Assembly (NCBI RefSeq): GCF_004216565.1
Contig: NZ_SGWV01000009.1
Location: 620,001-684,000 of the forward strand
Origin: Sphaerotilus mobilis
GTDB lineage: Bacteria; Pseudomonadota; Gammaproteobacteria; Burkholderiales; Burkholderiaceae_C
Length of the DNA: 64,000 bases
Direction: 5' to 3'
Made by a program: the position numbers and the translations under genes. Under the pieces are notes generated by a model. The model had not been told where the DNA came from. It did no database searches and was given only the letters and a program-made list of their open reading frames with translations. Of this stretch, positions 1 to 64,000 are shown one piece after another (within the stretch, counting starts at the first letter, position 1; each line of letters starts with the position of its first letter).

Positions 1-964
1 GCCACTCCTCCAGCGCGAAGTAGAGCGTGGCGCTGTCCTCGCCGTCGGCCAGCGGCAGCTCGTAGGGCCGGCCGTGGCTCAGGCAGGTGGTGACCATGCG
101 CAGGTCGATCGATCGGCGGCGTGCGCCGGACGGATCGGCGGGCGGTGGCAGTTCGCCTTCGGGCGCCTCGGCCAGGTCGCGGAAGGTCATCGGCGTCTCG
201 TCTGACAGGCGGCCGGCGGCCCATTGGATCGAGTCGTGCAGCCAGTCGGTCAGGCCCTTGCCGCTGTCGGGCTGACCCAGGCCGGTGCACAGGCCGAGGT
301 GGTTGCCCAGCACGCCCTTGCGCAGGTCGCGGCAGAGCAGCGCGGCCAGCACGACCGCGCCGATCAGCAGGCTGCCGATCAGGCCCATGCCGGTCAGCGC
401 GAAGGTGCGCGCCGTGGCCCAGCCACCGCCGCCGGCCAGCCATGCGCACAGGCCGGCGACGACGACCGCCAGCAGCAGCAGCGCGGTCAGGCCCAGCGCC
501 AGCCCGTAGGAGCGCCACAGCTCGGGCAGCGCGGCGCGCACCCTTTGCACCCACGTCAGATCGGGCCGGGCGGTCGGGCTTGCGGCGAGGAACAGGCGCA
601 GCAGCCGCACGCCGGCCGGGGTGTTGGGATGGAACAGCGACAGCAGCGTCGTCGGCGTCGCTTCCAGGTCCTGGGTGACCTCGTGGACCCGGCCGCGTGG
701 GCGGGGCACGGCCTTGGCCAGCGTCTCGGGCACACGGGCCAGCACGTCGAAGCCGGCGTCCGAGCCAAGCCGGCGCTGGTATTCGGCGGCAGCGGCGATC
801 GCAGCGGCGATCGCACCGACCGAGGTGCCGCCCAGGGCGTGAAAGCGGTAGTGCCGGGCCAGCTCGCAGACCGCTGTCGGGTAGAGCACGCCGCTGGTGA
901 CGCCGCCGGTCAGCACCAGGTCGCAGAAGCGGTCAGCCGGTGGCGGCTCGATGGGGGCGTTCAT
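1..964 (-). CDS. Patatin-like phospholipase with membrane segments (partial, C-terminus beyond window)
   Basis: About 321 N-terminal residues are visible; the gene runs off the left edge. Patatin-family enzymes are lipid acyl hydrolases with a Ser-Asp dyad. The glycine-rich oxyanion loop GGVTSGVLYP lies near residues 20-29 and the nucleophile elbow GTSVG puts the serine at residue 48. The catalytic Asp motif would lie past the edge. Two hydrophobic stretches near residues 155-205 look like transmembrane helices inserted after the nucleophile region, so the enzyme is probably held in the inner membrane. The ATG at 962-964 overlaps the stop of the Dyp peroxidase gene (ATGA), so the two are translationally coupled at the end of a five-gene block. 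Role inferred: release of fatty acid from membrane lipid for the oxidising enzymes encoded upstream. Some membrane patatins are instead effectors in nucleotide-signal defence systems. Confidence 0.8.
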   Translation of the reverse strand, partial: MNAPIEPPPADRFCDLVLTGGVTSGVLYPTAVCELARHYRFHALGGTSVGAIAAAIAAAAEYQRRLGSDAGFDVLARVPETLAKAVPRPRGRVHEVTQDLEATPTTLLSLFHPNTPAGVRLLRLFLAASPTARPDLTWVQRVRAALPELWRSYGLALGLTALLLLAVVVAGLCAWLAGGGGWATARTFALTGMGLIGSLLIGAVVLAALLCRDLRKGVLGNHLGLCTGLGQPDSGKGLTDWLHDSIQWAAGRLSDETPMTFRDLAEAPEGELPPPADPSGARRRSIDLRMVTTCLSHGRPYELPLADGEDSATLYFALEEW

Positions 965-2595
965 GGCCGGTCTCCGCAGATCGTGTCGAGCCCGAAGCGG
1001 GCCGGGTAGAGCAGGTAGAGCGTGCCGCGCGTGAGCACGCTCGGGCGGTCGAAGCGGGCCGACAGGACGCCGCCGTCGGGCAGCCAGATCTCCAACAGCG
1101 CGGCGGCGTTGTCGTGCTGCCCGATCAGCGGGTCACGGGCGGTGCCGACATGGTCCGTGCCCATCGGCACCTGCTGGGCCCAGGCGCCGAGCAGGTGCTC
1201 GAACTGGTCCTCGATGCTGGCGCAGAAGAACAGGCCGAGCAGGCCGACATCCGCCTCGCCGCGCCGGCCATAGGGCAGGCCGCGCCGCAGCACGACGCGG
1301 CGGCGCGGTGGCACGACCGGGTCGTCACGCGGGTTCATGCGGCGGATGTGCGAGCCATGGGCCGGACACGCGCGGTGCGCCGCGCCGTCGACGGGCGCGG
1401 CATGGGGCCGCTGCCATTCGGCGCGCGCGCCGTCCGGCTGGCGCGATGTGCCGGCGGGCGCGGGCAGTGGCTCGAACCAGCCATCGGCCGGCTGCATGGC
1501 CGATCCACCCGGCCAACGGCCACAGAACTGGGCCCGGATGTAGGCCTGCGCGACCGCCCCCGCATCCCGCGCCGCGAGGCCGGCGGCCAGGCGGCGGGCG
1601 TTCTCCGGAGCCAGTCCGGCGGCCATGGCACGCTGGAATCCGCCCAGGGCCGACAGCGCATTCGCCGCCTCGGCCACCTGGGCGTCGAAGGTGGCGACGT
1701 CCTGCCGCATCTTGCGCAGCACGCCGAAGCTGGCGCCGCGAAAGAAGTCGCTCGCCTCGGTCAGGCTGACATGCGGTTCCTCGCTGGGCGGCGGCGCTTG
1801 GCTGGCGTCCTGCCAGCGCAGGTCACGGAAGTCCCAGGGGTTGGCGCCGACCTCGTTGAGGTGGCCCAGCAGCAGCTCGCCCAGCGCGACCGGCTCGGGA
1901 TGCCGGCCCAGGCCGCCCTGCGGGCTGCGGCGGTCGACAAAGACCGGTCGGGCGATGCCGTCGCGGTAGCCGAAATGCTCGACCGCCACGGCGCTGCGGC
2001 CCTGACCGTCCGGCTCGGGCAGGCGTTCACCCGCGAGGCAGGCGAGCGGCTCGAAGGCCAGCGCGTAGGCGGGCAGGCCTTCGACCCGCTGGCGCAGCGC
2101 CTCCACCTGGGCCGCCGTGGCGGCGTGCAGGCTGAGCACCAGGTCGACGCGCCGCGCCGGGTCGTCGCGGGCCCAGTCTTCCCAGCGCGAGGGCGCCGCC
2201 GGGCCACCGTCACCGACCCGCCAGGCGCGGGCGGCGGCCCCTTGCCGGAAGGCCTCGGAGCGTCCGGCCGCGCGCTCGACCCAGGCCGCTGGCAGGCCGA
2301 GGCGACGCAGTCCGGACAAGGTCAGCCCGATGTCGATGGCGCCGTCGCGCGTGGCCAGATCCACCCCGCCTGCCAGCGCCGAGGCGTGGTCACACAAGGG
2401 GCCTTGGGCATCGCGCAGGCCGCGCAGGTCGCGCAAGGCGTTGAGCACCCGGCGCGCCGGCCGGCCGGTCAGCGCGGGGCTGTCGTCATGGCCCTGCTCA
2501 TCCCGGATGCGCAGCACCAGGTGCCGCACCGCATCGGCCCGGCGGTAGCCGCAGCCGGCCAGGCGCTGTGGCGCGTGGCGGTCGTCGAGGTTCAT
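961..2595 (-). CDS. Dyp-type heme peroxidase
   Basis: A 544-residue protein of the dye-decolourising peroxidase family, at the long end for it. The family oxidises varied substrates with H2O2 or organic peroxides. The distal motif GYRDG (residues 209-213, Asp212) is present, and the C-terminal heme region HIRRMNPR (His416, Arg418) follows the CPAHGS segment. No Sec or Tat signal is visible at the N-terminus, so a cytoplasmic place is likely. No encapsulin-targeting tail or encapsulin gene was noticed. The ATG at 2593-2595 was chosen over upstream in-frame starts because those fall inside the preceding P450 gene; 35 bases separate it from that gene's stop. It overlaps the patatin gene by 4 bases. 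Neighbours suggest a lipid or lipid-hydroperoxide substrate, which is inference only. Confidence 0.88.
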   Translation of the reverse strand: MNLDDRHAPQRLAGCGYRRADAVRHLVLRIRDEQGHDDSPALTGRPARRVLNALRDLRGLRDAQGPLCDHASALAGGVDLATRDGAIDIGLTLSGLRRLGLPAAWVERAAGRSEAFRQGAAARAWRVGDGGPAAPSRWEDWARDDPARRVDLVLSLHAATAAQVEALRQRVEGLPAYALAFEPLACLAGERLPEPDGQGRSAVAVEHFGYRDGIARPVFVDRRSPQGGLGRHPEPVALGELLLGHLNEVGANPWDFRDLRWQDASQAPPPSEEPHVSLTEASDFFRGASFGVLRKMRQDVATFDAQVAEAANALSALGGFQRAMAAGLAPENARRLAAGLAARDAGAVAQAYIRAQFCGRWPGGSAMQPADGWFEPLPAPAGTSRQPDGARAEWQRPHAAPVDGAAHRACPAHGSHIRRMNPRDDPVVPPRRRVVLRRGLPYGRRGEADVGLLGLFFCASIEDQFEHLLGAWAQQVPMGTDHVGTARDPLIGQHDNAAALLEIWLPDGGVLSARFDRPSVLTRGTLYLLYPARFGLDTICGDRP

Positions 2596-2630
2596 GTCGG
2601 TCTCCCAGGGTCTGCCGGCAGCGATCGGGC

Positions 2631-5474
2631 TCAGGCGGGCAGGCGGCGACGCCATTCGCGCTCGGCGCGCTGGATGTCGGTCACGCGCAGCGCCGGGGCG
2701 GCGCTGAAGAAGTAGCCGCCGACCGCCTCGTGCCCGCTGACGCTGGCGCGCAGGCGGCTCACAAAGGCGGAGCGGTGGCGGCTGACGGGCCGTGGCGGTG
2801 GGTCGGCCAGGTGGTCGAACAGGCGGTCGAACAGGTCGGAGGCCTCGCGGGCCAGCAGGCCGAGCAGGGGCTCCAGGCCGCCGTCGACCTGGGCCAGCAG
2901 GGCGAGCTGGCGGTCGTCGTCGAGCAGCACGAACCAGGCGAAATGGGCCAGACCGGACTCGCGCAGGCAACGCGCCAGCACCGGCGCCGCCAGCGCGATC
3001 TCGCGCACCAGTGCGCGGGCGTGGTCGCGCTGCGGTGCCCGGATGTCCAGCACCAGGCACTGCGGGCCGTGCACCCGTTGCAGGTCGGGCGCATGGCGCA
3101 GCCGCAGCCGTTCGCCGTTGGGGTCGGCCGGTCCGAGGCCGGGCCAGCTGGCGATGCGCTCGACCAGCCGGTCGGCCAGTGCCTGGGCGTCGGCATGTGC
3201 CAGCGGCGGGCCGGGATCGGCGGGTGTCGACCGGCCCCGTCCACCCTGGGTGGCGGCCAGCCGGGCCTCGACCTGCAGCGGCAGGCGGTCGACCAGCTCG
3301 ACGACCCGGCGGCGCAGTTCGGCCGAGTCGGCCGGCACGCCATCGTCCGGTGGCGCGCCGCCGTCGTCGGCCATCACCTCGGCCAGGCAGCGGGCTTCGT
3401 CGCGCAGCGTGTCGGGGTGGCGGGACAGCGCGTCCCGCACCCGCGTGGCCGACTGGCGCAACAAGGCCAGCCGCAGGCCAGCCTGTCGGGCGAGCGTGTA
3501 GGGCTCGAACAGCTCGCGCATGGCAGGGGCCAGCAGCGCGTCGTGGGCGGCGCGCTCGACCGCGTCGCGGGCGTCGGGCCGTTCACCCAAGGGGCGCTGG
3601 CGCGGCCCTTGTCCAAGCTGGCGACGTTGCCAGGCATCGGCGGCAGCCATCTCGGCGGTGGTGAGCTGCGGGCAGGCGCTGAAGACCAGTCCGGCGACCG
3701 GCGCATGCAGCGCGTGGGCCTTGCGGATGCGCCCGACGAACTCCTTCGGGTAGCGGCCGATCGGGCGCTTGACCGGCGCGTCGACGATGTGCACGAATAG
3801 CAGGTCGAACAGCGGCCCGACCCGGCCGGCGAAGTACTCGATGTAGGCATCGAAACTGCCGTCGTAGGTGGTGAACAGGGCGAGCTGGCGACCGCCGTTG
3901 AACATCACGAACCAGGCGCTGTGGATGTGCTGCGATTGCAGCAGGCTCTGCTCGATCAGCGGCGCGGCGCAGCCGATCAGGCGCTGCAGGGCCGGACCGT
4001 GTTCGGCGATCGGCTCGCGCACGTCCATCACCACGCACAGCGGCTGCTGGCGCAGGTGGCGTTCGCGCAGGTGGCGCAGCGGCAGGCTGCGGGCGGCGAA
4101 GTGCCAGCGCCGTTCGAGCCGCCGTTCGCGGCCTTCGACCTCGGCCCACTCGCGCGCCAGTCCGGGCAGGCGCAGCAGGCCGGCGGTGAGCTGCAGCAGC
4201 AGCGGCATCACGACATGGTCGCCGATGCAGTCGTGGGGGGCACGGGTGGTGAAGACGCGTGTCTGCCAGGGCGTGACGGCGGCGCTCGGACGCGGTTCGG
4301 GTGCGCCCGCCCACAGCACCAGGTTGGCGCCAGGCGGCAGGTCCACGCCGCCCAGCGTCAGGCCCTCGGCCACGACCCGGCGCGGCAGGAAGGCCACCGG
4401 CGGCTGTTCGGCCAGGACCTGCCAGGTGGCGTCGCGCAGGGCTTGCAGCTCGGCGATGTGGGTGTCGGCCTGCAGCGCATGGGCGGACCGGCGCAGCGCG
4501 CTGGCGTGGTCGACGTCGGCATCAAGCAGGCGGTCCACGATCAGCCCGACGCTGGTCTGCACGTTGCCGACGGTGCCACCGAGCAGGCCCAGCACGATGG
4601 CGGCCTGTTCATCGGGCGTGAGCGGCGCGCCCGGCAGGCTGCTGGGCGCTCCCCCCAGGCGCGCACACAGCGGCACGAAGGTGGCGCCGGCGATGCCTGC
4701 CCCGTGAGCGACCAGGTCGGCGCGCAGCTGGGCCAGTTCGCGCTGCAGCACGTCGCAGCGGTCGAGGTCTTCGGGGGTGGTGCGGCGGGGCGCACCGCTT
4801 GCACCGCTGGCACCGCTTGCGCTGGACGCGGCCTGCAGATGGGCGTGGTCCAGGATCAGCTGCTGCACCCGTTCACGCGCGGTGGCGCTGGCATCGCGTT
4901 TCCAGGCGGTCTTGGGCGAGACGCCGATGTGACGCCCCAGGATGACGTGCACCAGGCCGTCGTAGACGTAGCGGGTCAGGCCGGTCAGCAGCGTCAGGTC
5001 CTGGCTGGGGAAGCCGAACAGGTGGGCGACGAAGCGCACGGCCGCATCGCGGGCCAGCGCGACGGCATCCAGCCTTTCTTTGCCGAGCGCCAGCACGGCG
5101 GCTTCGTCCCAGGCCAGCCGGGCCAGCGCCTGCACCGGCAGGTGGGCGGCGGCCCGACCGCCGAACAGCACATGGGTGACCCAGTGGCGCTGTTGCTCAT
5201 GGGCCTGTCCATCCAGTGCCAGCATGAACTCGCCACCGCCCAGCTCGGCATAGGGCTTGTTGCTGTAACGGCCGGCGGTGTCGGTCAGCACCTCGCGCAC
5301 CAGGGCGGCGTCGCGCACCAGGAAGGTGGGCGTCTCGGGTTCGGCCCGGCTGGTGAAGGCCAACACCGGCTGGTCGAGGCCATGCCGAGCCCAGTCGGGT
5401 GGACGCCGGTCATCCTGTTCGAGGCAACGACGCAGGGCGTCGGTGACGCGGTGGTCGGGGATACGTCGGGTCAT
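2631..5474 (-). CDS. Cytochrome P450-like protein fused to a tandemly duplicated unknown domain
   Basis: A 947-residue protein. Residues about 1-445 resemble a P450: the cysteine loop APHDCIGD gives Cys416 with the usual His two residues before and Gly two after. Two hallmarks are unusual. The I-helix region reads GGTVGNVQTS (about 299-308), with no acid/alcohol pair but with Asn304 and Gln306. The K-helix segment just before PPVAFLPRR lacks a clear ExxR. A short Ser-Ala-Gly linker lies near 215-230. Two copies of a domain of about 140 residues follow (480-620 and 806-945). They share the patterns C-h-V-h-D-h-R, AWFV, RQLAL and FSA-P. I do not recognise that domain. The lost oxygen-activation threonine recalls P450s that isomerise hydroperoxides rather than mono-oxygenate, an inference. 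Lies 93 bases downstream of the cyclase/AAA gene. Confidence 0.72.
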   Translation of the reverse strand: MTRRIPDHRVTDALRRCLEQDDRRPPDWARHGLDQPVLAFTSRAEPETPTFLVRDAALVREVLTDTAGRYSNKPYAELGGGEFMLALDGQAHEQQRHWVTHVLFGGRAAAHLPVQALARLAWDEAAVLALGKERLDAVALARDAAVRFVAHLFGFPSQDLTLLTGLTRYVYDGLVHVILGRHIGVSPKTAWKRDASATARERVQQLILDHAHLQAASSASGASGASGAPRRTTPEDLDRCDVLQRELAQLRADLVAHGAGIAGATFVPLCARLGGAPSSLPGAPLTPDEQAAIVLGLLGGTVGNVQTSVGLIVDRLLDADVDHASALRRSAHALQADTHIAELQALRDATWQVLAEQPPVAFLPRRVVAEGLTLGGVDLPPGANLVLWAGAPEPRPSAAVTPWQTRVFTTRAPHDCIGDHVVMPLLLQLTAGLLRLPGLAREWAEVEGRERRLERRWHFAARSLPLRHLRERHLRQQPLCVVMDVREPIAEHGPALQRLIGCAAPLIEQSLLQSQHIHSAWFVMFNGGRQLALFTTYDGSFDAYIEYFAGRVGPLFDLLFVHIVDAPVKRPIGRYPKEFVGRIRKAHALHAPVAGLVFSACPQLTTAEMAAADAWQRRQLGQGPRQRPLGERPDARDAVERAAHDALLAPAMRELFEPYTLARQAGLRLALLRQSATRVRDALSRHPDTLRDEARCLAEVMADDGGAPPDDGVPADSAELRRRVVELVDRLPLQVEARLAATQGGRGRSTPADPGPPLAHADAQALADRLVERIASWPGLGPADPNGERLRLRHAPDLQRVHGPQCLVLDIRAPQRDHARALVREIALAAPVLARCLRESGLAHFAWFVLLDDDRQLALLAQVDGGLEPLLGLLAREASDLFDRLFDHLADPPPRPVSRHRSAFVSRLRASVSGHEAVGGYFFSAAPALRVTDIQRAEREWRRRLPA
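4792..4818. repeat. Three 9-bp tandem units inside the P450-fusion gene
   Basis: Three consecutive 9-bp units, GCACCGCTT, GCACCGCTG and GCACCGCTT, encode part of the Ser-Gly-Ala linker. Being in-frame, changes in copy number would lengthen or shorten the linker without breaking the gene. Confidence 0.8.
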
Positions 5475-5567
5475 GCGGCCTCCCTGGCAGCGCGGTGGAA
5501 CGTCGGTTGCCGGCTGGGGCCGGTCTGTGGTCGTCCGGGATCGGGGTTCAGGCGTGAGCCGCTGGCA

Positions 5568-8500
5568 TCAACCGCTGTCCTGGGTCGCCAGTCCGGCCTG
5601 CGGCCAGAGACGGGCATCGAGCGTGGGCAGGTCGAAGGAGCGCGCCATGTCGGCGTCGATCCAGAGCGGCGCGCGCGCCGCGCGGGGCTCGCCCGACAGC
5701 CGTGCCAGCAGCGCCTCGGCCCACAGGACGTCGCGGCTGCCGCGTCCACCCTGGATGGCGGCGAGGGCCTCCTCCAGGTCGCGGCGGGCCTGTTCGACGC
5801 GGGCCACGGCGATGGGTTGGCCCGGCCGGTCGTCGTCCAGCCGGAGAGCCTGCCGGTCCTGCTCCAGCCGCAGCCGGCTGATGGCGACCCGCAGCGCGAT
5901 GCCGTGCTGGCCCATCGCGGCGGCCCGTTCACGGGCCTGCGCCAGCCAGTCCCGCGAGGCATCGAGCATGGCCTTCAGACGTTGCGGATCGGCACCGGGA
6001 TCGACGGCCTGGTCGCCCAGGGCCAGCAGGCGCTGGAACTCGCCGCTCAGGCGCAGCAGCTCGGGCTCGAAGTAGCGCTCGCCGCGCGTGGCCACCAGTT
6101 CAAGGGCCTCGGCCAGCAGCGCCAGCGCCTGGTCGCTGCGGCCGGCGGCGGCCTCGCCCTGGGCCCAGAGCGCGAGGTAGAACGAACGCGTGACAACCGC
6201 GCCGCTGTCGACCCAGCGCTGGTAGCCCGTGCGCAGCAGCGCGACGCCGCGGTCGACGTCGCCGACCTGCACGAGCAGCCGCCCGCGCACCACCTCGGCA
6301 TGGGCCAGCCAGACGCTGAAGCCGCCCTCCTGGCTGATCTCGATCGCCTGTTGCACGCTCTGCAGCGCGGCCTCGTTCTCGCCCCGGAAGAAGTGCACGA
6401 CGCTGAGGAAGCCGTAGGCCTCGGCCATGCTGAAACGGTGCTTCAGGCCCCGCGCGAGTTCGACCACCTGTTCGGCGCGCCGCAGTGCCTCGTCGGGCTG
6501 GCCGAGCTGCCAGAGCGCCCAGGCCGAGTAGCACAGGCACATCACGCCCGGGTCCTGCACGGCGCTGGGGCGGTGCGGCAAGTTGCGGTAGTCGGCCAGG
6601 CACTGGTTCATGCGGTCGACCGCGCCGATCAGGTCACCCTGGTGGAAGACCAGGTTGGCCTCGGACCACTGCGATTGCAGCCGCGCCATCGGGTCGGTCG
6701 AGCGTTGCGCCAGTTCACCGGCCTGCTGGCCGATCTGGCGCGCCCGGTCGAAGTCGGCGCGCATGAAGTGGAAGCCTTCCAGCCCGAACAGCGCCTTGGC
6801 CAGCGCGACGTCGTCGCCGAGTTGGCGGGCCAGGTCCAGCGCACGACCGTAGACATGCTCGACCCGGTCGGCGCCATAGCCCTCGGTGGCGATCAGGCGG
6901 CTGGCCAGCAGCAGGTTCAGCCGCAGCGCACTGCGTTCGCGTTCGAGGCCCGGCGCCATGTGGTCGAGCAGGACCAGCGCGGTCTCCAGGTCGGCGATGG
7001 CCTCCAGGTGGGCCGAGCGGGCGGCCGAGCGGCGGGCGGCGCGTTCCCATTGCGCGACCGCCTCGGCGATCAGGCCGGCCTCGGTCAGGTGGCGCGCCAG
7101 CAGCTCGGGCTGGGCCTCGGCGACGTGGGGCAGCGTCAGCTCGATGACCTCGGCGATCACGCCGTGCAGCCGGCGCCGGTCACGTTCCCACAAGGATCCG
7201 TAGGCGGCGTCGCGCAGCAGCGCGTGGCGGAACAGGTAGAGCGGCTCATGGTCCGAGCCACGCGGGATCAGCAGGTCGGCCTGCACCAGCGTGGCCATGC
7301 TGTCGTCCAGGTCGGCCACGCCGACGGGGCAGTGTGTGTGCGCGACCACCGCGCCGAGCAGCGAGCGCGTGAACTCGCGCCCGATCACGCTGGCGACCTG
7401 GGCCAGCCGCTTGGCCGCCGGGGCGCGGTCGAGCCGGGCCATCAGCAGGTCGTGGATCGTGGCGGGCACCGGCGCGGTGGCCGGACGGGGGTCGACCGCC
7501 GGTCCGGCCAGGTCCAGCAACATGCGCGTGGACTCTTCCAGGAACAGCGGCACGCCGTCGGCGCGTTCGAGCAGCCAATGGGCCGTGTCCGGATCGATGC
7601 GACGCGCACCGCACAGGCTGTCGACCATCTGGCGGGCGGTGTCGGGCGTCAGGCCTGGCAGCAGCAGGGTGTCGGCGCCCAGGTCGCTGTCGTCCTGGCC
7701 GGGCTCGGGCCTGGACGTCATCAGCAGCAGCAGGCGTCGCCCGTTGCCTTCGCTCAGGGCGCGGGCGATCAGGGCGCGGGTGGACGGATCGATCCAGTGC
7801 AGGTCCTCGACCACCAGGCAGACCGGTTCGGCCTCGACCGCCTGCCACATCCACTGCAGCAGCAGGTCCATGGTGGCGCGGCGCTGGCGCTCGCTGGACC
7901 AGCCGGCCAGCGCGGCCGGGTCGCCATGCACGCTCAGCAGCTGGGCCAGCAGTGCGCCGCCCTGTTCGTGGCGCAACTGGCCCATGTCGCTGGCGGCGAT
8001 CTTGTCGCGTCGCTGCTGGGCGCTGTCGGTGTCGCGAAAGCGCAGGTAGCGGCCGAGGAACTCCGTCACCGGAAACCAGGCCGTGGTGGCCTGTTCCGGG
8101 GCGCAGCGCCATTCGATGAAGCGCCAGCCGCGGCCGGCCTCGCCGCGCCGGAACTCCCGCACCAGGCGGGACTTGCCGATGCCGGCCTCACCCAACACCA
8201 GCAGCGCGCGGGCGCGCGGGTCGGCGCGCTCGTCGAGCCGGCTGCGCGCGCGCAGCCAGGCGAGTTCCTCGACCCGGCCCACGAAGGGCGCCAGCTGCGA
8301 CTGACGGTCAAAGCGCTCGGTGCCGCGCAGCGTCGATTCGCCCAGCACGCGGTAGATCTCGCCGGGCTGGTCGAAGCCCTTCATGGACGGCGCGGCGCCG
8401 AGCGACTCGAACTCGAAGCGTTCGGCCACCACCCGCCAGGTCGCCTCGCTGGCGATCAGCTGGCCCGGCGGCGCGATCGCCTGCAGGCGGGCGGCGTAGT

Positions 8501-9902
8501 GCACCGCCGCGCCGACCGGCTGGTCCGACTTGACGACCACCTGCCCGGTCGCCGCACCCAGCCTCACGGGCAGCCCCAGCGCGGCGCAGCGCGCCAGGAT
8601 CTGCAGGCCAGCCCGCAGCGCCAGCACGGCGGCGTTCTCGATCGCCTGCGGGAAGCCGAAGTAGCACATCACGCCGTCATCCCCCTGGGGGTCGTCGGCC
8701 CGTCCGCCATGGGCGGCGACGGTCTCGCCCAGGACGGCGTGGTAACGCGCCAGCTGCTCGCTGTAGGCCTCGTCGCCGAGCTGATGCATCAGACGGGTCG
8801 AGTCGACCAGGTCGCAGGACAGCACCGTGACCTGACGCACATGGTCGGCCGCGCCGCTGGCCGGGCGGGTTGGCTGCAACAGGCGCAGCGACGGGTTGCC
8901 CAGCAGCTGGGTGTGTGCACACGGTTCGCCCTGGGCGCGAGCGGCAAGGCGGGCGCGCCGGACCGACTCCCCCAGCGTCAGCCCGGCCCCCAGGCAGGGG
9001 TAAAGCGTCGACAGGAAGGCCTGCGGGCTGGTCCGACCGGGCCATGGCGGGTCGGACGGCTGCGCACCGGCATGCAGCAGCACCGGCACCCCGGCGTTGA
9101 TCAGCTGGCGCACGGCACCGCTGCGTGAGGCCAGTGCGGCGCGCAGCTGCGACGGTGTCGCCTGCAACACGACCAACGCGAGTCCGCCGCCGGCCTCAGC
9201 CGCCAGTTCGACGCTGGCCTCGATGGCCCGGCCACTGGCGTTGGGCCAGTGCTGCAGCGGCAGCAAGGCGGCGCTGGCCGGGTCGGCCGCTCCGGCCCCG
9301 TCGAGGCCACCGACGAGGTGCAGCACGTCGTGCCGGTGCAGCAGGGCCTGCAGCGCGCCACTGCCGACAGCGGCCCGGTCGACCAACAGCGCCCGCAGGC
9401 CGTTGCCCTGCAAGGTGTCGAGCAGCTCGGTGACCGGCTGGGCGCCGTCCTCGGCCAGCATCAGCACACGCAGCAGCTCGCGCGGTGCACCGGCATGAGG
9501 TCGCGCCACGGTGGCCTGACCGTCGATCAGTCGCCGCGCCACGGCATGCCGCTCATCCAGGTGCAGCTCGCCGTCGAAGGCCAGCTCCCACGTCACGCCA
9601 GCCAGGTCGGGCGCCAGCTGCAAGGTCAGGTCACAGGGCCCGAGCCGGGCCAGCGTCTGGCGCACCGGCAGGGGCAGCAACTCGCGGTACACCAGACCGC
9701 CGTAGGTCTGACGCTGTGTGGCGCCGTCATGCCCGGACAGGCTGGCGGCCATGGCCTCCAGTCGCCAGTACGGCGCCACCGGCAGCTCGGCCCGCAGGCC
9801 GATGCCGCCACCGTCGGTCAGCGTGCAGCACAGCCGGTCGCCCTCTCGGACGATCATCAGCAGCAGGGACGGCCGAGGGCTTTCGGCCCGGGTGGCTGGC
9901 AT
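5568..9902 (-). CDS. CHAT-like / class III nucleotide cyclase / AAA ATPase / TPR signalling protein
   Basis: A 1444-residue multidomain protein, probably cytoplasmic. Residues about 1-345 look like a CHAT (caspase-like) domain, but the catalytic His position is Gly199 (HLVGG) and the Cys position is Thr249 (VVLQAT), so it is probably not a protease. Residues 357-520 are a class III adenylate/guanylate cyclase homology domain. The metal-binding aspartates are kept (Asp364 in SCDLVDST, Asp409 in GDDGVM), but the usual transition-state Asn is His468 (VHYAAR, Arg472 kept) and the usual base-recognising Lys position reads Pro. Residues about 540-860 form an AAA/NACHT-like ATPase with Walker A GEAGIGKS (Lys577) and a Walker-B-like VVEDLHW. 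The rest is helical TPR-like repeat. The gene starts 18 bases after a CRP-type regulator gene, suggesting a cyclic nucleotide sensor pair. Confidence 0.82.
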   Translation of the reverse strand: MPATRAESPRPSLLLMIVREGDRLCCTLTDGGGIGLRAELPVAPYWRLEAMAASLSGHDGATQRQTYGGLVYRELLPLPVRQTLARLGPCDLTLQLAPDLAGVTWELAFDGELHLDERHAVARRLIDGQATVARPHAGAPRELLRVLMLAEDGAQPVTELLDTLQGNGLRALLVDRAAVGSGALQALLHRHDVLHLVGGLDGAGAADPASAALLPLQHWPNASGRAIEASVELAAEAGGGLALVVLQATPSQLRAALASRSGAVRQLINAGVPVLLHAGAQPSDPPWPGRTSPQAFLSTLYPCLGAGLTLGESVRRARLAARAQGEPCAHTQLLGNPSLRLLQPTRPASGAADHVRQVTVLSCDLVDSTRLMHQLGDEAYSEQLARYHAVLGETVAAHGGRADDPQGDDGVMCYFGFPQAIENAAVLALRAGLQILARCAALGLPVRLGAATGQVVVKSDQPVGAAVHYAARLQAIAPPGQLIASEATWRVVAERFEFESLGAAPSMKGFDQPGEIYRVLGESTLRGTERFDRQSQLAPFVGRVEELAWLRARSRLDERADPRARALLVLGEAGIGKSRLVREFRRGEAGRGWRFIEWRCAPEQATTAWFPVTEFLGRYLRFRDTDSAQQRRDKIAASDMGQLRHEQGGALLAQLLSVHGDPAALAGWSSERQRRATMDLLLQWMWQAVEAEPVCLVVEDLHWIDPSTRALIARALSEGNGRRLLLLMTSRPEPGQDDSDLGADTLLLPGLTPDTARQMVDSLCGARRIDPDTAHWLLERADGVPLFLEESTRMLLDLAGPAVDPRPATAPVPATIHDLLMARLDRAPAAKRLAQVASVIGREFTRSLLGAVVAHTHCPVGVADLDDSMATLVQADLLIPRGSDHEPLYLFRHALLRDAAYGSLWERDRRRLHGVIAEVIELTLPHVAEAQPELLARHLTEAGLIAEAVAQWERAARRSAARSAHLEAIADLETALVLLDHMAPGLERERSALRLNLLLASRLIATEGYGADRVEHVYGRALDLARQLGDDVALAKALFGLEGFHFMRADFDRARQIGQQAGELAQRSTDPMARLQSQWSEANLVFHQGDLIGAVDRMNQCLADYRNLPHRPSAVQDPGVMCLCYSAWALWQLGQPDEALRRAEQVVELARGLKHRFSMAEAYGFLSVVHFFRGENEAALQSVQQAIEISQEGGFSVWLAHAEVVRGRLLVQVGDVDRGVALLRTGYQRWVDSGAVVTRSFYLALWAQGEAAAGRSDQALALLAEALELVATRGERYFEPELLRLSGEFQRLLALGDQAVDPGADPQRLKAMLDASRDWLAQARERAAAMGQHGIALRVAISRLRLEQDRQALRLDDDRPGQPIAVARVEQARRDLEEALAAIQGGRGSRDVLWAEALLARLSGEPRAARAPLWIDADMARSFDLPTLDARLWPQAGLATQDSG

Positions 9903-9920
9903 GGCGCTTGGGCGGCCGGG

Positions 9921-10757
9921 CTACCAGCGCGCTGGCAGCGCACGGTGCAGGATCAGGTCGGCGCCTTCGACCGTGACGTAGCCGCCATGTTCGAGGTCCT
10001 TCATCAGCCGGCTGACCATCTCGCGCGAACAGCCCAGCCGGTTGGCCATGTCCTGATGGGTCAGGCGCGGCACCCGGCGTGGTGGCGACTCCTGAGCGGC
10101 CAGGCCAGGCGTGCCATTCATGCCATTCATGCCATTGGCAGCATTCACGCCGGTCAGTCGCTGCAACACGCTGTCGACGCTGGCAGCGGCCGCTGGCGTG
10201 GCCTCGGCGCTGCGGGTCTCGGCCAGCGATTCAAGCAGCGCCCGCAGCCGTCCGTAGACGTCGTTGAGCGCCAACTGCTTGGCCGACAGCGTGGCCGAGC
10301 GCGCCCGCCGGATCACCTTGGACAGCAGCTCGAAGGCGAACTCGGGGTACTGGGCGATGTGCAGCAGCAGGGTCTGGCGCGGGATGACGACGCAGACGGT
10401 CGGCTCCAGCGTCATCACGCTGGCCGAGCGCGGACCGCCGTCCAGGCTGATCTCGCCGATGTACTCGCCGGCGCCGTAGACGCCGTAAGTGATCTCGCGA
10501 TCGTTGTCGCCCTGCGAGTAGGCCCGCACCTTGCCCGACAGCACGATGTAGAGCGTGTCGCCCTGGTCGCCTTCCTGAATCAGCAGCACGCCCTTGCGGT
10601 AGCGGCGCGGCTCGGCCCGTTCGGCCAGCGCGCGCAGGGCCGGCGAGATCGGCAGGTCGTGGAGGGAAGGCAGGATGGGGCCTGAACGGCCGGCGCGAGA
10701 GTTCATCGCGCCCGAACTTAGGCGAAGGTCCAGCTCGATGCAAGCATCCGTGTCCAT
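9921..10757 (-). CDS. CRP/FNR-family transcriptional regulator
   Basis: About 278 residues. An N-terminal cyclic-nucleotide-binding fold carries the phosphate-binding-cassette pattern GEISLDGGPRSAS, whose Arg-Ser pair matches the cAMP-contacting residues of E. coli CRP. A C-terminal winged helix follows (LTHQDMANRLGCSREMVSR). No FNR-type cysteine cluster is seen. The hinge before the HTH is unusually long and contains an NGMNGMNG repeat from 9-bp tandem units. I chose the ATG at 10755-10757 because GAGGA lies 4 bases upstream on the coding strand; the open frame also has a GTG at 10785-10787 with no such site. First gene of the cyclase-P450-peroxidase-patatin block and its likely regulator. 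The ligand is probably a cyclic nucleotide, possibly made by the protein encoded next. Confidence 0.88.
   Translation of the reverse strand: MDTDACIELDLRLSSGAMNSRAGRSGPILPSLHDLPISPALRALAERAEPRRYRKGVLLIQEGDQGDTLYIVLSGKVRAYSQGDNDREITYGVYGAGEYIGEISLDGGPRSASVMTLEPTVCVVIPRQTLLLHIAQYPEFAFELLSKVIRRARSATLSAKQLALNDVYGRLRALLESLAETRSAEATPAAAASVDSVLQRLTGVNAANGMNGMNGTPGLAAQESPPRRVPRLTHQDMANRLGCSREMVSRLMKDLEHGGYVTVEGADLILHRALPARW
10112..10138. repeat. 9-bp tandem repeat in the CRP-type regulator gene
   Basis: Two exact TGCCATTCA units followed by TGCCATTGG. On the coding strand they give the Asn-Gly-Met repeat in the linker between effector and DNA-binding domains. In-frame copy-number change could alter the hinge. 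Confidence 0.85.
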
Positions 10758-10769
10758 GGCGTCCTCGGC

Positions 10770-10787
10770 GTGACGGGCGGATGTCAC
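10770..10787. promoter_or_regulatory. Inverted repeat upstream of the CRP-type gene, possible operator
   Basis: GTGAC, eight bases, then GTCAC: a perfect 5-bp inverted repeat lying 13-30 bases upstream of the chosen start. It resembles CRP-family half-sites, but the spacing is wider than the E. coli CRP consensus (GTGA to TCAC 10 instead of 6), so autoregulation is only a possibility. Confidence 0.35.
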
Positions 10788-10868
10788 CCCGGCCCCAGAC
10801 GGGCGGGCGACTTGTTCAGATCGGCGGGTGGCTCAGGCCATGAGTCCGCCGTGCCGTTCGGGCCAGGT

Positions 10869-11612
10869 TCAGTGCGCCACCCCGTTCAGGGGCGCGCGAC
10901 CGAGGGCCGGCACGATCGGTGGCAGCACCGCCACGCGCCGGACCAGCTCGCGGATGCTGCCGCAGCGGGTCTTCTGGCGGATCGCCGAGATCTGCGTGCG
11001 CACCGTCGAGACCGCCACGCCGAAGCGTGTCGCAACCTCGGCCGGCGTGTCGCCGTCGCACAAGGCGGCCAGCACCATGCCTTCCGCATGGGTCAGGCCA
11101 TGCACCCGGGCGTAGTGGTCGACGCTGAGGGCCTCGCACATCTGCGCCTTGCCGAACACCAGCAGCACGCCCTGCACTGGCAGGCCGCCCAGCGGCACCA
11201 CGGCGACCGATTGCGGCCGCTTGTCGTCGCCCACGGCAACCAGGCCGCGCCGACCCTGTTGCGCCGCCGCCTGGATGGCACGGGCCAGCGGCTCCTCGCG
11301 CGCGGGGTGGCGCGCTACCGGCCGGTCAAGCTGCAGCAGGCAGACCCCATCGGGTCGCTCGAACAGACGTCGCGCGCAGTGGTTGGCCAGCATCAGCCGG
11401 CCCTGCCGGTTGACGATGGCCATGCCGTAGTCGAGCTCGTCGAGGGCCTGGGTCACCAGGCTCTGCAGCGCCGGAAACAGCAGGCCGGCGCTGTCCAGGT
11501 CGCCGCTGCGGGCGGCTGTGGTCGAGCCGGCGAGCAGCAGGTCCAGCACCGGCATGTGCAGGGCTTGGGCCTCGGCTTGGGCCTCGGGCGGTGCAAGGGT
11601 CTCGATCAGCAT
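10869..11612 (-). CDS. LuxR-family transcriptional regulator
   Basis: About 247 residues. The C-terminal 60 residues are a GerE/LuxR helix-turn-helix (LTHAEGMVLAAL, then TPAEVATRFGVAVSTVRTQI). The N-terminal part has a PAS-like look (YGMAIVNRQGRLMLANHCA) and may sense a small ligand. No receiver domain or autoinducer-binding pattern is evident. The start at 11610-11612 was preferred because GGGAAG lies about 6 bases upstream; an in-frame ATG at 11643-11645 is the alternative. It is on the same strand as the CRP gene with 111 bases between, so it might influence that block, but no direct link is visible. Confidence 0.82.
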   Translation of the reverse strand: MLIETLAPPEAQAEAQALHMPVLDLLLAGSTTAARSGDLDSAGLLFPALQSLVTQALDELDYGMAIVNRQGRLMLANHCARRLFERPDGVCLLQLDRPVARHPAREEPLARAIQAAAQQGRRGLVAVGDDKRPQSVAVVPLGGLPVQGVLLVFGKAQMCEALSVDHYARVHGLTHAEGMVLAALCDGDTPAEVATRFGVAVSTVRTQISAIRQKTRCGSIRELVRRVAVLPPIVPALGRAPLNGVAH

Positions 11613-11744
11613 GATGGTCTTCCCGGCGGGGGTCGCGATGTCCATCAATCTAGGGAGGCGCCACCGGTCCGGGTGGTGTGCATTCACGCCGCCCTTGTGA
11701 TCTATTGCCCGGCCGCCGGTCACAAGCGGCCCCGCAGCGCCCGC

Positions 11745-12383
11745 TCAGGTCCCGCCGACGTAGGGGTTGTGGCGGCGTTCGTGGCCGAAGCTGCTTTCCG
11801 GGCCGTGACCGGGGATGAAGACGGTCTGGTCGCCCATCGGCCAGAGCCGCTCGGTGATGCTGGCGATCAGCGTGGCGTGGTCGCCGCCGGGGAAGTCGGT
11901 GCGGCCGATGCTGCCGGCGAACAGCACGTCGCCGACGAAGCAGCGGTCGATCTCGGCGCTGTGGAAGACGACGTGGCCGGGCGTGTGGCCCGGGCAGTGG
12001 CGCACCGCCAGGGTGCTCAGGCCGATCTGCACATGGTCGCCATCGGCCAGCCAGCGCGTGGGCACAAAGGGCTCGGCCGGCGGGAAGCCGAACATGCGGC
12101 TTTGCTGGGCCAGGCCGTCGATCCAGAACTGGTCGCCCGGGTGCGGGCCGACGATGGGCAGGCCGTGTTCACGTGCCAGCGTGCCGGTGCCGCCGGCATG
12201 GTCGATGTGGGCGTGGGTGAGCCAGATCTGTTCGAGCCGCAGACCCCGTCGCTCGACCTCGGCCAGCAGCTCGGGCAGATCGCCGCCCGGGTCGATGACG
12301 GCGGCGGCGAGGGTCTGGTCGCACCAGACGATGGAGCAGTTCTGCTGGAAGGCGGTGACGGGGACGGTGTGGTAGCGCAGCAT
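11745..12383 (-). CDS. MBL-fold metallo-hydrolase, YcbL/glyoxalase II-like
   Basis: 212 residues with the metallo-beta-lactamase motif THAHIDHAGG (zinc ligands), then HCPGHTPGHV, FVGDVLF and a C-terminal PGHGP. The length and motif order fit the YcbL group of type II glyoxalase-like thioesterases, which act on S-D-lactoylglutathione or similar thioesters. The opening MLRYHTVPVTAFQQNC is typical of that group and fixes the start at 12381-12383. Cytoplasmic. It stands 42 bases downstream of nothing on its own strand but the outer membrane protein gene, with no obvious functional link. Confidence 0.85.
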   Translation of the reverse strand: MLRYHTVPVTAFQQNCSIVWCDQTLAAAVIDPGGDLPELLAEVERRGLRLEQIWLTHAHIDHAGGTGTLAREHGLPIVGPHPGDQFWIDGLAQQSRMFGFPPAEPFVPTRWLADGDHVQIGLSTLAVRHCPGHTPGHVVFHSAEIDRCFVGDVLFAGSIGRTDFPGGDHATLIASITERLWPMGDQTVFIPGHGPESSFGHERRHNPYVGGT

Positions 12384-12426
12384 GGCCGCGATGCTAGCGT
12401 CCGTGCCGGACCGTCCCCGGGCAGGC

Positions 12427-13104
12427 TCAGAAGCTGTAGCCCAGGCTGAAGCTGAACTGCGGCAGCAGCGAGACCTTGCCGATGCCGTCGTTGATCTCGG
12501 CGACTTCGCGGTCGATGTCGGCCTGGGCCGCCGGGTTGCTGCTGGACAGCTGGCCACGGCCGGTGGCCGAGACCTTGGGCTTGCCGATCAGCGCGCCGAC
12601 GTCGAAGCTGATGCGCAGGCCGCTCACGTTGGGCTGGTGGCCCCAGCCGACGCCGAGGTAGGGCATCGTGCGCGGGTACTTGATCTGCATCGTCAGACCA
12701 TCGCCCGGGCCCAGGACGTACTGGTTGTTGCCGACGGAGATGGACTGACCGGTGCCCGATGCGTCCAGCGTCAGGTCAAACGTGTTCGAGGCCACGCCGC
12801 CGGTGAAACGGAACACGCCGCCGAAGGGGAACCAGTCGGCGAAGACGGCAAAACGGTTGGCCTTGAGCGTGCCCTTGTACTTGATGCCTTCCTCGTCGTA
12901 GTCGCTCTCGCGCGAGCCCAGCGAGATGGCGTCCGCGCGCAGCGTGACCGAGTCGCTGACCGGATGGGCGTAGCCGATGCCGGCGCCGGGAAAACCGACC
13001 TGGCCGTAGACCTCGCCGGCCTGGGCGGTGCCCGCCAGCAGGCCGGTGCAGGCCGCCAGCGCGAAGCCGGCGGTGTGAAGGGTGGAAAGAGGCTTGCGCT
13101 GCAT
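12427..13104 (-). CDS. Outer membrane beta-barrel protein with signal peptide
   Basis: 225 residues with a Sec signal peptide ending near TAQAG (about residues 1-29). The mature part has many short alternating polar and hydrophobic stretches rich in Gly, Tyr and Phe, and ends in SFSLGYSF, a C-terminal aromatic signature typical of proteins inserted by the BAM complex. It is sized like an 8-stranded barrel. I do not recognise a specific family; it is not a general porin by length. A role in envelope structure or small-molecule passage cannot be read from sequence. Confidence 0.65.
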   Translation of the reverse strand: MQRKPLSTLHTAGFALAACTGLLAGTAQAGEVYGQVGFPGAGIGYAHPVSDSVTLRADAISLGSRESDYDEEGIKYKGTLKANRFAVFADWFPFGGVFRFTGGVASNTFDLTLDASGTGQSISVGNNQYVLGPGDGLTMQIKYPRTMPYLGVGWGHQPNVSGLRISFDVGALIGKPKVSATGRGQLSSSNPAAQADIDREVAEINDGIGKVSLLPQFSFSLGYSF

Positions 13105-13214
13105 GAGAACTCCCTGTGTCGAGCCGGCCAGACGCCGGGCGCCGCTGTTATCGCCCCAACCGTGCGGTCGTGCAAGCCTGGGCCTGCGCCATCCCCTTCA
13201 ACAGAGGATGGATG

Positions 13215-14360
13215 TCACAGCCACATCATCGCGGAGGCGGTCGGCTCGGAGGCCGGGTCGGCGATGTGGCCCAGCGTCATCTCGACCTTCTGGGCATCGT
13301 GGCGGCCGCGTTGCCAAGGGTCCTCGAAGTCGTCGACCAGCAGGTGCAGACGCTCGGCCTGGTGCAACAGCGACTCGCCTTCGGAAAGGTAGCGCTGGCC
13401 GTGCGCCATGCGCTCGAACGGCACCCAGCCGCGGTTGACCAGCGCATGGCTGAGCAGCCCCGCGCCGCCGCCCTGGTCGAAGGCCTGCAGCAGGTCGGCG
13501 GCGCTGCGGTCGATCGTCTCGGGGCATTGCAGGATGTTGGCGATGAAGACCTTGGGCACGTCCGGCACGGCGGCCAGCGCCCGCGCGATGCCGTCGACCG
13601 CGAGGTGGGCCAGCGTGCTGGTGAAGAAGCTGCCGGGGCCAAAGGCGATCACGTCGGCGCGCCCGATGGCCTCGAGCGCGGTCGGGTTGGCCTGTGGCGC
13701 CCGGCCGCGTTCGCCATGCAGGTGCACCCGCTCGATGCCGGTGCGGGCCTGCTCGCCGGACAGCCGCGTGACATGGTCCTGGCGGCGCACCTGGCGGCCG
13801 TCGCGCAGGTCGGCGACCAGTTCGACCGCGTCGTCGGTGGTCGACGGCCAGACATGCCCGCCGATGCCGCACAGGGCGCGGAAGACCAGGATGGCGCGGT
13901 TGATGTCGCGCTGGTGCGCCAGATAGGCGCCGGTCAGCACGAAGTTGCCGATGCTGCCGCGACACAGGTCGAAGTCGGGCCCGATGCAGGCCTCGAAGAC
14001 GCCCAGGTAGTCGACGATGGCACGCCGCACCTCCGGCGGCAGGGTCCGCAGCAGCGGGTGGGCGCCGCGCACGTAGAACGCGAACTCGGCGCGCAGCGCG
14101 GTGGGGTCGGGGTTCTCGGACAGTCGGGCGTTGAAGTAGCGCACGACGTTGCTGAGCCGGCCCTCGCCGTGCGCCAGCGTCATCAGCGCCTGCCGGATGT
14201 CGCCCATCGCCAGGATGCCCAGCGACTCGCGCAACGCCTTGGAACTGCCGCCGCTGTCCCAGGCCGGCACGATGCGCGTGACGTCCCAGCCGGCCTGGCT
14301 CAGGGCGATGGTGATGTCGCGGCTGCCGCTGCCGCCGCCGAACATGACGATGCGATTCAT
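13215..14360 (-). CDS. CofD/YvcK-like nucleotide-binding protein
   Basis: 381 residues of the 2-phospho-L-lactate transferase (CofD) / gluconeogenesis factor YvcK superfamily. The N-terminal loop MFGGGSGSRD and the segment PAWDSGGSSKALR match its phosphate-binding and Asp/Ser-rich motifs; AFGPGSFFTS near residue 240 matches the conserved C-terminal loop. YvcK proteins bind UDP-sugars and affect cell wall metabolism; CofD makes F420, whose other genes are absent here. The SRD variant after the glycine loop resembles the CofD-like member of the so-called GAK set, but no ATP-grasp partner lies beside it. Divergent from the AAA ATPase gene. Confidence 0.72.
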   Translation of the reverse strand: MNRIVMFGGGSGSRDITIALSQAGWDVTRIVPAWDSGGSSKALRESLGILAMGDIRQALMTLAHGEGRLSNVVRYFNARLSENPDPTALRAEFAFYVRGAHPLLRTLPPEVRRAIVDYLGVFEACIGPDFDLCRGSIGNFVLTGAYLAHQRDINRAILVFRALCGIGGHVWPSTTDDAVELVADLRDGRQVRRQDHVTRLSGEQARTGIERVHLHGERGRAPQANPTALEAIGRADVIAFGPGSFFTSTLAHLAVDGIARALAAVPDVPKVFIANILQCPETIDRSAADLLQAFDQGGGAGLLSHALVNRGWVPFERMAHGQRYLSEGESLLHQAERLHLLVDDFEDPWQRGRHDAQKVEMTLGHIADPASEPTASAMMWL

Positions 14361-14471
14361 GGCTCGGAACCTTGGGGATGACCGGTGCCGTCTGGCGCTG
14401 GATGTGGTGCGGATGATCGCACCGGGTCGACCCGCGCACGCGCCGGACGATTTCTCTACAAAAGTCTAATA

Positions 14472-14486
14472 ATGTCTATCTGACAT
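14472..14486. promoter_or_regulatory. Inverted repeat ATGTC-N5-GACAT upstream of the AAA ATPase gene
   Basis: A perfect 5-bp inverted repeat with a 5-base spacer in an A/T-rich leader. A -10-like TAGAAT follows at 14491-14496, so a repressor bound here could block a promoter for the gene starting at 14534. No convincing -35 element was found. Confidence 0.4.
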
Positions 14487-14533
14487 CACATAGAATTGCC
14501 TATCAACCAGTAGCTTTGACGCTTGGATGAACC

Positions 14534-15718
14534 ATGGATCCCGTCCGCAATCCCTTTGCACCAGGCGCAGGCAGCCAGCCACCCGAACTGTCGGGGCGTG
14601 GCGCCATCCTGGACGAGGCGAACATCGCCATTCAGCGCGCACTGATCGGCAAGCACAGCCGATCGCAGATGCTGCTCGGCTTGCGCGGCGTCGGAAAGAC
14701 GGTGCTTCTCAACAAAATCGCGGAGATGGCTGAAGGCGCCGGGCACGTCACTTCGTTCATCGAGGCTCCCGAGGGCAAGTCCCTCAGTGAACTTCTGGTG
14801 CCGAAGATCAACCAGACCTTGCGCAAGTTCTCCCTGGTTGAACAGGCCAAGGCCAAGTCGCACCAAGCACTGCGTGCGCTGCGTGCATTCGCGTCCGTTT
14901 TCAAGGTGACTTACGGCGACGCCACCCTGTCCGTGGACCCTGAAATCGGCGTCGCCGACAGCGGCGACATCGAGAATGATCTGCCTGAGCTGTTTGTTCG
15001 TGTCGGTGAAGCAGCCAAGGCCGCCGGCAAGGCTTGGACGCTGCTCATCGATGAGGTCCAGTATTTGAGTGGAACTGATCTTGCAGCGCTGATCGTCGCA
15101 TTGCACAAGATCAGCCAGAAGGATCTGCCGGTATTGTTCTTTGGCGCGGGTCTGCCGCAAGTTGCCGCCTTGTCGGGCGAAGCAAAATCGTATGCTGAGC
15201 GAGTTTTCCACTTTCCGGCCGTAGGGCCTCTCGTCGGTGACGATGCAAGAAGTGCCATCAGACAGCCGATCGAAAATGAGGGCGAGAAAATAACGGATAT
15301 CGCCCTCGACGATATCTTGCAAAAAACGCAGGGCTATCCCTATTTCCTTCAGGAATGGGGTTATCAATGCTGGAACATCGCTCAGGGTCCGCAGATCGAA
15401 TGGTCCGATGCATCGCAAGCGGCTCATGCTGCGACGCGTCGATTGGACGATGGTTTTTTCAAGGTACGGTTTGACCGACTCACGCCCAAGGAGCGCGAGT
15501 ACGTCATTGCCATGGCACAACTGGGTGCTGGTCCCTACCGTTCATCAGAAGTGGCGATTGCCCTCAATGAAACACATCAGAGCTTGGGGCCACGACGAGC
15601 GCAAATCATCAACAAGGGAATGATCTACAGCCCATCGCACGGCGACATCGCCTTCACCGTTCCCATGTTCAACGACTACCTGATGCGCAACTACGTCAAC
15701 AAGCCGAGGAAGACGTAG
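14534..15718 (+). CDS. AAA+/STAND-type ATPase, probably horizontally acquired
   Basis: 394 residues. Walker A is GLRGVGKTVLL near residues 50-60 and Walker B is WTLLIDEVQYL near 172-182; a sensor-like LPVLFFGAG follows. The C-terminal part ending near FNDYLMRNY looks like a winged-helix module, as in archaeal-type or Orc1-like ATPases often carried on mobile DNA. No extra effector domain is visible. Codon use and base composition differ from all neighbours: bases 15241-15300 hold 28 G+C out of 60 against roughly 70% around it. It stands alone between divergent and convergent core genes. It may have come with an unseen partner, as part of a defence or regulatory module, but function is not assigned. 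Confidence 0.8.
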   Translation: MDPVRNPFAPGAGSQPPELSGRGAILDEANIAIQRALIGKHSRSQMLLGLRGVGKTVLLNKIAEMAEGAGHVTSFIEAPEGKSLSELLVPKINQTLRKFSLVEQAKAKSHQALRALRAFASVFKVTYGDATLSVDPEIGVADSGDIENDLPELFVRVGEAAKAAGKAWTLLIDEVQYLSGTDLAALIVALHKISQKDLPVLFFGAGLPQVAALSGEAKSYAERVFHFPAVGPLVGDDARSAIRQPIENEGEKITDIALDDILQKTQGYPYFLQEWGYQCWNIAQGPQIEWSDASQAAHAATRRLDDGFFKVRFDRLTPKEREYVIAMAQLGAGPYRSSEVAIALNETHQSLGPRRAQIINKGMIYSPSHGDIAFTVPMFNDYLMRNYVNKPRKT

Positions 15719-15752
15719 ACCCGCCATCCGATTTCAAGCCCGGCTTGCCACT

Positions 15753-16553
15753 TCAGAGCGAGATGTCGTAATCCACCACCAGCGGCGCGTGGTCGCTGAA
15801 GCGCTGGTCCTTGTAGACCGACGTGGCGCGTGCCAGCGCGGCGGTGGCGGGGGTGGCGAGGTGGTAGTCGATGCGCCAGCCCACGTTCTTGGCCCAGGCC
15901 TGGCCGCGGGCGCTCCACCAGGTGTAGCCGGCGTCGGTGGCGTCGGGTTCGAGCGAGCGGTAGACGTCGACCAGGCCGATGTCGTCCAGCAGGGCGCTCA
16001 TCCAGGCGCGTTCCTCGGGCAGGAAGCCGCTGTTCTTGAGATTGCCCTTCCAGTTCTTCAGGTCGACCTCGCGGTGGGCGATGTTGACGTCGCCGACCAG
16101 GATGAACTCGCGCTCGGCCTTGAGCGCACGCAGGTGGGGGGCCATGCGGTCGAGGAAGCGGAACTTGGCTTGCTGGCGCTCGTCGCCGGACGATCCGCTC
16201 GGAAAGTAACAGCTGATGACGGAGAGCTTGCGCCCCGGCCGGTCGTAACGGGCCTCGACATAGCGGCCTTCGTCGTCGAACTCGCCGTCAACGTCGGCCT
16301 TGCCCAGGCCGATGAGGACCTCCGACGGTTCGACCCGGCCGTACAAGCCGACACCGGAATAGCCTTTTTTCACGGCACAGTGGAAGTGCCCGGTCATGCC
16401 GTCGATCACGCGCATGGGCTCTGTGAGGTCGCCCAACTGGGCCTTCAGTTCCTGCACCCCCATACAATCGATCGACATGCTTTCGACCCATGGAATCAGG
16501 CCTTTGCTCACTGCCGAGCGGATGCCGTTGAGGTTGAGGCTGACCAGACGCAT
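15753..16553 (-). CDS. xthA: Exodeoxyribonuclease III (AP endonuclease)
   Basis: 266 residues of the EEP nuclease fold. Metal and catalytic residues fall in [15 protein letters not shown] (Glu), the Asp-Asn pair of VGDVNIAH, and SDHAPLV at the C-terminus. The enzyme removes abasic sites and 3' blocking groups in base excision repair, using Mg2+, in the cytoplasm. Length matches the family. It is convergent with the AAA ATPase gene and divergent from pyrE; the two start codons are only 14 bases apart, so each upstream control region lies inside the other gene. Confidence 0.95.
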
Positions 16554-16567
16554 GGGTGATCTTTCCG

Positions 16568-17260
16568 ATGACTGAGCACAGCTCCCCGATCCGCCAGGAT
16601 GGCCTGGCGCAAGACTTTGTGGCCTTCGCGGTGCAGGCCGGTGTGTTGCGCTTCGGGGAGTTCAGGACCAAGGCGGGACGGCTGTCGCCGTACTTCTTCA
16701 ACGCGGGCCTGTTCGATGACGGCGCCAAGCTGGGCCGACTCGCGGAATTCTATGCACGCCGTCTGATCGAGTCGGGCTTGCCCTTCGACATGCTGTTCGG
16801 CCCGGCCTACAAGGGCATCACGCTGGCCGCAGCGGTGGCCATCGAGCTGGCGCGGCTCGGCCGCAACGTGCCTTATGCCTACAACCGCAAGGAAGCCAAG
16901 GACCACGGCGAAGGCGGCACGCTGGTCGGTGCGCCGGTGCGCGGTCGGGTGCTGATCATCGACGACGTGATCTCGGCCGGCACCTCGGTGCGCGAGTCCA
17001 TCGAGATGATCCGCAAGGCCGGGGCGACGCCCTGCGGCGTGGCCATCGCGCTGGACCGTCAGGAGAAGGCCGGCAGCGGCGGTGTCGAATCGGACCGATC
17101 GGCCGTCCAGCATGTGCGTGACGAGCTGGGCATGGACGTGGTCGCCATCGCCACGCTGGCCGACCTGCTGGCCTTCCTGGGCCGCCAGAGCGATGCCGTC
17201 CTGGCGAGCCACCTGCCGGCGGTGCAGGCCTATCGGACGCGTTACGGGGCTGGCGAGTGA
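16568..17260 (+). CDS. pyrE: Orotate phosphoribosyltransferase
   Basis: 230 residues. It converts orotate and PRPP to OMP in pyrimidine synthesis. The PRPP loop [17 protein letters not shown] is present, along with [16 protein letters not shown] and the catalytic-loop region [12 protein letters not shown]. The ATG at 16568 gives the usual N-terminus; an in-frame GTG at 16556 would add four residues. Its last bases overlap the start of the DUF4124 gene (GTGA), implying coupling. pyrC, another gene of the pathway, lies about 31 kb away in the window. Confidence 0.95.
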
Positions 17261-17937
17261 ACTCGTCCCGCCGGCCGGCGCTGCGGTCCGTCGCAGCCTT
17301 GCTGGGGCTGCTGCTGGCAGGCCAGGTCGCGTGGGCCCAGAGCGGGGTTGGTATCTACACCTGTATCGACGCCAAGGGGCGTCGCCTGACGTCGGACCGG
17401 CCGATCCCGGAGTGCCTGGACCGGCCGCAGGATCTGCGCAACAAGGACGGATCGGTGCGCACGCGGGTGCCGCCCAGCCTGACCGCCGAGGAGCGCGCCG
17501 CGCAGGAAGAGGCGCTGCGCGCCGAACTGGCGCGCGATGCCGCGCGCAAGGACGCCTTGCGTCACGACCGCAACCTGCTGACCCGCTACCCCAACGAGGC
17601 GGCTCACCGCAAGGCCCGCGAAGCGGCGCTGGAGCCCCTGGAACAGGCGCTGCGCGGGGTCGAGAAGCGGCTCGCCGTGCTGGAGACCGAGCAGAAGTCG
17701 CTGCGCGAGGAGGCCGAGTTCTACAAGGGCAAGGAGATGCCCCGCAAGCTCAAGGTCCGCTTCGACGACAACAAGACCAGCCTGGAAGCCCAGCGCAGCT
17801 CAGCGGCCAACCACCAGTCCGAGATGCAGCGCATCAACGCCCGCTACGACGAGGAACTGGCCCGCCTGAACAAGCTTTGGGCCGGCGCCCCAGCCGGCAG
17901 CCTCGGCCCGGCGCCCAGCACCGTGCTGGCCCGCTGA
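17257..17937 (+). CDS. Secreted DUF4124-type coiled-coil protein
   Basis: 226 residues with a GTG start that overlaps the pyrE stop. A signal peptide ends near VAWAQ (about residue 28). After it, [20 protein letters not shown] matches the DUF4124 pattern, a small periplasmic domain of unknown function. Residues about 75-190 are strongly charged and helical, likely coiled coil ([20 protein letters not shown]). Probably periplasmic. Being coupled to pyrE is a position shared by genome layout rather than function, and no role is known. Confidence 0.75.
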
Positions 17938-17940
17938 GGC

Positions 17941-18053
17941 CGGACGAGAGGCTCACCGAACCCCCCTCGCGGGCGCGGCCTCCCTCACCCGCCAGACCGT
18001 GCACCGCCCCCGGGGGGATCGTCCGACGTACCCGTCGGACGAGGGGCTCCTAT
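17941..18053. repeat. GC-rich intergenic region with strong hairpin between convergent genes
   Basis: This gap contains a C-rich tract followed by CCCCCGGGGGG and the hairpin at 18021-18044. The reverse complement of its loop region (CGACGGGTACGTCG) also occurs at 49892-49905, suggesting relation to the dispersed element listed there. Confidence 0.5.
18021..18044. terminator. Bidirectional terminator hairpin
   Basis: A perfect 10-bp stem, TCGTCCGACG and CGTCGGACGA, with the loop TACC. It lies between the convergent DUF4124 and gatB genes. No long T-run follows on either side, so its strength is uncertain. Confidence 0.6.
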
Positions 18054-19505
18054 TCACGGCCCCAGCTTGCGCTTCAAGAGCTCGTTGACCTGGGCCGGAT
18101 TGGCCTTGCCCTTGCTCGCCTTCATGGCCTGACCGACCAGCGCATTGAAGGCCTTGTCCTTGCCGGCGCGGTATTCCTCGACCGACTTCGGGTTAGCGGC
18201 CAGCACCTCGTCGAGGATGGCTTCGAGCGCGCTGCTGTCGTTCATCTGGCGCAGGCCCTTGGCCTCGATCAGGGCGTCGACCGTCGCGCCCTCGCCGGTC
18301 CACAAGGACTCGAAGACCTGGCGCGCGGCGTTGTGGGAGATCGTGCCGTCCTGGATGCGGCCGATCAGCGCGGCCAGCGTCGTGGCCGAGACCGGCGCGG
18401 CGGCGATGTCGATGTCTTCGGCGTTCAGGCGCTTGCTCAGTTCGCCCATGACCCAATTGGCGACCAACTTGGGGGCGCCGCAGGCCGCCGCCGCTGTCTG
18501 GTAGTAGGCAGCTGTCGCGCGGCTGGTGGTCATCATCGCGGCGTCGTGGGCCGGCAGGCCGTGTTCGGCCTCGAAGCGGGCGGCCAGCGAGCCGGGCAGC
18601 TCAGGCATCTCGGCGCGCACGCGTTCGACCCAGCTCGGGGCGATCACCAGCGGTGGCAGGTCCGGGTCGGGGAAGTAGCGGTAGTCGTGTGCGTCTTCCT
18701 TGGTCCGCATCATGCGGGTCTCGCCGCTGTCCGGGTCGAACAGCACGGTGGCCTGCACGATCTCGTGGCCGTCCTCGATCTGGTCGATCTGCCACTGCAC
18801 CTCGAAGTCAATCGCCTGCTGCAGGAAGCGGAAGCTGTTGAGGTTCTTGATCTCGCGGCGCGTGCCGAAGGGTTCGCCCGGCCGGCGCACCGAGACGTTG
18901 GCGTCGCAGCGGAAGCTGCCTTCCTGCATGTTGCCGTCGCAGATGCCCAGCCAGACCACCAGCGTGTGCAGCGACTTGGCGTATTCGACCGCCTGGCGGC
19001 TCGACCGCAGCTCGGGCTCGGAGACGATCTCCAGCAGCGGCGTGCCGGCGCGGTTCAGGTCGATGCCGCTCATGCCGTGGAAGTCCTCGTGCAGGGACTT
19101 GCCGGCGTCTTCTTCGAGGTGGGCGCGGGTCAGGCGGATGCGGTGACGTTCGCCGTCGACCAGGAACTCGATCGCGCCGCCCTGCACCACCGGGATCTCG
19201 TACTGGCTGATCTGGTAGCCCTTGGGCAGGTCCGGGTAGAAGTAGTTCTTGCGCGCGAAGATCGACATCGGCGCGACCGTGGCACCGACCGCCAGGCCGA
19301 ACTGGATGGCGCGTTCGACCGCGCCACGGTTCATCACCGGCAAGGAACCCGGCAGCGCGAGATCGACCGCGCAGGACTGGGTGTTGGGCTCGGCGCCAAA
19401 GGCCGTCGAGGCGCCGGAGAAGATCTTGGACTGGGTCGAGAGCTGGGCGTGGGTCTCGAAGCCGATCACGACTTCGTAGCCACGCACGAGGAGCGATGCG
19501 GTCAT
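18054..19505 (-). CDS. gatB: Asp/Glu-tRNA(Asn/Gln) amidotransferase subunit B
   Basis: 483 residues. GatB phosphorylates and amidates Glu-tRNA(Gln) or Asp-tRNA(Asn) within the GatCAB complex. The N-terminal [13 protein letters not shown], the [12 protein letters not shown] segment, [10 protein letters not shown] and [13 protein letters not shown] are family signatures; the C-terminal part carries the helical YqeY-like tail ending in ELLKRKLGP. Full length. In related bacteria gatC and gatA usually sit directly upstream; here the DNA upstream holds a divergent TlpA-like gene instead, so gatCA must be elsewhere. Confidence 0.96.
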
Positions 19506-19603
19506 GGTCAGGACGGAACGTCCGGGTTCGGAAGGATCTTCAATGCTAAGCCATGGCCGTGCGGCCTAAACTCGACAACCCTGTTGCGCCGTCCCTCCGT
19601 CCG

Positions 19604-20143
19604 ATGCCCGAGAACCCCGCCACGAACATCCGACGCCGCCTGCTGCTGGGCGGCCTCGGCGGCACCGCCGTGGTGGCCGGTGGTCTGGCGGCGACCGCCT
19701 GGTGGCAGACCCGTCCGGTCGACGCGCCCGCCGTTGGCTACGTCCGCATGGACGGCACACCCGCGCAACTCGCCGACCTGAGCGGCCAGGTCGTTCTGGT
19801 GAACTTCTGGGCCACCACCTGCGTGATCTGCCGCCAGGAGATGCCCGCGCTGGTCGCCCTGCACCGGCGGCATGAGCGTCAGGGTTACCGGACGCTGTCG
19901 GTGGCGATGCAGTACGACCCCCCAGCGGCGGTGGTGAACTATCTGGCCGACCGGCCGCTGCCCTTCGAGGTCACGCTGGACAACACCGGCGCCATCGCGC
20001 GGGCCTTCGGCGGCATCGTCGGCACCCCGACCAGCCTGCTGATCGATCGGGCCGGACGCATCGTCTGGCGCCATGAAGGGGCGCCGGATTTCGTGGCGCT
20101 GGACCTCAAGGTCCGGGATCTGCTGGCGCGCCCGTCGTCTTGA
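19604..20143 (+). CDS. TlpA/ResA-like membrane-anchored thioredoxin
   Basis: 179 residues. An N-terminal Arg-rich stretch (RRRLLLGG) and a hydrophobic segment near residues 15-32 form a signal anchor. The periplasmic thioredoxin fold has the active site FWATTCVICRQEMP, giving CxxC as Cys-Val-Ile-Cys, and a cis-proline loop in GIVGTPTSLLIDRAG. These proteins reduce disulfides, often in cytochrome c maturation or defence against oxidised thiols. The ATG at 19604 was chosen because the signal anchor follows it; an upstream in-frame ATG at 19553 adds 17 non-conserved residues. Divergent from gatB. Confidence 0.85.
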   Translation: MPENPATNIRRRLLLGGLGGTAVVAGGLAATAWWQTRPVDAPAVGYVRMDGTPAQLADLSGQVVLVNFWATTCVICRQEMPALVALHRRHERQGYRTLSVAMQYDPPAAVVNYLADRPLPFEVTLDNTGAIARAFGGIVGTPTSLLIDRAGRIVWRHEGAPDFVALDLKVRDLLARPSS

Positions 20144-20272
20144 GACGAATCTGAGGGCTCGTTCAGGCTCTGTTCGGGGAATCGAGATGGCGCCGTCGCG
20201 TCAGGATGTGGCCAACACCGTGTTGCCGGGCTCACCCCTGTTGAGGGTGGCGGCAAACGTGGGAGGTCCCCG

Positions 20273-22198
20273 ATGGTCTCGCTCGAACGAATCTCGCTCT
20301 CGAAGAAGCTGCTCCTGATGGGCAGCCTGGCGCTGCTGCTGGCATTGCCACCCATGACCAGCCTGTTCAAGGTGCGCATGGACGAATGGCGCGCCGCGCA
20401 ATCCGAGCTGGATGGTCTGACCCCCGCTCGTGCGCTGCTGCAACTTGTCCGGCTGACCCAGCAGCATCGTGGCGCAACGGCCGGCGCGCTGGCAGGCAAT
20501 CAGGCGATGGCGTCGCGTCGCCTGGACATCGCACCCCAAGTGAACGAAGCCCTGAAGGTGGTCAAGGCGACGGTGTCCATGTACGACCAGGCGCCGACCC
20601 GGGAGTTGCTCAACAAGATCGAGCAGTCCTGGCTCCGACTGCCCGATGCGGTGGCGCAAAAAAGCATCGACGGGCCCACCAGCTTTCGCCAGCACACCGA
20701 TCTGATCGTCGACCAGATGGATTTGCTAGGCCTGGTGATGAACGATTCCGGGCTGAGCCTGGACCCACATGCCGACAGCTACCACGTACTGATCGCGACG
20801 CTCGGCGACATGCCGCCGGTCGCCGAGGTGCTCGGCCAGTTGCGTGCGCGTGGCACGGCAACGCTGACCCAGCGCGCCATGACCCCGACCCTGCGCGCCG
20901 AGATGCTGGGCGACATTGCGCTGGCCAATTCGCGCAGCCGTTCGGCGGGCCGTCACCTGGCGGCGGCTGCGTCGGCCAATCCCGAGCTGATCCGGCAGCT
21001 GCAGCCCGCGCGCGACCTGGCCGTCGCGCAACTCGCCGAGGTCGCGCGGCAGGTGGGCCTGATGACCACCGAGTTCGAGTCCTATGCCTTGGCGCCCGAG
21101 GCCTACTTCAAGTTGACGACCGAAGCCGTCGATGCCCAGTTCGCGCTGATCGACGCGGCCCTGCCGATGCTGCAGGGCTTGCTTGATGTGCGGGTGGCCA
21201 GCGCCCGCAACAGCCTTGTTGGCATGGGCCTTTTGGCCCTGGTTGGCGTGGTGGTCACGGTGCTGGTGGCCTTGGCGATTGCCCGCAGCATCCGGCAGGC
21301 CCTGCAGCAGGCCGTGCGCGTGGCGGAGGCCGTGGCCGACGGCGACCTGAGTCAGCGGGTGCAGGCCACCAGCCACGACGAGATCGGCGCGCTGTTGCAG
21401 GCCATCGACCACATGTCGGTCAGCCTGTCGCGCATGGTCGGCGAGGTTCGCGCCGGCACCGACGCGATCGCCACCGCCTCGACGCAGATCGCCCAGGGCA
21501 ATGCCGACCTGTCGGCCCGCACCGAGAACCAGGCCGCCAGCCTGCAGGAGACGGCCGCGTCGATGCAGCAGATGAACCACACCGTGCGCGCCAATGCAGA
21601 GAGCGCACGACGGGCCAACGAACTGGCGTCGCGCGCCTCGGCGGTTGCGGCCGGCGGTGGCGAGTCGGTCCGGCATGTGGTCCAGACCATGGACGGCATC
21701 CAGGGCTCGAGCCGCAAGATCGGCGACATCATCGGTGTGATCGACGGCATTTCCTTCCAGACCAACATCCTGGCGCTCAACGCGGCCGTCGAAGCCGCAC
21801 GGGCCGGCGAACAGGGGCGTGGCTTTGCGGTCGTGGCCGCCGAGGTCCGCACGCTGGCGCAACGCTCGGCGCAGGCCGCGCGCGAGATCAAGTCGCTGAT
21901 CCAGGACAGCGTGGAGAAGGTCGAGATGGGCCACGAACGGGTCAACGAGGCCGGCAAGACCATCGGCGACGTGGTCGACCAGGTCCGTCAGGTCAACACG
22001 CTGATGGCCGACATCAACGCCGCCAGCGACCAGCAGCAGCAAGGCGCCGACCAGATCAATGCCGCGCTGGTGCAACTCGACCAGGCCACGCAGCAGAACG
22101 CCGCGCTGGTGGAGGAAACGGCCGCCGCCGCCGAGAGCCTGAACCAGCAGGCGCACCGCCTGACGCAGGTGGTGTCGCGCTTCCGCACGGCCGCCTAA
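20273..22198 (+). CDS. Methyl-accepting chemotaxis protein
   Basis: 641 residues. A first transmembrane helix lies near residues 12-30, a helical periplasmic sensor covers about 31-315 with [13 protein letters not shown] reminiscent of nitrate/nitrite-sensing modules, and a second transmembrane helix falls near 318-340. A HAMP domain follows, then a long coiled-coil signalling domain whose hairpin tip reads [20 protein letters not shown]. No NWETF-like tether for CheR is seen at the C-terminus (VSRFRTAA). A strong GGGAGG lies 7 bases before the ATG. Monocistronic, closed by a terminator at 22256-22277. The ligand is unknown. Confidence 0.92.
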
Positions 22199-22255
22199 GC
22201 CTGATCCGGCGGCTCGACTGGCCGGTCGACAATCCAGGTCCCTTGACCCGCTTCA

Positions 22256-22277
22256 AGCCCCGCCCGCGCGGGGCTTT
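22256..22277 (+). terminator. Rho-independent terminator after the chemoreceptor gene
   Basis: Stem AGCCCCGC / GCGGGGCT with a CCGC loop, perfect over 8 bp and followed by TT. It sits only 5 bases before the next start codon at 22283. Confidence 0.7.
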
Positions 22278-22282
22278 CCGCC

Positions 22283-22753
22283 ATGTGGACCTACCCGACC
22301 CTGTTGCTTGTCCACCTGCTGGCCACCACCTTCTGGGTCGGTGGCATGGCGGTGTTGCACCTGTGCGTGCGACCCGCCGCCGTGGTCACGTTGGCGCCCC
22401 CGCAACGGCTGCCGCTGATGGCCGAGACGCTGCGCCGCTTCGTGCGCGGCGCGGCCGTGGCGGTGCTGGCCGTCTGGGCCTCCGGTCTGGCGATGATCGA
22501 GGTCGCTGGCGGCATGGCCGTGGTGCTGCGCCATGTCCACCTGATGCTGGCGCTGGGGCTGGCGATGACGCTGGTCTACGCGCTGGTGGCGCACCAGGCG
22601 CTGCCCCGCCTGACGGCGGCTGTCGCGCGGCAGGACTGGCCGGCGGCCGGTGTGGCGCTGGCCCGCATCCGCATGCTGGTGACGGTCAATCTCGGCCTGG
22701 GCGTGGCCGTCTATGCCGTCGCCCTGCTGGGGCGGACGTGGGCGGCGCGCTGA
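22283..22753 (+). CDS. CopD-like four-helix membrane protein
   Basis: 156 residues with four predicted transmembrane helices (about 6-26, 48-72, 80-104, 126-148). The opening HLLATTFWVGGMAVLHL and the central RHVHLMLALGLAM carry histidines on helices, as in the CopD/DUF2269 group of inner membrane proteins, some of which act in copper handling or heme binding. No copC or other copper gene is next to it, so the metal role is not supported by context. The start follows the upstream terminator almost at once, so its promoter must overlap that hairpin or lie in the mcp gene. Confidence 0.6.
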   Translation: MWTYPTLLLVHLLATTFWVGGMAVLHLCVRPAAVVTLAPPQRLPLMAETLRRFVRGAAVAVLAVWASGLAMIEVAGGMAVVLRHVHLMLALGLAMTLVYALVAHQALPRLTAAVARQDWPAAGVALARIRMLVTVNLGLGVAVYAVALLGRTWAAR

Positions 22754-22776
22754 CCGCCGCATCCGCCCCGACCTGA

Positions 22777-25404
22777 TCAGGCCGTTGGCGGCGTCTGCAG
22801 CGGCGCCGGTGCCCCGCCGGCGATGCGCTGCTTGAGGTGGCCCAGCGCGGCCTCGACCTGGTCGACCAGCACCAGGCAGAGGTCGCCCGGCTCCAGCCGG
22901 TCCAGCGCGGTGTCGATGGCGACGAACTCGCCGTAGATCTCGTCGACCTGACCGGTGCGCGGCGCACCCACCAGACCTTCGCGCAGCAGGCGCAGCACCT
23001 CGCCGTCCTCGCGGCCGCGCTGGCAGGCGTCCTGGTAGAGGATGACCTGGTCGAAGGCCGCGCCCAGGATCTGGGTCTGCTCGCGGATGTCCTCGTCGCG
23101 CCGGTCGCCGGCACCGCTGATGACGACCGAGCGGCGGCGTGCCGGCATGGCCTCGACGGCGGCGACCAAGGCGCGCATCGCGTCCGGGTTGTGCCCGTAG
23201 TCGGCGATGACGGTCGCGCCGCGATGGTCCAGCACGTTGAAACGGCCGGGCGCGTTGTCCGCGTCGTTCACGAAGCTGGCCAGACCGCTGCGGATCGCGG
23301 CCCAGTCCAGCCCGATGCCCCAGGCAGCGGCGACCGAGGCCATGGCGTTCTCGACCTGGAAGCCGATCGCGCCGCCGCGGGTCAGCGGGATGTCGCGCAG
23401 CGCGATCAGCTCGCGCCAGGCGCCTTCAGCCGCGACCAGATGGTCGCCGTCGATGTAGACGCAGCGCCGGCCCTGCGCACGGTGCGTGGCCATCACCGGA
23501 TGGGTGCGGTCGGCGGCGAAGAAGATCACCTGACCCGGGCAGACCGACGCCATCGCGGCGGTGATCGGATCGGCCGCGTTGAGCACCGCGTAGCCGCTGG
23601 CGGCGACGTTCTGGACGATCACGCGCTTGAGCACCGCCAGGTCCTCGACCGTGGTGATGTAGTTCAGGCCCAGGTGATCGCCGGCGCCGAGGTTGGTGAC
23701 CACCGCGACCTGGCAGCGGTCGAAGCCCAGGCCCTCGCGCAGCACGCCGCCACGGGCGGTCTCGAAGACCGCCGCATCGACCTCCGGATGCATCAGCACG
23801 TTGCGGGCGCTCTTGGGGCCGGAGCAATCGCCGCTGTCGATCTGGCGACCGTTGACATAGACACCGTCGGTGTTGGTCATGCCGGTGCGCAGACCGCTGC
23901 TGGCCAGGATGTGCGCGGTCAGCCGCGTCACCGTCGTCTTGCCGTTGGTGCCGGTCACGGCGATGACCGGGATGCGGCCGTCGCTGCCGTGGCCGACCGG
24001 GCCGAACAGGTGGTTGATGATGGCCTCGCCCACGTTGCGGCCCTTGCCGTAGGACGGCGACAGGTGCATGCGCAGGCCGGGCGCGGCGTTGACCTCGACC
24101 ACGCCGCCGCTCTGGTCTTCCAGCGGGCGCAGCACGCCTTCGCAGACGATGTCGACGCCGCAGATGTCCAGGCCGATCATCTGCGCGGCGGCCACGGCGC
24201 GCGCGGCGACCTCGGGGTGCACGTCGTCGGTCACGTCGGTGGCGGTGCCGCCGGTGCTCAGGTTGGCGTTGTTGCGCAGGATCACGCGCTGACCCTTGGC
24301 CGGCACGCTCTCGGGCGTCAGGTCCTGCAGCGCCAGGCGCGCCACCGCGATCTCGTCGAAGCGGATCTTGGTCAAGGACGTGGCGTGGCCGTCACCGCGT
24401 CGCGGGTCGGCATTGACCTGGTCGACCAGCTCGCGCACGGTGTGCACGCCGTCGCCGTTGACATGCGGTGGATCGCGCCGGGCGGCGGCGACCAGCTGGT
24501 TGCCGACCACCAGCATGCGGTAGTCGCTGCCGGGCAGGAACTTCTCGACCATGACCTCGCCGATCTCGGCGGCGGCGGCATAGGCGATGTCCAGATGGGC
24601 GCGGTCCATGATGTTGACCGTCACGCCCTTGCCCTGATTGCCGTCCTGCGGCTTGAGCACGACCGGCAGGCCGATCTCCTCGGCCACCGCCCAGGCCTCG
24701 TCCGGGCTGGCCACGGGTCGACCGATCGGGACCGGCACGCCGGCGGCGGCCAGCAGGCGCTTGCTCAGGTCCTTGTCCTGCGCGATTGACTCGGCGACCG
24801 CGCTGGTTGAATCGACCTCGGCCGCCCAGATGCGACGCTGCGACGAGCCCCAGCCGAACTGCACCAGGCTGCCCTGGGTCAGGCGGCGCCAGGGGATGCC
24901 GCGGGCAGCGGCGGCGTTGACGATCGAGCCGGTGCTCGGGCCCAGGCGCACGTCCTCGTCAATCTCGCGCAGCCGGGCCACGGCGGCGTCGACGTCGAAC
25001 GGGGTGGCTGCCTCGCCCGCGCCGTTGGCCAGCGCGGCGTTGATGAGCTGCTCGGCCAGTTCGAGGGCGAGCTTGCCGACCGCCTCCTCGCTGTACTCGA
25101 CCACGACTTGGTAGACGCCGGCCTCGACCGTCGCCGAGGTGCGGCTGAAGGTCACCGGGCAACCCGCCTCGGTCTGCAGCGTCAGCGTCACAAGTTCAAG
25201 CACGTGGGCCAGCGAGCGCGGGCCCGTCTGGCTGCTGGCGGGCATCGCGCCCAGGGCCGGGAAGAGCGCACGCAGGCGCGTCTCGAAGCCGCTCAGCCGG
25301 CTGATGTCGAACTCGGCGGGCTCGCAGCGCGCGATGGTCTCGACGGCCGTGTGGCGGCTCCAGAGGTTGGGCCCGCGCAGGGCCCGGATGCGGGTGAGTT
25401 CCAT
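22777..25404 (-). CDS. cphA: Cyanophycin synthetase
   Basis: 875 residues, the normal CphA length. The enzyme builds multi-L-arginyl-poly-L-aspartate, a nitrogen storage polymer, using ATP in two active sites. The order is an N-terminal domain (1-160), an ATP-grasp domain (about 220-475, with VVLKPQDGNQGKGV) that adds Asp, and a Mur-ligase-like domain (about 490-875) that adds Arg, with intact P-loop VTGTNGKTTVTRL. Later Mur motifs (FETARGGVLREGL, DYGHNPDA) are also present. It follows the second synthetase gene by 61 bases on the same strand, suggesting an operon with cphA' first. No cyanophycinase gene is in the window. Confidence 0.95.
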   Translation of the reverse strand: MELTRIRALRGPNLWSRHTAVETIARCEPAEFDISRLSGFETRLRALFPALGAMPASSQTGPRSLAHVLELVTLTLQTEAGCPVTFSRTSATVEAGVYQVVVEYSEEAVGKLALELAEQLINAALANGAGEAATPFDVDAAVARLREIDEDVRLGPSTGSIVNAAAARGIPWRRLTQGSLVQFGWGSSQRRIWAAEVDSTSAVAESIAQDKDLSKRLLAAAGVPVPIGRPVASPDEAWAVAEEIGLPVVLKPQDGNQGKGVTVNIMDRAHLDIAYAAAAEIGEVMVEKFLPGSDYRMLVVGNQLVAAARRDPPHVNGDGVHTVRELVDQVNADPRRGDGHATSLTKIRFDEIAVARLALQDLTPESVPAKGQRVILRNNANLSTGGTATDVTDDVHPEVAARAVAAAQMIGLDICGVDIVCEGVLRPLEDQSGGVVEVNAAPGLRMHLSPSYGKGRNVGEAIINHLFGPVGHGSDGRIPVIAVTGTNGKTTVTRLTAHILASSGLRTGMTNTDGVYVNGRQIDSGDCSGPKSARNVLMHPEVDAAVFETARGGVLREGLGFDRCQVAVVTNLGAGDHLGLNYITTVEDLAVLKRVIVQNVAASGYAVLNAADPITAAMASVCPGQVIFFAADRTHPVMATHRAQGRRCVYIDGDHLVAAEGAWRELIALRDIPLTRGGAIGFQVENAMASVAAAWGIGLDWAAIRSGLASFVNDADNAPGRFNVLDHRGATVIADYGHNPDAMRALVAAVEAMPARRRSVVISGAGDRRDEDIREQTQILGAAFDQVILYQDACQRGREDGEVLRLLREGLVGAPRTGQVDEIYGEFVAIDTALDRLEPGDLCLVLVDQVEAALGHLKQRIAGGAPAPLQTPPTA

Positions 25405-25465
25405 CGGTTCGGTGGGTGCGTGGATCGTGGAGGGTCGGCGGCGGCTGTCTCTGCGCAGCGGCAGG

Positions 25466-27631
25466 TCAGCGCACCGCGTCGGGCTCGAAGGTCTCGATGC
25501 CGGCGGCGATCAGCTCGGGCGAGATGCCCATCGCCCAGGCGGTGGCGACGGCCGCCAGCAGCACCTCGGCGCTCAGGCCGAGGTGGGCGCGCCGCGGGTT
25601 GTTCAGCGGCAGGTGGAAGGTGTCGGCGCTGCCGGTGGCCAGCACGATGCGGCCGTCGCGCACGCAGACGCTGCGACCGCCTTGCGCACGCTGGACGGCC
25701 AGTGCGGCGTTGTCGGACGTGCTGGCATAGAGCAGCACCTCGCCGTCGCACAGCCGTGCCAGCTCGGCAACCTCGGCATGGTCGACGTTGAGCACGCCCA
25801 CACCGTCGGCCAGCACCACGTCGATCTGGGTGCGCAGCACGCGCGGCATCTGGTCGATGCTGGCGATGTCGTGCGCACCGAGCGTCTCGGCGCCGTCCAG
25901 GTCCGTGACGACGCCGACCTGACAGCGGTCGTAGGCCAGGCCGTCCTGAAGGATGCTTTCCGGGCCGTTCTCGAGCACCACCGCGTCGACCTCGCGGTTC
26001 ATCAGCAGGCGCAGCGCGGCGTCGAAATGGGCGCTGGGCCGGCGTTCGACCGCGCGGGTGCCGAGAAACAGGCCGTCCCGACAGGCCAGACCGGTGCGGC
26101 GACCGCCCAGGTGAGCCAGCCAGGCCACCAGGCGGGCGATGCGGTGGGTGTCGCGCCGGCCGGCGATGCCGACGATGGGCACGCGGCCGCTGCTGGCTTC
26201 GTCGAACAGGTGGTTGACGATGGCCTGCCCGACCGGACGCGGCGTGCCGACGGCCGGCTTCAGGTGCATCAGCAGGCCAGGGCCGGCGTTGACCTCGACG
26301 ATCGCGCCTCCTTGCGCCTGCAGCGGGCGCGAGATGTCCTCGGCCACCAGGTCGATGCCGGCGATGTCCAGGCCAACCACGCGGGCGGCCAGGCCGACGG
26401 CGTGGGCCACTTCCGGGTGCACGGCATCGGTGCAGTCGATCGCGACGTTGCCGTTGCGCTGGATCAGCACACGCCGGCCGGCCGCCGGGATCGAGGCGCC
26501 TTCCAGGCCTTGCCGTTCCAGCAGCAGGCGGATGACCGGTTCGCGGTCGAGCTTGATGGTCTCGAGCGGGAACTCCTCGGCCTCGCCGCGGCGCGGGTCG
26601 GTGTTGAGCTGGCTGTCGATCAGCTGGGCGATGGTCGACACCCCGTCGCCGTTGACCCACAGGCTCTCGCCGCGAGCGGCCGCCACGACCTGTCCGGCGA
26701 CCACCAGCAATCGGTGCTCGTCGCCACGGATGTAGCGCTCGACGATGACCTCGCTGCCCTCGGCATCGGCGATGCCCCAGGCCGACTCGACCTCGGCCTG
26801 CGCCATCAGCTCCAGACTGACGCCCCGGCCGTGGTTGGCATCGGTCGGCTTGACCACCACAGGCAGGCCCAGGTCCTGCGCGATCTCCCAGGCATGCGCC
26901 GGATCGCGGGCGACTTCGCCTTCGGGCACCGGCACGCCGACCGACTTCAGCAGCGCCTTGGTCAGGTCCTTGTCACCGGCGATGCCTTCGGCGATCGCGC
27001 TGGTCTTGTCGGTCTCGGCGGTCCAGATGCGGCGCTGGGCACGGCCATAGCCCAGCTGCACCAGGTTGCCGTCATTCAGGCGGATGTGCGGGATTTGCCG
27101 GTCCGTCGCCGCCGACACGATGCAGGCGGTGCTCGGGCCGAGGTAGCACTCGTCGATGCGCTCGCGGATCTGTTCGACCGCTTTGGGCACATCGAAGGGC
27201 AAGTCATTGATCGCCGCCATGATCAGCGCGTGGCCGCAGCCCAGCGCGGTGCGGGCGACCTGCTCGTCGCGGGCCCGGAACACCATGCGGTAGACACCGC
27301 GGCGCGTCGTGCTGCGGGTCTGGCCGAAGCCGGTGGGCATGCCCGCCAGGTTCAGCAGCTCGATGACGACGTGTTCCAGCACGTGTCCGGCCCAGGTGCC
27401 CTCTTCCAGCCGCTGCAGGAAACCGCCGCGTTCGCCGACGCCGCAGTGGTGTTCGACCAGCGCCGGCAGCATCGTCGTCAGGCGCTGGTTGAAGCCGGGC
27501 AAGAGGTTGGACGGGTGGTCTTCCAGCTCGCCCAGATCAAGCCAGACCTCCAGCACCGGGCGGTAGGTCCAGACGTTGGGGCCGCGCAGGTAGTTGATGC
27601 GCAGCAGCTGGATGTCTTCTTTGAGGCTCAT
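25466..27631 (-). CDS. Second cyanophycin synthetase-like protein (CphA'/CphA2 type)
   Basis: 721 residues, about 150 shorter than CphA. The N-terminal and ATP-grasp regions align well with CphA (LGPSTACIVSAA, VVVKPTDANHGRGVS). In the Mur-ligase half the P-loop is lost: the segment aligned to GTNGKTT reads GIAGRRDTHR, and the C-terminal Mur domain is truncated. Known CphA2 proteins of cyanobacteria, which also lack this site, join beta-Asp-Arg dipeptides; the proteobacterial CphA' role is less clear. The start at 27629-27631 gives MSLKEDIQLL, collinear with CphA. Divergent from the ABC exporter gene, with a shared 136-base control region. Confidence 0.92.
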   Translation of the reverse strand: MSLKEDIQLLRINYLRGPNVWTYRPVLEVWLDLGELEDHPSNLLPGFNQRLTTMLPALVEHHCGVGERGGFLQRLEEGTWAGHVLEHVVIELLNLAGMPTGFGQTRSTTRRGVYRMVFRARDEQVARTALGCGHALIMAAINDLPFDVPKAVEQIRERIDECYLGPSTACIVSAATDRQIPHIRLNDGNLVQLGYGRAQRRIWTAETDKTSAIAEGIAGDKDLTKALLKSVGVPVPEGEVARDPAHAWEIAQDLGLPVVVKPTDANHGRGVSLELMAQAEVESAWGIADAEGSEVIVERYIRGDEHRLLVVAGQVVAAARGESLWVNGDGVSTIAQLIDSQLNTDPRRGEAEEFPLETIKLDREPVIRLLLERQGLEGASIPAAGRRVLIQRNGNVAIDCTDAVHPEVAHAVGLAARVVGLDIAGIDLVAEDISRPLQAQGGAIVEVNAGPGLLMHLKPAVGTPRPVGQAIVNHLFDEASSGRVPIVGIAGRRDTHRIARLVAWLAHLGGRRTGLACRDGLFLGTRAVERRPSAHFDAALRLLMNREVDAVVLENGPESILQDGLAYDRCQVGVVTDLDGAETLGAHDIASIDQMPRVLRTQIDVVLADGVGVLNVDHAEVAELARLCDGEVLLYASTSDNAALAVQRAQGGRSVCVRDGRIVLATGSADTFHLPLNNPRRAHLGLSAEVLLAAVATAWAMGISPELIAAGIETFEPDAVR

Positions 27632-27767
27632 GGGCTGAAAGGTGTCGGTCAACCGGACGGGAAGGGATTGTGCGTCGCTGAACATCAACGGGGCTGACGT
27701 CGGCGAGACGATGCGCTGGGACGTTGTCCGTGCTTCGGCGAAAATCGAGGGTTCACTTCCTCCCACC

Positions 27768-30086
27768 ATGCATCCATCCCACACCGCCTCGTCAGATTCG
27801 TCGTCGTCGCGACCTGCGGCGAGCGCCTCAGGCCTCGGCCCGGTCGCTCTGCAAGCTGCAGACGAGAACGCCCTGGCGACGCTGCAGGTTGACCTCGACG
27901 CCCGGATGCACTTCACCAACGGCCAGCTGGTGCTCGACCGGCAGGCGCTGCATGCGCGGGTCGGTGAGCCGGCCGAGTGGCGCGTCTGGCCGCTGGACGA
28001 GGGCGGCTCGCTGCGCCTGAGCGATCACGGCGGTGTCGGCCTGCTGGAGCTGCATGACGGCGCACGGCTGCTGGCGACCTGGCGCTTCACGCTCGGCCAG
28101 CACGCCCAGGCCGCCCGCCTGCTGGACCAGTTCGAGCGCCGCCAGGCCGATCTGGCCCGTGGCGACGACGGTGCACCGCTGCAGTCCCGGCTGCTGCGCG
28201 AGGAGGCCGGCACCTGCCCGACGTGTGCCGCGCCGCTGCCCGAGGACAGCGAGTCCTGCCCGGTCTGCGAACGCGAGCTGCAGACGCCGCCGTCGACCTG
28301 GGTGCTGCTGCGGCTGGCGCGCTTCGCCCGGCCCTACCAGGGCCAGCTGCTGGTCGGCTTCCTGCTGACGCTGGCTTCGACGGCCGCCACGCTGGTGCCG
28401 CCCTACCTGACCATGCCCTTGATGGACGAGGTGCTGATCCCCTATCAGAACGGCAAGCACATCGAGATCGAGGTGGTGGCGATGTACCTCGGCGGCCTGC
28501 TGGCCGCCGCGCTGGCGGCCTGGGGCCTGGGTTGGGCCCGCACCTATCTGCTGGCGCTGGTCTCCGAACGCATCGGCGCAGACCTGCGCACCACCACGTT
28601 CGAGCACCTGCTGCGGCTGTCGCTGGATTATTTCGGCGGTAAGCGCACCGGCGACCTGATGGCGCGCATCGGCAGTGAGACCGACCGCATCAACGTCTTC
28701 CTGTCGCTGCATGCGCTGGACTTCGCCACCGACGTGCTGATGATCGGCATGACCGCGCTGATCCTGTTCTCGATCAACCCGATGCTGGCGCTGGTCACGC
28801 TGCTGCCGCTGCCCTTCATCGGCTGGCTCATTCACATCGTGCGCGACCGTCTGCGCACCGGCTTCGAGAAGATCGACCGGGTCTGGTCCGAGGTCACCAG
28901 CGTGCTGGCAGACACCATCCCCGGCATCCGCGTGGTCAAGGCCTTTGCCCAGGAAGGCCGCGAGGCTCAGCGCTTCCGCGACGCCAATGCCCACAACCTG
29001 GCGGTCAACGACAAGCTCAACCGGACCTGGAGCCTGTTCTCGCCCACCGTCTCGCTGATGACCGAGATCGGCCTGCTGGTGGTCTGGGGCTTCGGCATCT
29101 GGCTGGTCGCCGGCAGCGAGATCACCGTCGGCGTGCTGACCGCCTTCCTCGCCTACATCGGGCGCTTCTACGGCCGGCTCGACTCGATGAGCCGGATCGT
29201 CTCAGTCACCCAGAAGGCGGCGGCTGGCGCCAAGCGCATCTTCGACATCCTCGACCATGTCTCCAACGTGCCGGACCCGACACAGCCGCAGCCTTACGAG
29301 AAGCCCGAAGGCCGCATCGAGCTGCGCAACGTCGGCTTCCGCTACGGCAACCGGGCGGTGATCCGCGGGCTGGACCTCGACATCCGGCCGGGCGAGATGA
29401 TCGGCCTGGTCGGCCACAGCGGCTCGGGCAAGAGCACGCTGGTCAACCTGATCTGCCGCTTCTACGACGTCACCGAAGGCACCATCCGGGTCGACGGCAA
29501 CGACCTGCGCCGCTACCGCGTGGCCGACTACCGCCGTCACATCGGTCTGGTGCTGCAGGAGCCCTTCCTGTTCTTCGGCACGATCGCCGAGAACATCGCC
29601 TACGGCCGGCCGGAGGCGACCCGCGCCGAGATCGTCGCCGCCGCCCGCGCGGCCCATGCGCACGAGTTCATCCTGCGCCTGCCGCACGGCTACGACTCGC
29701 TGGTCGGCGAACGTGGCCAGGGCTTGTCGGGCGGCGAGCGCCAGCGCATCTCGATCGCCCGCGCGCTGCTGATCGACCCGAAGATCCTGATCCTCGACGA
29801 GGCCACCTCGGCGGTCGACACCGAGACCGAGAAGGAGATCCAGAAGGCGCTCGACAACCTTGTGCTGGGCCGGACCACCATCGCCATTGCGCACCGCCTG
29901 TCGACGCTGCGCAAGGCCGATCGGCTGGTCGTCATGGACCGCGGCCAGATCGTGGAGGTCGGCCCGCACGACGAACTGATGGCCCGCCAGGGCGCCTACT
30001 GGCGTCTCTACGAGGCCCAGGCCCGCCGCACCGAGCAATTGGCCGACGATGCCGAGTCCGGCCTTTCGTCGACCGGACAGGGCTGA
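27768..30086 (+). CDS. ABC exporter with zinc ribbon, cyanophycin-locus type
   Basis: About 772 residues from the chosen ATG. The N-terminal 190 residues form a soluble domain ending in a zinc ribbon, CPTCAAPLPEDSESCPVC (two CxxC pairs). A six-helix type I exporter membrane domain follows, then an ATPase with Walker A GHSGSGKS, signature LSGGERQR and Walker B ILILDEATS. Transporters of this shape are known next to cphA in betaproteobacteria, but the substrate is not established; a peptide or lipid exporter is possible. The first start is uncertain: in-frame codons also occur at 27642 (GTG) and 27714 (ATG), in the leader shared with cphA'. Three bases separate its stop from the DUF1854 gene. 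Confidence 0.85.
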   Translation: MHPSHTASSDSSSSRPAASASGLGPVALQAADENALATLQVDLDARMHFTNGQLVLDRQALHARVGEPAEWRVWPLDEGGSLRLSDHGGVGLLELHDGARLLATWRFTLGQHAQAARLLDQFERRQADLARGDDGAPLQSRLLREEAGTCPTCAAPLPEDSESCPVCERELQTPPSTWVLLRLARFARPYQGQLLVGFLLTLASTAATLVPPYLTMPLMDEVLIPYQNGKHIEIEVVAMYLGGLLAAALAAWGLGWARTYLLALVSERIGADLRTTTFEHLLRLSLDYFGGKRTGDLMARIGSETDRINVFLSLHALDFATDVLMIGMTALILFSINPMLALVTLLPLPFIGWLIHIVRDRLRTGFEKIDRVWSEVTSVLADTIPGIRVVKAFAQEGREAQRFRDANAHNLAVNDKLNRTWSLFSPTVSLMTEIGLLVVWGFGIWLVAGSEITVGVLTAFLAYIGRFYGRLDSMSRIVSVTQKAAAGAKRIFDILDHVSNVPDPTQPQPYEKPEGRIELRNVGFRYGNRAVIRGLDLDIRPGEMIGLVGHSGSGKSTLVNLICRFYDVTEGTIRVDGNDLRRYRVADYRRHIGLVLQEPFLFFGTIAENIAYGRPEATRAEIVAAARAAHAHEFILRLPHGYDSLVGERGQGLSGGERQRISIARALLIDPKILILDEATSAVDTETEKEIQKALDNLVLGRTTIAIAHRLSTLRKADRLVVMDRGQIVEVGPHDELMARQGAYWRLYEAQARRTEQLADDAESGLSSTGQG

Positions 30087-30089
30087 ACG

Positions 30090-30572
30090 ATGGAACACCT
30101 GAACGACAAGCCGGCCTGGACCCTGGCCCGCAACCCGATGGGCCGGCTGGTCTGGACCGGCGCCGACGGCATCGAGCAGGTCGGTGTGGTGCCCGTGCGG
30201 GCCTTTCCGCTGGGCGCGCCCGACGAGGGCCTGTCGCTGGTCAGCCCGGATGGCCACGAGCTGGTCTGGATCGACAGCCTCGACGCCGTGGCCGAGCCGG
30301 CGCGCGCGCTGATCGCCGAAGAACTGGCGCTGCGCGAGTTCGTGCCGGAGATCGTGCGGCTGGTCGGCGTGTCGACCTTCTCGACGCCCAGCACGTGGAC
30401 GGTTGAAACCGACCGCGGCGCCACCACCTTCGTGCTCAAGGCCGAGGAGGACATCCGACGCCTCACCGGCAGCGCCCTGCTGATCGCCAGCGCCCACGGC
30501 ATCGCCTTCCGCATCCACGACCGTTTCGGCCTGGACCGCGCCTCGCGCCGTCTGCTGGAACGTTTTCTCTGA
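30090..30572 (+). CDS. DUF1854 protein of the cyanophycin locus
   Basis: 160 residues, no signal peptide or membrane segment. The sequence matches the DUF1854 family, known as a companion of cyanophycin synthetase and of the ABC exporter just upstream; features include NPMGRLVWTGADG and the C-terminal RIHDRFGLDRASRR. It starts 4 bases after the exporter stop, so the two are co-translated. Biochemical function is unknown; it may be an accessory factor to the transporter. A hairpin (30619-30646) follows the gene. Confidence 0.85.
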   Translation: MEHLNDKPAWTLARNPMGRLVWTGADGIEQVGVVPVRAFPLGAPDEGLSLVSPDGHELVWIDSLDAVAEPARALIAEELALREFVPEIVRLVGVSTFSTPSTWTVETDRGATTFVLKAEEDIRRLTGSALLIASAHGIAFRIHDRFGLDRASRRLLERFL

Positions 30573-30618
30573 AGCCCGTCCTGAACGACACCCCGGCCCT
30601 TGCGCGTTGACCAGAAGC

Positions 30619-30646
30619 CACGCCCGCACCCCCCGGTTCGGGCGTG
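30619..30646 (+). terminator. Hairpin after the exporter-DUF1854 operon
   Basis: Stem CACGCCCG / CGGGCGTG, 8 bp, with a 12-base loop. No T-run follows, so this is a weak or rho-assisted terminator candidate. Confidence 0.45.
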
Positions 30647-30760
30647 CATCAACCTTTCACGAGCAGTGAGCGGAAACTTCGTCTATTGTGTCGACTGGCC
30701 ACAGTCTCGCGTGGTCGAAGTTTCACGCCGCGATCCCTTTTCCCGCGACCGAAGACATCC

Positions 30761-31003
30761 ATGAGCAAAGACACTGTCAAGACCGCCATCGACTCCGATG
30801 GCCTGCGTTACCTGAGCAAGACGCCCGGTTCGCCGTTCGGCTCGGCCGGTACCCACTCGGCTGCCACGATGTCGTGTTTCCTGTGCGGCAAGCACCGTGC
30901 CCGTTCGCAGCTGAAGACCCGCAAGCTGCTGGGCAAGTCGCAGCTGGTCTGCGCCCCGACCTGCAACGAACTCGAAGAGCAGCTGCGCAGCAGCAAGCCC
31001 TGA
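30761..31003 (+). CDS. Small cysteine-containing protein, possible zinc binder
   Basis: 80 residues. Two cysteine pairs, CFLCGKH near residue 39 and CAPTC near residue 64, could bind one zinc ion. No signal peptide is seen, and charged Lys/Arg segments (RSQLKTRKLLGK) lie between the pairs, which would suit nucleic-acid contact. I do not recognise a named family. The ATG at 30761 begins the compact protein; the open frame extends upstream to 30644 without conserved-looking sequence. A hairpin at 31063-31109 may end the transcript. Confidence 0.6.
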   Translation: MSKDTVKTAIDSDGLRYLSKTPGSPFGSAGTHSAATMSCFLCGKHRARSQLKTRKLLGKSQLVCAPTCNELEEQLRSSKP

Positions 31004-31062
31004 TCGGCCTGCCGCGCCGACGCACCTGAGGCGTCGGTCGCTGCGTTCAGTCTTCAAATCTG

Positions 31063-31109
31063 GCCGCCTGGCCGACATCGCCTTGACGGCGGTGCCGACA
31101 GGCGGCTTT
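31063..31109 (+). terminator. Branched terminator-like hairpin
   Basis: The outer stem GCCGCCTG / CAGGCGGC is perfect over 8 bp and encloses an inner stem (CGCC/GGCG with loop TTGAC). TTT follows. It lies about 60 bases after the small cysteine protein gene. Confidence 0.5.
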
Positions 31110-31151
31110 GTCATGGGGTGAAAACGTTCTCGGACGCCTCTGAGCTGCCGT

Positions 31152-31646
31152 TCAACGGTTTTGCACCGGCGGTGCCTTGATCACCCGGGTCTTGCCGCCG
31201 GTGTTGATCAGCAGGACGGCGTCGCCGGCCAGCAGGGTCTCGTTGCCCTTGGCCTGGACGATGGCGCGTCGATCGCCGTTGGGCAGTTGGATCAAGATCT
31301 CGACCGCGTCCTCGCGGGTGCCAAAGCGCTCGACCGTGTTGCCGATCACCGCGCCGGCGGCTGCACCGATGATGGCCACGGCCGCACTCTCGCGTCGCCC
31401 GCCGACCGAGCCTCCGGCAATGCCGCCGACGACCCCGCCAGCCACCGCGCCGGTGCCGCTCTGCTGACCTTCGACGACGACCGGCCGCACGTTCAGGACG
31501 ACGGCATCCTGAACGTTCGACAGCCGCTGCGCATCGCGCGGCTGCACGACGTCCGGGCTGGTGGTGCTGCAGGCGCCGAGCGCCAGGGCAGCCGCGCTTG
31601 CGAGGCCGACGAACAGCGCTCGCAGGGACAGGTGAATGTGGGTCAT
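31152..31646 (-). CDS. Glycine-zipper outer membrane lipoprotein (SlyB/Pcp-like)
   Basis: 164 residues. A lipoprotein signal ends in ALGAC (Cys near residue 25). The mature part has the glycine-zipper segment GAVAGGVVGGIAGGSVGG and a second AAAGAVIGN, followed by a small beta domain (VEILIQLPNGDRRAIVQ). This is the pattern of the SlyB/Pcp family of outer membrane lipoproteins that stabilise the envelope. The ATG at 31644-31646 was chosen because the signal peptide begins there. It is on the same strand as, and 80 bases from, the HNH gene. Confidence 0.85.
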   Translation of the reverse strand: MTHIHLSLRALFVGLASAAALALGACSTTSPDVVQPRDAQRLSNVQDAVVLNVRPVVVEGQQSGTGAVAGGVVGGIAGGSVGGRRESAAVAIIGAAAGAVIGNTVERFGTREDAVEILIQLPNGDRRAIVQAKGNETLLAGDAVLLINTGGKTRVIKAPPVQNR

Positions 31647-31726
31647 GGTGGCGGGCCGATCGAAGGTGTCAAAAGATGCTAACGCGGCACCCCGCCGGCC
31701 GCGTTGACCTGCCGCCCACCTTCCCG

Positions 31727-32284
31727 TCAACCGTGCAGCCGGCTGTGGCTGGGCACGCTGGCGAGCAGGAACTCCATCTGGTCGACCAGGATGCGGCGCC
31801 CGCGCAGGATCATGTCCTCGTGCAGGCTGGGCACGTAGGGCAGGTAGAGCAGCTCCATGCGCGCCTCATGGACCAGCCGACTGCCCTTGCGGCCGTTGCA
31901 GGAGCGGCAGGCGGTGATGCAGTTCATCCAGCTGTCGATGCCGCCGCGCGAGGTCGGGATGATGTGCTCGCGCGTCAGGTCCTCGGGGTGGAAGATGCCA
32001 CCGCAGTAGGCGCAAACCATCTTGTCGCGCACGAACAGCTTCGGGTTCGACAGGGCCGGTGCCTGTCGCCAGGCCCGGCTCGGGACCGCACCGCGCACCG
32101 CGATGATCGGGTGCAGCTCGATGCGCGACTGCAGCCCGCTGCTGCGCTGGATGCCGCCTCGCAGCACCAGGCACGGCTCTCCAATCGTCCACGCGACCGC
32201 GTCGCTGGCGTAAAGAGTGGCCGCTTCCTTCGGCGAGATCCAAGCCTGAGGGCGACCCGATACATCGAGTTGCAGCACGTCCAT
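31727..32284 (-). CDS. HNH endonuclease-family protein
   Basis: 185 residues. The HNH core is clear: CAYCGG, then DLTREHIIPTSRGG, then NCITACRSCNGRKG, giving a zinc site of two CxxC pairs around a His-rich metal centre. Chromosomal proteins of this form are common in Burkholderiales; whether they cut DNA in vivo is not known. The N-terminal 80 residues have no recognised domain. The start at 32282-32284 (MDVLQLDVSG) was picked over an upstream in-frame start at 32362 because the usual N-terminus begins there. Two inverted repeats lie in the divergent region before it. Confidence 0.8.
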   Translation of the reverse strand: MDVLQLDVSGRPQAWISPKEAATLYASDAVAWTIGEPCLVLRGGIQRSSGLQSRIELHPIIAVRGAVPSRAWRQAPALSNPKLFVRDKMVCAYCGGIFHPEDLTREHIIPTSRGGIDSWMNCITACRSCNGRKGSRLVHEARMELLYLPYVPSLHEDMILRGRRILVDQMEFLLASVPSHSRLHG

Positions 32285-32355
32285 GGCAGTTTCCTCGGGC
32301 CAAGCATAGATCATGCGCAATGTCAGCTTCAAGACGCGTCCGGGCGACCCTTCGT

Positions 32356-32378
32356 CCGACATCCTGAGGATGTGTCGG
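32356..32378. repeat. Inverted repeat in the HNH-tetR intergenic region
   Basis: CCGACATCC and GGATGTGTCGG pair over nine bases with a two-base bulge around the loop TGA. Function unknown. Confidence 0.45.
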
Positions 32379-32383
32379 CTGCA

Positions 32384-32403
32384 CCTAGAGGGCAGACTCT
32401 AGG
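32384..32403. repeat. Second inverted repeat in the HNH-tetR intergenic region
   Basis: CCTAGAG and CTCTAGG, perfect over 7 bp with a 6-base loop. It may be an operator or a terminator for transcription entering from either side. Confidence 0.5.
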
Positions 32404-32441
32404 CCTCCGCGAAAGCCCGGGGCTTGCCGAAATCGGGATCT

Positions 32442-32465
32442 CGAACAAAATAGCACGATCGTTCG
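32442..32465. promoter_or_regulatory. Candidate TetR operator upstream of the beta-oxidation regulator gene
   Basis: CGAAC, 14 bases, GTTCG, with an internal 8-bp palindrome ACGATCGT at 32455-32462, all in an A/T-rich patch 14-37 bases before the GTG start. TetR regulators commonly bind such repeats over their own promoter. Confidence 0.45.
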
Positions 32466-32478
32466 ATTTAGAGCCGCC

Positions 32479-33156
32479 GTGACCCTCCTCAACCCGCCCG
32501 CCAGCAGCGCCACCCGTGCCCGCACCGTCCATCGGTCGGGATCGCGCTCCCTGCAGAAAGGCCTGCAGACCCGAGCCTCCATCCTCGATGCGGCCCTGCT
32601 GCTGTCGGCTCAGAAGGGGCTGGAGGGCTTGTCGATCGGCACGCTGGCCGAGGTGACCGGCATGAGCAAGTCGGGCGTGTTCGCCCACTTCGGCTCGCGT
32701 GAGGAACTGCAGATCTCGGTGATCCGCGAGTACCACCGCCGCTTCGAGGAAGAGGTCTTCTACCCCGCGATCCGGCAGCCGCGCGGCGTGCTGCGCCTGC
32801 GTGCGCTGTTCGACCGCTGGATCGAGCGGGTGACGGTGGAAATCGACTCGGGCTGCATCTACATCAGCGGTGCGGTCGAGTTCGATGACCGGCCGGGTCC
32901 CGTGCGCGACGCGCTGGCCGACATGGTCATCGCCTGGCAGACGGCTTTGCACCGGGCGATCGAGCTGGCGCGCGAGGTCGGCGAGTTGCGGCCCGACACC
33001 GACGCCCCGCAGATGGCCTTCGAGATGCACGGCCTGATCCTGGCGCTGCACCACGATGCCCGCTTCCTGCGTGTGCCCGGGGCGATCGAGCGGGCCCGAC
33101 GCGGCTTCGAATCCCTGCTGGCGCGCCACGTCGCGCTGCCCGCGCCCCAACGCTGA
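32479..33156 (+). CDS. TetR-family regulator, probably of the fatty acid oxidation genes
   Basis: 225 residues with a GTG start. The N-terminal TetR helix-turn-helix is clear (TRASILDAALLLSAQKG, then LAEVTGMSKSGVFAHFGSREEL). The C-terminal ligand domain is variable. The gene lies 111 bases upstream of the acyl-CoA dehydrogenase gene, separated by a strong terminator, so it is probably its own transcript. Regulators in this place often respond to acyl-CoA and control the beta-oxidation genes downstream, which is inferred from position. Confidence 0.85.
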   Translation: MTLLNPPASSATRARTVHRSGSRSLQKGLQTRASILDAALLLSAQKGLEGLSIGTLAEVTGMSKSGVFAHFGSREELQISVIREYHRRFEEEVFYPAIRQPRGVLRLRALFDRWIERVTVEIDSGCIYISGAVEFDDRPGPVRDALADMVIAWQTALHRAIELAREVGELRPDTDAPQMAFEMHGLILALHHDARFLRVPGAIERARRGFESLLARHVALPAPQR

Positions 33157-33162
33157 ATGACC

Positions 33163-33201
33163 CGTCCGTCGCCGCCATGACGGCTGGCGACGGACGTTTT
33201 T
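33163..33201 (+). terminator. Strong rho-independent terminator after the tetR gene
   Basis: An 11-bp perfect stem CGTCCGTCGCC / GGCGACGGACG with a 12-base loop that can itself pair (GCC/GGC), followed by TTTTT at 33197-33201. Confidence 0.85.
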
Positions 33202-33267
33202 CTTCCAGAACCGAACCGGCCTGCCAGCCGCAGGCCGACCGACACGCCACCCCATCCAGGAGACGAC

Positions 33268-35058
<1,791 letters not shown>

Positions 35059-35095
35059 GGCCCGTTTGACAACCAGCAGATCGAGGAGACAACCG

Positions 35096-35557
35096 ATGAA
35101 CACGCACATCCCGAAGATCGCGGCGATCGCCGCCACCGTCGCCCTGACCTTGACGGGCGCCGCCGCCTGGGCTCAGTCCACACCGGCCGGCCTGTGGCGC
35201 ACGATCGATGACGACGGCAAGACCGAGAAGTCGCTGGTGCGCATCACCGACAACGCCGGCACCTTCAGCGGCAAGGTCGAAAAGATCTTGAACCCGGCTC
35301 GCCAGGATGCCCGCTGCGACGACTGCAGCGATGCCCGCAAGGGTCAACCGGTGCTCGGGATGACCATCATGCAGGGCGTCAAGGCCAGCAAGTCCGAGGC
35401 CGGGTTGTGGGATGGCGGCGAGATCCTCGACCCGACCAATGGCAAGACCTACAGCGTGCGCATGCGCTTGGCCAATGAGGGCAAATCGCTCGAACTGCGG
35501 GGCTACATCGGCATCCCGTTGCTGGGTCGTCCGCAGACCTGGCAACGCGTCGAATGA
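35096..35557 (+). CDS. Secreted DUF2147 protein
   Basis: 153 residues with a Sec signal ending at AAAWAQ (about residue 26). GLWRTIDDDGKTEKSLVRI and LRGYIGIPLLGRPQTWQRV match DUF2147, a small periplasmic beta-barrel-like family of unknown function. A GAGGAG lies before the ATG at 35096. It sits inside the beta-oxidation run, 37 bases after the acyl-CoA dehydrogenase, and is often seen there in betaproteobacteria; the reason is not known. Confidence 0.85.
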   Translation: MNTHIPKIAAIAATVALTLTGAAAWAQSTPAGLWRTIDDDGKTEKSLVRITDNAGTFSGKVEKILNPARQDARCDDCSDARKGQPVLGMTIMQGVKASKSEAGLWDGGEILDPTNGKTYSVRMRLANEGKSLELRGYIGIPLLGRPQTWQRVE

Positions 35558-35604
35558 TTCGACGCGGCTGACGTCCTGAACACCCTTTCCCCCCAGGAGA
35601 TCCC

Positions 35605-38010
<2,406 letters not shown>

Positions 38011-38097
38011 ACCCCCCCCGGAGCGCCTGCGGCGCACCCCCCCAGGGGGGCGCAGCCAGTGGACCGGCGCAGCCGGATCCACGGCCGCGTTGGGTGG
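38011..38097. repeat. Dispersed GC-rich hairpin element, type A
   Basis: It contains a short stem (GCGCC/GGCGC, 38023-38035), a CCCCC-rich/GGGGGG stem (about 38037-38050) and GTGGACCGGC / GCCGGATCCAC with one bulged base (about 38060-38083), ending in GTTGGGT. The same three-part layout and much of the sequence recur at 45621-45706. Confidence 0.7.
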
Positions 38098-38123
38098 AAC
38101 GAGCACGAATCGAAGGAACCGTC

Positions 38124-39350
38124 ATGAAGCAGATTCAAGAGGCATACATCGTTGCGGCCAGCCGCACGCCGATCGGCAAGTCGCACCGCGGCTTCTTGCG
38201 CAACACCCGGCCCGATGACCTGCTGGTGGCCGCCCTGCGTGGCGCGCTGGCTCAGGTGCCGAGCCTGGACCTGAAGGCGATCGAGGACGCGATCGTCGGT
38301 TGCGCCATGCCCGAAGGGCCGCAGGGCCTCAATGTGGCGCGGGTCGCCGCCTTGCTGGCGGGGCTGCCCGACAGCGTCGGCGGCATCACCGTCAACCGCT
38401 TCTGCGCCTCCGGCCTGTCGGCGGTGCAGATGGCGGCCGACCGCATCCGCGTGGGCGAGGCCGACGTCATGATCGCGGCCGGCTGCGAAAGCATGAGCAT
38501 GGTGCCGATGAGCGGCAACGTGCCCAGCTTCAACCCCGCCATCTTCAGCGCCGACGAGAACATCGGCATCGCCTACGGCATGGGCATGACGGCCGAGAAG
38601 GTCGCGCAGCAATGGAACGTCAGCCGGGCCGACCAGGACGCCTTTGCGCTGGCCTCGCACCAGAAGGCGCTGGCCGCGCAGGCCGCTGGCGAGTTCGGTG
38701 ACGAGATCACGCCCTTCGAGGTCATCGAGCGCAGCCCCGACCTGCAGACCGGCACCGTGCGCGAGCGCCGTCGCACCGTCAGCCTTGATGAGGGCCCACG
38801 CGCCGACACGTCGATCGAGGGCCTGGGCAAGCTGCGGCCGGCCTTTGCCGCGCCCAAGGACCCGAGCGGCAAGGCCACCGGCCTGGGCAGCGTCACGGCC
38901 GGCAACAGCTCGCAGACCAGCGACGGCGCGGGCGCCCTGATCCTCGCCAGCGAGCGGGCGGTGCGCGAGCACGGCCTGACGCCGCTGGCCCGTTTCGTGA
39001 GCTTCGCCAGCAAGGGCGTGCCGCCGTCCATCATGGGCATCGGCCCGATCGAGGCCATTCCGGTGGCGCTGCGCCATGCCGGCCTGCAACTGGGCGACCT
39101 CGACTGGGTGGAGCTCAACGAAGCCTTTGCCGCTCAGGCGCTGGCCGTCATCCGCAGCGTCGGGCTGGACCCGTCCAAGGTCAACCCGTTGGGCGGCGCG
39201 ATCGCGCTGGGCCACCCGCTGGGCGCCACCGGCGCGATCCGAGCGGCCACGGTCGTGCACGGCCTGCGTCGGCGCCAGCAGCGCTACGGCATGCTGACCA
39301 TGTGCGTGGGCACTGGCCAGGGCGCGGCGGGCATCTTCGAACGGGTCTGA
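38124..39350 (+). CDS. Acetyl-CoA C-acyltransferase (thiolase)
   Basis: 408 residues. It cleaves 3-ketoacyl-CoA at the end of the beta-oxidation cycle. The acylation Cys is in VNRFCASGLSAVQ (near residue 94), the His in GGAIALGHPLGATGA, and the second Cys in MCVGTGQGAA near the C-terminus. An AAGGAA precedes the ATG at 38124. It is probably read with the FadB-type gene upstream. Other thiolase roles (acetoacetyl-CoA for polymer synthesis) are possible in the family, but this context favours degradation. Confidence 0.93.
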   Translation: MKQIQEAYIVAASRTPIGKSHRGFLRNTRPDDLLVAALRGALAQVPSLDLKAIEDAIVGCAMPEGPQGLNVARVAALLAGLPDSVGGITVNRFCASGLSAVQMAADRIRVGEADVMIAAGCESMSMVPMSGNVPSFNPAIFSADENIGIAYGMGMTAEKVAQQWNVSRADQDAFALASHQKALAAQAAGEFGDEITPFEVIERSPDLQTGTVRERRRTVSLDEGPRADTSIEGLGKLRPAFAAPKDPSGKATGLGSVTAGNSSQTSDGAGALILASERAVREHGLTPLARFVSFASKGVPPSIMGIGPIEAIPVALRHAGLQLGDLDWVELNEAFAAQALAVIRSVGLDPSKVNPLGGAIALGHPLGATGAIRAATVVHGLRRRQQRYGMLTMCVGTGQGAAGIFERV

Positions 39351-39402
39351 ACGACAGCACGGGCGCGTTTTTCCCGTTCCCCCGTTCTCCCCGATCTCCT
39401 CG

Positions 39403-39426
39403 CGCACCCGGGAAAATCCGGGTGCG
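39403..39426 (+). terminator. Hairpin upstream of the main terminator
   Basis: CGCACCCGG / CCGGGTGCG, a perfect 9-bp stem with the loop GAAAAT. No T-run follows. Confidence 0.55.
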
Positions 39427-39432
39427 TTCCAG

Positions 39433-39465
39433 GGCCGTTCCACCTTGTGTGGCACGGCCTTTTTT
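39433..39465 (+). terminator. Strong rho-independent terminator after the thiolase gene
   Basis: GGCCGT-T-CCAC, loop CTTGT, GTGG-C-ACGGCC, then TTTTTT. It ends the thiolase transcript before the enoyl-CoA hydratase gene, so the latter needs its own promoter. Confidence 0.88.
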
Positions 39466-39515
39466 CAGTTTTGTCACCCAGCCGTGACAAACTTCCTGTC
39501 TTGCCCGGAGAGTTC

Positions 39516-40280
39516 ATGAGCATCAAGACCGCCCTGTTCGACGGTGTCTTCCAGATCGAGATCGCCCGTCCCGAGAAGAAGAACGCGCTGACGATGGCGA
39601 TGTACAGCGCCCTGGCCGAGGCCCTGGTGCAAGCACGCGGCGACACCAGCGTGCGCGCCGTGCTGATCACCGGCCAGCCGGGCATCTTCACGTCCGGCAA
39701 CGACCTTGAGGACTTCATGGCCGCGCCGCCGCGCGATGAGCACTCGCCGGTGTTTGTCTTCATGCGCGCGCTGCTGGACTGCGACAAGCCCGTCATCGCC
39801 GCCGTCACCGGCCCGGCCATCGGCATCGGCACCACGATGCTGCTGCACTGCGACTTTGTCTACGTCAGCGACGAGGCCCGTCTGGCCATGCCCTTCGTCG
39901 GCCTGGGCCTCGTGCCGGAGTTCGGCTCCAGCCTGACCGTGACCCGCCTGATGGGCCATGCCCGCGCGGCCGAGAAGCTGCTGCTGGGCGATCCGTTCAC
40001 GGCCGACCAGGCCGTCGAGTTCGGCCTGGCCAACGCGGTGCTGCCGGCGGCCGAGGTGCTGCCGCACGCGCGCCGCGTCGCCGCCCGTTTCAACGGCCTG
40101 CCGCCGGGTGCCGTGCGGGACAGCAAGCGCCTGATGCGCGCGCCCACCGACGCGGCGGTGCGCGAGGCCGTCGCTGCCGAGTCCAAGGTCTTCGCCGAAC
40201 GGCTGCGCAGCCCCGAGGCCCGCGAAGCCTTCCAGGCCTTCTTCGACAAGCGCAAGCCGGACTTCTCGCAGTTCAGCTGA
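39516..40280 (+). CDS. Enoyl-CoA hydratase/isomerase-family protein
   Basis: 254 residues of the crotonase fold. The oxyanion-hole segments are FTSGNDLEDFM and GPAIGIGTTMLLHCD; the second catalytic region reads FVGLGLVPEFGSS, with the Glu kept where hydratases have it. Cytoplasmic. It follows the thiolase terminator by 50 bases and is close to an SGNH hydrolase gene, so the pair may form a separate unit. It might accept unsaturated or branched substrates not handled by the FadB-type fusion, but sequence does not decide this. Confidence 0.9.
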   Translation: MSIKTALFDGVFQIEIARPEKKNALTMAMYSALAEALVQARGDTSVRAVLITGQPGIFTSGNDLEDFMAAPPRDEHSPVFVFMRALLDCDKPVIAAVTGPAIGIGTTMLLHCDFVYVSDEARLAMPFVGLGLVPEFGSSLTVTRLMGHARAAEKLLLGDPFTADQAVEFGLANAVLPAAEVLPHARRVAARFNGLPPGAVRDSKRLMRAPTDAAVREAVAAESKVFAERLRSPEAREAFQAFFDKRKPDFSQFS

Positions 40281-40314
40281 ACGCCACCTACCTGAGCCCA
40301 ACGCCGCCCCTGCC

Positions 40315-41238
40315 GTGACCGCCACCCGCCCGCCCAGCGTCGGCCTGCCCCGGCCGCCGGTCGCACCCGAGCCGCCTTCGGCGCGGACGGTCGCGCTGGT
40401 GCGCACACTCGCCAGCCCTTTGCTGGCCTGGCAGGCCGCCCAGTTGCGGCGCAGCACGCCGCGCCTGGCCGAGCCCGGGGTGGCCAGCCACGGCGGCGCA
40501 GGACTGGGCTTCTCGCGGCTGCGCCTGCTGATCGTTGGCGACTCGTCGGCGGCCGGCGTGGGTGCCGCCGATCCGGCGCTGACGCTGGCGCCCCTGTTGG
40601 CCGAGGCCTTGTCGCGGCGCATCTCCGAGACCGAGATGGGTCTGACCCGTGTGAGCTGGCAACTGGTGGCGCGCACGGGGGTGTCGTCGAACACGGCCTT
40701 GCCGATGATGGCCGCGCAGCAGCTCGATCCAGCCGATGTGCTGGTCACCGTGCTGGGCGTCAACGACGTGCTCGAACAGACGCCGGCCGGTCGCTGGCTG
40801 GCCAACCTCGATGCCATCCGCAGCCACGCCAAGCACCGCGCCAAGGTGCGCTTCACCGTGCACTGCGCGCCGCCGCGCATGGACCTGATGCAGTTCGTGC
40901 CGCAGCCGCTGCGCTGGCTGATGGGCGCGCAGGCCAGCCGGCTCGACAGCGCGCTGCGCAGCCATGTCCGCCATGCCTACCGGCGCAGCCGCTTCGTGCT
41001 GCCCTTCGACCCGACCACCGAAAGCATCGACCACTGGCTGGCGGTCGACCGCTTCCATCCGAACGAGGCGCTGTATGCGCGCTGGGCCGAGGCGCTTGCC
41101 GACCACATCGAATACGACCTGACCCAGAACCCGGCCCAAGGTGCCGTGCTGCCCACCGGCTTCACGCCCAGCGCCTGGGCGTCCTTGCAGGACGACGATG
41201 TGGAAAGTGGCGACAGCCGCTTCGGTGCGCTCGGCTAG
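40315..41238 (+). CDS. SGNH/GDSL-family hydrolase
   Basis: 307 residues, GTG start 34 bases after the hydratase gene. Block I is LLIVGDSSAAGVG (Ser in GDSS), block III reads VLGVNDVLEQ with the Asn, and block V is DRFHPNEALYARWAEAL with the Asp-His pair. These are esterase or lipase-like enzymes. No signal peptide is evident; the N-terminal 60 residues are Arg/Pro-rich with a weakly hydrophobic part. Substrate unknown; a fatty acid ester would suit the neighbourhood. Convergent with yciA, 21 bases apart. Confidence 0.85.
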   Translation: MTATRPPSVGLPRPPVAPEPPSARTVALVRTLASPLLAWQAAQLRRSTPRLAEPGVASHGGAGLGFSRLRLLIVGDSSAAGVGAADPALTLAPLLAEALSRRISETEMGLTRVSWQLVARTGVSSNTALPMMAAQQLDPADVLVTVLGVNDVLEQTPAGRWLANLDAIRSHAKHRAKVRFTVHCAPPRMDLMQFVPQPLRWLMGAQASRLDSALRSHVRHAYRRSRFVLPFDPTTESIDHWLAVDRFHPNEALYARWAEALADHIEYDLTQNPAQGAVLPTGFTPSAWASLQDDDVESGDSRFGALG

Positions 41239-41259
41239 GCCGCGGACACCTTCAGGTCT

Positions 41260-41694
41260 TCACCGCCGCGCTGGCGGGATCTGGCGGGGCTTGCCCTCGC
41301 CGTCGATGGCGACGTAGGTGAGGTTGGCCTCGGTCACCTTGACGACCTCCGGGTTCTCCGGATTGCGCTCGGCATAGACCTCGACATGCACCGTCACCGA
41401 GGTGTTGCCCACCCGCAGCACCGTGGCGTAGAAGCTCAACAGGTCGCTGATCGACACCGGCTGCTTGAAAATGAACTGGTTGACCGCCACGGTCGCGATG
41501 CGGCCTCGGGCGATGCGCGCAGGCAGCACCGCACCAGCGATGTCGACCTGGGCCATGATCCAGCCACCGAAGATGTCGCCGTTGCCATTGGCATCGGCCG
41601 GCATCGGCATCACCCGCAGGACCAGTTCACGCTGATGTGAACCCGGCGCGCCACCCTCGGAGGGCGGCAGGTCAGACGTCGTTGCTGCGGTCAT
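41260..41694 (-). CDS. yciA: Acyl-CoA thioesterase YciA
   Basis: 144 residues, single hot-dog domain. PMPADANGNGDIFGGWIMAQVDIAGA contains the catalytic Asp and the helix signature of the YciA/BACH-type group, hydrolysing a wide range of acyl-CoAs. The sequence continues with FKQPVSISDLLSFYA, also typical. Cytoplasmic. It faces the SGNH gene and is divergent from the Atm1-type exporter gene, with 31 bases between starts. It fits a role of releasing CoA near beta-oxidation genes. Confidence 0.93.
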   Translation of the reverse strand: MTAATTSDLPPSEGGAPGSHQRELVLRVMPMPADANGNGDIFGGWIMAQVDIAGAVLPARIARGRIATVAVNQFIFKQPVSISDLLSFYATVLRVGNTSVTVHVEVYAERNPENPEVVKVTEANLTYVAIDGEGKPRQIPPARR

Positions 41695-41725
41695 CGTTCA
41701 TCCACCTTTCCAGCCATTCTCCACG

Positions 41726-43600
41726 ATGCGTTCTGCCCGATCCATGGACTTGCCGCCGCCGTCGGGCGTCGCCACCGAAGACCGCAGCGACATGGCCACG
41801 CTGCGGCGTCTGGCGCCCTATCTGTGGCAATACCGGCTGCGCATCGCGCTGGCGCTGGTCTGCCTGGTGGCGGCCAAGGTCTCCAACGTCAGCGTGCCCT
41901 TGCTGCTCAAGGAACTGGTCGACGCGCTCGATCTCAAGGCCGGCGATCCGCGTGCGCTGATGGTCGTGCCCGCCGGCCTGCTGCTGGCCTATGCCGGCCT
42001 GCGGCTGATGACCACCGTGTTCACCGAGCTGCGCGAACTGGTCTTCGCCAAGGCCACACACGGCGCGGCGCGCCAGATCGCACTGGAGACCTTCCGCCAC
42101 CTGCATGACCTGAGCCTGCGCTTCCACCTTGAACGCCAGACCGGCGGCATGACGCGCGACATCGAGCGTGGCACCCGCGCGCTGCAGTCGCTGGTCAGCT
42201 ACTCGCTGTTCACCATCGTGCCCACGCTGGTCGAACTCGTGCTGGTGCTCAGCCTGCTGGGCGGCAAGTTCGACCTCGGCTTTGTCTGGATCACGCTGGC
42301 CGCGCTGGTCGCCTACGGCGTCTACACGATCAGCGTGACCGAGTGGCGCACCCAGTTCCGGCGCCAGATGAACGAGCTGGACTCGAAAGCGCACACCCGC
42401 GCCATCGACGCGCTGCTGAACTACGAGACCGTCAAGTACTTCAACAACGAGGACTTCGAGGCCCGCCGCTACGACGAGGGCCTGGACGCCTACCGGCGCG
42501 CGCAGCTGAAGTCGCAGGCCACGCTGTCGATGCTCAACACCGGCCAGCAGGCCATCATCGCGGCGAGCCTCGCAGCCATGTTGTGGCGGGCCACGCAAGG
42601 CGTCGTCGATGGCCGCATGACGCTGGGTGACCTGGTGATGGTCAACGCGCTGCTGCTGCAGCTCTACGTGCCGCTGAATTTCCTGGGCGTGCTCTACCGC
42701 GAGGTCAAGCAGAGCCTGGCCGACCTCGACAAGATGTTCAACCTGCTCGAACGCGAGCGCGAGGTGGCCGATGCGCCCGGTGCGCGCGACCTGCAGGTGC
42801 GCGGCGCGACGGTGCGCTTCGAGAACGTCGTCTTTGGCTACCACCCGCAGCGCCGCATCCTGCACGGCGTGAGCTTCGAGATCCCGGCTGGCAAGACGGT
42901 GGCGGTGGTCGGCGCCTCCGGCTCGGGCAAGAGCACGCTGGCCCGTCTGCTCTACCGCTTCTACGACGTTGACGCCGATCTGTCTGGACTGGGGGGCGGG
43001 CGCATCACCATCGATGGACAGGACGTGCGCGACGTCACGCAAGCCAGTCTGCGGCGGGCCATCGGCATCGTCCCGCAGGACACCGTGCTGTTCAACGACA
43101 GCGTGGGCTACAACATCGGCTACGGCCAGCCCGGCGCCAGCCAGGCCCAGATCGAGGGCGCCGCCCGCGCGGCCCACATCCACGACTTCATCGCCGCCCA
43201 GCCGCAGGGCTACGGCACGATGGTCGGCGAGCGTGGGCTGAAGCTCTCGGGCGGCGAGAAGCAGCGCGTGGCGATCGCCCGCACGCTGTTGAAGAACCCG
43301 CCCATCCTGATCTTCGACGAGGCCACGTCGGCCCTCGATTCGGCCAACGAACGCGCCATCCAGACCGAACTGGCCAGCGCCGCCCAAGGCAAGACCGCCC
43401 TGGTGATCGCGCACCGGCTGAGCACGGTGGTCGATGCCCATGCCATCGTCGTGCTCGATGCCGGACAGGTCATCGAGATCGGCACCCATGCCGAGCTGCT
43501 GGCCCTCGACGGGCGTTATGCCCGCATGTGGCACCTGCAGCGCAGCAGCCAGGAAGCGAGCCCCGATCCAGAGGGTCAGCCCGTAGCGTCAGCCACTTGA
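41726..43600 (+). CDS. Atm1-type ABC exporter
   Basis: 624 residues, a half-transporter. Six transmembrane helices in the first 330 residues are followed by an ATPase: Walker A GASGSGKST, signature LSGGEKQRVAIART and Walker B ILIFDEATSALD. The membrane domain has FNNEDFEARRYDEGL and NTGQQAII, hallmarks of the Atm1/HMT group that export glutathione conjugates or support iron-sulfur cluster and heavy-metal handling. An in-frame ATG at 41744 could be the true start. The LysR gene follows after 21 bases. Confidence 0.9.
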   Translation: MRSARSMDLPPPSGVATEDRSDMATLRRLAPYLWQYRLRIALALVCLVAAKVSNVSVPLLLKELVDALDLKAGDPRALMVVPAGLLLAYAGLRLMTTVFTELRELVFAKATHGAARQIALETFRHLHDLSLRFHLERQTGGMTRDIERGTRALQSLVSYSLFTIVPTLVELVLVLSLLGGKFDLGFVWITLAALVAYGVYTISVTEWRTQFRRQMNELDSKAHTRAIDALLNYETVKYFNNEDFEARRYDEGLDAYRRAQLKSQATLSMLNTGQQAIIAASLAAMLWRATQGVVDGRMTLGDLVMVNALLLQLYVPLNFLGVLYREVKQSLADLDKMFNLLEREREVADAPGARDLQVRGATVRFENVVFGYHPQRRILHGVSFEIPAGKTVAVVGASGSGKSTLARLLYRFYDVDADLSGLGGGRITIDGQDVRDVTQASLRRAIGIVPQDTVLFNDSVGYNIGYGQPGASQAQIEGAARAAHIHDFIAAQPQGYGTMVGERGLKLSGGEKQRVAIARTLLKNPPILIFDEATSALDSANERAIQTELASAAQGKTALVIAHRLSTVVDAHAIVVLDAGQVIEIGTHAELLALDGRYARMWHLQRSSQEASPDPEGQPVASAT

Positions 43601-43621
43601 GCCACCGCTAGACTGATCCGC

Positions 43622-44551
43622 ATGGAGACCAAGTGGCTCGAGGATTTCGTCAGTCTGGCCGAGACGCGCAGCTTCTCGCGCTCGGCCCAGACGCGGCATG
43701 TGACGCAGCCGGCGTTCTCGCGCCGCATCCAGGCGCTCGAGGCCTGGGCCGGCGTTGACCTGGTCGACCGCTCGTCCTACCCGACCCGCCTGACCCCTGC
43801 TGGCCAGACCCTGTTGCCGCAGGCGCTGGAGGTGCTCGGTGCGCTGCAGGCCGCGCGCAACCTGATGCGCAGCCACCAGAACGCCGATCACGACATGATC
43901 GAGTTCGCGGTGCCGCACTCGCTGGCCTTCAGCTTCTTCCCGCACTGGGTGATGGACCTGCGCCAGCGCTTCGGCCAGTTCAAGAGCCGGCTGATCGGCT
44001 TCAACGTGCACGACGCGGTGCTGCAGCTGACCGAGGGCGGCTGTGACCTGCTGCTGGCCTATCACCACACCTCGCAGCCTCTGCAGCTCAATCCCGAGCG
44101 CTACGAGATGCTGACGCTGGGCACCGAGACGATCGCGCCCTATGCCCGCGCCGATGCCGACGGCGAGCCGCTGTTCCGCCTGCCCGGCGGGGTCAGCTCC
44201 AAGGTGCCCTACCTCGCCTATGCCTCGGGCGCCTACCTGGGTCGCATGGTCGACCTGCTGCTCAAGCAGGCCGGCCAGCCGCTCTACCTCGACCCGATCT
44301 ACGAGACCGACATGGCCGAGGGCCTGAAGGCGATGGCGCTCGAAGGCCACGGCGTGGCCTTCCTGCCGGCCAGCTCGGTGCGCAAGGAACTGCGCGCGCG
44401 CCGCCTCGTGCCCGCCGCGCCCAGCCAGAGCGGCACGCCGGCCTTCGAGGTCACCATCGAGGTGCGCCTCTACCGCGAACGCCCCGAGTTCGCGCGCCAG
44501 TCCAAGCCCGCCGCACAGGCGCTGTGGGACTTCCTGAGCCAGACCCGTTGA
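43622..44551 (+). CDS. LysR-family regulator, HypT-like
   Basis: 309 residues. The N-terminal helix-turn-helix (WLEDFVSLAETRSFSRSAQTRHVTQPAFSRRIQALE) is typical, followed by a periplasmic-binding-like effector domain. The opening METKWLEDF and overall pattern resemble HypT/YjiE, the hypochlorite-responsive group, but effector-sensing residues cannot be judged from sequence. It stands between an exporter and an amino acid uptake operon, with a 172-base gap before the latter. Target genes are unknown. Confidence 0.85.
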   Translation: METKWLEDFVSLAETRSFSRSAQTRHVTQPAFSRRIQALEAWAGVDLVDRSSYPTRLTPAGQTLLPQALEVLGALQAARNLMRSHQNADHDMIEFAVPHSLAFSFFPHWVMDLRQRFGQFKSRLIGFNVHDAVLQLTEGGCDLLLAYHHTSQPLQLNPERYEMLTLGTETIAPYARADADGEPLFRLPGGVSSKVPYLAYASGAYLGRMVDLLLKQAGQPLYLDPIYETDMAEGLKAMALEGHGVAFLPASSVRKELRARRLVPAAPSQSGTPAFEVTIEVRLYRERPEFARQSKPAAQALWDFLSQTR

Positions 44552-44723
44552 CGGGCCCTGCCCAGCGGCGGCACGAGTCCTGCATCGTCGATCAGGGTTT
44601 CCCGGGGCAAGCCTACGGGTCGCCCACGACCTGTGGCGCCGGATGCCCTGCCTAGAATCGTTCGACACCTTCAGCACCCGGGCCGTGGCTCTCTCCATCG
44701 CCCAACAGACCCCAGGAGATCTC

Positions 44724-45620
44724 ATGAAAAAGACCCTCATCCTCGCCGCCGCGCTGCTGGCCGTCGGTGCCGCGCAAGCGCAGTCGGACACGCTCAAGAA
44801 GATCAAGGACAGCGCCAGTGTGACGATGGGCGTGCGCGAGTCTTCGGGCGCCCTGTCCTACACGCTGGGCGATGGCAAGTTCACCGGCTTCCATGTCGAG
44901 CTGTGCCAGCAGGTGCTGGGCGACGTGCAGAAGCAGCTGGGCCTGGCCAAGCTGGACGTCAAGTACCAGCCGGTGACCTCGCAGAACCGCATCCCGCTGG
45001 TCCAGAACGGCACCGTCGACATCGAGTGCGGCTCGACCACCAACAACGCCTCGCGCCAGAAGGACGTGTCCTTCGCGGTCACCACCTTCGTCGAAGAGGT
45101 GCGCATCGCGGTCAAGGCGAACTCGGGCATCACCGGCATCGAGCAGCTGACCGGCAAGAACGTGGCCACCACCACCGGCACGACCTCGGTGCAGACGCTG
45201 CGCAAGCATGAGCGCGCCAATGGCGTGAACTTCAACGAGGTCTACGGCAAGGACCACGCCGACAGCTTCCTGCTGCTCGAATCGGGCCGTGCCGATGCCT
45301 TCGTGATGGACGGCGCCATCCTCGCCGGCAACATCGCCAAGGCCAAGAACCCGGCGGACTTCAAGCTGGTCGGCGAGGTGCTGTCGGTCGAGCCGATCGC
45401 CATCATGATCCGCAAGGACGACCCGGCCTTCAAGAAGGCGGTCGACGACGCGCTGAAGTCGCGCATGAAGTCCGGCGAGGTCGCTCGCCTGTGGACCAAG
45501 TGGTTCGAACAGCCGATCCCGCCGACCAACACCAAGGTCGGCATGGCGGCCAACGAGAACACCAAGTCTGCGTGGGCCAATCCCAACGACAAGCCGATGG
45601 AAGACTACGCAAAAAAGTGA
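44724..45620 (+). CDS. gltI: Glutamate/aspartate ABC importer, periplasmic binding protein
   Basis: 298 residues with a Sec signal ending in GAAQAQ. The mature protein is a type-3 solute-binding protein with VTMGVRESSGALSYTLGDG, IECGSTTNNASRQKDVSF and TTTGTTSVQTLR, which match GltI of the glutamate/aspartate system. AGGAG precedes the ATG at 44724. A type-A hairpin element separates it from gltJ, which may allow the binding protein to be made in excess through mRNA processing or partial termination. Confidence 0.92.
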   Translation: MKKTLILAAALLAVGAAQAQSDTLKKIKDSASVTMGVRESSGALSYTLGDGKFTGFHVELCQQVLGDVQKQLGLAKLDVKYQPVTSQNRIPLVQNGTVDIECGSTTNNASRQKDVSFAVTTFVEEVRIAVKANSGITGIEQLTGKNVATTTGTTSVQTLRKHERANGVNFNEVYGKDHADSFLLLESGRADAFVMDGAILAGNIAKAKNPADFKLVGEVLSVEPIAIMIRKDDPAFKKAVDDALKSRMKSGEVARLWTKWFEQPIPPTNTKVGMAANENTKSAWANPNDKPMEDYAKK

Positions 45621-45706
45621 CCCACCCCCGACGCGCTCACGCGCGTCCCCCTCAAGGGGGCAACGCCAGCGGACCGGCAGAGCCGGCTCCGCGGCGTTTG
45701 CTGGGT
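45621..45706. repeat. Dispersed GC-rich hairpin element, type A (second copy)
   Basis: Three stems in order: ACGCGC/GCGCGT (45631-45646), CCCCC/GGGGG with loop TCAA (45647-45660), and GGACCGGC/GCCGGCTCC with a bulge (45671-45690), ending in GCTGGGT. Shared CCAGYGGACCGGC and AGCCGG segments match the copy at 38011. Confidence 0.72.
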
Positions 45707-45758
45707 TGCGCTGGGGCACTGCCGGCGCTTTCCTTCTTTCCCCATCAAGGATTCCCTC

Positions 45759-46505
45759 GTGTCCAACTGGGACTGGCAAGTCTTCTGCAAGAGCACGCTC
45801 GAGGGCGAGGTCATTGCCGGCTGCTTTGGCCGTGACGGTGATGTCACCTACCTCGACTGGCTGCTGAGCGCCTGGGGCTGGACCCTGTCGGTGGCCGTGC
45901 TGGCGCTGCTGGTGGCGCTGGTCGTGGGCTCGTTGATCGGCATCCTGCGCACGCTGCCGCACCGGGGCTGGGCCTTCTTCGGCAATGCCTGGACGGAGCT
46001 GTTTCGCAACATCCCGCTGCTGGTCCAGATCTTCCTCTGGTATCACGTGCTGCCGCAGGTTTTCCCCGTGCTGAAGGGCGTTCCGAGCTTTGTGCTGGTC
46101 GTCGTCGGCCTGGGCTTCTTCACCTCTGCGCGCATCGCCGAGCAGGTCAAGGCCGGCATCCAGACCTTGCCGCGCGGCCAGCGCTATGCCGGTCTGGCGA
46201 TGGGCCTGACGCTGGGCCAGACCTATCGCTACGTGATCCTGCCGATGGCCTTTCGCATCGTCATCCCGCCGCTGACGAGCGAGAGCATGAACATCATCAA
46301 GAACTCCTCGGTGGCCTTCGCGGTCAGCATCGCCGAGCTGACGATGTTTGCGATGCAGGCGCAGGAAGAGACCTCGCGCGGCATCGAGATCTACCTCGCG
46401 GTGACGGGCCTGTACTTCATCTCGGCCTTCACGATCAACCGCATCGCGCAGTTCATCGAGCAGCGTGTGCGCGTGCCGGGCATGGTCGGCGGAGGTGGCA
46501 AGTGA
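45759..46505 (+). CDS. gltJ: Glutamate/aspartate ABC importer, permease
   Basis: 248 residues, GTG start. Five or so transmembrane helices, with the permease EAA-type loop RGQRYAGLAMGLTLGQTYRYVILPMAFRI for contact with the ATPase. The N-terminal WDWQVFCKS is typical of GltJ. The gene overlaps gltK by 4 bases (GTGA), so the two membrane subunits are co-translated. Confidence 0.92.
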   Translation: MSNWDWQVFCKSTLEGEVIAGCFGRDGDVTYLDWLLSAWGWTLSVAVLALLVALVVGSLIGILRTLPHRGWAFFGNAWTELFRNIPLLVQIFLWYHVLPQVFPVLKGVPSFVLVVVGLGFFTSARIAEQVKAGIQTLPRGQRYAGLAMGLTLGQTYRYVILPMAFRIVIPPLTSESMNIIKNSSVAFAVSIAELTMFAMQAQEETSRGIEIYLAVTGLYFISAFTINRIAQFIEQRVRVPGMVGGGGK

Positions 46506-47167
46506 ACCTCGACTTCGCATTCTTCACGTCCGACGTCATCGGCAGCTTCGTCCTCAAGGGCCTGATCTTCTCGATCCAGCTCACGCTGGTCGCGATGGTC
46601 GGTGGCATCGTGCTGGGCACGCTGCTCGCGCTGATGCGCCTGTCGGGCAAGCCCTGGCTGGTGGTGCCGGCGGCGGCCTATGTCAACACCATGCGCAGCG
46701 TGCCGCTGGTGATGGTCATCCTGTGGTTCTTCCTGCTGATCCCGCTCTTGATCGGACGGCCGATGGGCGCGGAGCTGTCGGCCATCGTGACCTTCACGCT
46801 GTTCGAGGCGGCCTACTACTCGGAGATCATGCGGGCGGGCATCCAGAGCGTCTCGCGCGGCCAGGTCCATGCGGGTTATGCGGTGGGCATGACCTATCGC
46901 CAGACCATGCAGACCATCGTGCTGCCGCAGGCCTTCCGCAACATGCTGCCGGTGCTGCTGACGCAGACCATCATCCTGTTCCAGGACACCTCGCTGGTCT
47001 ACGCCATCGGCGCCTACGACCTGCTCAAGGGCTTCGAGGTCGCGGGCAAGAACTTCAACCGCCCCGTCGAAACCTACCTGGTCGCCGCTGGGGTGTATTT
47101 CGTCATCTGCTTCAGCCTGTCGATGCTGGTCAAGCGTCTGCAAGCCAAGATCCAAATCATCCGGTAA
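46502..47167 (+). CDS. gltK: Glutamate/aspartate ABC importer, second permease
   Basis: 221 residues, GTG start overlapping gltJ. The coupling loop reads RGQVHAGYAVGMTYRQTMQTIVLPQAFRN. Helices at about 18-42, 58-78, 85-105 and 185-205. It pairs with GltJ to form the channel. A type-B hairpin element fills the 97-base gap before gltL. Confidence 0.92.
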   Translation: MNLDFAFFTSDVIGSFVLKGLIFSIQLTLVAMVGGIVLGTLLALMRLSGKPWLVVPAAAYVNTMRSVPLVMVILWFFLLIPLLIGRPMGAELSAIVTFTLFEAAYYSEIMRAGIQSVSRGQVHAGYAVGMTYRQTMQTIVLPQAFRNMLPVLLTQTIILFQDTSLVYAIGAYDLLKGFEVAGKNFNRPVETYLVAAGVYFVICFSLSMLVKRLQAKIQIIR

Positions 47168-47250
47168 ATGAAGCCCCCGGCCGGGGTACCGACCGCCCCC
47201 CAGGGGGGCCTCGGCCCGCTTGGGGCGGCCCGGCGCAGGCCGAGCGCGCT
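47168..47250. repeat. Dispersed GC-rich hairpin element, type B
   Basis: A CCCCCC-A-GGGGGG stem (47196-47208) is followed by CTCGGCC (47210-47216) pairing with GGCCGAG (47237-47243) around TTGGGGCGGCCCGGC. The second part closely matches 49923-49957. Confidence 0.72.
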
Positions 47251-47264
47251 AACAGGAGTTCAAC

Positions 47265-47999
<735 letters not shown>

Positions 48000-48041
48000 G
48001 CGCGGCTGGCCGGCCGGCCCAGGGGCGGTGAAAATCGCCCG

Positions 48042-49094
48042 ATGAGCACGACCCACGCCCCCCAGACCCTCACGATCACCCGCCCGGACGACTGGCACCT
48101 GCACGTGCGCGATGGCGCCGCGCTGCAGGCCGTCGTGCCCGACACCGCCCGCCAGTTCGGCCGCGCGGTCATCATGCCCAACCTGCGCCCGCCGGTGACC
48201 ACCACCGAGCAGGCCCTGGCCTACCGCGCGCGCATCGCCGCCGCCGTGCCAACCGGCGTGGACTTCACGCCGCTGATGACGCTCTACCTGACCGACAACA
48301 CGCCGCCCGAGGAGATCGCGCGGGCCAAGGCCGCCGGCATCGTCGCGCTCAAGCTCTACCCGGCCGGGGCGACCACCAACAGCGATGCCGGCGTGTCCGA
48401 CATCCGCAAGACCCATGCGACGCTGGAGGCGATGCAGCGCGAGGGCCTGCCGCTGCTGGTGCATGGCGAGGTGACCGATCCGGCGGTGGACATCTTCGAC
48501 CGCGAGGCCGTCTTCATCGACCAGGTGATGCGCCCGCTGCGGCGTGACTTCCCCGGCCTGAAGGTGGTGTTCGAGCACATCACCACCCAGGAGGCGGCCG
48601 AATACGTCGCCAGCGCCGACGCGCTGACCGCCGCGACGGTGACCGCGCACCACCTGCTCTACAACCGCAACGCCATCTTCACCGGCGGCCTGCGGCCCCA
48701 CTACTACTGCTTGCCGGTGCTCAAGCGCGAGCGCCACCGCGGGGCGCTGGTGCGCGCGGTCACGTCCGGCAGCCCGAAGTTCTTCCTCGGCACCGACAGC
48801 GCGCCGCACCCGGCCCACCTGAAGGAACACGCCGCCGCCTGCGCCGGCTGCTACACGGCGCTCAGCGCGCTGGAGCTGTATGCCCAGGCCTTCGAGACCG
48901 CCGGTGCGCTCGACCGCCTGGAAGGCTTCGCCAGCGTGTTCGGCCCGGCCTTCTACGGCCTGCCGCGCAACGCCGGCACGGTCACCCTGGCGCGCGAGCC
49001 CTGGCAGTTGCCCGAGACGCTCGCCTTCGGCGATGCCCAGCTCAAGCCCTTGCGTGGCGGCGAGACGCTGGACTGGCGGCTCGTGACAGCCTGA
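48042..49094 (+). CDS. pyrC: Dihydroorotase
   Basis: 350 residues of the class II (E. coli PyrC) type. It closes carbamoyl-aspartate to dihydroorotate. The zinc ligands are in [10 protein letters not shown], the carbamylated Lys in [11 protein letters not shown], and further ligands in [13 protein letters not shown] and the Asp of GTDSAPH. Just upstream, GGGCG (48023-48027) and CGCCC (48036-48040) can pair around GTGAAAAT, with no clear ribosome site in between, so translation may be weak or leaderless-like. Confidence 0.95.
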
Positions 49095-49225
49095 TGTCGA
49101 GGCCTTGCCAAGGCCAGCGACCAGAGTTTTCGCTTGGGATTCTTGGCAAGTCTGAAGGAGATGGTTAGGCTGGCCCTTCCGTGCGAAACGTGAGATTTCG
49201 CACGCCCCACAACGAGGAGCCTCCC

Positions 49226-49879
49226 ATGACCCGATCTACCCCTTTGCGCCTGGCTGGCGTTGCCGTCGCCCTGGCCGCCCTGTCGGCCTGCAGCACGCCG
49301 ATGCAGTCGACCAGCCCGATGAGCTTCTTCATCACCAGCGCCAACCCCGGCAAGGGTGGTGACCTGGGCGGCCTGGCCGGTGCCGATGCGCACTGCCAGA
49401 AGCTGGCCACCGAGGCCGGTGCCGGCGGCAAGACCTGGCGCGCCTACCTGAGCACCTCGACGGCCGATGGCGTGGGTCTGATCCACGCCCGCGACCGCAT
49501 CGGCAAGGGCCCGTGGCAGAACGCCCAGGGCATCGTCGTCGCCAACAGCGTGGCCGAGCTGCACGGCACCAACAACCTCAACAAGCAGACCGCGCTGACC
49601 GAGAAGGGTGCCGTCGTGAACGGCCGTGGCGACACGCCCAACCTGCACGACATCCTGACGGGCTCCAACCCGGACGGCACCGCTGCCGGACACACCTGCG
49701 GCAACTGGACCTCGCCGGACGTCGGCGCCGCCATCGTCGGCCACCACGACCGCCAGGGCCTGAACACCTCGCCGCCGATGCTGAGCTGGAGCACCTCGCA
49801 CCCGACGCGCGGCTGCACGATCCCGGCCTTCAACTCGACCGGCGGCGGTGGCTTGTACTACTGCTTTGCCGTGAATTGA
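49226..49879 (+). CDS. Lectin-like (endostatin/C-type-lectin fold) lipoprotein
   Basis: 217 residues. A lipoprotein signal ends in LAALSAC (Cys near residue 21). The mature domain has GGDLGGLAGADAHCQKLA, TWRAYLST, LHDILTGSNPDG and GCTIPAF plus GLYYCFAV, the pattern of DUF1554/endostatin-like lectin folds found in secreted bacterial proteins. Four cysteines may form two disulfides. A good GAGGAG precedes the ATG. Likely surface or periplasmic; ligand unknown. The first copy of an 18-bp direct repeat includes its stop codon. Confidence 0.78.
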   Translation: MTRSTPLRLAGVAVALAALSACSTPMQSTSPMSFFITSANPGKGGDLGGLAGADAHCQKLATEAGAGGKTWRAYLSTSTADGVGLIHARDRIGKGPWQNAQGIVVANSVAELHGTNNLNKQTALTEKGAVVNGRGDTPNLHDILTGSNPDGTAAGHTCGNWTSPDVGAAIVGHHDRQGLNTSPPMLSWSTSHPTRGCTIPAFNSTGGGGLYYCFAVN

Positions 49880-49979
49880 CGGCACCCGGTCGACGGGTAC
49901 GTCGACCACCCGCCGGGCGGGTCTCGGCCGCCTTGGGGCGGCCCGGCGGCGGCTGAGGAGGTGACGGCACCCGGTCGAC
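49877..49979. repeat. Dispersed GC-rich hairpin element, type B, bounded by an 18-bp direct repeat
   Basis: TGACGGCACCCGGTCGAC occurs exactly at 49877-49894 and 49962-49979. Between them are the GTCGAC-GGGTAC-GTCGAC hairpin, a GGCGGG stem and CTCGGCCGCC/GGCGGCTGAG (49923-49932, 49948-49957), which matches the element at 47168. The left copy supplies the stop codon of the lipoprotein gene. Confidence 0.8.
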
Positions 49980-49993
49980 CTTCGACGCTGGTT

Positions 49994-51226
49994 TCAGGCG
50001 GGCGCTGGGGCGTCCGCCTTGAGCATGGCCTTGATGCCGCGCACGGCCTGGCGGATGCGGCCTTCGTTCTCGATCAGGGCGAAGCGCACGTGGCCGTCGC
50101 CGTGGTCGCCGAAGCCGATGCCGGGGCTGACGCAGACCTTGGCGCGTTCGAGCAGCAGGCGCGCGAATTCGAGCGAGCCGAGGTGGGCATAACGCGGCGG
50201 GATCGGGGCCCAGATGTACATCGAGGCCTTCGGGCTTTCGACCGCCCAGCCCGCTTCGTTGAGGCCCTTGGCCAGCACGTCGCGGCGCTTCTGGTAGGTC
50301 GCGGCGATGTCCTTGACGCATTGCTGGTCGCCCTCCAGCGCGGCGATCGCGGCCACCTGCACCGGCGTGAAACTGCCGTAGTCGTGGTAGCTCTTGATGC
50401 GCGCCAGCGCATGCACCAGGTCCGGGTTGCCGACCATGAAGCCGATGCGCCAGCCGGCCATGTTGTAGCTCTTGCTGAGCGTGAAGAACTCGACCGCCAC
50501 GTCCTTCGCACCGGGCACCTGCATGATGCTGGGCGCCTGCCAGCCGTCATAGACGATGTCGGCATAGGCCAGGTCGTGCACGACCAGGATGTCGTGCTTG
50601 CGGGCCAGCGCGATGACACGCTCGAAGAAGCCGAGTTCGACGCACTGCGCCGTCGGGTTGCTCGGGAAGCCCAGCACGATCATCTTGGGCTTGGGGTAGC
50701 TGCCTCGGATGGCGCGCTCCAGCTCGGCGAAGAACTGCGCCCCGTCGACATCGCCCGGCGTGATCGGCACCGAGCGGATGTCGGCCCCGGCGATCACCGC
50801 GCCATAGATGTGGATCGGATAGCTCGGGTCCGGCACCAGCACGGTGTCGCCACGGTCCAGCGTGGCGAGCATCAGGTGGGCGAGGCCTTCCTTGGAGCCG
50901 ATCGTGACGATGGCCTCCTTGTCGGCGTCGATGGCCACGCCGTAGCGGTCCTGATACCAGTGGCTGATGGCGCGGCGCAGGCGCGGGATGCCCTTGCTGG
51001 CCGAGTAGCCGTGCGTGTCGGGCCGTTGCGCGACCTCGCACAGCTTGGCCACGATGTGTGGCGGCGTGGCCCCATCGGGGTTGCCCATGCTGAGGTCGAT
51101 GATGTCCTCGCCCCGACGCCGCGCCGCGAGCTTGAGCTCGGCCGTGATGTTGAAGACGTAGGGGGGAAGGCGGTCGATGCGCGCGAAGCGGCGCTTGCCA
51201 GGGCTGGCAACCGAAGAGGAAGACAT
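49994..51226 (-). CDS. alaC: PLP-dependent aminotransferase, AlaC-like
   Basis: 410 residues of the class I aminotransferase fold. The PLP lysine is in [23 protein letters not shown] and the [12 protein letters not shown] segment are also typical. The sequence fits the AlaC group of glutamate-pyruvate transaminases, making alanine from pyruvate. The start at 51224-51226 (MSSSS) is preferred over upstream frames, which read through the divergent control region. In many relatives hom and thrC follow this gene; here the opposite-strand lipoprotein gene and a repeat element do. Confidence 0.88.
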
Positions 51227-51408
51227 GACGATGACTTTCACGTGAGCGCCCGGAACCGTCCGAGCGACGTGGCCGTGTGGCACGGCCGAGGCGGATGCTA
51301 AGCGACGTCCGGCCGGTCGCACCAGCCCGTCTCAACCCCGCATCCGTGGTGGGCCCGCCACGCCAGAATCGAGCGATCCATCCCGATCCGACATCCGGAG
51401 ACCCGCCG

Positions 51409-52284
51409 ATGATCCCGACCACCTGGCCCGCACGTTGGCCCTGCCTGCCGGCCGCGCAGGCCCATGACGAGACCTTGCGCCTGCCCTTCACCATCGCCGG
51501 CGAACTCGCCGGCAGCGTGCGACGTGAGCACATCGAAGCGATCGGTGACCTGTTGCCGCAACGCGCCGGCTGGCGTCTGTCGAGCACCGAGGGCGTCGCG
51601 TTGGACCTGCCGCGCGAGGCCCGCGACGAGGCGCTGGTGGCCATCAACATCGCCTTGCGCGACGCCGGCCACATCCGCGCCTGGCGCGGCGAGCCCTATG
51701 CCGTCTTCACGCGGCCGGGCGCGACACCGTTGGCCATCATCGAACGGGCCGCCGCGCGCTTCTGGGGCACCAGCACGCTGGGCGCCCATGCGACCGGCTA
51801 CGTGGCCGATGAACACGGGCCGATCACGCATCTGTGGATCGCGCGGCGGGCACTGAGCAAGGCGGTCGACCCCGGCAAGCTCGACAACCTCGTCGGCGGC
51901 GGTGTGCCCTGGCCGCAGAGCCCCTTCGAGACCCTCGTGCGCGAAGGCTGGGAAGAGGCCGGTCTGGCACCCGAGCGCATGCGCTGCGCCGTGCCCGGTC
52001 GTGTCATGCACCTGCGCTGCGACATCCCCGAGGGCCTGCAGGTCGAATGGCTGCACAGCCATGAACTGCGGCTCGCGCCCGGCGAGGTGCCGGTCAATCA
52101 GGACGGCGAGGTCGGCGAGTTCCTCTGCCTGCCGGTGGCCGAAGCGCTGGAGCGTGCCGCCGGCATCGAGATGACGGTCGACGCCGCGCTGGTGACGCTG
52201 GACTTCGCGCTGCGCCACGGCCTGATCGAGGCCGCCGAGGCGGTCGCGCTGACGCGCCAGATCGACGCGATCAGCGTGGCCTGA
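51409..52284 (+). CDS. DUF4743-Nudix hydrolase
   Basis: 291 residues. The N-terminal 110 residues match DUF4743 and the C-terminal part is a Nudix domain with the Nudix box GGGVPWPQSPFETLVREGWEEAGL (G-x5-E-x7-REVxEE-like with small changes: R-E-x-W-E-E). Such proteins include Tnr3-like enzymes acting on damaged thiamine or other nucleotide-linked compounds; the plain thiamine pyrophosphokinase part is absent. CCGGAG lies before the ATG. Convergent with the maleate-isomerase-like gene, sharing a terminator hairpin. Confidence 0.85.
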   Translation: MIPTTWPARWPCLPAAQAHDETLRLPFTIAGELAGSVRREHIEAIGDLLPQRAGWRLSSTEGVALDLPREARDEALVAINIALRDAGHIRAWRGEPYAVFTRPGATPLAIIERAAARFWGTSTLGAHATGYVADEHGPITHLWIARRALSKAVDPGKLDNLVGGGVPWPQSPFETLVREGWEEAGLAPERMRCAVPGRVMHLRCDIPEGLQVEWLHSHELRLAPGEVPVNQDGEVGEFLCLPVAEALERAAGIEMTVDAALVTLDFALRHGLIEAAEAVALTRQIDAISVA

Positions 52285-52296
52285 AGGACAGCCTCC

Positions 52297-52319
52297 GCTG
52301 GCTCAGAGGATGAGCCAGC
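52297..52319. terminator. Bidirectional terminator hairpin overlapping a stop codon
   Basis: GCTGGCTCA / TGAGCCAGC, a perfect 9-bp stem with the loop GAGGA. It lies between the Nudix gene and the convergent maleate-isomerase-like gene, and the latter's last codons are in the stem. Confidence 0.7.
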
Positions 52320-53055
52320 GCCCCCAGTCGGCGGCCGGCGGCAAGGGGCCGTCCAGCAGCTTCAGCATCTTCCAGACCACCGTTGTCGTGGTGTCGTAGA
52401 CGGTGCAGCCGTGGCGGCGTTCCCAGCCGGCGGCCCGGTCGGTCGAGACCAGGTTGGTGCAGTAGGGCACGACCGCATCGGGCCGGCTCGCCGCGACCTC
52501 AGCCACCAGCGCATCGAGCTGGGCGCCGGTGACGGTGCCGAAGCTGAAGTTGTCGTGGATGCCCAGGTGCCGCTCGGCCACGGTCTCGATGCCGATCTCG
52601 CGGTAGTGGGCCACGATGCGGGCCTGCACGTCAGCGGTGTAGGGCGTGACCAGCGCGAGCCGCCGCACGCCGTCGGCCAGCAGACGCTCGTTGAGCGCGA
52701 GGATGGACGTGGTGGCGCGGATGCCGGTGGCCGCCTCGATGCGCGCGCACAGCTCGACGTCGGTGTCAAAGCCGCGCCAGCCGGCCGCCGTGCCGCTCCA
52801 GCCAATGGCGTCGACCCGCGCATCGGCCAGCAGCTCGGCGGCGGCCAGCATGGGTGCCGGATCGAACTGACCCAGCGCCCCGGCGCCCAGGCCGATGTGG
52901 GTGACGCGAAAGCGCGAGAAGTGCGCCGTCACGCCCGGCAGCGTCGACACCATCGCGCTGGTCAGCGGCTCCAGCGCCGTGTTGGACGAGGGCGTCAGGA
53001 TGCCCAGGCGCAGCCGGCGCGGTGTCGGGGCGTCGGTGGATTCATTCGTGTTCAT
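52303..53055 (-). CDS. Maleate cis-trans isomerase / Asp-Glu racemase superfamily protein
   Basis: 250 residues. The family pattern is present: LGILTPSSNTALEP at the start, WSGTAAGWRGF and PYCTNLVSTD with the two cysteine positions of interest; only the second Cys (YCTNL) is clear, the first position reading Gly-Thr. Members include maleate isomerase and arylmalonate decarboxylase. A missing first Cys would point to decarboxylation rather than racemisation, which is tentative. Its start overlaps the MFS gene stop (ATGA), so the two work as a pair, perhaps with an imported dicarboxylate or malonate-like compound. Confidence 0.78.
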   Translation of the reverse strand: MNTNESTDAPTPRRLRLGILTPSSNTALEPLTSAMVSTLPGVTAHFSRFRVTHIGLGAGALGQFDPAPMLAAAELLADARVDAIGWSGTAAGWRGFDTDVELCARIEAATGIRATTSILALNERLLADGVRRLALVTPYTADVQARIVAHYREIGIETVAERHLGIHDNFSFGTVTGAQLDALVAEVAASRPDAVVPYCTNLVSTDRAAGWERRHGCTVYDTTTTVVWKMLKLLDGPLPPAADWGRWLIL

Positions 53056-54311
53056 CGGGGTTTCCGGTCGACAGACATCCAGGACAAAGCCAGCAAGGCC
53101 ACGCATGCGCAGGCCGCCAGCAGCAGCAGCCCGACCCACACCGCCGTGGTGTCGCCACCTGGCGCCCAGGCGAACAGCAGCGGCGCGACGGTCAGGCCCA
53201 GGTAGCCGTGGCCGAGCATGCGGCCGGACCAGGCGCCGGCCCGCGCCGGCCCGGCCAGCCGGCTGATCTCGGCCACCAGCAGGCCGTTCCAGCCGCTCGC
53301 GCTGGCACCGAGCGCCAGCATCAGGACCGCGAAGACCAGCGGCTGCGCCTGCGACAGCCCAGGCTGCAACACCAGCGCCGCGCCGCTCGCGGCGGCCAGC
53401 AGGCCGATGGCGGCGATCAGCCCGGCCGCCCGGCCGTGGGCCGGCAGCAGCCAGCCCCAGCCCAGTCGCCCGGCCAGGCCACCGGCCTGCGCCGCGGCCA
53501 GCCAGCCGGCGGCGGCCAGCGGCGTCAACGACCAGTGCGCCACCGCGTGGCTGAGCAGGAAGACGTTCAGGCTCATCTGCAGCGCCGACAAGGCCAGCAC
53601 CGCCAGGGCCAGGCCTTGCACGGTGGCGCTGAACCAGCGGGTCGCAGCGGGCGCGTCGGCAGGGGCTTCTGGCTGGCTCATGGACTGAGCCACTCCCGTG
53701 TCGACCGCTACCTCACGCCGTCCGCACCCGAGACAAGCCAGCGCCACCGCCAACGCCAGCACGGCAGCGACCGCGAAGGGCAGGCGCGGGTGCAGCAGCC
53801 ACAGCGCTGGCAGGCTCAGCGAACCGGCGATGGCACCCAGCTGGTTGCCGGTCTGCCGCCAGGAGAAGACGCGGGCGCGCGGCGCGGGGGCCAGGTGCCG
53901 CGTCGCGACCGACAGCAGCGCGGCGCTGGCCGGCGTCTCCGGGCCGAAGGCGAGGCCGAAACACAGCACCGCGAACAACGCGGCGTCCGGGCCGATGACG
54001 GCGAGCGCGGCCAAGCCCAGGGCCACGGCGGCGGCACAGGCCGCCGCCAGCGTCCAGCCACCCAGACGGCGCAACAAGGCACCCGCCGCGAAAGCCGCCA
54101 GCGCGCCGCTGCCAAACAGCAGCAGACTGAGCTGGCTCAGCCGCGCCACCGGCAGGCCCAGCTGCGGTGCCAGCGTCGCCAGCGAGAACAGGCCGAGCGC
54201 GACCACGGCCTGCAGCGCCGTCATCGCCGCCAACGTGGCGGCCAGTCCGACCGGGGATCCGACCGGAGATCCGACGGGCGATGCGATGTGCGGCGGGCGC
54301 GCTTCCTGCAT
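53052..54311 (-). CDS. Major facilitator superfamily transporter
   Basis: 419 residues with about 12 hydrophobic helices and a cytoplasmic loop near the middle (GCGRREVAVDTG). The typical loop 2-3 motif is weakly kept (GALLRRLGGW). No specific subfamily was recognised; substrates of relatives include organic anions. The start at 54309-54311 comes just before a SPVGSPVGSPVG repeat. First gene of a two-gene unit with the maleate-isomerase-like gene, and divergent from the transthyretin-like gene 59 bases away. Confidence 0.78.
   Translation of the reverse strand: MQEARPPHIASPVGSPVGSPVGLAATLAAMTALQAVVALGLFSLATLAPQLGLPVARLSQLSLLLFGSGALAAFAAGALLRRLGGWTLAAACAAAVALGLAALAVIGPDAALFAVLCFGLAFGPETPASAALLSVATRHLAPAPRARVFSWRQTGNQLGAIAGSLSLPALWLLHPRLPFAVAAVLALAVALACLGCGRREVAVDTGVAQSMSQPEAPADAPAATRWFSATVQGLALAVLALSALQMSLNVFLLSHAVAHWSLTPLAAAGWLAAAQAGGLAGRLGWGWLLPAHGRAAGLIAAIGLLAAASGAALVLQPGLSQAQPLVFAVLMLALGASASGWNGLLVAEISRLAGPARAGAWSGRMLGHGYLGLTVAPLLFAWAPGGDTTAVWVGLLLLAACACVALLALSWMSVDRKPR
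54246..54281. repeat. Three 12-bp tandem units at the start of the MFS gene
   Basis: TCCGACCGGGGA, TCCGACCGGAGA and TCCGACGGGCGA lie in tandem and encode SPVG three times. The unit is in-frame, so copy changes would keep the reading frame. Confidence 0.8.
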
Positions 54312-54370
54312 CGGGCTCAAGACGGCACCATGGCCTTCCCGTCCGACCGACCCCTTGAAGGAGAACCTCG

Positions 54371-54757
54371 ATGAACACGACTGTTGCGCCCGCAGGCGGC
54401 ATCTCCCTGCATGCCGTCGACGTGGCCCGTGGCGTGCCCGCGCAAGGCCTGCTGGCCGAGCTGTGGCTGCTGCCACCGGAGGCCGACGCCGGTGCGGCGC
54501 CGCGCTGCATCGCCGCCGGCCCGGTCGGCGCCAACGGCCAGCTCGATCACCCCTGCGTGCGCGGCGAGGGCATCGTCGCCGGGCTCTACGAGGCCCGCTT
54601 CCACGTTGGCGCCCATCTGCGCGAGGCGGTCGGCCCGCAGGCCAGTCCCTTCCTCGATGTGGTGCCCTTCCGTTTCCGCTTGACCGAGGTGGCTCAGCAT
54701 GTGCACCTGCCCTTCAAGTTCACGCCCTGGGGCTATTCGTTGTTTCGCGGGGTCTGA
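54371..54757 (+). CDS. Transthyretin-like protein (hydroxyisourate hydrolase family, altered active site)
   Basis: 128 residues of the HIUase/transthyretin fold: ISLHAVDVARGVPA at the start and HVHLPFKFTPWGYSLFRGV at the end. HIUase opens 5-hydroxyisourate in urate breakdown with two His, one Arg and the Ser of a C-terminal YRGS. Here both His positions stay (His14 and the HLP His), but the Arg site reads Gln (GANGQ) and the terminal tetrapeptide is FRGV. It may act on a related ureide or be a non-enzymatic binder. Its 3' end overlaps the convergent racemase gene by 25 bases. Confidence 0.78.
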   Translation: MNTTVAPAGGISLHAVDVARGVPAQGLLAELWLLPPEADAGAAPRCIAAGPVGANGQLDHPCVRGEGIVAGLYEARFHVGAHLREAVGPQASPFLDVVPFRFRLTEVAQHVHLPFKFTPWGYSLFRGV

Positions 54758-55539
54758 GGCGACGCCTGCTGCAAGCGGGCCTGTGCGACCCGCTCGGCGC
54801 CGTCGGCGAGCAGGCGGACGATGGCGTCCGGCAAGCCGGCATTGGCCTTGAGCGGCGGTGGCGCGCCGCCGCCTGCGACGGCGGGCGCGGGCCGCTGACG
54901 CACCAGCGCGCTGGCCTGCCGCACGGCGCTGCCGACCCCGTCGACCACCGGCACCGGCAGGCGCGCCTCGATCTGTCGGGCCAGCCCGGCCAGTGGCGCG
55001 CCAGCCAGGATCAGCACCTCGGCGCCGTCCTCGTGCACGGCGCGTTCGCACAGGGCCAGCAGGGCATCGGCGTGCTCGTCGCCGATGCGGTCGATGCGCC
55101 CGAGGGTCTGGTCCAGTGCGCGGATGCTGGCCAGCCGGTCAAGCTGGCCCAGCTCGCGCACGACCTCGCGGTACCAGGCCTGGATGCGCTGCGAGATCGC
55201 GATGATCGAGACCCGCCGGCCCAGCAGCATCGAGCTTGCCAGCGCTGCCTCGGTCAGGCCGATGACGGGCACCGGCAGGGCCTCGCGCAGGGCCGCGACA
55301 CCCGGGTCGCCGAAGGCGGCGACGATCACCGCGTCGTGGCCGGCATGGTCGGCGGCGGCGATCTGGGCGGTGGCCCAGGCACCGATCAGGGCTTCGAAGC
55401 GGGTCTCGATGTAGGCCACGCCCAAGGGCGCCGTGCGCATCGTCAACACGGTGCCGGGCTCGGCGCTGCGGCGGGCTTCTGCCTCGATCAGCGCGGTCAC
55501 GCCAGTCGAGATGTTGGGGTTGATGACCAGCAGGCGCAT
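54733..55539 (-). CDS. Hydantoin/Asp-Glu racemase family protein
   Basis: 268 residues. LLVINPNISTGVT and AAFGDPGVAALRE match the hydantoin racemase and allantoin racemase branch; the usual catalytic Cys positions are not both obvious, the second (ILAGAPLAGL) reading Ala, so activity needs care. It follows the dihydropyrimidinase gene with 16 bases between, in the ABC-hydantoinase operon. HyuE-type proteins interconvert D- and L-5-substituted hydantoins, which suits a stereospecific hydantoinase. The start at 55537-55539 is the standard N-terminus. Confidence 0.78.
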   Translation of the reverse strand: MRLLVINPNISTGVTALIEAEARRSAEPGTVLTMRTAPLGVAYIETRFEALIGAWATAQIAAADHAGHDAVIVAAFGDPGVAALREALPVPVIGLTEAALASSMLLGRRVSIIAISQRIQAWYREVVRELGQLDRLASIRALDQTLGRIDRIGDEHADALLALCERAVHEDGAEVLILAGAPLAGLARQIEARLPVPVVDGVGSAVRQASALVRQRPAPAVAGGGAPPPLKANAGLPDAIVRLLADGAERVAQARLQQASPQTPRNNE

Positions 55540-55555
55540 CGTGTCGGCCGCCGCG

Positions 55556-57001
55556 TCAGTCAGGCCCGGTGCGGGGCGAGTGCCTGCGCGGTGCCAGCGT
55601 CGGCTCGCCGCCGCGCAGGAACTCGCCGCGGCCCGCACGGCCGTGGAAGGTCGTGCCGTCCCAGACCACCTCGCCGCGACTCAGCGTCAAGCCCGGCCAG
55701 GCCCGCAGCGTGCGGCCGGCATAGGGCGTGTGGTCGACGGCGTGGTGCAGCATGGTGTTGTCGAGCGTGAAGGTGCGCTCGTCCCACACGACCAGATCGG
55801 CATCGCTGCCGATCGCGATCGTGCCCTTGCGCGGGTGCAGGCCATAGGCCTTGGCCGGGTTGGTCGACGTCAGCTCGACGAAGCGGTTGAGCGTGATGCG
55901 CCCGCCCAGCACGCCCTCGGAATACAGCAGCGGCAGACGGGTCTCGATGCCGGGGATGCCGTTGGGGATGTGGCGGAAGGGCACCTCCTCGCCGCCGGGC
56001 TTCTTGCCGTTGGGGCCGTCGACGTTGAAGGGCGCGTGGTCGGACGAGAAGACCGTGAACAGCCCGTCGGCCAGCGCGTTCCAGATCACCTGCTGGTTGC
56101 TGGCATCGCGCGGCGGCGGGCTGCAGACGCAGCGCGCGCCCTGGTAGCTGTCGTCGATCCCCAGGTCCTCGGCGCTCAGGAAGAGGTATTGCGGGCAGGT
56201 CTCGGCATGGACCTGCAGGCCGTGCGCGCGGCCCCAGCGGATCTGCTCGACCGCCTCGCGGCCCGAGACGTGCACGATCAGGATGGGCATGTCGACCAGC
56301 TCGGCCAGCGCCATCGCGCGGTGGGTGGCCTCGCGCTCGACCAGCATGGGCCGCGCATGGGCATGGAAGCGCGGCGCGGTGCGGCCGGCGGCTTCGAGGC
56401 GCTGCGTCAGCCATTCGATGCAGTCGGCGTTCTCGGCGTGGATCATGGCCATCGCCCCGTGCTGTCGACCGACCGCGAGCACGTCCAGGATCTGGCCGTC
56501 GTCGAGCTTGAGATCGTCGTAGGTCATGTACAGCTTGAAGGAGCTGTAGCCGGCCGCGATCAGCGCTGGCAGCTCCTGCTGCAGCACCGTTGGCGTCGGG
56601 TCCGAGACGATCAGGTGGAAGGCGTAGTCGATGTGCGCGCGGCCCTCGGCGCGGCGGTGGTAGTCGTCCACGGCGGACTGCAGCGACCCGCCCTTGACCT
56701 GGGCCGCGAAGGGGATGACGGTGGTCGTGCCGCCACAGGCCGCGCTGCGCGTGCCGGTGTCGAAGTCGTCGGCCATGCGCACCGGCGGGGCCATCGGCTG
56801 GTCCAGGTGGCAATGGCCGTCGACGCCACCGGGCGTCACGGTGCGGCCGGCCGCGTCGATCTCCCGCAGGCCCGCGGGCAGGCCACGGCCGAGCATGGCG
56901 ATGCGACCGTCGCGGATGCCGATGTCGGCGTCGAAGACGTCGCTGGCGGTGGCCACGCGGGCATGGCGCAGCACCAGGTCGAAGGGGCGATCGTCGGTCA
57001 T
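55556..57001 (-). CDS. hydA: Dihydropyrimidinase / D-hydantoinase
   Basis: 481 residues, TIM-barrel amidohydrolase. Metal ligands: HxH in GHCHLDQP, the carbamylated Lys in SFKLYMTYDD, His in IHAEN, His in VHVSG and Asp in SSDHAP. It opens dihydropyrimidines or 5-substituted hydantoins to N-carbamoyl amino acids. It sits in a dense operon between an ABC permease gene and a hydantoin racemase, which supports a catabolic role with an imported cyclic ureide. An N-carbamoyl amidohydrolase gene was not recognised in the window. Confidence 0.93.
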   Translation of the reverse strand: MTDDRPFDLVLRHARVATASDVFDADIGIRDGRIAMLGRGLPAGLREIDAAGRTVTPGGVDGHCHLDQPMAPPVRMADDFDTGTRSAACGGTTTVIPFAAQVKGGSLQSAVDDYHRRAEGRAHIDYAFHLIVSDPTPTVLQQELPALIAAGYSSFKLYMTYDDLKLDDGQILDVLAVGRQHGAMAMIHAENADCIEWLTQRLEAAGRTAPRFHAHARPMLVEREATHRAMALAELVDMPILIVHVSGREAVEQIRWGRAHGLQVHAETCPQYLFLSAEDLGIDDSYQGARCVCSPPPRDASNQQVIWNALADGLFTVFSSDHAPFNVDGPNGKKPGGEEVPFRHIPNGIPGIETRLPLLYSEGVLGGRITLNRFVELTSTNPAKAYGLHPRKGTIAIGSDADLVVWDERTFTLDNTMLHHAVDHTPYAGRTLRAWPGLTLSRGEVVWDGTTFHGRAGRGEFLRGGEPTLAPRRHSPRTGPD

Positions 57002-57029
57002 GGCGTGGGTGTCGGTAGCGACGGGATGT

Positions 57030-57842
57030 TCAGCGGATGCGGCGGCTGATGCCGGTGAGCTTTTCCATCACCACCATCAGGATCAGCGTGGCGAAGACCA
57101 TCAGGCTGGCGACGGCGGCGATGCTCACGTCGAGCTTGCTCTCCAGGTCCTGCCACATGCGGATGGGCAGCATGTCGGTCTGCGCATCGCGCAGGAAGAG
57201 CGACACCGGCACGTTGTCGAACGAGGACATGAAGGTGATGAAGGCCCCGGCGGCGATGCCCGGCGCGATCAGCGGCAGCGTCACCCGACGGAAGGTATAG
57301 AGCCGGCCGGCACCCAGGCTGGCCGAGCTTTCCAGCAGCACCGACGGCAACTGCGCCAGCGCGGCCACGGTGGTGCGGATCACGTAGGGCACGCCGACGA
57401 CGGTGTGGCCGATCACCAGCGTGGTCAGCGACAGGCCCACGCCGATGCGCGAGAAGTAGATCAGCGCCGCCAGCCCGAAGGCCAGCGCCGGCAGCACCAG
57501 CGGCGACATGAAGAAGCTGTCGAGCACCCGCGCCATGGCGTGTTCGGAACGTGCGATGGCCAGCGCCGCCGGCACGCCCAGCACGACGGCCAGCAGCGTG
57601 GCGGCCGTCGCCACCTTCAGGCTGTTGATGGCCGCGAACTGCAGCTGCCAGGCGTCGACCAGCGCGTGGTACCAGCGCAGCGAATAGGCGGGCGGCGGGA
57701 ACTTCAGCGAATAGCCATCGGAGAAGGACACGATCACCACCACCAGCGTGGGCGCCAGCAACAGCGCGGCGGCCAGCAGCGCGAGGCCGCCGAGCAGGCC
57801 GTGCAGGGTGATCGTCGAGAGGTCGTGGCGGCGTGCGGTCAT
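57030..57842 (-). CDS. ABC importer permease (PotC-like)
   Basis: 270 residues with about six helices and the permease loop ESSASLGAGRLYTFRRVTLPLIAPG. It belongs to the spermidine/putrescine/iron-type importer group. The start at 57840-57842 follows the partner permease by 25 bases. Encoded with a second permease, a binding protein and an ATPase in one run, then the hydantoinase, so its substrate is probably a hydantoin- or pyrimidine-like compound rather than a polyamine. Confidence 0.88.
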   Translation of the reverse strand: MTARRHDLSTITLHGLLGGLALLAAALLLAPTLVVVIVSFSDGYSLKFPPPAYSLRWYHALVDAWQLQFAAINSLKVATAATLLAVVLGVPAALAIARSEHAMARVLDSFFMSPLVLPALAFGLAALIYFSRIGVGLSLTTLVIGHTVVGVPYVIRTTVAALAQLPSVLLESSASLGAGRLYTFRRVTLPLIAPGIAAGAFITFMSSFDNVPVSLFLRDAQTDMLPIRMWQDLESKLDVSIAAVASLMVFATLILMVVMEKLTGISRRIR

Positions 57843-57867
57843 GGTCGTGTCGGGGGACGTGCCCGGA

Positions 57868-58728
57868 TCAGGTCGTGGCGCGACCGCGGCTGGCGCGGCC
57901 CAGCAGGTTGAGCACGCTGACGCAGCCCAGCACGGCGACCAGGAAGACCAGCGACAGCGCGGCGGCAAAGGGCCAGTTCTGCAGCGACGAGGCCTGCTGG
58001 TAGATGTACATGGGCATGAAGAGCATCTGCCCGCCGCCGATCAGCGACTGCGAGATGAAGGCCGTGACCGAGGCTGCGAAGGTCAGCAGCGCACCGGCGA
58101 CGATGCCGGGCAAGGACAGCGGCAGGGTGATGAGCCCGAAGGTGCGCCAGGCGCTGGCGCCCAGAGCGGCCGAGGCCTGTTCGAGGTTGGGGTCGAGCTT
58201 CTGCAGCGCGGTGATCAGCGGCAACACCATCAGCGGCAGTTGCACATTGGCCAGCGCGACCACCAGGCCGCCGCGTGTGTAGAGCAGCTTGAGCGGTTCC
58301 TCGATCCAGCCCAGGTCGGCCAGGGCGGTGTTGACGATGCCCTGCCGGCCGAGGATGACGACCCAGGCGAAGGTCCGCACCACCACGCTGGTCAGCAGCG
58401 GCATGACGATCAGCAGCATCAGCAGCTGCTGCAACCAGGCGGGACTGCGCACATGCGTCCAGGCCAGCGCATAGCCCAGCAGCAGGCACAGCGCGGTGAC
58501 CTGCACGCCCAGCCACAAGGTGTCGACCAGGACGGGCAAGGTGAAGTCGTCGCTGGCCACGCGCACAAACTGCGTCACCCCCATGCCGCTGAAGCTGGTG
58601 TCCTGATACAGCGCGATCAGCACCAGCATCAGCAATGGCGCCGCGAAGAACAGCAGGAAGAACCCCGCCAGCGGCGTGGCAAACCACAGGCTGGTGGTGG
58701 TGACGGCTTGTGCGCGGGCGGCCGACAT
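57868..58728 (-). CDS. ABC importer permease (PotB-like)
   Basis: 286 residues with about six helices. The coupling loop is EQASAALGASAWRTFGLITLPLSLPG. Its ATG overlaps by one base the stop of the binding protein gene (TGATG), so expression is tightly linked. It pairs with the PotC-like subunit next to it. Confidence 0.88.
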   Translation of the reverse strand: MSAARAQAVTTTSLWFATPLAGFFLLFFAAPLLMLVLIALYQDTSFSGMGVTQFVRVASDDFTLPVLVDTLWLGVQVTALCLLLGYALAWTHVRSPAWLQQLLMLLIVMPLLTSVVVRTFAWVVILGRQGIVNTALADLGWIEEPLKLLYTRGGLVVALANVQLPLMVLPLITALQKLDPNLEQASAALGASAWRTFGLITLPLSLPGIVAGALLTFAASVTAFISQSLIGGGQMLFMPMYIYQQASSLQNWPFAAALSLVFLVAVLGCVSVLNLLGRASRGRATT

Positions 58729-59768
58729 CAGAGTTTGATCTCTCGATTGAACCGGTCGATCCAGGCCGGGCGCTGTTCGTTGATCTTCTTCCAGTCCTGG
58801 AACACGAACTTCTTCTTCATCTCGGCCTGATCGCGGGCCAGCACCTTGGCGATCTCGCCTTCCATCTTGACCTTGCCGTGGGTGGGCACGACCAGGTAAG
58901 GGCTCTGCATCAGGCGGGTCTGGACCTCGGGCGACAGCGCGGTGTCGATCAACAGCGCGGCCAGGGCCTTGTTGGGCGAGTTCTTGACGATGTGCACGCT
59001 GGTCTTGAAGGCGATGGCACCTTCCTTCGGTGCGACGAACTCCACCGGCACGCCACGCGCCTTGAGGATCTGGATGGCGTTGAAGTTGCCCGGGCTGATG
59101 TCGATCTGGCCCTGCTGGTAGAGCGCGGCCAGCGCGCCCGGGTTGGCCGCCACAGCCGCGAGGCTGGGCTTGAGTTCGGCGATCTTCTTGAAGGCCGGCT
59201 CGATGTTGGACTCGTTGCCGCCGTACATGCGCGCCAGCTCGACCATGAAGCCGGTCCCCAGCGTCGAGTTCATGTTGGTGATGCCGACGCGGCCCTTGTA
59301 CTCGGGCTTCCACAGATCGGCCCATGAGGTCGGCGGCGTCTTGATCTTCTCGGGGTTGTAGGTCAGGCCCACGACCTGGAAGAACATCGCCGGGCCGCTC
59401 GGGTCCTGCGCCTCGGCGATCAGGTCGCCGTAGTGCTTGCTCTGGGCCACCGGGAAGGGCTCGACCAGGTCCTGCGCGATGGCGGTCAGCGCCGGACCCG
59501 GGTCATGCAGCATCACGTCGATCGGCGGGTTGTTGCGTGCGGCGGTGACCTTGGCGATCTGGTCGACCGACAGCATCGGATCGAGCAGCACCTCGTTGCC
59601 GGCCTTGCGGAAGGCTGGCACCAGCACGTCGCGGTGGGCTTCCTCCCAGCTGCCGGTGAAGGTGGCGAAGACCAGCTTGCGGGCCTGCGCACGGGTCATT
59701 TGCGGGAACAGCGTCATCGCACTGAGGGTCAGTGCGGAGCCGAGCAGCGAGCGGCGGTCGAGGGTCAT
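58728..59768 (-). CDS. ABC importer periplasmic binding protein (PotD-like)
   Basis: 346 residues. A signal with an Arg-Arg pair (LDRRSLLGSALTLSA) may be Tat-type and ends near TRAQA. The mature protein has WEEAHRDVLVPAFRKAG, GLTYNPEKIKTPPTSWADLW and YKGRVGITNMNST, as in the PotD/extracellular type-1 group. The substrate is not fixed by sequence; the operon suggests a ureide or hydantoin. Confidence 0.88.
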   Translation of the reverse strand: MTLDRRSLLGSALTLSAMTLFPQMTRAQARKLVFATFTGSWEEAHRDVLVPAFRKAGNEVLLDPMLSVDQIAKVTAARNNPPIDVMLHDPGPALTAIAQDLVEPFPVAQSKHYGDLIAEAQDPSGPAMFFQVVGLTYNPEKIKTPPTSWADLWKPEYKGRVGITNMNSTLGTGFMVELARMYGGNESNIEPAFKKIAELKPSLAAVAANPGALAALYQQGQIDISPGNFNAIQILKARGVPVEFVAPKEGAIAFKTSVHIVKNSPNKALAALLIDTALSPEVQTRLMQSPYLVVPTHGKVKMEGEIAKVLARDQAEMKKKFVFQDWKKINEQRPAWIDRFNREIKL

Positions 59769-59837
59769 GGCAGGTCCTGTGATGGGGTGGTGGATGAGGG
59801 GTGACGGGGGTGGCTCATGGCCTGAGCCTGCGAGAAC

Positions 59838-60947
<1,110 letters not shown>

Positions 60948-60989
60948 GGCGAGGTGTTCTGCAACCACCGTGCCAGACCTTGCTTCGTC

Positions 60990-61001
60990 GTTTTGTATCC
61001 A
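60990..61001. promoter_or_regulatory. Operator-like half-site GTTTTGTATCCA, left copy
   Basis: This 12-mer is the exact reverse complement of the one at 61131-61142. Its core TTGTATCCAA is close to the palindrome TTGTATACAA, the kind of site bound by FCD-type GntR proteins. It lies just upstream of the importer operon. Confidence 0.6.
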
Positions 61002-61130
61002 ATCTTCAGGGCCGCTTCACGCCTCGGATATCCCCTGATGTTCCAGATGATTCGCTATGGAATCGGACTTGCAATCGGATCCGGCGCAAACCAGTGACGG
61101 TTGCAGATGGTCTCCATCGACGCACCGTAC

Positions 61131-61142
61131 TGGATACAAAAC
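61131..61142. promoter_or_regulatory. Operator-like half-site TGGATACAAAAC, right copy
   Basis: Exact inverted partner of 60990-61001, 130 bases away and 43 bases before the amidase start. One regulator could control both divergent units. The GntR gene at 62660 is the nearest candidate. Confidence 0.6.
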
Positions 61143-61184
61143 AGACCCGCCTTGGTGCAGCCCGCGCCGACCTGGAGCCACCGC

Positions 61185-62648
61185 ATGAACGCCGCCGATC
61201 CCGTCTCCCTGACCGCGCCCGACCCGGACCTGCCGCTGCACCGCTGGCCGGCCCGTGCGCTGGCCGCCGCCGTGCGCGCCGGCCGGCTCAGCGCCGAGGC
61301 CATCGCGCAGGCCCAGTGCGCGCGCCTCGCGGCGCTGCAGCCCCAGCTCAACGCCTTCGTCGACCACGACCCGGCCCGGGTGCTGGCCGAGGCCCGGGCG
61401 GTCGATCGCCGCCTCGCCGCCGGCGAGGACCTGCCGCTGGCGGGGGTGCCCTACACCGTCAAGGACAACCTCTGGATCGCGGGCCGGCCGGCCACCTTCG
61501 GCTCGAAGGTCTACGCCGACTTCATCGCACCGCAGGACTCGTGGTGTGTGGCGCGGCTGCGCGCGCTGGGCGGCGTTGCACTCGGGCTGACGGCCTGTTC
61601 GGAGTTCGCCTGCAAGGGCATCACCGCGACGCCGCTGCACGGCGTCACCCGCAACCCCTGGGATCTGGACCGCACGCCCGGCGGCTCGTCCGGTGGCGCG
61701 GTCGCGGCGCTGGCGTCTGGCATCGGCGCGCTGGCGCTGGCCACCGATGCCGGCGGTTCGACCCGCCGCCCGGCCGCCCACACCGGTCTGGTCGGCATGA
61801 AGCCCACGCTGGGCCGCGTGCCCAACCCCTGGGGTTTCGACGACCCCAACCACCTGCTGTCGGTGATCGGCCAGATCGGCCGCGACGTCGAGGACGTCGC
61901 CTGGATGCTGGACCTGCTGAGCGCCTGGTCGCCGGCCGATCCGCTGTCCAGCCCGGCCTTCGACCGGTCCAGGCTGCTGGTTGACCTGAAAGCGCCGCTG
62001 CCGCCGCTGCGGCTGGCCTGGTCACCGGGGCTGGGTTGTGGCTACCCGATCGATGCCGACGTGCTGGCCACGCTGGAGGCCGCCATCGAGCGCCTGCGGC
62101 AGGCCGGCTGGCAGATCGAGCGGGTGGATCCTGTCTGGCCCGAGGCCGCCCGCGAGTACCCGCTGATCGCCCTGCAGCAGGCCGGTCTGGCGCAGCTGCA
62201 TGGGCCACGCTGGCGGCGCGAGCCCGAGCTGTTCGACCCCGACATCGGTGCCCAGATCGAGCTGGGACTGGCGCTGAGCGGCCCCCGCGTCGCCGAGGTG
62301 CTGCGCCTGCGCGAGCAGATCCACCACCGCTTCGAGGCCCTGTTTGCCGACGTCGACGCGCTGCTGTGCCCGGTCTCGCCGGTCGAGGCTTGGGCGATCG
62401 GTGCGCTGGGCCCGGCCACCATCGGCGGCCTGCCGGCCGGCCCGCGCGGTCATGCCGCGTTCACGCCCTGGTTCAACTACGCCGGGCTGCCGGCGCTGTC
62501 CCTGCCCTGCGGCGTCGGCCGGCACGGTCTGCCGGTGGGCCTGCAGATCGCGGCGCCACGGTTCCGCGACGACCTCGTGCTGCGGCTGGCCTGGCAGGCC
62601 GAGCAGGTGCTGGGGTCGCAGCCGGTGTCGCCCTTGATGCAGGCCTGA
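61185..62648 (+). CDS. Amidase, amidase-signature family
   Basis: 487 residues. The Ser-cisSer-Lys triad is visible: Lys in YTVKDNLW, the cis-Ser in GGSSGGAVAALASG and the nucleophile in DAGGSTRRPA. These enzymes hydrolyse amides, including carbamoyl and biuret-type compounds (AtzE and related). It is divergent from the importer-hydantoinase operon with paired operator-like sites, which suggests it acts on the same pathway, perhaps in the step after the hydantoinase. The ATG at 61185 fits the family; upstream residues to 61101 are not conserved-looking. Confidence 0.88.
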   Translation: MNAADPVSLTAPDPDLPLHRWPARALAAAVRAGRLSAEAIAQAQCARLAALQPQLNAFVDHDPARVLAEARAVDRRLAAGEDLPLAGVPYTVKDNLWIAGRPATFGSKVYADFIAPQDSWCVARLRALGGVALGLTACSEFACKGITATPLHGVTRNPWDLDRTPGGSSGGAVAALASGIGALALATDAGGSTRRPAAHTGLVGMKPTLGRVPNPWGFDDPNHLLSVIGQIGRDVEDVAWMLDLLSAWSPADPLSSPAFDRSRLLVDLKAPLPPLRLAWSPGLGCGYPIDADVLATLEAAIERLRQAGWQIERVDPVWPEAAREYPLIALQQAGLAQLHGPRWRREPELFDPDIGAQIELGLALSGPRVAEVLRLREQIHHRFEALFADVDALLCPVSPVEAWAIGALGPATIGGLPAGPRGHAAFTPWFNYAGLPALSLPCGVGRHGLPVGLQIAAPRFRDDLVLRLAWQAEQVLGSQPVSPLMQA

Positions 62649-62659
62649 CGCGGGCCTGA

Positions 62660-63394
62660 TCAGCCCAGCAGCACGGTGGCCAGGTCGTCGTCCACGGCGG
62701 CCTCGTGGCCGTCGTCGGGCAGCAGACCCAGCGCCAGCGCGATGTGGGCCAGGTGGTGGTCCATCAGCTGGCAGGCGCGCTCGACGTCGCCGGCCTCGAT
62801 GGCGTCGATCAGGTGGGTGTGCTCGTCGTTCGGGCAGGCCGCTGCGGTGGGGGCCTCGAAGCTCAGGATGGCCAGGCAGGTCAGCGGGGTCAGCTCCCGC
62901 ATCATCCGGTGCGAGATGCCGCTGCCGCTGAGCTCGGCCAGCAGCACATGGAACTCGCCCGACAGGCGAACGGCGGCGCGTCGGTCGCCCCTTGCATGGG
63001 CCTGGTGCTCACGCTCGACCAGCGCGCGCAGGCGCCGCACGGCATCGCGTGCCTGGCCTTGCGCCAGCCGCCTCAGCAGCCGCCGCACGATGCCCGGTTC
63101 GAGCGTGCGGCGGACCTCCAGCACGTCCAGCGCCTCGGCGGCGCTGGGGGTGGTGACGAAGGCGCCCCGGTTGGGGATCAGCGTGACCAGCTGCTCCACC
63201 GCCAGCCGCTGCAGCACGCCGCGCACCTGGGTGCGGCTGACGTGGAAGAGCTCGGCCACCCGCTCCTCGGTCAGCTTGGTGCCGGGCAGCAGGCGGTGTT
63301 CGACGATGGCGGTGTAGATCCGCGCGTGGATGTCGTCCTTGGACGCGGCGGCAGCAGCCCGGCGCGGACGGCCGGCAAGTGGGGGCAGGGACAT
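62660..63394 (-). CDS. GntR-family regulator with FCD domain
   Basis: 244 residues. The winged helix is near 20-85 (ARIYTAIVEHRLLPGTKLTEERVAELF, then VSRTQVRGVLQRLAVEQLV). The all-helical FCD effector domain follows, with His positions for a metal in EFHVLLAEL, HTHLID and the DHHLAH region. Regulators of this group often sense a carboxylate from the pathway they control. Convergent with the amidase, 11 bases apart, and the likely binder of the two sites at 60990 and 61131. Confidence 0.9.
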   Translation of the reverse strand: MSLPPLAGRPRRAAAAASKDDIHARIYTAIVEHRLLPGTKLTEERVAELFHVSRTQVRGVLQRLAVEQLVTLIPNRGAFVTTPSAAEALDVLEVRRTLEPGIVRRLLRRLAQGQARDAVRRLRALVEREHQAHARGDRRAAVRLSGEFHVLLAELSGSGISHRMMRELTPLTCLAILSFEAPTAAACPNDEHTHLIDAIEAGDVERACQLMDHHLAHIALALGLLPDDGHEAAVDDDLATVLLG

Positions 63395-63458
63395 GGCGGG
63401 TGCATTTGAGCAAACGCCATGCCGTTGCGCATCCGGGCGGGATGCGCGCAGGCCTCGA

Positions 63459-63713
63459 TCAGCGTGCGGCCGTGCTGAGCACCGGCGCCGGGGCGACCGT
63501 CCAGCTCACGCTGGCCGGCGGCTGGACGATGAAGGTGTTGGCGTCGATGCCCGCGTCGGCCTGGCGCGGGTTGCCCGCCTGGGTCTGGCGAGCCTGCGTG
63601 GCCGGGTGGCTGAAGGGCAGCGCGGCTTCGGCCGGCGTGCTGGCCATGGCCAGCAGGGCGGTGGCCGAAATGGCGGCGAACAGGGTGGCGGCGGCGAGGT
63701 GCTTGGAAGACAT
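63459..63713 (-). CDS. Small secreted protein of unknown function
   Basis: 84 residues, with a Sec signal of about 33 residues ending near TPAEA. The mature part is short and polar (HPATQARQTQAG, DANTFIVQPP) and has no cysteine. I do not recognise the family. AAGGAA lies 6 bases before the ATG at 63711-63713, which supports this start over the longer frame. A palindrome lies about 70 bases upstream. Confidence 0.6.
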   Translation of the reverse strand: MSSKHLAAATLFAAISATALLAMASTPAEAALPFSHPATQARQTQAGNPRQADAGIDANTFIVQPPASVSWTVAPAPVLSTAAR

Positions 63714-63782
63714 GGCGGTTCCTTCGTGGAGAACGTGGATGGAAGGCGACGCCTTCATGTTGCGGCGCAGCATGATCAGTGT

Positions 63783-63795
63783 AAACCCTAGGTTT
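63783..63795. promoter_or_regulatory. Palindrome AAACCCTAGGTTT upstream of the small secreted protein gene
   Basis: AAACC and GGTTT pair around CTA, within an A/T-rich patch of otherwise G+C-rich DNA, 70-82 bases before the secreted protein gene. A regulator-binding site or a promoter part are both possible. Confidence 0.35.
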
Positions 63796-63944
63796 TGGCC
63801 GTGTGTGGCGCTCCCCCGAACCCAAGGACGTGGCCGGCCCGATCCGGAAAAAGTGCACACGGTCGGCCCACGTGCCCGCCCGTCACAATCCGCGCTCCGG
63901 TGTGCGGCGCTCGGCCGCCACACCGCGGCCACCCTGGAACCCCC

Positions 63945-64000
63945 ATGTCCTTTGCCTCGCTGGGCCTCGCGCCCGATCTGCTGCATGCCCTTGCCGACGA
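63945..64000 (+). CDS. Start of a DEAD-box RNA helicase gene (RhlE-like, partial)
   Basis: Only the first 18 full codons are present, MSFASLGLAPDLLHALAD, cut by the window edge. The Q-motif aromatic context (F-x-x-L-G-L-x-x-x-L) is the usual opening of RhlE-type DEAD-box helicases. Divergent from the small secreted protein gene, with a 231-base gap between. Confidence 0.7.
   Translation, partial: MSFASLGLAPDLLHALAD

Follow-up and report, generated by a model that had tools for sequence, protein, structure and literature searches.

A conserved cyclase, P450, Dyp peroxidase, and patatin gene block in Sphaerotilus mobilis and its possible role in lipid-peroxide processing

A core of four genes, encoding a STAND-like class III cyclase, a P450 fusion, a Dyp peroxidase, and a patatin, is conserved as a block that lies at, and runs past, the left end of the window, the 64,000-nucleotide stretch of Sphaerotilus mobilis DNA analyzed here. 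The patatin gene comes next after the cyclase-P450-Dyp trio, in the same order and on the same strand, in 26 of the 29 genomes in which that region is visible, and median pairwise identities in the conserved block are 35-40%. Retention of order and strand in 26 genomes indicates that the arrangement is not due to chance. We give an even chance to the view that the block is a signal-controlled module for processing lipid peroxides. A search of the literature for this gene set found no description of it. The features are as follows.

1..964, minus strand: patatin-like phospholipase, N-terminal 321 of 676 residues (PF01734)
961..2595, minus strand: Dyp-type peroxidase, D-type-like, 544 aa (TIGR01413, below cut-off; 7anv profile match)
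2631..5474, minus strand: P450 fusion, 947 aa (alignments, AlphaFold model, Foldseek)
4221..4589, minus strand: I-helix G296 to heme-loop G418 of the P450 (residue conservation)
5568..9902, minus strand: STAND-like class III cyclase protein, 1444 aa (PF13191, PF13424, PF00211, Rv1900c match)
9921..10757, minus strand: CRP/FNR-family regulator, 278 aa (PF00027, PF00325)
10869..11612, minus strand: LuxR-type regulator, 247 aa (GerE; PAS_4, weak match)

The open reading frame coordinates agree with a sequence-only reading made earlier, which had described five minus-strand genes with gaps of 18 (CRP-cyclase), 93 (cyclase-P450), and 35 bases (P450-Dyp) and one 4-base overlap (Dyp/patatin). All five of its genes stand, and it had overlooked the sixth, LuxR-type gene at 10869-11612, whose ATG start at 11612 was picked by comparison with homologues. 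The CRP gene starts at the ATG at 10757, and its reading frame stays open up to a GTG at 10787. At the other end, the patatin frame leaves the window at base 1. The gene is whole in the genome (L009 10934-12964, 676 aa), where the part to the left of the window is L009 10934-12000. The same reading had proposed a conserved functional block and a check of co-occurrence and order; the cyclase-P450-Dyp-patatin order is upheld by the 26 of 29 genomes, and CRP, seen near 8 of the 29 loci in upstream flanks that are often only ~2 kb, is not a fixed member. In the other three genomes the patatin does not adjoin the trio, and two of them contain no patatin match at all. The count of 29 leaves aside six loci in which the block is severed by contig ends (L052, L061, L063, L084, L103, and L221), treats two records from one genome as one entry, and takes in L070, with a truncated cyclase, and L102, in which both cyclase and patatin are truncated.

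The genes are also drawn together physically. With script-chosen start codons, 20 of 24 loci show a 4-bp overlap between the P450 and Dyp genes, the window having a 35-base gap instead, and Dyp and patatin are fused into a single open reading frame in three genomes (L056, L068, and L069). A second architecture, type 2, carries Dyp and P450 in a single protein. A class III cyclase lies nearby in all 26 type-2 loci and no more than 150 bp away in 22, two of the 26 (L064 and L080) being seeds of the cyclase-2 profile that match it by construction. This set consists of 23 of 25 long-ORF matches (G544 and G058 contig 105 being left out) together with L064, L066, and L080. Pairwise distances of the four core proteins correlate across 22 loci (r 0.91-0.93), as would also be expected from vertical descent. 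The distribution is patchy, with 15 or more of 299 genomes in the family and 3 of 13 in the genus; 15/299 and the further count of 1/398 are lower bounds because only four to five candidates were scored per genome, as are counts from the patatin profile, for which 80 of 333 relatives were retained. A scan of genome contigs with a single window protein as query gave no match. An order-wide P450 profile search, with at most three candidates scored per genome and its results kept out of the counts, gave one clear REP-type match outside G000 (4.9e-30) and weaker ones; within G000, no further P450 was found at E<=1e-20.

The P450 fusion is made up of a divergent P450 (residues ~1-470) and two "REP" domains (~476-605 and ~800-930), which are predicted to adopt the ABM fold on the basis of the structure model and Foldseek. 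The window P450 has no Pfam match; two relatives match PF00067, one narrowly under the cut-off, and a seven-sequence profile matches solved P450s at 3.4e-8. The AlphaFold model has a P450 fold, and its top 50 Foldseek matches are all P450s, with pLDDT below 50 in the heme-binding loop (394-402 and 407-415). Among the 25 P450s of the window's type (type 1), the heme-loop motif H414-x-C416-x-G418 is invariant, as are N304 and R365, and G303 is present in 24.

The I-helix of the window protein reads G300-T-V-G303-N304, and the O2-activating acid/alcohol place is occupied by Asn in 25/25 type-1 P450s and mostly by Thr (14) in 19 other Dyp-linked P450s. None of these 44 aligned sequences has D or E at positions 302-304. 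The pair is missing from all 44 and present in 29/29 ordinary P450s, so the sequence-only reading was right to describe a P450 without it; the controls, from 30 loci of which one went unread, are biased toward canonical proteins since the best-scoring ones were taken. A pattern scan does match 5 of the 44, each time outside the aligned I-helix place. Six type-2 P450s are among the 44, including L249, and a pattern check of 17 of the 26 type-2 proteins (L249 not among them) found no acid/alcohol motif. The K-helix ExxR is Q-x-x-A in the window P450 and is retained in 11/25 type-1 and 13/19 other Dyp-linked proteins; as 14/25 type-1 P450s lack it, some may be catalytically weak.

The Dyp and patatin enzymes retain their catalytic residues. 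The Dyp protein matches Dyp_perox_C (6.7e-6) and, under its cut-off, TIGR01413 (6.3e-11), and its profile matches the D-type Dyp 7anv at 7.7e-45. We take D212 to be the Asp of GxxDG (27/27 non-gap rows), H416 the proximal His (29/29), and R433 the distal Arg (28/29). No hydrophobic segment was found in the protein, and no signal peptide is evident. To our knowledge, the physiological substrates of Dyp peroxidases are mostly unknown. The full-length patatin matches PF01734 (5.1e-12), with G46-x-S48-x-G50 in 28/28 and D406-G-G in 27/27 non-gap rows. In keeping with its description as a membrane patatin, 27 of 28 patatins contain a hydrophobic segment in their interior, the window protein having two, at 155-173 and 193-211.

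The cyclase protein consists of an uncharacterized N-terminal domain, a cyclase domain, an AAA_16 ATPase (3.9e-17), and a TPR array (TPR_12, 6e-11). The isolated cyclase domain matches Guanylate_cyc PF00211 (4.7e-5), a match that the whole-protein search did not return, and it matches Rv1900c at 9.4e-11. The class III assignment made earlier is supported by the two metal-binding Asp residues and the Arg, D364, D409, and R472, which are invariant in 24/24 non-gap rows, as are G574, G576, and K577. The transition-state Asn position is His in 23/24, as in the solved Rv1900c cyclase domain, with which the VH..AR pattern is also shared. The earlier cyclase/AAA/TPR layout thus holds, now as a STAND-like protein (AAA_16 plus TPR). 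Its "CHAT-like" N-terminal label does not; this domain has no Pfam match, no relevant PDB match (none better than 0.17), and a His, H195, conserved in only 12/25.

The CRP protein matches cNMP_binding PF00027 (1.3e-22) and PF00325 (8.4e-10). Its stretch GEY(I/V/M)GEISLDGGPRSAS, presumably phosphate-binding-cassette-like, occurs in four of five aligned proteins, with a close variant in L025. The LuxR-type protein matches GerE (4.3e-5) and PAS_4 (0.0056), and its homologues adjoin the block in L022, L023, L025, L026, L069, and L212 and a related Dyp in L028. LuxR-CRP pairs flank the same housekeeping gene in congeners, where the enzymes are absent at that place, which weakens the case for either regulator as a fixed member. 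Both are optional members that are also found without the enzymes. The sequence-only reading had counted CRP in the set. The CRP site TGTGA-N6-TCACA, at no more than two mismatches, occurs once in the window, within the cyclase gene, against a chance mean of 15, and was dropped as evidence; upstream of the LuxR gene only widely spaced half-sites were found.

From these data we infer a lipid substrate, an order of reactions, a cyclic nucleotide, a product, and a role for the block. The STAND-like sensor would detect a trigger through its TPR and AAA parts, and its class III cyclase domain would then make a cyclic nucleotide that may act on transcription via CRP where that gene is present. The membrane-anchored patatin would free acyl chains from membrane lipid, and the cytoplasmic Dyp and the acid-less P450 would convert acyl (hydro)peroxides in tandem. 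By analogy with prostacyclin synthase and the fungal dioxygenase-P450 fusions, the P450 would probably act without a P450 reductase, as a peroxide isomerase or peroxygenase. No lipoxygenase or dioxygenase was recognized among the block genes as a hydroperoxide source; it would need to come from H2O2 or radical chemistry. The products may be oxylipin-like signals rather than detoxified lipids, the likeness to oxylipin chemistry being drawn from residues and gene fusions.

This lipid-peroxide reading draws on the gene order, the 4-bp overlaps, the Dyp-patatin frames, and the Dyp-P450 proteins; on the conserved catalytic residues, the missing I-helix acid, and a Gly-Asn pattern shared with prostacyclin synthase; on the patatin segment and the VH..AR common to Rv1900c; and on the correlated distances and the lack of another G000 P450 at that threshold. 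It is weakened by the three genomes without an adjoining patatin, the failure to recognize a hydroperoxide-forming enzyme in the block, ExxR loss, the low-pLDDT heme loop, the reported dispensability of the distal Asn in LDS and EAS, and the optional CRP with its lack of a site. A broader claim, which we offer tentatively and consider somewhat doubtful, is that the block represents an undescribed class of bacterial signaling, in which STAND cyclases control patatin-fed Dyp-P450 pairs that make oxylipin-like messengers, with an origin independent of eukaryotic COX/lipoxygenase-P450 routes and a Gly-Asn pattern convergent with prostacyclin synthase.

A close rival, though in itself rather unlikely, is membrane repair or detoxification, in which the patatin would excise peroxidized acyl chains and Dyp and P450 would remove the hydroperoxide with no signaling products. 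The identical enzymes and residues fit this, heme enzymes of both families can run on peroxide without a reductase, and with no lipoxygenase recognized in the block the peroxides may stem from damage. However, the patchy spread is odd for repair, and a 1400-aa STAND cyclase would be elaborate control for a housekeeping task. Defense against phage or competitors, in which the STAND cyclase would sense invasion and the membrane would be damaged by patatin and the heme enzymes (abortive infection), is improbable. STAND ATPases, class III cyclases, and patatins do occur in defense systems, the distribution is suitably patchy, and PADLOC gives the cyclase protein a weak PycC match (3.3e-4). Against this, viral contigs contain no relative of the P450 protein, and plasmids have two distant Dyp matches (besides 22 records for patatin, none of which reaches 60% identity). 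The neighbor set covers 20 loci, with genes called crudely from GC bias (168 calls, the nearest 138 listed, 11 of which, mostly CRP, LuxR, conserved lactamase, and outer-membrane genes, were removed by hand). No PADLOC model is found in more than 3 of the 127 neighbors (mads_3 in 3; helicase-type models and PD-T4-6 in 2, among the 25 families listed of 131), so the defense alternative raised by the sequence-only reading gains little from the block or its surroundings. Non-lipid specialized metabolism, in which P450 and Dyp would couple or oxidize an aromatic compound, aromatics being substrates of many members of both families, and the patatin-like protein would be a hydrolase or acyltransferase, has a slim chance, as no Pfam family occurs in more than 5 of the 127 neighbors (HATPase_c 5, enoyl-CoA hydratase 4, short-chain dehydrogenase 4, AMP-binding 2, among the 25 listed of 131), the I-helix acid is missing in 44/44, and the patatin keeps its catalytic residues and hydrophobic segment.

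Several known systems resemble the lipid-peroxide module in part. Pycsar and CBASS likewise place a cyclase beside a membrane-acting enzyme family, but they use an effector with a cyclic-nucleotide sensor, and among the five proteins here cNMP_binding occurs only in the CRP transcription factor, the enzymes having none. The TOMM kinase/cyclase family TIGR03903 aligns with the cyclase-AAA-TPR part (353-1289, 5e-140), but at 468 bits, below the 706-bit cut-off, and the Pfam matches include no kinase domain. Oxylipins are already on record in a bacterium, P. aeruginosa, which is reported to have oxylipin-dependent quorum sensing with a diol synthase operon and OdsR (PMC6377657). That is likewise a bacterial oxidized-fatty-acid system with its own regulator, but it differs in that the regulator is described as a LysR-type receptor (PMC6377657).

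Prostacyclin synthase (CYP8A1) and CYP74 offer another likeness: no redox-partner gene was recognized in the block, and the GTVGN of the window P450 recalls the ATQGN287 given for prostacyclin synthase at the acid/alcohol place (PMC13049297). No kinship closer than the P450 superfamily was found, and the window P450 lacks ExxR. In the fungal fusions (linoleate diol, epoxy alcohol, and allene oxide synthases), as far as the same text describes them, heme domains are likewise paired, often in one polypeptide, with a self-sufficient P450 part whose distal heme position is Asn, Thr, or nonpolar, although the distal Asn can be dispensable in LDS and EAS (PMC13049297). The type-1 Asn (25/25) and the Thr (14/19) of other Dyp-linked P450s resemble these residues. 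The first domain here is a Dyp peroxidase whereas the fungal one is a COX-like dioxygenase, and the block, so far known from its genes, adds a patatin, a STAND cyclase, and ABM-fold domains. If the reading is correct, it would be a nucleotide-controlled bacterial counterpart of prostaglandin-like or jasmonate-like lipid cascades, with peroxidase and P450 families in a use not known for them. A set of acid-less, Dyp-linked P450s in proteobacteria would thereby gain a function and Dyp peroxidases a possible natural role, and P450s that need no reductase would become available for biocatalysis. The proposed arrangement is similar to the machinery with which fungi make hormone-like oxylipins, although its parts are different.

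The core of the block is made up of four genes, encoding a class III cyclase, a P450 fusion, a Dyp peroxidase and a patatin. Re-reading the open reading frames of the window bore out the five minus-strand genes and the spacing given in the sequence-only reading; the patatin, truncated at the window edge, is full-length (676 aa) in G000, the 4.65-Mb genome whose contig 3 supplies the window (620001-684000). That reading had also taken the five genes as one unit, which holds for the four enzymes but not for the CRP regulator. Loci were collected by comparing the P450 protein with 120 relatives, by running a patatin profile against GTDB genomes (80 of 333 loci retained), and by running a Dyp profile against 299 genomes of the family and 398 of the phylum. 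Profile searches of these loci gave 29 genomes with cyclase, P450 and Dyp in order and a visible region behind the Dyp. The patatin comes next, with order and strand kept, in 26 of them and is absent in three (L025, L212 and L213). The Dyp-led sample was not selected for patatin, and a Dyp was assigned to type 1 (the type present in the window) at E <= 6e-104. With few candidates scored per genome, a type-1 Dyp occurs in at least 15 of the 299 family genomes and in at least one of the 398 phylum genomes, the window's own, the next best phylum match having E 1.3e-63. P450 and cyclase lie beside it in all 15 family genomes, and patatin is present in 11, absent in 3 and cut off by a contig end in 1.

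Named records bearing the block among the patatin-profile loci, several of which are metagenome bins, are labelled Leptothrix, Ramlibacter, Rhizobacter, Methylibium, Scleromatobacter and Rhodoferax; further labels are Comamonas, Rubrivivax, Pseudorhodoferax and Comamonadaceae, along with unnamed Burkholderiales, Betaproteobacteria and Proteobacteria. Within the genus, 3 of 13 genomes carry the type-1 block. The four core proteins have diverged to a median pairwise identity of 35-40% (minimum 27%), and their distances correlate across 22 loci (r 0.91-0.93), although vertical descent by itself would also yield such a correlation. A stronger sign of joint action comes from gene overlaps and fusions. 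With starts chosen by script, P450 and Dyp overlap by 4 bp in 20 of 24 loci, the window having a 35-base gap instead, and Dyp and patatin do so in 12 of 23; in L056, L068 and L069 the latter two are fused in a single ORF. To the left of the window, a gene overlapping the patatin end (10215-10937 of L009, the extended locus) encodes a product with a MOSC domain (2.3e-5) that also weakly resembles O6-methylguanine methyltransferases in their DNA-binding region; it had no match in the seven first-fetched relative loci.

The regulators are optional members of the block. CRP is found near 8 of the 29 loci and a LuxR-type regulator near 7, the upstream flanks often being only about 2 kb. In the window the latter is:

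10869-11612, minus strand (same as CRP): LuxR-type regulator gene, directly upstream of CRP

A metallo-beta-lactamase gene that adjoins the block was found in 12 of the 13 genus genomes. In six congeners (G001, G005, G006, G007, G008 and G010) CRP, mostly with LuxR, sits beside it, and the block enzymes are not on the fetched pieces carrying CRP. In a further congener, G009, the entire LuxR-CRP-enzyme block lies about 65 kb from the metallo-beta-lactamase gene. Given these pieces without the enzymes and the displaced block, the operon of enzymes may have been acquired next to a LuxR-CRP pair or relocated together with one. Upstream of the LuxR gene (window 11612-11730) is an apparently recurring element resembling CAATNNNTCAC, picked out by eye; it is also seen in matching parts of L022, L023 and L143-L146, accompanied in some loci by TGTGA/TCACA half-sites, and in congeners lacking the enzymes there. 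In L143 (congener G008), 9062-11196 holds what we take to be transposase-like and ATPase-like genes; the LuxR-CRP pair is only some kilobases away. The window has a stretch of G+C 0.61 at 14001-16000, against 0.68-0.70 on either side, which is perhaps acquired DNA; the plus-strand ORF within it (14534-15718) is presumably ATPase-like.

The combination of Dyp and P450, frequently under a class III cyclase, is a recurrent bacterial theme of which the window is one version, since two further arrangements were found. A large number of the Dyp matches fall within long ORFs. In type 2, an ABM-like domain, the Dyp and a P450 matching a second profile are contained within one protein of 1159-1644 aa, in the 26 loci examined:

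Type-2 loci: L257-L276, L064, L066, L080, L230, L248, L249

All 26 fetched pieces carry a class III STAND cyclase (by a profile seeded from two of the same loci), within 150 bp in 22 and at 0.8-5.5 kb in 4, while patatin is present in 6, CRP in 9 and a LuxR homologue in 9. Type 2 occurs in at least 23 of the 299 family genomes, compared with at least 15 for type 1, and G008 carries it (L260). The third arrangement is made up of fusion ORFs of 1410-1544 aa with the P450 first and the Dyp last (L233, L236, L237 and L239), two of which, L236 and L237, adjoin small cyclase-like and CRP-like genes. In some other fetched Dyp loci (e.g., L234 and L241) no P450 or cyclase was recognised, and the theme therefore does not hold for Dyps generally.

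A Pfam search with the window P450 protein gave no match, but some relatives do match. Its AlphaFold model has a mean pLDDT of 71.6, mostly 80-94 in the P450 core and below 50 in the heme-binding loop, and all top 50 structural matches are P450s. The best is CYP184A1 with bound oleic acid (2.7e-9), which may weakly point to a substrate. Residues D88, N304, R365, H414, C416 and G418 (numbered as in the window protein) are present in all 25 type-1 P450s. The I-helix of the window protein reads GGTVGNVQ, which lacks the acid/alcohol pair. In an alignment of 44 Dyp-linked P450s (25 belonging to type 1 and 19 others, fused to a Dyp or lying no more than about 2 kb from it), not one carries an Asp or Glu at 302-304. 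Ordinary P450s from the same bacterial family, found with PF00067, the best-scoring ones and hence biased to the canonical, have the pair in 29 of 29 (30 loci, one unread). The distal residue is Asn in 25 of 25 type-1 members, preceded by Gly in 24, and Thr (14), Ser (4) or Ala (1) in the other 19. According to PMC13049297, prostacyclin synthase (ATQGN287) has Asn at the distal heme position, as do plant AOS and the fungal LDS/EAS enzymes; fungal 8R/9R-AOS have Thr there, and other enzymes a nonpolar residue. The distal residue thus supports a putative peroxide-isomerase role but does not prove it, because the same paper calls the Asn dispensable at times. Of the 25 type-1 P450s, 11 retain ExxR and 14, the window member among them, have lost it; the loss might weaken P450 catalysis. 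No second P450 was found in G000 at E <= 1e-20.

Alignments of 25-29 members show the catalytic residues of the other enzymes to be conserved: D212 (27 of 27 non-gap rows), H416 (29 of 29) and R433 (28 of 29) in the Dyp; Ser48 (28 of 28) and Asp406 (27 of 27 non-gap rows) in the patatin; and D364, D409, R472 and the Walker-A lysine (each 24 of 24 non-gap rows) in the cyclase. In 23 of 24 rows His takes the place of the usual transition-state Asn of the cyclase. Rv1900c (LipJ), which we take to be an active cyclase, has the same VH..AR in its solved cyclase domain. A CHAT domain had been proposed for the cyclase protein of the block and is dropped, with no detectable homology and its His not conserved.

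In the window P450 protein a domain of roughly 130 residues, REP, occurs twice; it found no convincing match among PDB sequences (best E 0.63). Its model (pLDDT 81.9) resembles ABM-type alpha+beta-barrel proteins, with a best Foldseek E of 3.7e-3 and none below 1e-3. REP may tether Dyp and P450 to each other, as related domains are fused to or adjoin Dyps in the other arrangements.

Gene linkage, fusion, residue conservation and fold are what we observe for the block, and a lipid-peroxide function is its best supported reading. Lipid would be released and peroxide turned over by the P450 without a reductase; a presumed cyclic nucleotide would be the control signal, and the block may serve either signalling or repair. 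The gene system is real and conserved. A search of the open-access literature, outside which most subscription papers lie, returned no description of the gene set or of its parts together, and as far as searched the system is undescribed. Bacterial oxylipins are already known in P. aeruginosa, according to PMC6377657. The composition of the block equals no known system compared here, and each of its enzyme families is known.
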